Assembly (NCBI GenBank): GCA_019635715.1
Contig: JAHBYY010000050.1
Coordinates: forward strand, 1 to 34,346
Length of the DNA stretch: 34,346 nucleotides
Source of the DNA: Rhizobiaceae bacterium
GTDB lineage: Bacteria; Pseudomonadota; Alphaproteobacteria; Rhizobiales; Rhizobiaceae
Direction: 5' to 3'
In this document: positions 1 through 34,346 of the stretch, piece by piece
Layout: every line of letters begins with the position of its first letter
Numbering within the stretch: position 1 is the stretch's first letter
Position numbers and translations under genes: made by a program
Notes under the pieces: generated by a model
The model's database searches: none
The model's input: the letters and a program-made list of their open reading frames with translations, nothing else
Told to the model about the DNA's origin: nothing

Positions 1-2
1 AT

Positions 3-161
3 CGCGAACAGGCCCTGCACGAACGGCGGCCCGTTCATCGCCGCGGCCTGGTGCACCATTCCGATAGAGGGTCCCAATAGGTCAGCATCCGCTACACCGA
101 GCGACTGGCCGAAGCCGGCATCGAGCCCTCAGTCGGCAGTGTCGGCGACTCCTACGGCAAC
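3..161 (+). pseudogene. IS3-family transposase remnant (OrfB C-terminal part, with internal stop)
   Basis: Reading from position 3 gives a stretch typical of the rve/DDE integrase core of IS3-family OrfB proteins: an HHSDRGSQ motif, then SIRYTERLAEAGIEPSVGS and GDSYGN. In intact relatives the residue after GSQ is Tyr. Here that codon is TAG (78-80), so the frame is broken by a nonsense change. Similarity stops abruptly after GDSYGN near position 161, where intact proteins continue into the catalytic-Glu helix. The left part lies outside the window. This is therefore a dead fragment, not an active element. It belongs to a different IS3 subgroup from the remnant near 4440-5242, because the two sequences do not resemble each other in this region. 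No terminal inverted repeat was found. Confidence 0.8.
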
Positions 162-416
162 ACTGGTCGCCAGACTCAAGCACCCTGCGACAACGTCAAA
201 GGGCGCCGCCCCCTTCTCTCATTGTCGGGGTCAACACCGCGGGGACGCTGCGCTTCCGGGCGCCCGCACCGCCCCCTAAAATCCCGGCAGGAATCTTCTC
301 CGCATGCCCAATTTTTAGGCGGCTGTTTCTTAGTCTACGGAATTTATAGAGTTAGGACTCTTCCTCGAACGGGTCCCGGGAATTCACCCCGTTGGCCGAG
401 CAGAAGGAGAGCAGAA

Positions 417-1451
417 ATGGATGTAGACAAGCGACCCGGCACAGGTTGGAAGACGGTGCTGGCAGCCACCCTGGCAATCGCGGTGACGAGTTTCACAACG
501 TCATCCTTTGCGGGACCCACCCTGGACAAGATCAAGCAGCGCGGCACGATCAAGGTCGGCGTCGGCACGACGCCGGGCTTCTTCTCGCCGGACAGCAGCG
601 GCAAGTGGCAGGGCTTCTTCATCGACTACGGCCGGGCGCTGTCGATCGCCGTCTTCAACGACCCGGACAAGGTCGAGTTCACCAACTCGTCGCCACAGCA
701 GCGCCTTCCCGCCCTTCAGGCTGGCGAGTTCGACGTTCTCCTGTCCGGCGTCACGGTGACGATCACCCGCGCCTTCCAGCTCGGCTTCCATTTCGGCCCG
801 ACCGTGTTCTATGACGGCCAGGGCATTCTGGTCCGCAAGGATCTCGGCGTCGCCACGGCGGCCGAACTCGACGGTGCGACCATCGGCGTGCAGAGCGGCA
901 CCACCGGCGAGCTCAACATCGCCGACTTCTTCCGCAAGACTGGCAAGACGTTCACGCCCGTCACCATCGAGGACACCAACGAGTTCATCGCAGCCCTGGA
1001 ATCTGGACGCGTCGATGCGATTACGCAGGATTCATCCGACCTGGTCGGCAAGCGCACGCAGTTGAAGAAGCCCGACGACTACGTGATCCTGCCGGAGCGC
1101 CTGTCGAAGGAGCCGCTGGCGCCCGCCATCGCAGGCGGTGACGATCGCTGGCTCGAGATCGTGAACTGGACCGTCAATGCCACCATCCAGGCCGAGGAAT
1201 GGGGCATCACCAGTCAGAACGTCGACGAGTTCCTGAAGTCGGAGGACCCGGCGATCCAGCGCTTCCTGGGCGTCGACCCTTCTCTTGGGCAGGCGATCGG
1301 TCTCGACCCGAAATGGGCCTACACCATCATCAAGACCGTCGGCAATTATGGCGAGATCTTCGATCGTCACCTGAAGCCGCTCGGCTGGGAACGCGGCTAC
1401 AACAGCCTGTGGACCAATGGCGGCCTGCTCTATTCGCCGCCGTTCCGCTGA
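417..1451 (+). CDS. AapJ-like polar amino-acid ABC transporter substrate-binding protein
   Basis: A 344-residue periplasmic solute-binding protein of family 3 (SBP_bac_3), closest by eye to AapJ of the rhizobial general L-amino-acid transporter. Shared features include the LDKIKQRGTIKVGV opening, the YDGQGILVRK segment, a QSGTTGELNIADFFR segment, and the ending GYNSLWTNGGLLYSPPFR. The start at 417 is preceded by an AAGGAGAG ribosome site and yields a signal peptide with probable cleavage after SSFA (about residue 32). An upstream in-frame start at 222 would bury this signal and is rejected. Known AapJ proteins have cysteines in the mature part that are absent here, so the ligand may differ from general L-amino acids. 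The gene is first of a three-gene run with two permeases. The 255 nt before it hold no gene I can recognise. Confidence 0.88.
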   Translation: MDVDKRPGTGWKTVLAATLAIAVTSFTTSSFAGPTLDKIKQRGTIKVGVGTTPGFFSPDSSGKWQGFFIDYGRALSIAVFNDPDKVEFTNSSPQQRLPALQAGEFDVLLSGVTVTITRAFQLGFHFGPTVFYDGQGILVRKDLGVATAAELDGATIGVQSGTTGELNIADFFRKTGKTFTPVTIEDTNEFIAALESGRVDAITQDSSDLVGKRTQLKKPDDYVILPERLSKEPLAPAIAGGDDRWLEIVNWTVNATIQAEEWGITSQNVDEFLKSEDPAIQRFLGVDPSLGQAIGLDPKWAYTIIKTVGNYGEIFDRHLKPLGWERGYNSLWTNGGLLYSPPFR

Positions 1452-1469
1452 CCGTTGGACCGTCAGGTC

Positions 1470-2657
1470 ATGACGACAAGCACCGCGCCGGGCCTGAAGG
1501 GGCCCGGTGTTTTCAGGCGCCTGGCGTCGTGGTGGGGACCCTATCCCATCGCGCAGGTCGCGGTCATCCTCGCGGTGGTCGCGCTGTTTTCCGTTCTCGG
1601 TCATAACGCCGCCCAGACAATGAGCCGGATCGGCGTGACGCCCGGTTTCAGCTTTCTCGACAGGTCGGCGAACTTCGAGATCGGCGAGGGCGTCATCTCG
1701 TTCCGTGCCGGAGACGTCTATGCCCGGGCCATCCTCGTCGGCTTGCTGAATACGGTGAAGGTGGCTTTGCTCGGATGCGTGCTGGCGACCGTCCTGGGCG
1801 TGGCGCTGGGCGTTGCGCGGCTTTCCGGCAATCCGCTCCTGTCGGGAATCGTGCGCTGGTACGTCGAGATCGTCCGCAACACGCCGCTTCTGCTCCAGCT
1901 CTTCTTCTGGATATCCCTCGTGCAGGCGCTGCCGCCGCCGCGCCGTGCCCTCTCACTCTTCGACTCGGTCTTCCTGTCCAATCGCGGCGTCTTCGTCCCC
2001 GGAGCGGTGGTGGAAGGCTCGCCCTTTGCTGTGACGGCGGCGCTGGCGCTGGGTTTCGCGATGGGCATCGGCTTCTTGCTGGTGTCGCGTCGCCGCAATG
2101 GGCTGTCGTCGCACGCCTGCGCCGCGGCCCTGCTCCTCGCTGTCGCGCTGGCGTGGGCAGGCATCGCGCTCTCCGGGTCGACGATACGCATCGACGTTCC
2201 AGCACTGGCGGGCTTCAACATACGGGGCGGCTACAGCCTGACGCCGGAGTTCGCCGCACTGCTGACCGGCCTGGTGGTGAAGTTCTCCGCGTCAATCGCC
2301 GAGATCGTGCGCGCCGGTATTCAGTCGGTGAAGCGTGGACAGTGGGAGGCGGCGCGCGCGATGGGTCTGCGCAACGGGCAGATCATGCGGCTGGTGGTCC
2401 TGCCCCAGGCGCTTCGCGTCATCACGCCCCTGACGACCTCGAACTATCTCGACCTGGTCAAGGATTCCAGCCTGGCCGTGGCGATCGGCTATCCTGATTT
2501 GGTCAGCATCCTGAACACCACCGCCAACACCACCGGACAGGCCTTCGAGGCGCTGCTCATCCTGATCGTCATCTACCTGGTCCTCAATCTTTCGGTCTCG
2601 CTGCTGATGAACATCTACAACCGCCGGGTGGCATTGCGCGGAGGCCGGCCGGCATGA
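1470..2657 (+). CDS. AapQ-like amino-acid ABC transporter permease
   Basis: A 395-residue inner-membrane permease of the polar amino-acid (HisM/GltJ/AapQ) group. It has an N-terminal hydrophobic segment (VAVILAVVALFSVLG), several further membrane helices, and the EVVRNTP-like motif (VEIVRNTPLLLQLFFW) characteristic of PAAT permeases. Near residues 285-315 is the EAA loop that contacts the ATPase (EAARAMGLRNGQIMRLVVLPQ). The roughly 400-residue length matches AapQ, which carries extra sequence compared with HisM. I prefer ATG at 1470; a TTG at 1455 is in frame but has no better ribosome site. The stop overlaps the next permease by 4 nt (ATGA), indicating translational coupling. Confidence 0.88.
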   Translation: MTTSTAPGLKGPGVFRRLASWWGPYPIAQVAVILAVVALFSVLGHNAAQTMSRIGVTPGFSFLDRSANFEIGEGVISFRAGDVYARAILVGLLNTVKVALLGCVLATVLGVALGVARLSGNPLLSGIVRWYVEIVRNTPLLLQLFFWISLVQALPPPRRALSLFDSVFLSNRGVFVPGAVVEGSPFAVTAALALGFAMGIGFLLVSRRRNGLSSHACAAALLLAVALAWAGIALSGSTIRIDVPALAGFNIRGGYSLTPEFAALLTGLVVKFSASIAEIVRAGIQSVKRGQWEAARAMGLRNGQIMRLVVLPQALRVITPLTTSNYLDLVKDSSLAVAIGYPDLVSILNTTANTTGQAFEALLILIVIYLVLNLSVSLLMNIYNRRVALRGGRPA

Positions 2658-3733
2658 GCGCGATCGACGGAGGCCGCGCTCCGACCCGCCTGCGACTTCC
2701 TTTGGCGTACCGCGTGGTCGACGGCCTGTTCGGTTCGCCGCTCAACATCGCCATCACGCTGGCGACGATCCTGCTGATTGCGTGGATCGTGCCGCCGCTG
2801 CTGCGCTGGACGGTCCTCGATGCGACATGGACGGGCACCTCCGCCGACTGCGCGGCGCGGGACGGTGCCTGCTGGGCTTTCGTCACGGCCAAGATCAGGT
2901 TCTTCCTGTTTGCGTTCTACCCGTCCGAATTGCACTGGCGGCCGGCTGCGGTGATCATACTGCTGCTGGGCCTGCTGACGATCGCCGCCATCCCACGGTT
3001 CTGGCGGCGGGAGGTGCTGGTCGCAGCACCGCTGGTCATCCTTGCCTGCTGGCTGCTCATGGCCGGCGTCTTCGGGACGCCCGTAGCGCCGAACCAGTGG
3101 GGCGGCCTGCCAGTCACGCTGCTCGTGTGGACCGTGTGCTTCGCCCTGTCCTTGCCGTTGGCCGTCGTCCTCGCACTGGCTAGACGATCCTCTCTGACCG
3201 GACTGCGCTACCTCGCGGTTGCCTATATCGAACTGATGCGCGGCACCCCTATGGTGGCGATCCTCTACGCGGCCACGCTCATCCTGCCGATGGCGCTGCC
3301 CGAGGGCCTGACGATCGAGAAGCTGCCGCGCGCGATGATCCTGGTCACCCTGTTCTGGACGGCCTACACGGCCGAAGTCATTCGCGGTGGCCTGCAGGTC
3401 ATCCCGCCGGGGCAGCAAGAGGCGGCGACGGCCCTCGGGCTGGGCTACTGGAAGACGATCTATCTGGTCGTCATGCCGCAGGCACTGCGCGTCGTCATTC
3501 CCGGCCTGGTCAACCTGGTGATCGGCTTCTTCCTGGCCACGTCCCTGCTTGCCGTCATCGGCATCTTCGACCTGCTCAACGCCGCGAAGGCCTCGGCCAC
3601 CGATCCAGCCTGGCTGGGTTACTACGACGAATCCTACCTCATCGCCGCCGCTGTCTACTTCGCCTTCGGCTACGGCGGTTCGCGATACAGCCAGTGGTTG
3701 GAGAAGCGCTTGTCTGGTCAAGACCAGCGCTAA
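2654..3733 (+). CDS. AapM-like amino-acid ABC transporter permease
   Basis: A 359-residue permease partner to the preceding AapQ-like protein, starting in the ATGA overlap. It has about eight hydrophobic segments, the PAAT signature YIELMRGTPMVAILY, and an EAA loop (QQEAATALGLGYWKTIYLVV followed by MPQALRVVIP). It should form the heterodimeric membrane channel with the AapQ-like subunit. In known aap loci an aapP ATPase gene follows. Here the next gene, 29 nt downstream, is on the opposite strand and unrelated, so the transporter has no dedicated ATPase in this window and must borrow one encoded elsewhere or be non-functional. The neighbouring IS remnants make a rearranged locus plausible. 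Confidence 0.88.
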   Translation: MSAIDGGRAPTRLRLPLAYRVVDGLFGSPLNIAITLATILLIAWIVPPLLRWTVLDATWTGTSADCAARDGACWAFVTAKIRFFLFAFYPSELHWRPAAVIILLLGLLTIAAIPRFWRREVLVAAPLVILACWLLMAGVFGTPVAPNQWGGLPVTLLVWTVCFALSLPLAVVLALARRSSLTGLRYLAVAYIELMRGTPMVAILYAATLILPMALPEGLTIEKLPRAMILVTLFWTAYTAEVIRGGLQVIPPGQQEAATALGLGYWKTIYLVVMPQALRVVIPGLVNLVIGFFLATSLLAVIGIFDLLNAAKASATDPAWLGYYDESYLIAAAVYFAFGYGGSRYSQWLEKRLSGQDQR

Positions 3734-3762
3734 CGGAGTTCAGGCTGCATCCGCCTTCCTCG

Positions 3763-4440
3763 TCATGCAGCCGCCGAACCGATCAGGTCGGCGTGATGTC
3801 GCGCCGCGACATCAGGATGGGACCGCAGCCGGGTTTTCAGGATGTTCGAGCCGACATTGCGAAACAGCGGATTGGCTGGGTCGCTGGTCGGCCCCGTCGC
3901 CTCGGCCGCGAGGTCCGGCGGAAGGTCGAGAAGCGGTATCTCCGAATCGTATCGTGCGCTGAAGAAGAACGGCACCGAGTAGCGCTCGATGCCTGCGGGC
4001 GGCGTGACAACGCGGTGAACGGTGGCCTTCAGGTGGCCGTTCGATGCCAGTTCCAGCAATTCGCCAATATTGACCACGAGTGAGCCGGGAATCGGTTCGA
4101 CATCCACCCACGAGCCGCCATAGTCGACCTGCAGCCCACGATTGCCGTCCTGGAGCAGCAGGGTGAGGAAGCCGCTGTCCTTGTGCGCGCCGACACCTTG
4201 GTCTCCACCGGTGATGTCGCGGCCGGGGTAGCGGACGATCTTCATGCGATGGGGCGGCGTATCTCCGTTGATCGGACGGAAGACGTCGCGCGGTTGGTCC
4301 AGCGCGACGGCGAAGGCGCGCAGCAGCCGGATGGCGATGGCGTTGAGTTCCGCTTGCCAGCGCAGCAGCGTCGCGCAACTCGGGCAGCGCCGGCGGCCAC
4401 TGGTTCGGGCCTTGCAGCCGCGTCCAGCCCAGCGCCGGGA
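3763..4440 (-). pseudogene. 2-oxoglutarate/Fe(II)-dependent (isopenicillin N synthase-like) oxygenase, 5'-truncated and frameshifted
   Basis: The minus-strand reading gives the C-terminal 2OG-Fe(II) oxygenase domain of the isopenicillin-N-synthase-like family. The metal-binding HKD (H-x-D) lies within VGAHKDSGFLTLLLQ (His codon at 4183-4185), the distal His is in ATVHRVVTP, and RYSVPFF carries the R-x-S pair that binds 2-oxoglutarate. Continuity breaks near 4372-4374: upstream, [20 protein letters not shown] is in one frame, while [14 protein letters not shown] continues in another. The N-terminal half is absent because the gene runs into an IS3-family transposase fragment at about 4440. It is therefore a pseudogene, though its catalytic half is undamaged. 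Its substrate cannot be deduced. It converges on the aap-like operon. Confidence 0.85.
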
Positions 4441-5242
4441 CCTGGCCTTGAAAGCAGTGGCGCAATGCGGGGTCAGCATCGCGCTGGCCTGCCGGACGTT
4501 TGGCGTCAGCGAGACCTGCTACCGCTACAGCCCAAAGCTTGACGGTGAGAACGAGCGGATCGCCGATCTGCTTCTCGGGCTGACGAGAGCGCACAAGACC
4601 TGGGGCTTTGGTCTGTGCTTCCTGTATCTGCGCAACGTGCAGGGGCACGGCTGGAACCATAAGCGCATCTACCGGATCTATCGGGAGTTGGAGCTGAACC
4701 TGCGCATCAAGCCGCGCAAGCGGCTGAAACGGGAGAAGCCGGACGAACTTTCGGTTCCGAAGGAGCCGAACGTGACCTGGTCGATGGACTTCATGGCTGA
4801 TCGGCTCGCGGACGGCCGTCAGTTCCGGCTGCTGAACGTGCTGGACGACTTCAATCGCGAGGGCCTCGGCATCGAGATCGACTTCTCGCTGCCGTCCGAG
4901 CGCGTCGTGCGGACCTTGAACCAGATCATCGAATGGCGCGGGCAACCCTTCGCCATTCGTGTCGACAACGGCCCCGAATATGTCAGCGCGACGCTGAGCG
5001 AATGGGCGGCGGCCAAGGGCATCGCGCTCAACCACATCCAGCCGGGCAAGCCGCAGCAGAACGCCTATGTCGAGCGATACAATCGCACTGTGCGCCATGA
5101 ATGGCAGGATGCCCATCTGTTCGAAACAATCGAGGAGGCTCAGGAAATCGCCACCGAATGGCTATGGACATACAATCACCAACGACCCAACATGGCCATC
5201 GGCGGGATACCGCCAGCCAGAAAACTGCAAATGGCCGTCTGA
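4440..5242 (+). pseudogene. IS3-family transposase OrfB, 5'-truncated
   Basis: From about 4440 the plus strand encodes an IS3-family OrfB beginning [20 protein letters not shown] and ending at TGA 5240-5242. All three catalytic acidic residues are present: Asp in TWSMDFMAD (codon 4787-4789), Asp in [10 protein letters not shown] (4964-4966) and Glu in AYVERYNRT (5072-5074). The second and third are separated by 35 residues, as expected for D,D(35)E. The orfA gene and left end are missing, so the element cannot move by itself. The open frame extends further left to 4244, but that part is the antisense of the oxygenase gene and is not transposase. The right end probably lies around 5270-5283, after the CCCCAGAAAATGGGGG stretch, though I could not define the inverted repeat. 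Confidence 0.88.
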
Positions 5243-5330
5243 GTTCTACAATCAAACACCCCAGAAAATGGGGGGATTGCCCAGCGCCTGATCCGCCGCG
5301 GCATGGAATATCCCGATAGGTGTTGGAATG

Positions 5331-5343
5331 GGAACGTCGTTCC
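5331..5343. repeat. Perfect short inverted repeat upstream of ssuD
   Basis: GGAAC, 3-nt centre, GTTCC, flanked by a weaker outer pair (GGAA on the left at 5325-5328, TTCC on the right at 5343-5347). It lies about 75 nt before the ssuD start, just beyond the IS remnant, and could be a regulator-binding site. No function is demonstrated by sequence alone. Confidence 0.35.
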
Positions 5344-5417
5344 TTCCGAACCCGCGCGCGCGGTCGGTAGGGTGATGAATAAACGCGCGCCGCGCGCGAC
5401 CCCATTCAGGATCACCC

Positions 5418-6590
5418 ATGAGCATCGACGTACCGGACCGCATCAATGTTCTCTGGTTCCTGCCGACCCATGGCGACAGCCGCTATCTCGGCACCTCAGA
5501 AGGCGGTCGAGCCGTCGACTTGCCGTACCTGACGCAGATCGCGCAGGCGGCCGACCAGCTCGGCTTCTATGGGGCTCTGCTGCCCACCGGCCGTAGCTGC
5601 GAGGACAGTTGGGTGATCGCCTCGGCGCTGGCACCGCTGACGAGGCGTCTGCGTTTCCTGGTCGCGGTTCGCCCGGGCCTGCAGTCGCCGACGCTGGCCG
5701 CGCGAATGACGGCCACGCTGGACCGCATCTCGGACGGGCGCCTTCTTATCAACGTGGTGACCGGCGGCGACCCGCAGGAGAACAAGGGCGACGGCATCTT
5801 CCTCAGCCACGCGGAGCGCTACGAGGTGACGCGCGAGTTCCTCGACATCTATAAGGCCGTGCTGCGCGGCGAGACGGTCGAGCACACCGGCAAGCATTTC
5901 CGCATCGAGGACGGGCGCCTCCTTTTCCCTCCCGTGCAGACACCGCACCCGCCGCTCTACTTCGGCGGCTCCTCGGCCGAGGCGAACGACGTCGCCGCCG
6001 AGCAGATCGACAAGTACCTGACCTGGGGCGAGCCGCCGGCGGACGTCGCCGACAAGCTCGATACCGTGCGGCGGCTGGCGGAGCAGAGAGACCGGAAGGT
6101 TTCCTTCGGCATCCGGCTGCATGTCATCGTGCGCGAGACCAGTGAAAAGGCCTGGGCGGAGGCGGAGAGCCTGATCAGCCGCCTCGACGACGAGACCATC
6201 GCATCCGCGCAGAAGGTGTTCGCGCGCATGGACTCGGTCGGCCAGTCGCGGATGAGCCGGCTGCATGGTGGCCGCCGCGACAGGCTGGAGGTGTCGCCAA
6301 ATCTCTGGGCCGGCGTCGGGCTGGTCCGGGGCGGCGCGGGGACAGCTCTTGTCGGCGACCCGGATACGGTCGCCGAACGCATCGACGAATACCGCAGGCT
6401 CGGCATCGACACATTCATTCTCTCCGGCTACCCGCATCTCGAAGAGGCCTATCGCTTCGGCGAACTCGTACTGCCAAGTTTGCCGCTTGCCCACCCGCTC
6501 CCGTCCCGTGGCGCGTCCGTCAATACCGGACCGTTCGGGGAAACCATTGCCGGCGACCACAGACCCGCCCGGCGCGCGTCCGCCAGTTGA
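5418..6590 (+). CDS. ssuD: FMNH2-dependent alkanesulfonate monooxygenase SsuD
   Basis: This 390-residue protein of the bacterial luciferase-like (LLM) family cleaves C1 and longer alkanesulfonates to aldehyde and sulfite, using FMNH2 from a partner reductase and O2. It aligns along almost its whole length with E. coli Ssu[46 protein letters not shown] and [20 protein letters not shown] are all recognisable. The SsuD residues Cys54, Arg226, His228 and Tyr331 correspond here to Cys61, Arg233, His235 and Tyr338, a constant offset of seven. The C-terminal 30 residues are unrelated to E. coli. A ribosome site (AGGA) precedes ATG 5418. No ssuABC transporter or ssuE is adjacent. A terminator follows about 160 nt downstream, so the gene is probably a single transcription unit. 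Confidence 0.95.
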
Positions 6591-6749
6591 TGCACGCCCT
6601 TCGGCAAGAGGCGAACTTTCGCCTATCGCCGATCTTTTTGGCATTCGGTTCGTAGTCCCCACAACCTTTCGTCGCCACAATGCCTGCATCGACCGGCGGC
6701 TAATCTCAGCCGATCGTATTCTTCTCTGGACGTTCATCCTCAACATTGA

Positions 6750-6777
6750 CCGGGCCTGTCGCCCGGTTCCTTTTTTT
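6750..6777 (+). terminator. Rho-independent terminator after ssuD
   Basis: Perfect 6-bp GC stem CCGGGC (6750-6755) and GCCCGG (6761-6766) with a 5-nt loop, followed by TTCCTTTTTTT. It separates ssuD from the metQNI-sfnB transcription unit. Confidence 0.8.
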
Positions 6778-6844
6778 GCACCCTCGATCATCGCGGCTGG
6801 GGCGAGATTTTCCGTTTAGGGCAGCAAAGGCGAAATCTGTTCCT

Positions 6845-6866
6845 TGTCTATATATTATATCAACAT
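6845..6866 (+). promoter_or_regulatory. AT-rich palindromic promoter/operator candidate upstream of metQ
   Basis: The segment TATATATTATATC (6849-6861) is nearly palindromic and lies 62 nt before the metQ start. It matches 10 of 13 positions of the perfect palindrome upstream of msuE (14381-14393). It could be a -10 region, a regulator site, or both; -35 elements are not clear. Confidence 0.4.
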
Positions 6867-6922
6867 AGCCTGTTCGCAGGAGCAGCATAGAGCTGCGATC
6901 GCAAGACGGAACAGGATGCGCC

Positions 6923-7729
6923 ATGAAAAGAACCACGCTTCTCGGCCTGCTGACGGCAGCGGGCCTATCGATCGCTTTCGCGGCCGAAGCACAGACGATC
7001 AAGGTCGGCGTCGTGCCCGGTGCCTACGCTGATTCGATCGAGGCGCTCATCCCGGAAGCGAAGGCGAAAGGCCTCGACGTGGAAGCCGTCGAATTCAGCG
7101 ACTGGACCACACCCAACGTCGCGCTGCAGGCCGGCGACATCGACGTCAACTATTTCCAGCACCGTCCATTCCTGGACAATGCGATCAAGGATCGCGGCTA
7201 TGAGTTCACCGATCTTGGCGCAGGCGTGCTGGCCAATATCGGTCTCTATTCGCTGAAGCACAAAGATTTCGCCTCGATCCCCGACGGCGGCTCGGTGGCG
7301 ATCGCCAACGATCCGGTCAACCAGGGCCGCGGCCTGCTGCTGATCGAGAAGGCTGGTCTGATCAAGCTGAAGGAAGGCGTCGGCTTCCAGGGCACGCTGG
7401 ACGATATCGTCGAAAACCCGAAAAATCTGACGTTCACGGAGGTCGAGGGGCCGCAGCTCGTGCGCGTCACCGGCGACGTCGATCTGGCGCTCGGCTACCC
7501 GCACTTCATCGCCGCTTCCGGCCTGTTCGACCCGGGCTCGGCGCTGCTCTATTCCGGCATCGACGACAAGCGGTTCGCCATCATTTTCACGGTGCGCAAA
7601 GACCGCGCCGAGGACGCGAAGCTGAAGGAACTCGTCGAAATCTACCGCAATTCGCAAGCGGTCCGCGACGCGCTGCGCAATGCCTACAAGGACAACGACA
7701 AACTCTACACGCTCTCATGGCTGCCGTGA
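6923..7729 (+). CDS. MetQ-family (NlpA) ABC transporter substrate-binding protein
   Basis: A 268-residue periplasmic binding protein of the NlpA/MetQ family (Lipoprotein_9), whose members bind methionine or related sulfur compounds. Diagnostic segments are [60 protein letters not shown] and the late [13 protein letters not shown] region. The N-terminus is a conventional signal peptide ending AEAQ, without the lipobox cysteine of E. coli MetQ, so the protein is predicted to be soluble. A ribosome site (AGGA) lies 6 nt before ATG 6923. It heads a metQNI operon that continues into two sfnB-like genes, so I infer that the ligand is an organosulfur compound rather than, or as well as, methionine. 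Confidence 0.88.
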
Positions 7730-8904
7730 GCATGCCGGTCGCCGAACGGCGCGGCGCCGCGGAAGCGGTTGCGAGACGCGTTTCCGCGCCATGGACCGCA
7801 GCAAGTGCGGCGCCGACGGTCTCTCTGGACGAGAGCCAAGTCGACACCGGCGCGGAGCGCGGCGATGCGGTCGGGACCGTCGCCTTCGAAGGGGTCGGTA
7901 AGGTCTACCGGTCTGCGGCCGGCGAGGTGACGGCGCTGGAAGGCATCGACCTCGCCATCCCCGCGGGGCGCATCTTCGGCATCATCGGGCGCAGCGGCGC
8001 CGGCAAGTCCAGTCTGCTGAGGACGATCAACCGTCTGGAGCAGCCGACCGCCGGACGCGTGCTCGTCGACGGGCAGGACATCGCCCTGCTCGACACCGAG
8101 GGGCTGGTGGCGCTGCGGCGGCGTATCGGCATGATCTTCCAGCATTTCAACCTTCTGTCGGCCAAGTCCGTGCGCGACAATGTCGGGCTGCCCCTCCTTG
8201 TCGCGGGGGTGCCGCGCCCGCGCATCCGCGAGCGGGTCGACGAGGTGCTCGACCTGGTCGGCTTGTCCGACAAGCACCGCACCTTTCCCTCCCGGCTGTC
8301 CGGCGGCCAGAAGCAGCGGGTGGGCATCGCGCGCGCTCTGGTCCACCATCCCGAAATCCTGCTCTGCGACGAAGCCACCTCCGCGCTCGATCCGGAAACG
8401 ACGATCTCGATCCTCAGCCTGCTGCGCGACATCAACCGCAAGCTCGGTCTCACCATCGTGCTCATCACCCACGAGATGAGCGTCATCCGCGAGATCTGCG
8501 ACGACGTGCTGGTGCTCGAAAGCGGCAGGATCGCCGAGACCGGTCCTGTCTGGAAGGTGTTCGGCGATCCGCGGCACGAGGCGACGCGAGCCCTGCTCAG
8601 CCCGCTGACGCGCGACCTGCCGGAAGACATCGCCGATCGTCTCCGGGCTTCGCCTTTCCCCGGCAGCGAGACCATCCTGGAGCTTCGCTACACCGGTGTG
8701 GATGGCGATCCCGACCTCGGCCAACTCTCGACCGCGCTCGGCAGCCGCGTGCGTCTGATCTCGGCCGCTATCGACCGGATCGACGGACACGCGCAGGGCC
8801 GTCTGGTGCTTGGCGTTCATCTTCCTCCGAACAAGGCGAAACAAGCGTCGTGTGCGTCAGGGGGCCACTTGAAGGTGCTGGGACATGTCGCCGGCGATGA
8901 TTGA
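7717..8904 (+). CDS. MetN-type ABC transporter ATP-binding protein
   Basis: The ATPase of the Met-type importer, up to 395 residues. Walker [10 protein letters not shown] (residues 91-99), signature LSGGQKQR (from 194), Walker B ILLCDE (214-219) and H-loop His252 are intact. A C-terminal NIL-type domain follows; in MetN that domain senses intracellular methionine and shuts transport. The first strand of the ATPase fold starts near residue 53, so about 50 N-terminal residues are extra compared with usual MetN. GTG 7726 or ATG 7732 are alternative starts, and no clear ribosome site decides between them. It overlaps metQ by up to 13 nt and metI by 20 nt, implying tight coupling. Confidence 0.88.
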
Positions 8905-9538
8905 GCGCCTGATCGGCGCATTTTTCGACACCGTTGCCATGGTCGGCTTCTCTGCGCTGATCGCGCTGGCGGCCGGCATTCCGCTTGCCGTATTCCTGGT
9001 GGTGTCCGCTCCCGGCGGGTTCGTCGAGGCACCGCGTCTCAACCGGGCGGTCGCCAGTGTGATCAACGGTTTCCGCGCGACGCCCTTCATCGTGCTCCTT
9101 GTGGCTCTCCTGCCGTTCACACGCCTTCTGACCGGCACCACCATCGGCGTCTGGGCGGCCATCGTGCCGCTGTCGATCAGCGCCACGCCGTTCTTCGCAC
9201 GCATCGCCGAAGTCAGTCTGCGCGAGGTCGACAAGGGGTTGATCGAGGCGGCGGAGGCCATGGGCTGCCGCCGCCGGCACATCGTGCGCCACGTCCTGCT
9301 GCCCGAGGCGCTGCCCGGCATCGTCGGCGGCTTCACCATCACGGTCGTCACGATGATCGGTGCATCCGCCATGGCTGGCGCCGTGGGCGCGGGCGGCCTT
9401 GGCGACATGGCGATCCGCTACGGCTACCAGCGCTTCGACACCACCGTCATGATCGCGGTGATCGTCGTGCTGATCGCCCTGGTCAGCCTTGTGCAGGCGA
9501 CTGGCGATGCGATCGTGCGCCGGCTGAGGAACCGTTGA
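8885..9538 (+). CDS. MetI-type ABC transporter permease
   Basis: A 217-residue inner-membrane permease of the MetI family, the usual length for this family, with five hydrophobic segments. It has an EAA-type coupling loop ([20 protein letters not shown] followed by [11 protein letters not shown]) and the typical late segment [20 protein letters not shown]. MetI forms a homodimer with two MetN subunits. The start at 8885 lies inside the 3' end of metN; ATG 8897 is an alternative. The stop TGA (9536-9538) overlaps the ATG of the next gene, sfnB-like 1, so transporter and flavoprotein are translationally coupled. Confidence 0.9.
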
Positions 9539-10815
9539 TGAGCGTGAAGCGCGTCCTTGTCGAAGCGGAGCGGCTGTTCGGCCCGGAACACCCGCTCGAT
9601 ACGCAGACTGTGAGACGACCCCGACCGCCGGTCGCGCCGGCAACGATCTCCACCGATGCCGAGGCGATCGCCGCGGCGCAATCGCTGGCCGACGCGGCGC
9701 GGGCAGGCGCGGCTGAGCGCGACCGCCAGCGTTTGCCCCCATGGGACCTGGTGGAGGTTTTTACAGCGAGCGGGCTCGGCTCCATCACGATCCCGCAGGC
9801 CTATGGAGGTCCGCAGTTGAGGCATGGAACACTGGCGGAAGTTTTCGCGACCATATCGGCTGCCGATCCGTCGCTCGGCCAGATACCTCAGAGCCATTTC
9901 GGTGTGCTCGAACTGCTAAAAGTCCTGGGCGGTGAAGACCAGAAGCGGCGCTTCTTCGACGCCGTGCTCGCAGGCGCGCGCGTCGGCAATGCCGGCCCCG
10001 AACGTGGCTCCAAGCCGATTACCCATGTGGCGACGCGGCTGTTGGCGACGTCGAGCGGTCTGCGACTGTCGGGCACGCGCTTCTATTCGACCGGCGCGAT
10101 CTTCGCCCATTGGATCCCGACGCGGGCGGCGGACGACGAGGGCCGCGCCGTCCAGGTTTGGGTTGCGCACGACGCGCCCGGCGTGACGATCGTCGACGAC
10201 TGGTCGGGCTTCGGCCAGCGCACGACGGCAAGCGGAACCGTCATATTCGAGGACGTCCATATCGATGCCGGACAGGTGTTCCCGGTCTGGACGCTGGCCG
10301 ACCGGCCCGGCATCTGGGGACCGGTTTCGCAGTATATCCACGCTGCGATCGACCTCGGCATCGCGCGCGGTGCGCTTGCCGATGCCGTCTCATTCGTGCG
10401 CGACAAGGCGCGGCCGTGGATGGATTCGGGGGTCGAAAGCGCTGCGGACGATCCGACGATCATCCGTGAATTCGGCAAGCTGTCCACGCAACTCGCGGCG
10501 GCCGAAGCGCTGGTGGCGGAGGCCGGCGCCACGCTGGACGAGATCGCCGCCGAACCGATCACGGCGCAAGCCAGCGCCCGTGCATCCGTCGCCGTCGCTG
10601 AGGCAAAGGTGCTGACGACCGAGATCGCGCTGGAGACGACCGAGAAGCTGTTCGACGTGGCCGGCTCGTCTGCGACGCGTGCGGCCCATGACCTCGACCG
10701 GCATTGGCGCAACGCCCGTGTGCATACGCTGCACGACCCCGTTCGCTGGAAGCTGCACCTGCTCGGCAATTACCAACTGAACGGCGTGCTGCCCGCACGC
10801 CACCAGTGGAACTGA
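9538..10815 (+). CDS. SfnB/DszC-type flavoprotein (acyl-CoA dehydrogenase fold), copy 1
   Basis: A 425-residue protein of the SfnB family (sulfur-acquisition oxidoreductase), which has the acyl-CoA dehydrogenase fold but groups with flavin-dependent monooxygenases such as DszC. Motifs shared with the two other copies here are SLGQIPQSHF (His120), the GTRFYSTGAIFAHWIPT segment, DDWSGFGQRTTASGTV and, near the C-terminus, RHWRNARVHTLHDP (His396, His399). The histidines correspond in position to catalytic histidines described for DszC, which argues for oxygenation using FMNH2 rather than acyl-CoA dehydrogenation. A 40-residue N-terminal extension is unique to this copy. It starts in a TGATG overlap with metI, so I infer it acts on whatever that importer delivers. 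Confidence 0.88.
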   Translation: MSVKRVLVEAERLFGPEHPLDTQTVRRPRPPVAPATISTDAEAIAAAQSLADAARAGAAERDRQRLPPWDLVEVFTASGLGSITIPQAYGGPQLRHGTLAEVFATISAADPSLGQIPQSHFGVLELLKVLGGEDQKRRFFDAVLAGARVGNAGPERGSKPITHVATRLLATSSGLRLSGTRFYSTGAIFAHWIPTRAADDEGRAVQVWVAHDAPGVTIVDDWSGFGQRTTASGTVIFEDVHIDAGQVFPVWTLADRPGIWGPVSQYIHAAIDLGIARGALADAVSFVRDKARPWMDSGVESAADDPTIIREFGKLSTQLAAAEALVAEAGATLDEIAAEPITAQASARASVAVAEAKVLTTEIALETTEKLFDVAGSSATRAAHDLDRHWRNARVHTLHDPVRWKLHLLGNYQLNGVLPARHQWN

Positions 10816-10826
10816 GAAAGAGCACC

Positions 10827-12065
10827 GTGAGCCAGACGATTTCGGCGGCGCCCGTGCCGCCCGCTCCGCCACCGTCCCGCAGGTCCGACACGATCCGCGA
10901 CGATGCTCACGCGCGCGCGGTCGCGGAAGGTCTCGCCCAGGATTTCGCCGCCGGTGCAGCCGACCGCGACCGCGACCGGCGCCTGCCATGGGCCGAACTC
11001 GACCGCTTTTCGGCGAGCGGGCTGTGGGGCATCACCGTGCCGAAGGACCTCGGCGGGCCCGGCGTATCGGTGGAAACGCTGGTGCAGGTAATCGTGACCA
11101 TCGGGGAAGCCGACGGCTCTCTCTCGCAGATTCCGCAGAACCATTTCTATGCGCTGGAAGCACTGCGCGTCGGAGGAACGCCGGAGCAGAACCGCTTCTT
11201 CGCCGAGCGGGTCCTGGCCGGCGAGCGGTTCGGAAATGCGTTGGCCGAGATCGGTCACAAGGATTTCAAGCGCCGCACGCGGCTGGACAGGACATCGTCG
11301 GGCTGGTTCGTCGAGGGCCGAAAATTCTACTGCACCGGAGCGATCTTCGCGCACTGGATCCCGACGCTGGTGGCAAGCGACGAAGACGGCAGGCAGGTGC
11401 TCTATCTCGCCTTCGTCCCCCGCAACGCAAAGGGCGTCATCGTTATCGACGACTGGGACGGTTTCGGCCAACGCGTCACCGGCTCCGGCAGCGTCACCTT
11501 CGATCGTGTCCGTGTCGAGCCGGAATGGGTGGTTCCCTTCACCGCCTCGTTCGAGCGGCCGACGACGATCGGGCCCTTCGCGCAGATCCTGCATGCCGCC
11601 ATCGATCTGGGGATCGGACTCGGCGCCTACCGGGAGACGTTGCGGTTCGTTCGAGAGCGGTCGCGTCCCTGGATCGATGCTTGCGTGGAGCGGGCCAGCG
11701 ATGATCCGCTGATCATCCACGCCGTGGGCGACGTGCATGTGCGGTTGCGGGCAGCACAGGCCGTCATGCGCCGAGCCGCTCGTTCCATTGCCGAGGCGCA
11801 GGCCGACAGCACCGACGACAGCGTCGCGCGTGCTTCAGTCGCCGTCGCACAGGCACGGATACTTACGACCGAGGCGGGCCTGCTCGCCTCCAGCAAGCTC
11901 TTCGAACTGGCCGGCAGTTCGTCAACGGACGAGGCGGAGGCGCTGGACCGCCACTGGCGCAACGTGCGCACCCACACGCTGCACGATCCGGTTCGGTGGA
12001 AATACCAGGCGGTCGGCAACTTCGTCCTCAACGGCCGGCGCCCGCCGCGCCACGGCGCAATCTGA
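10827..12065 (+). CDS. SfnB/DszC-type flavoprotein, copy 2
   Basis: A 412-residue paralogue of the preceding gene, beginning at GTG 10827 with an AAAGAG ribosome site, 11 nt after its stop. An earlier in-frame start at 10704 lies within copy 1 and is rejected. Conserved elements are SLSQIPQNHF (His106), GRKFYCTGAIFAHWIPT, DDWDGFGQRVTGSGSVTF and RHWRNVRTHTLHDPVRWKY (His383, His386). The two tandem copies clearly share an ancestor but differ throughout, so they probably have different substrates or form a hetero-oligomer. The role proposed is FMNH2-dependent oxidation of organosulfur compounds in sulfur starvation; the precise substrate is unknown. Confidence 0.88.
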   Translation: MSQTISAAPVPPAPPPSRRSDTIRDDAHARAVAEGLAQDFAAGAADRDRDRRLPWAELDRFSASGLWGITVPKDLGGPGVSVETLVQVIVTIGEADGSLSQIPQNHFYALEALRVGGTPEQNRFFAERVLAGERFGNALAEIGHKDFKRRTRLDRTSSGWFVEGRKFYCTGAIFAHWIPTLVASDEDGRQVLYLAFVPRNAKGVIVIDDWDGFGQRVTGSGSVTFDRVRVEPEWVVPFTASFERPTTIGPFAQILHAAIDLGIGLGAYRETLRFVRERSRPWIDACVERASDDPLIIHAVGDVHVRLRAAQAVMRRAARSIAEAQADSTDDSVARASVAVAQARILTTEAGLLASSKLFELAGSSSTDEAEALDRHWRNVRTHTLHDPVRWKYQAVGNFVLNGRRPPRHGAI

Positions 12066-12074
12066 GGCATCCGC

Positions 12075-13436
12075 GTGACAAGCAGGCACATCCTCCTCAA
12101 CGCGTTCACCATGAACAGCGTGGGGCACATCAACCATGGCCTTTGGACCCACCCGCGCGACCGCTCCGGCGACTACACGCGGCTGGACTACTGGGCGGAG
12201 CTGGCAAGAACGCTGGAGCGCGGCCTGTTCGACGGTGTGTTTATCGCCGACATCATCGGCGTCTACGACGTCTATGGCGGCAGCGTGGACCTGACGCTGC
12301 GCGAGTCCATTCAGCTCCCGGTGAACGATCCGCTGCTCCTGGTGCCGGCCATGGCGGCGGTGACCAGACATCTCGGCTTCGGTGTGACCGCCAACATCAA
12401 TGCGGATCAGCCGGCCATCTTCGCACGGCGGCTATCCACTCTCGATCATCTGACCAACGGCCGGGTCGGCTGGAACATCGTCACCGGTTATCTGGATAGC
12501 GCCGCGCGGGCGCTTGGCCAGGCCGGGCTCGCGGCCCACGACAGCCGCTACGACCAGGCCGACGACTATCTCGACCTCGTCTACAAGCTGTGGGAAGGCA
12601 GTTGGGACGACGATGCTGTGGTGGCCGACAAAGCCCGTCGCTTCTATTCGGATCCGGCGAAGGTCCGCAGGGTCGTGCATGAGGGCCCGTTCTACCGGTC
12701 GGAGGCCTATCACCTCAGCGAGCCGTCGCCGCAGCGGACTCCCGTTCTCTATCAGGCGGGGACATCGGGGCGCGGGCAGCTTTTCGCGGCTCGGCATGCC
12801 GAATGCGTCTTCATCACCGCGACGGACAAGGCGAGCGCGCGCCGCCAATCGGATGCGCTCCGACGCGCCGCGCTGGATGCCGGGAGGCGCGCCGAGGATC
12901 TCAAGATCTTCGTCGGCGTCACCGTGGTCACCGATCGAACCGAAAAGGCGGCGCGCGAGAAGTTCGAGGACTATCGGCGGCATGCGAGCCCCGAAGCGGG
13001 CCTCGCCCATTTCTCGGCAAGCACCGGCATCGATTTCTCGCGCATCGGGCTGGACGATCCGATCGCTTATGGCGCCTCGAACGCCGTCCAGTCCACAACG
13101 AAACTGGCAAAGGACAAGGGCTGGACGAAACGTCAGATCCTGGCCGAACTCGCGATGGGCGGACGCTACCCGTTGATCGTCGGGGATGCCGCCCATGTGG
13201 CAGGCGAGTTGGAGTCCTGGATCGACGAGGCAGGTATCGATGGCTTCAACCTGACGCGGACGGTGGTTCCCGAGAGCTACGAGAACTTCATCGACATTGT
13301 CGTACCCGAACTGCAGGCCCGCGGCCGCTATAAGACCGCTTATGCCGAGGGCACGCTGCGCGAGCGGCTGTTCGGGGAAGCGGCCCGTCTGCCGACGCGT
13401 CACTATGGCAGCCGTTTCCGGCATCTACGGAACTAG
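12075..13436 (+). CDS. NtaA/DmoA-family FMNH2-dependent monooxygenase
   Basis: A 453-residue luciferase-like monooxygenase of the NtaA/SnaA/DszA/DmoA group, which includes nitrilotriacetate, dibenzothiophene-sulfone and dimethylsulfide monooxygenases. Recognisable parts are LLNAFTMNSVGHINHGLW at the start, VFIADIIGVYDVYGG, ARRLSTLDHLTNGRVGWNIV followed by TGYLDSAARA, QAGTSGRGQLFAARHAE, and DGFNLTRTVVPESYENFIDI near the end. These proteins cleave C-S or C-N bonds with FMNH2 supplied by a separate reductase. The start is GTG 12075, only 9 nt after sfnB copy 2, so it is the last gene of the metQNI-sfnB-sfnB unit. Genomic context favours an organosulfur substrate (a sulfone or thioether), but NTA-like or other substrates cannot be excluded. 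Confidence 0.88.
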   Translation: MTSRHILLNAFTMNSVGHINHGLWTHPRDRSGDYTRLDYWAELARTLERGLFDGVFIADIIGVYDVYGGSVDLTLRESIQLPVNDPLLLVPAMAAVTRHLGFGVTANINADQPAIFARRLSTLDHLTNGRVGWNIVTGYLDSAARALGQAGLAAHDSRYDQADDYLDLVYKLWEGSWDDDAVVADKARRFYSDPAKVRRVVHEGPFYRSEAYHLSEPSPQRTPVLYQAGTSGRGQLFAARHAECVFITATDKASARRQSDALRRAALDAGRRAEDLKIFVGVTVVTDRTEKAAREKFEDYRRHASPEAGLAHFSASTGIDFSRIGLDDPIAYGASNAVQSTTKLAKDKGWTKRQILAELAMGGRYPLIVGDAAHVAGELESWIDEAGIDGFNLTRTVVPESYENFIDIVVPELQARGRYKTAYAEGTLRERLFGEAARLPTRHYGSRFRHLRN

Positions 13437-13693
13437 CGGCGTTCGCGCGCCGCATCGATCCTCCGCGTTCGCGCAAGGCAGGAAATTCCGCACGTCTTCG
13501 AGCCCACGACGAGCAATCGCCTCGCCTTGAGCACGGATCTGCGCGTCTCCGTTTCTTACGATGCGCAGCGGTTCATGACACGCTCTGATGCAATCGCCGT
13601 AGTTGGCGAATTCGCGATGCGCTCGGCTCGAGGGATGCCTTGTTCCATGTGCGGGCCGCGACCGACCCGCCGCGATCCACCCGGGAGGTTCAT
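13437..13693 (-). other. Intergenic region with a possible unassigned minus-strand fragment
   Basis: The minus strand carries an open frame whose end (about 13425-13625) reads [20 protein letters not shown] and then ARRGLEDVRNFLPCANAEDRC. The four cysteines and protein-like composition make it look less random than the usual antisense frames, but I do not recognise a family. Its 5' part is the antisense of the carbonic anhydrase gene. It may be a gene relic or chance. Confidence 0.25.
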
Positions 13694-14296
13694 ATGACCG
13701 ACGCAGCCCGCTCCAAAGTGCATTCGGAGGTGCCCGATGCGAACGCGGCCTATGTCGCCGAGTTCGGCGACCGAAGGGATCTCGCGCTGCCGCCGGCACG
13801 CGGCTTCGCGATTCAAACATGCATGGATGCACGCCTCGACCCGGCCAAATATGCGGGGCTCGCGGAAGGCGACGCGCACGTCATCCGCAATGCTGGCGGT
13901 CGCGCCACCGACGATGGGATCCGCTCGCTCGTGATCTCCCACAAACTGCTCGGCACGCAGGAATGGTTCGTGATCCATCACACCAATTGCGGCATGGAGC
14001 TTTTCTCCGATGAGGTGATCGGCGACCTGCTCGCCGACAATCTCGAGACAGCCTCATTCGCCGGCAAGGCGTGGTCGAACCCCAGGCACGGACATGGGTC
14101 CGCGCATGGCCATTTCATCAAGTAGCACACATTCGCCGACAACGCCCGTAGCGTGGCTGAGGATGTCCGCCGCATTCGCGAGCATCCGCTCGTGACAGGC
14201 CATATCCCGATCTACGGCTATATCTACGATGTGCGCAGCGGACGACTGGACGAGGTGCCCGAGGCGACAAATGCCGGGTTGCCCAGGCCGGATTGA
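13694..14296 (+). pseudogene. Beta-carbonic anhydrase (CAB type) with an in-frame TAG at codon 144
   Basis: The frame begins at ATG 13694 with a GGGAGG ribosome site and encodes a small beta-class carbonic anhydrase. The zinc ligands are visible: Cys43 in CMDARLDP, and His96 and Cys99 in HHTNCGM, with the Asp45/Arg47 dyad. The frame stops at TAG (14123-14125). The same frame then continues with convincing homologous sequence ([17 protein letters not shown], then [14 protein letters not shown]) to a natural TGA at 14294-14296, giving a full length of about 200 residues. Relatives of this class usually have a Trp or similar residue at that position, so a single base change (TGG to TAG) would explain it. 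The truncated product keeps all zinc ligands but lacks the last helix and strand, so function is doubtful. Sequencing error is possible. Confidence 0.85.
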
Positions 14297-14341
14297 GATG
14301 TGGTGGGGCGCGACAAGCGGCGATTTTTTCTGAAAGTCGTC

Positions 14342-14409
14342 ATCAAACGAAACACTGCGTCCTTTAGTGCATTAAGTTGCTAGATATTATCTAATCAAAC
14401 GAAGGACGC
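14342..14409 (+). promoter_or_regulatory. msuE leader: direct repeats, AT-rich palindrome and RBS-sequestering inverted repeat
   Basis: Three overlapping structures precede the FMN reductase gene. ATCAAACGAA occurs twice (14342-14351 and 14394-14403). TAGATATTATCTA (14381-14393) is a perfect palindrome. GCGTCCTT (14357-14364) pairs perfectly with AAGGACGC (14402-14409), whose AAGGA is the probable ribosome site. The last arrangement could mask the ribosome site in an RNA hairpin, if transcription starts upstream of 14357. Confidence 0.5.
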
Positions 14410-14414
14410 TTTCA

Positions 14415-14978
14415 TTGTCGCAGCCCAAGGTCATTGCCGTCTCTGCCGGCGCAGCAGTTCCGTCTCGCACCACGGCGCTGGTGCAGGCGGCGACAGCTGC
14501 GGTGACGCAAGCGGTGGATGGGCAAGCCGAGTTGATCGAACTGTCTGAAGTCGCCCCTCTGATACTCACGGCAGCCTCCCGCGCAGATCTCGGTGCGGCC
14601 GGAGAGGCGCTCGTAAAGCGTATCGAAGCTGCCGACATTCTGGTCGTCGGCTCTCCGGTCTATCGCGCCTCCTACACCGGCCTGTTCAAGCATCTTTTCG
14701 ACCTCGTCGACCATCGCGCGCTTGCCGGCAGGCTCGTCCTGCTCACGGCAACCGGCGGCAGCCTGGAGCACAGTCTCGTGATCGAGCACCAGTTCAGACC
14801 TTTGTTCGGCTTCTTCGGTGCGGTGACGCTGCCGACGGGCCTCTATGCCCAGCCGAGCGACATCGTCGACGGCGCGATCGTCTCGTCGGCTCTCCAGGAG
14901 CGGGTCGGTCGTGCTGCCTCCGAGGCTTCCACCCTTTTCACCGGTCTGGCTCGGCGCCAGCCTCCTGCCAATGCCTGA
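14415..14978 (+). CDS. NADPH-dependent FMN reductase, MsuE/SsuE-like
   Basis: A 187-residue flavodoxin-fold FMN reductase of the SsuE/MsuE group, beginning at TTG 14415 with AAGGA 8 nt upstream. The N-terminal strand KVIAVSAGAAVPSRTTALV holds the phosphate-binding loop, and GSPVYRASYTGLFKHLFDLV is the hallmark of MsuE-type reductases. LVLLTATGGSLEHSLVIEHQF, followed by RPLFGFFGA, completes the pattern. It would reduce FMN with NAD(P)H and pass FMNH2 to the monooxygenase encoded next, SfnG (20-nt gap), and possibly to SsuD and the DmoA-like enzyme, none of which has its own adjacent reductase. In Pseudomonas msuE sits with the methanesulfonate genes msuCD. Confidence 0.88.
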   Translation: MSQPKVIAVSAGAAVPSRTTALVQAATAAVTQAVDGQAELIELSEVAPLILTAASRADLGAAGEALVKRIEAADILVVGSPVYRASYTGLFKHLFDLVDHRALAGRLVLLTATGGSLEHSLVIEHQFRPLFGFFGAVTLPTGLYAQPSDIVDGAIVSSALQERVGRAASEASTLFTGLARRQPPANA

Positions 14979-14998
14979 TCCCATCCAAAGGACCGACC

Positions 14999-16099
14999 AT
15001 GTCTTCTACGCAGGACGATATCAAATTCGCCTACTGGGTGCCGAATGTCTCGGGGGGCCTGGTCATTTCCAACATCGAACAGCGCACAGGCTGGGACATC
15101 GACTACAACCGCAAGCTCGCGCAGATCGCCGAAAAGGCGGGCTTCGACTATGCGCTGTCGCAGATCCGCTTCACGGCGGGCTACGGCGCCGACAACCAGC
15201 ACGAATCGGTCTCGTTCAGCCATGCGCTGCTCGCTGCCACGGAGACGCTGAAGGTGATCGCGGCGATCCTCCCCGGTCCGTGGAATCCGGCGCTTGCCGC
15301 CAAGCAGATCGCCACGATCAACCATCTCAGCAACGGGCGCGTGGCGGTCAACGTCGTGAGCGGCTGGTTCAGCGGTGAGTTCAAGGCCATCGGCGAACCC
15401 TGGCTCGACCATGACGAGCGCTATCGCCGCTCCGAAGAATTCATCCGGGCGCTGCGCGGCATCTGGACGGAGGACAGCTTCACCTTCGCCGGCGACTTCT
15501 ACCGCTTCCGCAATTACTCGCTCAAGCCGAAGCCGATCGATCCGCAGCCGGAAATCTTCCAGGGCGGCTCTTCGCGCGCCGCCCGGGACATGGCGGCACG
15601 GGTTTCCGACTGGTACTTCACCAACGGCAACACGCCCGAGGAAATCGCCAAGCAGGTCAACGACATCAAGGCGAAGGCCAAGACGAACAATCACGCGGTC
15701 AGGATCGGCGTAAATGCCTTCGCCATTGCACGTGAGACGGAAGAGGAGGCCAGGGCCGTCCTCGACGAAATCATCGCCAAGGCAAACCCGGACGCCGTGC
15801 ACGGCTTCGCCCACGAAGTGAAGAATGCCGGCAAGGCTTCTCCGGAAGGCGAAGGCAACTGGGCAAAATCGTCGTTCGAGGATCTGGTCCAGTACAATGA
15901 CGGCTTCCGCTCCAACCTGATCGGCACCCCGCACCAGATCGCCGAGCGAATCCTCAAGCTCAAGGACGCGGGCGCCAGCCTGATCCTGCTCGGCTTCCTG
16001 CACTTCCAGGAAGAGGTCGAGTATTTCGGCAAGCACGTCATCCCGCTGGTTCGGGAGCTCGAGGCCGAACGCCGCAACGCTTTGGTCGCCGCGGAATAG
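14999..16099 (+). CDS. sfnG: FMNH2-dependent dimethylsulfone monooxygenase SfnG
   Basis: A 366-residue luciferase-like monooxygenase that converts dimethylsulfone to methanesulfinate plus formaldehyde. Nearly every segment matches Pseudomonas SfnG: KFAYWVPNVSGGLVISNIEQ, DYNRKLAQIAEKAGFDYALS, ESVSFSHALLAATETLKVIA, EIFQGGSSRAARDMAA, EGEGNWAKSSFEDLVQYNDG and GFLHFQEEVEYFGKHV. AAAGGA before ATG 14999 is a good ribosome site. It follows the FMN reductase in one transcription unit, an arrangement that gives oxygenase and flavin supply together. A strong hairpin follows the stop codon. The methanesulfinate product would need further oxidation to methanesulfonate; SsuD-type or MsuD-type enzymes can then release sulfite. 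Confidence 0.93.
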   Translation: MSSTQDDIKFAYWVPNVSGGLVISNIEQRTGWDIDYNRKLAQIAEKAGFDYALSQIRFTAGYGADNQHESVSFSHALLAATETLKVIAAILPGPWNPALAAKQIATINHLSNGRVAVNVVSGWFSGEFKAIGEPWLDHDERYRRSEEFIRALRGIWTEDSFTFAGDFYRFRNYSLKPKPIDPQPEIFQGGSSRAARDMAARVSDWYFTNGNTPEEIAKQVNDIKAKAKTNNHAVRIGVNAFAIARETEEEARAVLDEIIAKANPDAVHGFAHEVKNAGKASPEGEGNWAKSSFEDLVQYNDGFRSNLIGTPHQIAERILKLKDAGASLILLGFLHFQEEVEYFGKHVIPLVRELEAERRNALVAAE

Positions 16100-16109
16100 G
16101 CATCAATCC

Positions 16110-16131
16110 GGCGGCCGGCTGACCGGCCGCC
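16110..16131 (+). terminator. GC-rich hairpin between sfnG and livG-like gene
   Basis: Perfect 9-bp stem GGCGGCCGG (16110-16118) and CCGGCCGCC (16123-16131) around a CTGA loop, 10 nt after the sfnG stop. There is no T-run, so it may act as a transcript-stabilising hairpin or weak terminator rather than a full one. Confidence 0.5.
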
Positions 16132-16153
16132 GCCTCATTCACCGTCGGGGACG

Positions 16154-17065
16154 ATGATGACGACCGCATGGCTCGATGCGGCCGCAGCCGATGGACTGCG
16201 CGCTGCTCTTCGCAACAAGACCGTCGAAAGGTCACGCCCTGCCGAGGCCGGCATTGCCGCGTCTGTCGGGTCCGGTCCGGCATATGCGCTGGTCCTCGCC
16301 GGCGTCAGCCTTGCCTTCGGCGGCGTATCGGCGCTGGACGGCATCAGCCTGACCGTCCGTCGCGGGGAAATCTGCTCGATCATCGGGCCGAACGGGGCGG
16401 GCAAATCGTCGCTCATCAACGTCGTCAGCGGTCTCTATGCTGCGGACCGCGGCACGATCAACCTGCTTGGCAAGCGCGTCGACAAGGTGCGGGCCTCGCA
16501 TTTGGCCCGACTTGGGGTCGCGCGCACATTTCAAAACCTCGCTCTGTTCGGCGGTCTCTCCGTGCGCGACAACGTTGCCTCGGGACTGGTCCACAAGCGC
16601 CGCTCCAACGTCTTCTCGCAGGTGCTCGGCCTGCCGGGGACAGCGGCGGAAAACCGCCGCATTCGCGAGCGAGCGGCTGAGACCATCGACTTCCTCGGAC
16701 TGTCCGCCCATGGCGACCAGCTCGTCGCGACGCTTCCCTACGGCCTTCAGAAGCGCGTCGAGCTCGCCCGTGCGCTGGTTGCCGATCCAGCCCTCCTGCT
16801 TCTCGACGAGCCGATGGCCGGCATGACCGCGACCGAGAAGTCCGAGATGGCCGGCTTCGTGCGCGCCGCCCGGGCGCATCACGACCTGACAGTGGTGCTG
16901 ATCGAGCATGACATCGGCGTCGTCATGGGCCTGTCGGACCATGTCGTCGTCCTCGACTACGGGCGCAAGATCGCCGACGGCACGCCGGCCGCCGTGCGCG
17001 CCGACCCGGCAGTCATCCGCGCCTACATCGGCAGTACCGACGGCGTGGGCGGGGAGGGGATCTGA
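16154..17065 (+). CDS. LivG-type ABC transporter ATP-binding protein
   Basis: A 303-residue ATPase of the branched-chain amino-acid (HAAT) importer type. Walker A is GPNGAGKSS (residues 78-86), the LivG-type signature LPYGLQKRVELARAL replaces the canonical LSGGQ, and Walker B LLLLDEP, the D-loop region and the H-loop EHD (VLIEHDIGVVMGL) are present. ARTFQNLALFGGLSVRDNV is characteristic of LivG. About 40 residues precede the ATPase fold, which is longer than usual, so translation might start later than ATG 16154. First gene of an ATPase-permease-permease-binding protein-ATPase run. Substrates of HAAT systems outside E. coli are diverse; context suggests an organosulfur compound. Confidence 0.88.
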   Translation: MMTTAWLDAAAADGLRAALRNKTVERSRPAEAGIAASVGSGPAYALVLAGVSLAFGGVSALDGISLTVRRGEICSIIGPNGAGKSSLINVVSGLYAADRGTINLLGKRVDKVRASHLARLGVARTFQNLALFGGLSVRDNVASGLVHKRRSNVFSQVLGLPGTAAENRRIRERAAETIDFLGLSAHGDQLVATLPYGLQKRVELARALVADPALLLLDEPMAGMTATEKSEMAGFVRAARAHHDLTVVLIEHDIGVVMGLSDHVVVLDYGRKIADGTPAAVRADPAVIRAYIGSTDGVGGEGI

Positions 17066-17067
17066 TC

Positions 17068-17964
17068 ATGGAATGGTACGATTTCCTCTTCTTCATCGAG
17101 GTGCTGGTCGGCGGCCTGCTTTCCGGCGTCATGTACTCGCTGGTCGCGATCGGCTTCGTGCTCATCTACAAGACGTCGGGCGTGCTCAACTTCGCGCAGG
17201 GCGCGATGCTGCTCTTCGCTGCGCTTACCTTCGTCAGCCTGGTCGAGCGGGGCATTCCCTTCGCCCTGGCGCTCGCCATCACGCTGCTGATCATGGTGGC
17301 CCTGGGCTTCGCCATCGAGCGCACGGTTCTGAGGCCGCTGGTCAACCGCTCGCCGATGACGCTGTTCATGGCGACGCTGGGCCTGTCCTACATCATCGAA
17401 GGCGCCGCCCAACTGCTCTGGGGCACGCAGGTGCACGGACTGGACCTCGGCATTGATGACACGCCCTTCGAGGTCTACGGCGTGTTCATCTCCAAGTTCG
17501 ACCTGGTGGCTGCCGGCCTCGCCGCGGCGATGGTCGGCGGGCTGTCTGCCTTCTTCCACTGGACGCGCATCGGGCTGGCCTTCCGCGCGGTGGCGGACGA
17601 CCAGTTCGCCGCGCTCGCCGTCGGTCTGCGGCTCAACCGGATCTGGGGCACCGTCTGGACGGCGGCCGGCTTCGTGGCGCTGGTCGCGGGACTGCTCTGG
17701 GGGGCGAGGCTCGGCGTCCAGTTCTCCCTGTCGCTCGTCGTGCTGAAAGCGCTGCCGGTCCTCGTGCTGGGCGGCTTCGATTCCATCCTCGGCGCCATCG
17801 TCGGCGGCCTGATCGTCGGCGCCGGGGAGAAGCTGGCGGAAGTCTATCTCGGCCCCTTCGTCGGCGGTGGCATCGAGGGCTGGTTTGCCTATGCCCTGGC
17901 GCTTGCCTTCCTGCTCGTGCGGCCCGGCGGCCTGTTCGGCAAGAAGCTGGTCGAGAGGGTCTGA
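17068..17964 (+). CDS. LivH-type ABC transporter permease
   Basis: A 298-residue membrane protein with about eight hydrophobic helices. It has the LivH hallmarks GLLSGVMYSLVAIGFVLIYK, TSGVLNFAQGAMLLFAALTF near the N-terminus, and VLKALPVLVLGGFDSILGAI followed by VGGLIVG near the C-terminus. It follows livG by 2 nt. With the next gene product it should form the translocation channel of the Liv-type importer. Nothing is broken or unusual in the frame. Confidence 0.9.
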   Translation: MEWYDFLFFIEVLVGGLLSGVMYSLVAIGFVLIYKTSGVLNFAQGAMLLFAALTFVSLVERGIPFALALAITLLIMVALGFAIERTVLRPLVNRSPMTLFMATLGLSYIIEGAAQLLWGTQVHGLDLGIDDTPFEVYGVFISKFDLVAAGLAAAMVGGLSAFFHWTRIGLAFRAVADDQFAALAVGLRLNRIWGTVWTAAGFVALVAGLLWGARLGVQFSLSLVVLKALPVLVLGGFDSILGAIVGGLIVGAGEKLAEVYLGPFVGGGIEGWFAYALALAFLLVRPGGLFGKKLVERV

Positions 17965-17967
17965 GCC

Positions 17968-19014
17968 ATGTCCGTCCACGCCCTGCCGCTCCCGTTGTCC
18001 GGCACTCTCGACCGGCGCAGGTTCGCCTGGCCGGCCGCGCTGCTCGTCGTCGCGTATTTCGTCGTGCCGCTCGTCGCCACCAGCTATCTGCTCGAAGCCA
18101 TCCTGCTGCCGTTCCTCGCGCTCAGCCTCGCCGCGCTCGGCCTCAACCTGCTGACCGGCTATTGCGGTCAGCTTTCGCTCGGTTCGGCGGCCTTCATGGC
18201 GGCGGGCGCGTTCGCCGCCTACAACTTCAACCTGCGCATCGACGGCCTGCCTCTGCCTGTCACGCTGGTGCTCGCCGGCCTGACGGCAGCCGCCGTCGGA
18301 ACCGTCTTCGGCTTGCCCAGCCTGCGGCTGAAGGGCTTCTATCTGGCGGTTTCCACGCTGGCCGCCCAGTTCTTCGTCCAGTGGGCGCTGACCAAGTTCG
18401 GCTGGTTCTCGAACGACAACCCGTCGGGCGTGATCGATGCGCCGAAGCTGCTCGTCGCCGGCCTCGCCTTCGACACGGCTACAGGGCGCTATCTGCTGGC
18501 GCTGACCGTGGTGGCCATCGTCACCGCCCTGACGGTGCGGCTGGTGAACAGCCCGACCGGACGCAACTTCATCGCGGTGCGCGACAACGAGACGGCCGCG
18601 CGCGTCATCGGCGTGCCGGTGCTGCGGACCAAGCTGCTCGCCTTCGCCATTTCCTCCTTCATCATCGGCGTGGCCGGCGTGCTGTGGGCGTTCACCTACC
18701 TGCGCACCGTCGAGCCGGCGGGCTTCAACCTCGACCGCTCCTTCCAGATACTCTTCATCATCATCATCGGCGGCCTGGCCACCATCCGCGGCGCCTTCAT
18801 CGGTGCCGCCTTCTTCGTCGTCTTCCCGCTCATTCTGTCGCGTGCCGGCAGCTTCGCTTTCGGCGGGCTGTTCGACTCCGGCGTCCTCGACATGAGCCAG
18901 CGCATCGTCATCGGGGCGCTGATCATCCTGCTTCTCATTCTCGAGCCAAGGGGCATTTCGGCTCTTTTCGACCGCGTCGCCGCCCGCCTCGGGCGGCTGC
19001 GTGGCCGACCCTGA
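17968..19014 (+). CDS. LivM-type ABC transporter permease
   Basis: A 348-residue second permease of the HAAT importer. Recognisable are LAALGLNLLTGYCGQLSLGS followed by AAFMAAGAFAAY (the LivM signature), SLRLKGFYLAVSTLAAQFF, GRNFIAVRDNETAARVIGVP and IIIIGGLATIRGAFIGAAFF. It starts 3 nt after livH. The C-terminal basic segment (RVAARLGRLRGRP) is cytoplasmic. The 43 nt before the next start contain an AAGGAG ribosome site for the binding protein. Confidence 0.9.
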   Translation: MSVHALPLPLSGTLDRRRFAWPAALLVVAYFVVPLVATSYLLEAILLPFLALSLAALGLNLLTGYCGQLSLGSAAFMAAGAFAAYNFNLRIDGLPLPVTLVLAGLTAAAVGTVFGLPSLRLKGFYLAVSTLAAQFFVQWALTKFGWFSNDNPSGVIDAPKLLVAGLAFDTATGRYLLALTVVAIVTALTVRLVNSPTGRNFIAVRDNETAARVIGVPVLRTKLLAFAISSFIIGVAGVLWAFTYLRTVEPAGFNLDRSFQILFIIIIGGLATIRGAFIGAAFFVVFPLILSRAGSFAFGGLFDSGVLDMSQRIVIGALIILLLILEPRGISALFDRVAARLGRLRGRP

Positions 19015-19057
19015 CGTGCATGCGCAGACCCCACCTCATCCCAAGGAGACAATCGCT

Positions 19058-20386
19058 ATGACCTTCTTCAGATCCATCACGGCCGCGGCGATCGCCGCCG
19101 CGGTTTCGTTCGGCGCCACCGTCGTCCGGGCGGACGAGCAACACTTCCCCCTGCAGAGCTACCGCGTCGGGCCTTATGCGGCCGGCGGCACCGGCTTCTT
19201 CGGCGGCTTCATCGACTATCTCAACCTGATCAACATCCGCGACGGCGGCGTGAACGGCGTCAAGCTCACCTGGTCGGAAGGCGAGACGCAGTACGAGGTC
19301 GAGAAAGGCGTCGAGGTCTATGAGCGCTTGAAGAGCAATCCCGGCATCGCCGCCTGGAACCCGCTGTCGGTCGGCATCGCCTATGCGATGATCGACCGCG
19401 TCACGCAGGACAAGGTGCCGCTGCTGACCATCAACCACGGCCGCACCGACACGACCGACGGTCGCGTCTTCCCCTACGTCTTCCCGCTGCTGCTCAACCC
19501 TTACAGCGAGACCTCGGGCATCGTGAACTACATCGCGTCCAAGGAAGGCGGGGTGGAGAGCCTGAAGGGCAAGAAGATCGTCGTCCTCTATCACGGCTCG
19601 CCCTATGGCAAGGAGACGATCCCGATCTACGAACTGCTGGCCGAGAAATACGGCTTCACCGTCTCGCAGATCGAGGTGCCGCATCCCGGCAACGAGCAGC
19701 AGGCGCAGTGGCTGCAGATCCGCCGCGAGCGTCCGGACTATGTCGTGCTGCGCGGCTGGGGCGTCATGAACCCGGTCGCCCTCAAGACCGCGCAGAAGAC
19801 CGGCTTCCCGGCCGCCAAGATCATCGGCAACGTCTGGTCGAACTCCGAGGAGGACGTGATCCCGGCCGGCGACGCGGCGATCGGCTACACCGCCATCACC
19901 ACCCAGGCCTCGGGCAACACCTATCCGGTGGTCCAGGAAATCCAGAAGGTCGTCTACGACGCCGGCAAGGGCAATCTCGAGGACAAGAACCGCATCGGTT
20001 CGGTCTACCACAACCTCGGCATCGTCAACGGCATCCTCAACGTCGAGGCGGTCCGCATCGCGCAGGAGAAGTTCGGCCAGCGCACGCTGACGGGCGACGA
20101 GGTGCGTTGGGGCTTCGAGCACCTGAAGCTCGACCCGGCCCGCGTCGAGGCGCTCGGCGCCAAGGACCTCTTCCACTCGATCAACGTCACCTGGGATAAC
20201 CACGAAGGCGAGGGCTACGTCACCTTCCAGCAGTGGGACGGCAAGAAGTGGAACGTCGTCTCCGACTGGATCGCCCCGGATTGGGCGCTGCTGCGCCCGA
20301 TCATCGAGAAGTCCTCCGAGGCCTACGCGGCCGAGAAGGGCATCAAGGTCCGCACCGCCGAGGATGCCGACGCGATCGTCAACTGA
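19058..20386 (+). CDS. Liv-type ABC transporter substrate-binding protein
   Basis: A 442-residue periplasmic binding protein of the Peripla_BP_6 (LivJ/K-like) family. The start at ATG 19058 follows AAGGAG and gives a signal peptide (TFFRSITAAAIAAAVSFG, cleaved around VVRA). An in-frame start at 19001 lies inside livM and would spoil the signal. The mature part carries NIRDGGVNGVKLTWSEGETQ, KKIVVLYHGSPYGKETIP and the closing APDWALLRPIIEKSSEAYA. At roughly 420 residues mature it is longer than LivJ, like many HAAT binding proteins for aromatic or other non-branched ligands. The ligand cannot be deduced. It sits in the middle of the operon, before the second ATPase. Confidence 0.88.
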   Translation: MTFFRSITAAAIAAAVSFGATVVRADEQHFPLQSYRVGPYAAGGTGFFGGFIDYLNLINIRDGGVNGVKLTWSEGETQYEVEKGVEVYERLKSNPGIAAWNPLSVGIAYAMIDRVTQDKVPLLTINHGRTDTTDGRVFPYVFPLLLNPYSETSGIVNYIASKEGGVESLKGKKIVVLYHGSPYGKETIPIYELLAEKYGFTVSQIEVPHPGNEQQAQWLQIRRERPDYVVLRGWGVMNPVALKTAQKTGFPAAKIIGNVWSNSEEDVIPAGDAAIGYTAITTQASGNTYPVVQEIQKVVYDAGKGNLEDKNRIGSVYHNLGIVNGILNVEAVRIAQEKFGQRTLTGDEVRWGFEHLKLDPARVEALGAKDLFHSINVTWDNHEGEGYVTFQQWDGKKWNVVSDWIAPDWALLRPIIEKSSEAYAAEKGIKVRTAEDADAIVN

Positions 20387-20450
20387 ACGGACGGTTTGAC
20401 CGGGGCCGCGCGATTGCGGCTCCCGTCGACCTTGATAGCGGAATTGAGCC

Positions 20451-21251
20451 ATGGCCGAAACAGCAGGCATTCTGAAGGTCGATCGCGTCGCCGCGGTCTA
20501 CGCCGGTGCGATCGCCGCCCTTCACGGCGTCGACCTGACGGTCGCGCCCGGCGAGATCGTCGCTTTGCTGGGCTCCAACGGGGCGGGCAAGTCGACCCTG
20601 CTCAAGGCGGTGTCCAATCTGCTGCCTGCCGAGCGCGGCGCCGTGACTGAGGGCCGCATCCTATTCGAGGGGCAGGATGTCGCGACGCTTGCCCCGGCAG
20701 CCCTCGCGCGTCGCGGGCTGGTGACTGTTCTCGAGGGCCGGCATTGCTTCCGCTCCCTCACTGTCGAGGAAAACCTGCTGACTGGCGCGCTTGGCCGGTC
20801 TTCCACACGCGCCGAGACGAAGGCCGATCTTGAGCGGGTCTACGCCCTCTTCCCCCGTCTGGCCGAGAAGCGACGCACGACGTCCGGCCTGATCTCCGGC
20901 GGCGAGCAGCAGATGACGGCGATCGGACGCGGGCTGATGTCGCGCCCGCGGCTGTTCGTCCTCGACGAACCGTCGATGGGTCTGGCACCGCTCGTGGTAC
21001 GCGAAATCTTCCTGACTCTGAAAAGGCTCAACCGCGAAGACGGCCTGTCGATCCTCGTCGCCGAACAGAACTCGGCGGTGGCGCTCGACTATGCCGACCG
21101 CGCCGTCGTCGTCGAGAACGGCGTGAGCAAGCTTTCCGGCCCGGCCGCCGAACTGCGGCAGCGCGCCGACATCAAGGATTTCTACCTCGGCGGCGAGACC
21201 ACTTCCATCCGCAACACCGATCCTGCCCCGAAAGAGGAGGCTTTTGCATGA
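20451..21251 (+). CDS. LivF-type ABC transporter ATP-binding protein
   Basis: A 266-residue ATPase, the second of the Liv-type importer. Walker A is GSNGAGKST (residues 41-49), the signature is ISGGEQQMTAIGRGL, typical of LivF, and Walker B is RLFVLDEPSMGLAP. VLEGRHCFRSLTVEENL corresponds to the Q-loop region (PEGRxxFxxLTVxENL in relatives). It overlaps the next gene by 4 nt (ATGA), linking the importer to an SfnB-type flavoprotein just as metI is linked to another copy. The 64-nt gap before it contains no obvious terminator. Confidence 0.9.
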   Translation: MAETAGILKVDRVAAVYAGAIAALHGVDLTVAPGEIVALLGSNGAGKSTLLKAVSNLLPAERGAVTEGRILFEGQDVATLAPAALARRGLVTVLEGRHCFRSLTVEENLLTGALGRSSTRAETKADLERVYALFPRLAEKRRTTSGLISGGEQQMTAIGRGLMSRPRLFVLDEPSMGLAPLVVREIFLTLKRLNREDGLSILVAEQNSAVALDYADRAVVVENGVSKLSGPAAELRQRADIKDFYLGGETTSIRNTDPAPKEEAFA

Positions 21252-22495
21252 CCGTGCATCCCGGAACACCCATCGACCCGGCTCGTGCCGTACCGCCCGT
21301 GCCACGACCAACGGAAAAGGCCCATGTTGTCCGCGACGACGCCGAGGCCATCGCCGTCGCCACGACCCTGGCGGAGGAATTCCGCAAGGGCGCCTCGCAG
21401 CGCGATCGAGACCGCGTCTGGCCTCAGGCGGAGCTGGACGCGTTTTCGCAAAGCGGGCTGTGGTCCATCAACGTCCCGAAGGCCCATGGCGGGCCGGAAG
21501 TCTCCTACGTCACGCTGTCGCGGGTCATCTCGATCATCTCCGAGGCCGATCCGTCGCTCGGCCAGATTCCGCAGAACCATCTGGGCGTCGTCGCCGCCAT
21601 TCGCACGGTGTCGGACGAGGCGCAGAGGAAGCAGCTTTTCGCAGAGGTGCTGGCCGGTACGCGTTTCGGCAACGCGTTCTCGGAATTCGGCTCGAAGCGT
21701 GCGGTGGACTTCGAGACGAAATTCACCGACGCCGGCGACCATGTCGTCGTCAACGGCCGAAAGTTCTATTCGAGCGGCGCGCTGCTCGCCCATCTCGTGC
21801 CGATTGTCGCGCTCGACGACCAGGGGCGCGCCTGGTACGCCATTGCCGACCGTGGCGCAGAGGGCCTGACCGTCATCGACGACTGGTCGAGCTTCGGCCA
21901 GCGCACCACGCTGTCCGGGACGGTGCTGCTCGACAACGTCAAGGTGCCGAAGACGCATCTCGTGCCCGGCTACAAGGGATATGAGGTACCGACCGCCGAC
22001 GGCGCGATCTTCCAGGTCATCCAGGCCGCGGTCGATCTCGGCATCGCGCGCGCCGCGATCGCCGATACGCTCGACTTCGTCCGTCACCGCTCGCGCGCCT
22101 GGGTGGACAGCGGCCTCGACCACGCCACGCAGGACCCCTACACGATCCAGGCGATCGGCGACCTGACCGTGCGCGTCAATGCTGCGGACGCCCTGCTCGA
22201 CCGTGCCGGGCTCGCGATCGATCGCGCCGTGGCGGAGCCGACGGCCGCCACGGTGGCTGAAGCGCAGGTGCGCACCGCCGAGGCCAAGATCCTGACGACG
22301 GAGGTGTCGATCGCCGCCACCAACAAGCTGTTCGAGCTCGCCGGCACGCGTTCGACATTGGCCGAGCACAATCTCGACCGTCACTGGCGCAACGCACGCA
22401 CGCACACGCTCCACGATCCGGTGCGCTGGAAATACGCGATCGTCGGCAACTACGTGCTGAATGGCGTCAACCCGCCGCTTCACGCCTGGAGTTGA
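21248..22495 (+). CDS. SfnB/DszC-type flavoprotein, copy 3
   Basis: A 415-residue third paralogue of the SfnB family. SLGQIPQNHLGVV (His111), GRKFYSSGALLAHLVPIVAL, DDWSSFGQRTTLSGTVLLDN and RHWRNARTHTLHDPVRWKY (His386, His389) match copies 1 and 2. It differs in having SSGALLAHL where the others have TGAIFAHW, in the region that would line the substrate pocket of DszC-like enzymes, so a different substrate is likely. It is coupled by ATGA overlap to the livF-like gene and followed by a flavin reductase 66 nt downstream, the pairing expected for an FMNH2-dependent monooxygenase. Confidence 0.88.
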   Translation: MTVHPGTPIDPARAVPPVPRPTEKAHVVRDDAEAIAVATTLAEEFRKGASQRDRDRVWPQAELDAFSQSGLWSINVPKAHGGPEVSYVTLSRVISIISEADPSLGQIPQNHLGVVAAIRTVSDEAQRKQLFAEVLAGTRFGNAFSEFGSKRAVDFETKFTDAGDHVVVNGRKFYSSGALLAHLVPIVALDDQGRAWYAIADRGAEGLTVIDDWSSFGQRTTLSGTVLLDNVKVPKTHLVPGYKGYEVPTADGAIFQVIQAAVDLGIARAAIADTLDFVRHRSRAWVDSGLDHATQDPYTIQAIGDLTVRVNAADALLDRAGLAIDRAVAEPTAATVAEAQVRTAEAKILTTEVSIAATNKLFELAGTRSTLAEHNLDRHWRNARTHTLHDPVRWKYAIVGNYVLNGVNPPLHAWS

Positions 22496-22561
22496 TCCAC
22501 CGCGCCAACGACCGGAGGGGCGGGCGCCGGGCGCTCGCCCCGAAACGCTGAAAGGACATCC

Positions 22562-23083
22562 ATGCTCGTGCCACAGGTCGAACGACAGGCATTCGAGGCC
22601 CAGCGGCCATTTCTCACAGAGGCGATGCGGCGTGTTGCCGGCCCGGTCAGCGTCATTACCGCCGGTATCGGCGACGACCGTACCGGCGCCACCGTGACCA
22701 CGGCTCAATCGCTATCGATCGAGCCCGAGTCGATGATGGTGGCCATCAATCTCGGCTCGTCGACGTTCCCGGTCATCAGCCGCCACAACCACTATTGCGT
22801 CAACGTGCTGCGCGCCGACCAGCAGCCCGTCGCCGACCGCTTCGCTGGCCGTGGCGGGCTCAAGGGCAGGGCACGCTACGAAGGGGCCAGGTGGGAGGTG
22901 CTGGAGACAGGTGCACTCGCCCTGGATGGCGCACTCGCCTCGATAGACTGCGCGGTCGAGGACATCATCCTGCGTCACAGCCACGCGCTGATCCTCGGCC
23001 GGGTGATGGCTGTCGTGCTTGGCGACCCCGGTTCAGGGCTCGTCTATCGGGATGGAGCCTATTGGCCAGTCGGGCCTGGTTGA
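22562..23083 (+). CDS. Flavin reductase (FMN_red/HpaC-like split-barrel family)
   Basis: A 173-residue protein of the flavin-reductase-like domain family that serves two-component monooxygenases. Evidence is the opening AMRRVAGPVSVITAGIGDDR, TGATVTTAQSLSIEPESMMV (flavin-binding strand-turn), FPVISRHNHYCVNVL, RFAGRGGLKGRARYEGARW and the closing LVYRDGAYWPVG, a common C-terminal signature. A good ribosome site (AAAGGA) precedes ATG 22562. It differs in fold from the MsuE-type reductase at 14415, so the cluster carries two unrelated flavin donors. As last gene of the liv-sfnB unit it most likely supplies reduced flavin to SfnB copy 3. Confidence 0.87.
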   Translation: MLVPQVERQAFEAQRPFLTEAMRRVAGPVSVITAGIGDDRTGATVTTAQSLSIEPESMMVAINLGSSTFPVISRHNHYCVNVLRADQQPVADRFAGRGGLKGRARYEGARWEVLETGALALDGALASIDCAVEDIILRHSHALILGRVMAVVLGDPGSGLVYRDGAYWPVGPG

Positions 23084-23531
23084 AGGCAGGCGCCACGCCG
23101 TGTGATGCGATGTGTGTTTGCAGCCATTTCCGCGGCTGGCTATCGCGCCCGTCTTCGGCGTCTCGATCTTCCTAAAGCGCGTCGTGCTTAATCGGCCTCA
23201 TACCCTGCCGCCTTGAAGAAGTTTCGGCATTGGATAGGGTCGAACAGGTGGCAGATTTCGCCGAACGCGTTGCAGATGGCGTCGAAGGATCGTGCTGCGC
23301 GTTTTCGCAGCAAGGCCTTGAGCTTCGAGAACGCCAGATGGTGTCCCACGTCGTGGTGTAGCCGGGTAGCGAGGTGGTCACCCGCGCATCATCGCAATGT
23401 GGCTTTCCCCTTGCCCGGAAACGAAGTCCGCGGAGTTCGGAAATGCGTCGGCCTGCGATCTCGCAGCGGCGCTGAAAGGTGACCATTTGCTCCGGCGGCG
23501 CGCCCACATCCAAATCCCTGACCGAAGAGGA
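23084..23531. other. Gene-poor junction between the sulfur region and the defence island
   Basis: This 448-nt stretch contains only an IS630-type transposase tail (23188-23345, minus). The rest (23346-23531) has a minus-strand open frame with protein-like sequence (GAPPEQMVTFQRRCEIAGRR) that I cannot assign. No terminator was recognised for either flanking operon. Confidence 0.6.
23188..23345 (-). pseudogene. IS630-family transposase C-terminal remnant
   Basis: On the minus strand, a frame ending at TAA (23188-23190) reads LAFSKLKALLRKRAARSFD, then HLFDPIQCRNFFKAAGYEAD. That is the standard C-terminus of IS630-type transposases (FSKLKALLR, then an NYF-like/AGY ending). Homology begins abruptly near 23345 and the DDE core is absent, so only a scar remains. 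CTAAAGCGCGTCGTGCTTAA next to the stop may be part of the right terminal repeat. It marks the edge between the sulfur-scavenging genes and the Druantia operon. Confidence 0.75.
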
Positions 23532-26500
23532 TCACAGCATCCGTCCGGTCGTTGAAGCGCGACCCCATCTTGCGACAGCGGCGAGCACGTCGGTCACGCT
23601 CTCCAGGGCGGCATGGCGATCCAGCAGGTCCTGCTGGGCGTGAAGATCGGCCACGAGGATGCAGTGCGAGCATCCTTTGACGCAGTTGCGCGGGCAATCG
23701 AGAATTCTTGCGGCGTGCGTCAGCAGGTCCTGAACGTCGTCCAGAAGCCGCGGCGCATATCCGGCGCCTCCCGCATTGAGATCGAACAGGAAGATCGAGT
23801 GGGTGCGGCGGCCGATCGCGTCATGTCGCGGACTGACGGCAAGCCCGAGCTCCCGGACATCGACGGCCAAACGCCTCGCCAGGGCCGTTCGGAGCGCCGA
23901 GGCCAGCGCCCAGGCCGCCTCTACGCCGTCCAGGCCCGTAAGCTGCAACTCGGCCACGTCGGTCAGCGCTTCGAAACCCAGCGCCAGCGGATTGGTGATC
24001 GCATAGGTCCTGTCATTGCCGTCGCAGCGGCCGGCCTGACCCTTCTGCGGCGTCAGCGCCGCGTGCCCGGCCAGATTGCCCTCGCTCTCCTCGGCGGCAC
24101 GGCCGCAGCGCAGGCAGACATTGTAGCCCCGTTTGCGGATGCCGAGGGAGTGATGAAAGACAAGCCCGTCGGCGGTTGCGCGGGCGCGACCGACGGAAGG
24201 ATCGCGCAGCGGCACCCAGCCTGCGTCACGCGCGGAAATGCGCACTGGCTGCGGCTCGATATAGTCGATCCTGTCGGTTTCGCCGTGCGGCTTCTCGCTC
24301 CAGTCGACCCGGAAGCCGGCCGGCTGCAGGAACTGAAGCCCGTCGAGCGCGCTCGAATCGCAGGCTGTGCACCGATGCGGCCGCAGAACGCCGCAATCGA
24401 CCTCGCCGCAGTCGCGGCATTGCCATGACCACTTGATGCTCTGGACTTCACGTGCCGCCGCATCGTGCGCCGGCCGCTCCCAGTTCAGCGTGACGCCCGC
24501 AGAGGTCCAGACAAGCCCGTCGATGACCACCTGGCCGCCCGGCGCGTACTCCCGGATGGCGACATCGGCCTTGCGGCTGGGATAGTCGTAGCGCCGGTTG
24601 CGCACCGTCTCGCTTTCTTCGTCGAAACGCAGCTTCTGGCGCGCCGCCGTCTCGGCGCAGTCGTTGATGAACGGCACCACGGCGTTTGGGAAGCCGTGTC
24701 CCGGCAGCAGCGAGCGCGCCGAAAGCTCCTTGAGCAGCGGTTCCCGGCACAGCCTGCGAAGCTGGTTCTCGATGCTGCCCTTCGCTTCCGGCGTCAGGCC
24801 GGCGGCCTGATCGCGAAGGTTGTTCCACTGGTCGCGATAGGCCTTCCGGGCTTCGTCGAAACCCGTGGAGCAGTTCTCCGGCACATTGTCGACGTCATGC
24901 AGCGCGGTGCCGTCCAGCAGGGCCCTGAGCCGCGCCGCCATATCCGCAGCCGTGCTCGGATCGTTCAGCCAGGCGCAAAACCGGTCGACCGGCGGGTTCT
25001 CCTCTCCGGCAAGCGACAAGCCTTCCGGGCATCCGAAGAAGGAACCCGACCTGACGCGCATCAGCTCTGCCTGCGATTGACGAAACCACTCCCCGAGAAG
25101 AAGCGCGTTGGCGTGACGCTGGACGATGCGGCGGGAGTCCAGCCTGACCTGCGGCGCGCACATCGAGCTGCGCAGATAGGCTGCCGGATCGGTGAAGGCC
25201 TCACGGTCCAGCGGCGTGTCTCTCGCGAAGGTGAGCGAGGAAGAGAAGCTCTGACCGCGGCGTCCGGCGCGCCCGACGCGCTGCCGGTAGTTGGCGATCG
25301 ACGGCGGGACATTGGTGTTCAGCACCGCTTCGACCGAACCGATGTCGACACCCATTTCCATGGTCGTGGAGCAGGCCAGCAGATTGATTTCCCCCTGCTT
25401 GAACTGGGCCTCGAAGGCGCGCAGCCGATGCGGCTGCTGCTGCGCGGAGTGTTCCTCGGCGCGCATGTAGGATGCGTAGGTCGCCGCGCGGTCGTGCAGG
25501 TCGGTCCATATGCCCCGCGACCGCAGGCTCCTGACGACCGGGTCGGTCTGGATGAACCCTTCCAGTTCGGCACGCTCGCCGGCCAGGGGAAAGGCGATCG
25601 GCAATCTCGGAAAGTTCGCGGCCGCCGGCGCGGGCCGGTCGCCGGAGGGCGCGAGCCGCAGAGCATAGGGCGTCTGTCCGAACACCAGGCGGGGGAGCAC
25701 CCTGTGCGTGATCGGGCAGATCCAGGCTTCCGCGACTGGGCCGAGATGGGCCTTTTCGATATCGAGCGCGTAGGTCGATCCGGTCCCTTCGAACACCGGG
25801 CGCAACTGGTCCCAGGCGTCCTGCAGAATCGCGTTGAGGATGCCGCGATCCTCGCCGCTGCCGCTGTCCAGAGCCAGGCTCTGCTCCAGCGCCAGGACGG
25901 GGTTTGCCTGCCGGCCAGCTCCCGCACGGGCCAGCGGCCAGACCATGTCCGACTCGCTGCGCCTGTCCTGGCCGGGTCCGACGATCGTCCTCAGAAATGC
26001 GTGTCGCGGCAGCAGCCAGCGGGCGTCCTCGCGGCTGACGTTGAGCACGAAATTGCTGCGGACCAGGTCGATGAGAAAGTACAGATAGTCGGTCCAGTGC
26101 GCTTTCGCGAAGCCGCGTTCCCGCAGCGGGCGCGGCACGCGGTCGTCCGCGATGTTGTCGATTTGCGGAAAGACCAGCCTTGCCAGGCCGAGCGTCTCCA
26201 GCGCATTGGCGCGGCGCGGACGCCGGGCGAGCTCGCGCAGGATCAGGAAATTGGCCAGTATCCCGGGGTCGCGGAACCGCTCGTCGCGGTCGGCGTCCCA
26301 GACATTGCCGATCCATCGGCTGAGCATCGGCTCGTCGGACAGCGCCTTGACCATGTGGGACCACGGAACGGGCTTGACGGTGCCGGTTCCGCGCAGTTGG
26401 TCCTCGATCGTGCGCAGGCGATCGCCCAGACTCGGAATGCTGCCGGCATGCGGGGCGATGACGGCCCGCTCCGCTTCCAGTTCCGAGCGCTTCGCCGCGT

Positions 26501-28472
26501 CCAGGCTCTCCGGCCTCGCCGCCTTCTGCACCGAATGATAGACGAAGCTGCGCACAAAGCTGCGCTCGGACATCGTCTCGATATTGGCGGCGAAACGCGC
26601 GGTGCCCTGCCGGCTGTCGGTGAACGAGATCAGTTGCCGGCCCTGCGACGGAAGCTCGATGTCGGAGCGGGGGCTCGGCGAAACGCCTTCGAGCACGGTC
26701 GGCGCCGCGTTCTGGATCAGGAATGGGGCACCGAAGCGAAACGGCCACAGGATCCGCGACGACCGCCGCGAGGGCTTGGCATGGCAGCACGGACAGGAGC
26801 CGTCGCACATCTTTGGGCTGAGTTGCACGGATGTCGCCGCGCCGCGGCGGTCGGGCAAGGCACCGCTGGTCAGGTCGAGATCTCGCTGAACGAGTCCGTT
26901 CGCCGGCCTCGAGCCGATCAAGCGCCGCTTGCATTCCTGCGAGACGGCCGTGGCGCCGTCTTCCTCGTCATCGTCGCCGCCCTCGTCGCGTTCGCGCGCG
27001 CTCGTCGCCTCGAACTCGTCGCGGTCGGGCGGCGCGGCCTCGGGCGAAAGCCGGTCGCCGTGATCGAAGGCGTTGAGCAGCGGCTCGCCGCATTCGCGGC
27101 AACTGATCACTTCGAAGACCGGTGCGCCGCAGGATGTGCAGATTTCGCTCCGCTCGAAATGGATCGGCCCGAACGGCCAGCCTTCGGGTCTGTCGCCCTT
27201 GCAGGCCGGATTGAGGCATGACCACAACCCGGGAACCGCCCTGATGAACTTGTGGACGCGCATCGGCAGGACCGACCCCGCGACGGCCTCAAGGAAGGGA
27301 ATCGCCGGCGCGCCGGCCTGCCTGGCCGCCGCTTCGACGCGCGCCATGGGGACGGCTCCGCGTTCAAGCTCTCCGACCAGCGCATGGACCGCGGGATGGC
27401 AGCTCACCGCATCGGGACGATCGAGATCGATCGGGCCGGACCGGTCCCGACGCGGGCCAAGCGTCACCGGCCTGGGCTTGCCGATGACGACATGAACCTG
27501 ATCGATCGGCACACCGGCGAGATCGGCCAGGTAGCGCTGGAGATTGCCCCGGTCGGCTTCGCTGCCGTCGCCGATCGTCGCCGAGGTCGCCACGAACCGC
27601 ACGTCGCGCGCCTTGACGCCGAAGGCCTGCAGGACACGGCGCAGCAGCAGCGAGAGTTCCGCCGCGGCGGATCCGACATAGCTGTGCGCCTCGTCGATGA
27701 CGATCCAGCGGAGCTGTCCCTGGGATGCCTGGAGGATCGGATGGTCCTCCTTGCGGATGGTCATGTACTCCAGCATGGTCAGGTTGGTGACGAGCACCGG
27801 CGGCGGATCGGAGCGCAGCGTGCCGCGGTAGAGCACCTGCTCGGGAACGTCCTGCTCGGCCTTGTCGCGTTCGCTCTTGCGCTTGTCCAGCATCAGCCCG
27901 TTGTAGAGCGCGAAGCGGATCTTTCCGCGGAACGGCGCGACCCAGCGGCGCAGCCTTTCCTCCTGGCTGGCGATGAGCGCGTTGAGGGGATAGAGCATCA
28001 GCGCGCGCACGCCGCGCAGCCGGCCGGCGCTTTCCGCCTCGCGCACCAGATCGTCGAGCATCGGCACCATGAAGCACTCGGTCTTGCCGGAGCCGGTGCC
28101 GCTGGAGACCAGCACCGACCTGCGTTCCTTCAGCAGTTGCTCCCAGGCCTCGAGCTGATGGGCGAAGGCCGGATAGTCGAAGCGATGATCGTCGCCCGCC
28201 CTGCCGATCAGCGCGTCGACAAGGGCGGGATGCAGGAGCGAGCCGCGCAGCGCGCCGGGCGACAGGCCGGACGAGACGTAGCCCGGCGCCCCCTCGACCA
28301 CCGGCTCGGCGAACAGGGCGCCTTCGCGGGCGTCGCTGCCGGACAGCCTGGCGCGAAGGAATGCATTCAGAGCGTCGTGGCGTATTCCCGCCTGGGCGAT
28401 GACCGCCGCTGTGACTCGCTGGCGAAGCTGCCGGTCGACGGCAAGCGGGTTCGAGATCGTCAAGGTCCTCAC
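23532..28472 (-). CDS. druE: Druantia type III protein DruE: large DEAH helicase with C-terminal DUF1998-like domain
   Basis: About 1646 residues from GTG 28472, which overlaps the upstream stop (GTGA); TTG 28463, with GGAGG 8 nt away, is an alternative. Further upstream codons overlap druH and are rejected. Superfamily 2 helicase motifs: Walker A SSGTGSGKTE (residues 123-132), DEAH (260-263), VATSATI (294-300), and in the second RecA domain a CSTTMEMGVDIGSVEAVLN segment with motif VI QRVGRAGRRGQ (1064-1074). Cysteine pairs near 420-460 (CTSCGAPVFEVISCREC) and 1348-1370 (CRDCGEVDCG and CTAC) suggest zinc ribbons. A C-terminal cluster CPRNCVKGCSHC around 1592-1605 is the DUF1998/MrfA-type motif. 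A giant helicase with DUF1998 is the core of Druantia; pairing with a 1.1-kresidue protein fits type III. DISARM or Dpd helicases are less likely, because DISARM normally splits these domains. Confidence 0.8.
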   Translation of the reverse strand: MRTLTISNPLAVDRQLRQRVTAAVIAQAGIRHDALNAFLRARLSGSDAREGALFAEPVVEGAPGYVSSGLSPGALRGSLLHPALVDALIGRAGDDHRFDYPAFAHQLEAWEQLLKERRSVLVSSGTGSGKTECFMVPMLDDLVREAESAGRLRGVRALMLYPLNALIASQEERLRRWVAPFRGKIRFALYNGLMLDKRKSERDKAEQDVPEQVLYRGTLRSDPPPVLVTNLTMLEYMTIRKEDHPILQASQGQLRWIVIDEAHSYVGSAAAELSLLLRRVLQAFGVKARDVRFVATSATIGDGSEADRGNLQRYLADLAGVPIDQVHVVIGKPRPVTLGPRRDRSGPIDLDRPDAVSCHPAVHALVGELERGAVPMARVEAAARQAGAPAIPFLEAVAGSVLPMRVHKFIRAVPGLWSCLNPACKGDRPEGWPFGPIHFERSEICTSCGAPVFEVISCRECGEPLLNAFDHGDRLSPEAAPPDRDEFEATSARERDEGGDDDEEDGATAVSQECKRRLIGSRPANGLVQRDLDLTSGALPDRRGAATSVQLSPKMCDGSCPCCHAKPSRRSSRILWPFRFGAPFLIQNAAPTVLEGVSPSPRSDIELPSQGRQLISFTDSRQGTARFAANIETMSERSFVRSFVYHSVQKAARPESLDAAKRSELEAERAVIAPHAGSIPSLGDRLRTIEDQLRGTGTVKPVPWSHMVKALSDEPMLSRWIGNVWDADRDERFRDPGILANFLILRELARRPRRANALETLGLARLVFPQIDNIADDRVPRPLRERGFAKAHWTDYLYFLIDLVRSNFVLNVSREDARWLLPRHAFLRTIVGPGQDRRSESDMVWPLARAGAGRQANPVLALEQSLALDSGSGEDRGILNAILQDAWDQLRPVFEGTGSTYALDIEKAHLGPVAEAWICPITHRVLPRLVFGQTPYALRLAPSGDRPAPAAANFPRLPIAFPLAGERAELEGFIQTDPVVRSLRSRGIWTDLHDRAATYASYMRAEEHSAQQQPHRLRAFEAQFKQGEINLLACSTTMEMGVDIGSVEAVLNTNVPPSIANYRQRVGRAGRRGQSFSSSLTFARDTPLDREAFTDPAAYLRSSMCAPQVRLDSRRIVQRHANALLLGEWFRQSQAELMRVRSGSFFGCPEGLSLAGEENPPVDRFCAWLNDPSTAADMAARLRALLDGTALHDVDNVPENCSTGFDEARKAYRDQWNNLRDQAAGLTPEAKGSIENQLRRLCREPLLKELSARSLLPGHGFPNAVVPFINDCAETAARQKLRFDEESETVRNRRYDYPSRKADVAIREYAPGGQVVIDGLVWTSAGVTLNWERPAHDAAAREVQSIKWSWQCRDCGEVDCGVLRPHRCTACDSSALDGLQFLQPAGFRVDWSEKPHGETDRIDYIEPQPVRISARDAGWVPLRDPSVGRARATADGLVFHHSLGIRKRGYNVCLRCGRAAEESEGNLAGHAALTPQKGQAGRCDGNDRTYAITNPLALGFEALTDVAELQLTGLDGVEAAWALASALRTALARRLAVDVRELGLAVSPRHDAIGRRTHSIFLFDLNAGGAGYAPRLLDDVQDLLTHAARILDCPRNCVKGCSHCILVADLHAQQDLLDRHAALESVTDVLAAVARWGRASTTGRML

Positions 28473-31400
28473 CTCCGCGCCTGATCCGAGAAGGCCGCGG
28501 CGAACCCGTCGCAAAACCACTTCGGGTGCCGTCGGCTGATGGTCTTCACGCAGATCACCTGCGCGGGGCTGAGCGTGACGCGCTCGCGGGCGGCACGTGC
28601 GGCGGCCACCGGTGCGTCGAGCGCACGCCAATAGCGCTCCGGGACGTTCCATGCCGGCAGCGCATTGGCGAGCGCGGGGCGGAAGGGGCTCGGGTCCGGG
28701 TCGATCCGCCCGTCGGCGCGGGTGACGAAGTCGTTGGCGGCATCCTTGAGCGCCGCGCAGGGGGCGGTGAACCCCAGGACAGGCCCGAGGGCCGGAAGGT
28801 CGGTCGCTATCCGCCGGATCCGCTGGCTGATGATCGGCATGATATAGTCCTCGCCGTTGGGCACCAGGCGAAGCAGGTGCTGCATCTCCTGGCGCCCGGC
28901 CTCATCCCACGCGGCGGCGGGCAACATCTCCCACGCAAAGGGAAGACCGTCGCTGAGCCGGTAAAGCTTGGGCAACTGTTCCTCTCCGACCTGGAACAGC
29001 ATGCGTGTCGCAAGGCGCGGCCTGCTCGAAACCAGTGTCAGGACATCGAAGGTCGAAGACGGAAGGCCGTCGAGCGACAGCGCGATTTCGATCACGGATT
29101 GAACGAAAGCGCGGCATTCCGTGGCCGGCGCGGCCAGCATCTCGTCGCAAATCCGGCCGAGCTGTTCCAGCCGCGCGGTGCGGTCCGCGACCATCATGGC
29201 CTGTGCAAACGGCGTATCCGCCCCCTCCGGCGGCAGGTGGCCCTTGACGACGAGCGGCGTGCTCAGGATGCGCCCGCCGGTTCGCAGATAGACGAGCCAT
29301 TCTCCCGCCAAAGGCGGCAGCACGATGGGCGCCGGCATTTCGCCGTCGGTACGCTCATACGGGCCGAGATCCACTTCGCAGGCCGGCCTGCCCAGCGACC
29401 GGCCGGCTATCCGGACATGCGCGTCGTTCGGGACGCGATCCGGAGCCCAGTGCTGCGAGCGCTGCGACAACCGGCATTCGTAGGGCCTGAGGAACCAGAC
29501 GTCGATCGAGCCATGGGTGAAGCCCAGCCTGACCTTCGCTCCGAGGTCGCCCAGCCCATGCAGAAGTGCTGCAAGATCGTCGGCGATCGTCGAAAGCGGC
29601 AGCTCGTCTTCGAACTGCCAATAGGCCACCGCGCCCGGTACCGCCCGGTCCTGATGATCGAGCAGGACGGCGGTGAGCTCTTCCCTTCCGTCCGCCGTGG
29701 CGACGAAGCGGTTGATCTCGGAGTGCGACAGGCTCTCGCGGTTCGGCAGCGGGCCGCCGCTCCAGGTGGCGATCCATGGCGGGTGCGGAAGGGGTATATC
29801 AAGCTCGCACGCCCGGCCGAAGCCGTCCGTCAACCGGGCGCGCGCCGTCGACCGGGCGATGTCCTTCCTGTCGAGCTGCCAGATGCCGCGATCGACATGG
29901 CGTCCCGCATCGAGGCGAACCTCTCCGTCCCAACCCGCGACCGACAGTTCGGTCAGGGTCTCGGTGCGCCGCCGGGCGACGCGAAACTGCTCAGGCAGGA
30001 TGATGGCATCCCGCCGGTCGCGCACATGATGGGTGGCAGGATCGAGCCAGGCGAACTCGAACGGTCCGTGGCCTGTTCGCCGCTGGGCCGGCTGCCAGCG
30101 GTTCTCGCCCGGCCGGCGCCACCAGATTTCCTGAATTGCCGTCCATTCCCGCGATCCTCGCCTCAGCCTGAAGTCCGGCTCCCCGACGATCAGCATCTGG
30201 TCGGGATCGACGGCGCGGAAGCCGGAAGGCGTCTGCCCGGCCAAGACGAGTTCGTCGCGCAGGTCTCCCTTCTGCCCGCCGCGCACAAGATATCTGTCCT
30301 GGCGGGGCGAGGTGACGATCGCCGCGCCCTGCACCAGCCACAGCGCACGCCGCTCGTCGGGCAGTCCTGCGATCCTTGCGCAGCGTGAGCCGAGGTCCGA
30401 CGCCGCACAGTGCCATTCCCGCGGTGCATCGATGTACAGGCGGTCGGGAGAATAGGCTCGGCTGCCGGTGCCGATCAGTCTCAGCGTCCGCGGGACCTCG
30501 CCAGGGGCATCGTCGATGGCCTCGTAGATCCTCAGATCGCCGGGCAGGCGCTCGCCTCCCGGCAGGACGAACGGATTGCCGACCCGGCTCCCGCCGCCGC
30601 GCATCTCCAGCGAGATCGCGACATGCGACGGAACGTCGTATCGGATGCGGGCGGCCGTCGGCCGGCAGAGCCAGCGTCCGTCGCTGTCCGGGTCGGCGAC
30701 CGCGAGCTCGCCCGACACATGACGCGCCAGCGCCTCTGACGCATACAGGCGGAGCCTGTTCCAGTCGCCGAGAAGGCCGGCGAGCACCGGGCTGCCGCCG
30801 GCGTCCTGAATGCTGCCGCTCAACTGGAGTTCGACCATTTCGCGGCGCGCGCCGCCTGGACCCAGAAGAAGCAGCCGTCTCGCCCTGATGGATGCCGCCG
30901 GTCTCGCGGCCTCGGCGAGGAAAAGGCCGTCGATCAGGGCCTTTCCGGCGGCGCTGCCGATCGACACCGGCAGGTCGTTGCGCCAGTCCCGGTAAGTCTC
31001 GTCGAGCCAGAGGGATACGAGCGAACCGGACGGTACTCCGGCCCGTTCGGCGTTCCGCCGGAGCAAAACGATCTGGACCGCGAGTTCACCCGAAACGAGG
31101 CGGATTTCCTTGCTCCTCCACGTCTGGGGAACCAGGTGGAGGAGGTCTTCGCACACGGTGTCGGCGATGTCGGCCGTGCAGGTTTCCCGCGACAGCAGCA
31201 CCGAGACGACCCGCTCGAGAAACGCCTTCGCCCAGCCGCTCGCGGAGCCTTCAAGCGCCGCGACGGGAAATCCGCCCTGGCGGGCGATGGCGGCCAGCCG
31301 ATGATGCGTCCCGTTCACCTTCAGCGGCGCGATGCGCCAGTAGCGCAACCCGTCGTCCGCCAGGCGACGCCAATCCGCCTGAGGCATGGTCAGACCGACA

Positions 31401-31792
31401 GGCTGGCCGAGGTCGGACCAGTTTCGTTGCGTTCCGTCGTAGTGGCGCCTGAACCACTCCGACGCCCAGAGCACGAACTTGCCTGCGAGCGCTCCGGTCG
31501 CGGGACCGGCCAGCATCGCGCGTTTGCCGCGAAGCTCGGACCGCAGGGCGCCGAAAGCGTCGTCCGACAGCCGGTAAAGATAGAGGGCTCTCCCGTCGAC
31601 CGCAGGGAGATCGTATTCGGACAGCCAGCCATCTTGCCCGGATTGCTTGCCGTCGACGAGCTTTCTGCGGCGGACGATCGCCTTCAACAGCAACAGCCGG
31701 TGCTCCGGCCGGCCTTGCAACTCGGCTATGACCGCATCCAACGCGCCGATACTTGCTCCCGCCGCGTCCAGGCGTGCCGCGTAATCTCCCAC
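28469..31792 (-). CDS. druH: Druantia type III protein DruH (large protein of unknown fold)
   Basis: A 1107-residue protein starting at GTG 31792, 15 nt after an in-frame TAG, with AGGA about 10 nt upstream. I see no catalytic motif, transmembrane helix or signal peptide. The sequence is rich in short beta-strand-like, Arg/Trp-rich stretches in the middle (for example EIWWRRPGENRWQPA, EFAWLDPATHHVRDRRD), suggesting beta-sandwich modules, with a more helical C-terminus. The identification rests on context and size: Druantia type III consists of druH and druE only, and here a protein of this size is coupled to the helicase by a 4-nt overlap. The biochemical role of DruH is not known. If this is not DruH, it is an uncharacterised helicase partner. 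Confidence 0.65.
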   Translation of the reverse strand: MGDYAARLDAAGASIGALDAVIAELQGRPEHRLLLLKAIVRRRKLVDGKQSGQDGWLSEYDLPAVDGRALYLYRLSDDAFGALRSELRGKRAMLAGPATGALAGKFVLWASEWFRRHYDGTQRNWSDLGQPVGLTMPQADWRRLADDGLRYWRIAPLKVNGTHHRLAAIARQGGFPVAALEGSASGWAKAFLERVVSVLLSRETCTADIADTVCEDLLHLVPQTWRSKEIRLVSGELAVQIVLLRRNAERAGVPSGSLVSLWLDETYRDWRNDLPVSIGSAAGKALIDGLFLAEAARPAASIRARRLLLLGPGGARREMVELQLSGSIQDAGGSPVLAGLLGDWNRLRLYASEALARHVSGELAVADPDSDGRWLCRPTAARIRYDVPSHVAISLEMRGGGSRVGNPFVLPGGERLPGDLRIYEAIDDAPGEVPRTLRLIGTGSRAYSPDRLYIDAPREWHCAASDLGSRCARIAGLPDERRALWLVQGAAIVTSPRQDRYLVRGGQKGDLRDELVLAGQTPSGFRAVDPDQMLIVGEPDFRLRRGSREWTAIQEIWWRRPGENRWQPAQRRTGHGPFEFAWLDPATHHVRDRRDAIILPEQFRVARRRTETLTELSVAGWDGEVRLDAGRHVDRGIWQLDRKDIARSTARARLTDGFGRACELDIPLPHPPWIATWSGGPLPNRESLSHSEINRFVATADGREELTAVLLDHQDRAVPGAVAYWQFEDELPLSTIADDLAALLHGLGDLGAKVRLGFTHGSIDVWFLRPYECRLSQRSQHWAPDRVPNDAHVRIAGRSLGRPACEVDLGPYERTDGEMPAPIVLPPLAGEWLVYLRTGGRILSTPLVVKGHLPPEGADTPFAQAMMVADRTARLEQLGRICDEMLAAPATECRAFVQSVIEIALSLDGLPSSTFDVLTLVSSRPRLATRMLFQVGEEQLPKLYRLSDGLPFAWEMLPAAAWDEAGRQEMQHLLRLVPNGEDYIMPIISQRIRRIATDLPALGPVLGFTAPCAALKDAANDFVTRADGRIDPDPSPFRPALANALPAWNVPERYWRALDAPVAAARAARERVTLSPAQVICVKTISRRHPKWFCDGFAAAFSDQARR

Positions 31793-31874
31793 CCCGATGA
31801 TTTCCTATGCAGCGGTCACTCCGATCGACCCCAAGACGAAGTCTACCTCACACGAAGCAAAATGACATACCGGA

Positions 31875-31896
31875 TTGCCGCGGAATCTTGCGGCAA
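31875..31896. repeat. Inverted repeat between the CRISPR trailer and druH
   Basis: Perfect 7-bp arms TTGCCGC (31875-31881) and GCGGCAA (31890-31896) around 8 nt, with partial complementarity continuing outwards (CCGGA against CCCGG). It lies about 83 nt upstream of druH. It has no T-run on the minus strand, so it is more likely an operator or transcript hairpin than an intrinsic terminator. Confidence 0.4.
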
Positions 31897-32029
31897 ACCC
31901 GGATGAACATGCCGATGGGTGTATTCTCGGCAAAATGCCTGGAAAACAACTGCCGGCGTAAAAGCACGGCCTGGCACCCGCGCCGGCGAGCTCATTTCAG
32001 ACTCGCCCTCGCGGCAGCGACATGCCGGC

Positions 32030-32057
32030 AGATCGACCCCGCGTGGGCGGGGGAGCC
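32030..32057 (-). repeat. Degenerate terminal CRISPR repeat
   Basis: Compared with the consensus it lacks the T of CGATCCCC (reads CGACCCC) and has AGA in place of GGG before TCGA. It is thus 28 nt with a damaged handle region; the GC stem half and the GGGGGAGCC end are intact. Terminal decay of this sort marks the oldest, leader-distal end. Confidence 0.85.
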
Positions 32058-34346
32058 TGATCTCGTATTCGGCGTCCGACACCGGGACCAGGTCGATCCC
32101 CGCGTGGGCGGGGGAGCCGACAGCGCGTCCTGGACGATGGCGCCGGGCGGGGGTCGATCCCCGCGTGGGCGGGGGAGCCCGCTCCTACTACGAGAGAGAC
32201 CCGGCCAAATGGGGTCGATCCCCGCGTGGGCGGGGGAGCCTCGAACCGCAGGCCGTCGGAGATGCCGTAGCGGGGTCGATCCCCGCGTGGGCGGGGGAGC
32301 CCCTCCGGCCGCCCGAAAGGGCCGGGTGCGACGGGGTCGATCCCCGCGTGGGCGGGGGAGCCTCGATACGCGACAGGTGCGAGGTGCCGATCGTGGGTCG
32401 ATCCCCGCGTGGGCGGGGGAGCCATCCAGGCGGCGATGGCCGGCATGGCGGCGCTGGGTCGATCCCCGCGTGGGCGGGGGAGCCCCCTGGCTCCACACGC
32501 CGTCGGACGAGGTGAACGGTCGATCCCCGCGTGGGCGGGGGAGCCTGTCCAAATCCAGCAGAAAGGAGGCCTGGGACAGGTCGATCCCCGCGTGGGCGGG
32601 GGAGCCCGATGTCTTCAACGGTGCGATGAGCATCCCGAGGGTCGATCCCCGCGTGGGCGGGGGAGCCGTCCGGCTAAAGAGCGGCGGGGTCGTGGAGCCG
32701 GGTCGATCCCCGCGTGGGCGGGGGAGCCCCAGCGTGGCGGCGATCTGCGGCGTCGAATGGGGGTCGATCCCCGCGTGGGCGGGGGAGCCTTCAGCGCGCG
32801 CCCGACCAGCTTGGCGATCTGGGGTCGATCCCCGCGTGGGCGGGGGAGCCCGCAGCGCGTCGAACGGGTCAGCCTCGGCGCTGGGTCGATCCCCGCGTGG
32901 GCGGGGGAGCCGCCGATCCGGCCCCGGAGGGTACGAGCCAAGCGGGTCGATCCCCGCGTGGGCGGGGGAGCCCCGATTTCCTGCCTCATGTCGACCATTA
33001 CGCCGGGTCGATCCCCGCGTGGGCGGGGGAGCCTGCCGCCGCTCCCTTGTCAGGGCGGGCCACACGGGTCGATCCCCGCGTGGGCGGGGGAGCCATGGCT
33101 GCGACCGGGACGGACATCCTCGACGGCGGTCGATCCCCGCGTGGGCGGGGGAGCCCGCAGCACCTGCTCCTCGACCTGCTTGACCTGGGGTCGATCCCCG
33201 CGTGGGCGGGGGAGCCGACCATGCCGACCCAGCCGCGATGCTCCAGCCGGGTCGATCCCCGCGTGGGCGGGGGAGCCCTTTGGGCTGGGATGCTAACCGG
33301 GAGGATATGGGGTCGATCCCCGCGTGGGCGGGGGAGCCCCATCACATAGATGCCGTCGACGACTTCAATGGGGTCGATCCCCGCGTGGGCGGGGGAGCCC
33401 CACATCGCTCCCCTTGTCAGGATCGAACTCGGGGTCGATCCCCGCGTGGGCGGGGGAGCCGATCGCTACACGACCGAGGTCGTGATCAAGCAGGGTCGAT
33501 CCCCGCGTGGGCGGGGGAGCCCCAGGCGCCTGGTCGACGATGTAGCAGAACCAGGGTCGATCCCCGCGTGGGCGGGGGAGCCTATGCAGGCGCAAAGGCC
33601 GCGATCCGATCGCGGGGTCGATCCCCGCGTGGGCGGGGGAGCCGTCCCGTCGAGCGTCGTGATGTGGGTGAAGGCGGGTCGATCCCCGCGTGGGCGGGGG
33701 AGCCCCTCTGGCCCAGAAAGAGGCGAAGCTAGACGCGGGTCGATCCCCGCGTGGGCGGGGGAGCCCGGGCTGCTTTACAAGACCCTATGTAAAGACAGGG
33801 TCGATCCCCGCGTGGGCGGGGGAGCCACCATCTTCACCAGGTCGACGTAGCTCACCTGGGGTCGATCCCCGCGTGGGCGGGGGAGCCACGAGATGGTCGG
33901 CGTACCGTCGAGCATTCCGGGGTCGATCCCCGCGTGGGCGGGGGAGCCGCCTTCGCCACGCGCGGCCACTACGGCACGACGGGTCGATCCCCGCGTGGGC
34001 GGGGGAGCCCCCGTCAGGAGCGATGATGTCCCATCCGGCATGGGTCGATCCCCGCGTGGGCGGGGGAGCCGCTTCCGGCTCCCACTCGCGGGGAGGGAGG
34101 GCGGGTCGATCCCCGCGTGGGCGGGGGAGCCTCGACCACGGCCTTCAAGCGCTATGCGGGAGGGGGTCGATCCCCGCGTGGGCGGGGGAGCCATCGCGCT
34201 GGAGCGCATCGGCGAAATCCTGCAGGGTCGATCCCCGCGTGGGCGGGGGAGCCGCGATCGTTCGCAACGAGACGAAAGAGGAGAGGGGTCGATCCCCGCG
34301 TGGGCGGGGGAGCCCCCGGCCTGGTCGACCTCGGCCGTCGGGGTCA
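32030..34346 (-). CRISPR. CRISPR array, type I-E-like repeat, at least 38 repeats, continuing past the window
   Basis: Thirty-eight repeats end at 32057 and every 61 nt thereafter up to 34314, with every spacer 32 nt. By eye repeats 2-38 share one invariant 28-mer that begins GGTCGATCCCCGCG and ends TGGGCGGGGGAGCC on the plus strand. The base before it is variable, which makes a 29-nt unit. Read on the minus strand the repeat has the layout of type I-E repeats: a GC stem CCCCCGC...GCGGGG followed by an 8-nt handle ATCGACCC, comparable to the ATAAACCG handle of E. coli. The left-most repeat (32030-32057) is degenerate, so this is the trailer end and transcription runs leftwards from a leader beyond 34346. 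No cas gene lies in the window. The last 32 nt (34315-34346) form a complete spacer, so the array continues. Confidence 0.97.

Follow-up and report, generated by a model that had tools for sequence, protein, structure and literature searches.

The locus described here raises the question of what becomes of a two-gene anti-phage operon when its large helicase appears to have lost the nuclease that its closest relatives carry. The window, i.e., the whole stretch of DNA that was analysed, is one complete contig (C98 of genome G000; 34,346 bp) of a draft assembly of 4.57 Mb in 151 contigs with a completeness of 85%. It carries druH followed by druE on the same strand, and the two frames (3.3 and 4.9 kb, respectively) are intact and open, sharing a 4-nt overlap GTGA within ...GGAGGTGAGG... 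(Table 1). The earlier note on this DNA had described a protein of 1107 and one of 1646 residues encoded with such an overlap, and both reading frames were found as described. An upstream ATG in the druE frame would give the longest reading with 1706 codons. However, the GTG start of the 1646-codon reading is supported, since the DruE matches of the closest relatives start between residues 1 and 8 of that reading. A simple scan upstream of druH returned no promoter-like site.

Table 1. Features of the window (34,346 bp), with positions counted from its first nucleotide.
Feature	Position	Strand	Description
druH	28469-31792	minus	1107 aa, GTG start; YjiT/DruH family, candidate phage sensor
druE	23532-28472	minus	1646 aa, GTG start; YprA-like SF2 helicase without C-terminal PLD module
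DEAD/DEAH helicase domain, DruE residues 105-301	27570-28160	minus	Pfam PF00270, 77.8 bits; Walker A K130, DEAH D260/E261
Helicase_C domain, DruE residues 1008-1073	25254-25451	minus	Pfam PF00271, 47.6 bits
MrfA Zn-binding (MZB) domain, DruE residues 1523-1605	23658-23906	minus	Pfam PF09369, 40.6 bits, cut-off 24.2
Decayed, frame-shifted remnant of the PLD module 3' end (putative)	23393-23577	minus	two pieces in two frames: 23577-23488 and 23518-23393
CRISPR array, trailer part, type I-E	32030-34346	minus (direction inferred from the cas-side contig)	38 repeats, 61-nt period

Both products were classified with profile models, and Druantia type III was taken as the PADLOC models define it, namely druH plus druE. 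The druE product matched DruE3 (PDLC00037) with 1782.8 bits over profile positions 11-1676 of 2055, compared with 511.6, 340.1, and 301.5 bits for DruE1, DruE2, and DruE4, respectively. The druH product matched DruH3 (PDLC00040) with 614.1 bits over residues 3-1103 of 1107 and, additionally, the NCBIfam family YjiT_fam with 286.1 bits (cut-off 150). In a sequence search of solved structures, window DruE was aligned to PDB 9tu7 (2108 aa) with an E-value of 5.5e-245 over chain residues 17-1719, and a profile of 32 DruH proteins, with that of the window placed first, matched PDB 9tud, named DruH, with 7.2e-212. Such scores lie well outside what chance would give. Since Druantia III models are the best match of either protein over almost its full length, the operon belongs, by its profile matches, to Druantia type III, a known two-gene anti-phage kind. 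The PADLOC check that the earlier note had proposed thus returned DruE3 and DruH3 as the best models and upheld its call of a druH-druE operon, while its reservation that the partner gene was the less firmly assigned one is removed by the full-length DruH3 match and the YjiT_fam match.

The helicase portion of DruE is well preserved. Three Pfam families above their cut-offs (PF00270, PF00271, and PF09369) agree with the previous description of a giant DEAH helicase with SF2 motifs and a DUF1998-like C-terminus; PF09369 (MZB) is the domain called DUF1998 in PMC13316683. The protein stops 41 residues past this Zn domain. The zinc-ribbon-type cysteines noticed earlier recur as pairs that are invariant in a six-protein DruE alignment, including C445/C448, C458/C461, C560/C563, C1352/C1355, C1453/C1456, and C1601/C1604. 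The Walker A lysine and the D and E of the DEAH motif were identical in all 79 aligned DruE proteins. In the same alignment, the comparison covered 16 positions assigned by PMC13192584 to the ATP site, the DNA path or, for R1258, the PLD pocket. Thirteen of them are identical in the window (E. coli numbering: G118, S119, K121, N156, R165, R207, N221, Y227, R231, D251, E252, R1135, and R1139), and the other three, V92, R1258, and E1343 of E. coli, are replaced by P, N, and A in window DruE and are variable across the family. Furthermore, R1372 is identical, and N596 and R914 are not; little effect is reported for the latter two in the available text of PMC13192584. Judged by these residues, the helicase motifs of window DruE are intact.

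The residue comparisons with E. coli were made via a plasmid copy (L014), with a DruH of 1119 aa and a DruE of 2104 aa; its numbering agrees with the residues taken from PMC13192584 except for K97, which is Q. In this copy, R1258 lies upstream of the Zn domain in the sequence, and the position is R in only 15 of the 79 proteins and hence not conserved. The published account describes R1258 as part of the active PLD pocket (PMC13192584); perhaps the residue was misnumbered in print, or it contacts the pocket from a different domain.

For DruH, an alignment of 71 proteins contained 26 columns conserved to at least 85%. In these, glycine, proline, tryptophan, and leucine prevail, and D, E, H, and K do not occur. 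The residue nearest to a conserved acid was D264, with at least 90% in the 32-protein set and 56 of 71 in the larger set. The ATP-pocket positions of E. coli DruH (N672, Y733, D735, R1064, and K1067) are T, T, G, R, and R in the window, so that R1064 is shared, and these columns vary over the 71 proteins and do not define the family. A family-wide nuclease site is not apparent from the alignment, and a nuclease in DruH seems doubtful because the E. coli ATP-pocket residues vary across the family. In the predicted DruH model (pLDDT 84.5), a beta-rich part lies between two helical ones, in agreement with the published description. Fold searches with this model returned repeated Ig-like and other beta domains whose TM-scores, normalised by query length, did not exceed 0.10 in the 50 matches listed for each search; such generic matches would fit the published Ig-like description and prove nothing. 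The published J-like baseplate similarity of DruH was not reproduced in the fold searches of the model.

The peculiarity of the locus lies at the end of druE. Window DruE is without the C-terminal PLD-type nuclease module of approximately 370 residues and thus without the two C-terminal PLD domains of the canonical E. coli type of helicase-nuclease. Among distinct related loci whose druE is not cut off at its end (84), an extension of more than 200 residues was found in 79 and was absent in five, the window included; within the six-protein alignment (A1), all five relatives carry the module. The DruE of Aureimonas leprariae, an open frame of 2023 codons, has it as well. The model of the Aureimonas tail (pLDDT 91.6) gave Foldseek and VIA lists headed by PLD-superfamily proteins, and on this model the extension looks PLD-like. 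From profile positions, the size of the loss was estimated at about 310 residues, i.e., roughly 0.93 kb. The absence of the module rests on alignments, because Pfam also misses it in intact tails: no family was found in any of three module-bearing tails (Aureimonas, E. coli, and Methylocystis). A missing Pfam PLD match was accordingly discarded as a sign of nuclease loss. The earlier guess of a divergent variant holds only with regard to this module, which the sister protein has and whose loss the earlier note had not noticed.

A search of four genomes of the genus, the window's own included, yielded no relative sharing this deletion. A short druE next to a full-length druH was also present in three further loci, namely L032 (Thiospirillum), L035 (a Rhodothermales MAG), and L040 (a gammaproteobacterial MAG). 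In these, DruE ends right after the Zn domain, and their positions on the DruE tree point to separate losses of the module; a tail-profile search near their druE ends found no remnant. Two other loci showed different states. In Sphingobium indicum (L020), druE (9896-14614 of that locus) ends at query residue 1559 and a close relative (L073) carries the full extension, which by sequence is a recent disruption. In Stutzerimonas (L053), DruE (9554-15709) has an extension of just 248 residues whose second PLD half is without the conserved histidine, perhaps a partial module loss.

In the window itself, a remnant of the module appears to have persisted over the last codons and the stop of druE and beyond, corresponding to the last ~65 codons of the module (~185 nt). 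A profile of 77 tails (80 minus L017, L055, and L091) was run on 3904 six-frame segments drawn from the window and from the other four loci with a short druE, and it matched two pieces at hmm positions 312-341 and 334-377, on the correct strand and in the correct order but in different frames. In this single search, both matches were weak (E 0.77 and 0.37, respectively, short of the usual thresholds), and an L020 segment that looks like a chance match came between the two in rank, so that the case for a remnant rests on order, place, and strand. In a test on 231 nt, the two pieces scored 8.0 and 7.3 bits, respectively; the sum of 15.3 bits, obtained with a chaining rule that had been relaxed with the data in view, was reached by none of 2000 dinucleotide shuffles (maximum 8.6) and by none of the 576 further segments of the window that gave a hit (maximum 4.7). 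Under the first chaining rule, one piece of 8.0 bits was kept, which one of 2000 shuffles and none of 583 segments reached. Tail-only alignments at the DNA level to five relatives were weak: that to L021 beat all 93 control segments and the other four did not. The pieces read CRKMGSRFNDRTDAVILFGQGFGCGRAAGA and ...WSPFSAAARSQADAFPNSADFVSGQGESHIAMMRG; the first aligns to HGRKLTIGYSDGSAAIVLFDQGFGYWR of Aureimonas, with the invariant histidine and aspartate gone, and a G occupies the position of a D that is invariant in 39 of 39 tails. Because a decayed, frame-shifted module end remains at the druE stop, the loss looks like a deletion.

Of the readings considered, we lean towards a Druantia III operon in which DruE lost the PLD nuclease by deletion and was kept as a nuclease-free helicase. 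The decay of the remnant compared with 8.2 kb of open frame suggests that both genes have been under selection since the loss: within ~185 nt, the remnant has acquired a frameshift and a changed invariant D, and both druE and druH are open. However, the frameshift could have been made by the deletion itself, which would weaken this argument on timing, and the evidence for retention comes from one genome that is 85% complete and in 151 contigs.

The most serious competitor, which retains a substantial but smaller share of our confidence, is a dying Druantia III, in which the effector nuclease was deleted and the defence lost, with the remainder not yet decayed. In E. coli, defence reportedly depends on cleavage by DruE as well as on the C-terminal surface through which DruE assembles (PMC13192584), and by analogy the loss of the PLD module could simply kill the system. 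Recent disruption of druE also occurs, as seen for Sphingobium indicum in comparison with L073. On the other hand, the remnant has diverged and shifted its frame, yet 8.2 kb of both genes are open; at one indel per ~185 nt, tens of indels would be predicted over this length. Moreover, the short druE of L032, L035, and L040 has an open frame, the adjacent druH is of full length, and no remnant was detected near the druE end. Weighing these points, a working nuclease-free Druantia III appears somewhat likelier than a dying one.

We regard it as improbable that an assembly error produced the deletion and that the gene is in reality complete, in an ordinary Druantia III operon. The draft state of the genome, with its 151 contigs and 85% completeness, would allow for such an error, but the site lies inside a 34-kb contig and not at a contig end, and a wrong join alone would account neither for the second frame shift in the remnant nor for its replaced invariant residue. 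A different YprA-helicase system (DISARM, Dpd, or ARMADA) can practically be dismissed, as the weak shared helicase matches of window DruE (83.7 bits for DpdJ, the best Dpd model, and 42.3 bits for DrmA, the best shown for DISARM) are far outweighed by the 1782.8 bits of DruE3 and a dedicated DruH partner with 614.1 bits, so that neither the better Dpd or DISARM match nor the partner unlike DruH that the earlier note had named as counter-evidence was found. All three systems were rejected on profile scores, with the PADLOC version used (2.0.0, 2023) predating the description of ARMADA and holding no ARMADA-specific model. PADLOC scans of 20 other reading frames of the window showed no partner of DISARM or Dpd: at E 0.001, 17 of the frames had no match, two had matches of the ATPase type only, and one had a weak match to an oxidoreductase (24.9 bits). 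The frame at 20451-21251, covered by Pfam alone, is an ABC ATPase.

On its upstream side, the operon adjoins a type I-E CRISPR array, and the interval given in the earlier note (23532-31792) ends just before it. The array, with at least 38 repeats, runs off the contig end; 237 bp separate its last repeat from druH, and the repeat copy closest to druH differs from the others. When the 28-mer repeat was searched with up to two mismatches, one further copy was found in the genome outside the window contig, right at the terminus of contig C124 (L102), where a type I-E cas operon is followed by an AT-rich stretch and then the repeat copy. Cse1, Cse2, Cas7, Cas5, Cas1, and Cas2 of this contig scored above the cut-off and Cas6e just below (41.1 vs 45.2 bits). 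Whole-genome searches for Cse1 (PF09481) and Cas1 (PF01867) had come back empty, which would have pointed to an orphan array; given the cas operon on C124, both results were false negatives. We infer that the window contig and C124 are linked through the array, in which case cas genes, array, druH, and druE would all point in the same direction. With the whole array as one query, blastn (E 0.1) found no match in 50,697 phage records. By a scan for exact regular repeats, an array was present in one of 88 loci examined, namely the window, so that a CRISPR neighbour is not common in the family in this sample; none was found in the 24.9-kb Aureimonas leprariae locus either. On the other side of the operon (222-23083), genes for transport and flavin-dependent oxidation lie in a run, comprising an NlpA-type lipoprotein, an ABC ATPase, luciferase-like monooxygenases, an acyl-CoA-dehydrogenase-like protein, and a flavin reductase (six checked by Pfam). 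The role of this cluster presumably resembles organosulfur use. Flanking synteny within the genus was uninformative.

The operon is rare among the genomes sampled. The window DruH as query matched in one of 397 genomes of the order, its own, and the DruH3 model in four of 385 genomes of the class, again including its own. Among the three other genomes of the genus, one has a DruE found with the window protein, 45% identical and with an open frame of 2089 codons. This sporadic occurrence in the order, class, and genus samples makes horizontal acquisition probable.

If the nuclease-free helicase still functions, DruH would recognise a phage structural protein, and DruH and DruE together may act on the incoming or replicating phage genome. 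DruE would load on exposed 3' single-stranded DNA, translocate, and unwind with ATP, and could thereby block circularisation or replication of the phage DNA; any cutting would be left to DruH or to host nucleases. By analogy, such a mode would resemble what has been reported for M. smegmatis, with its short DruE, more than the cutting described for the E. coli pair. A further-reaching view is that a helicase-nuclease evolved into a still-defending pair of nuclease-free helicase and sensor, that the PLD module is dispensable and repeatedly lost, and that the pair may work with CRISPR-Cas or host nucleases doing the cutting; we consider this tentative and rather unlikely as a whole. Two differing accounts of Druantia III exist: in E. 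coli, DruE is reported to cut (PMC13192584), and in M. smegmatis, a pair with a short DruE is reported to block phage DNA circularisation (PMC13316683). Aureimonas with the module kept and the window with the module lost would form a clean natural pair for asking what the nuclease adds. Apart from the nuclease loss, the locus is an ordinary defence operon.

Among known systems, the druHE locus of Aureimonas leprariae (L019) is the closest, being the sister in the DruE tree with a local support of 99. DruE is 63% identical over 1630 aligned residues and DruH 44%, and the Aureimonas DruE has the PLD module whereas that of the window does not. Druantia III of E. coli (PDB 9tu7 and 9tud) shares with the window the gene order, the touching genes, the SF2 motifs, and the Zn domain, and differs at the residues listed above for both proteins. 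In the available text of PMC13192584, E. coli DruH is described as a likely sensor with dimerisation-dependent nuclease activity and DruE as a helicase-nuclease, for which mutants of the ATP site, the C-terminal assembly surface, and cleavage lose defence and R1258A and R2075A abolish it.

The M. smegmatis pair, as far as the available text of PMC13316683 describes it, consists of a DruH of 1132 aa, toxic alone and neutralised by DruE, and a DruE of 1667 aa, and protects by stopping phage DNA circularisation and replication. DEAD, Helicase_C, and DUF1998 are the domains named for this DruE, which is too short for the PLD module. Similarities to the window are the near-equal protein sizes, the same named DruE domains, and overlapping genes, with an overlap of 17 bp in M. 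smegmatis compared with 4 nt in the window. The short DruE of the M. smegmatis type, with ~1.65 kaa and an end after DUF1998, is thus also seen in the window, the likeness being drawn from sizes and named domains. Because the sister carries the module, the window seemingly reached this layout by secondary loss; among 44 plasmid records found, none held a full-length Actinobacterial DruE. A Druantia III-like branch is described, in the available text of PMC12458937, as most frequently without a nuclease domain, as is the window, whose nearest relatives, however, carry the PLD module. The nuclease-less DruE architecture itself is therefore not new, having been published already (PMC12458937, PMC13316683, as far as their available text goes). 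What is new here is the apparent natural loss of an effector nuclease, with what looks like its scar still visible.
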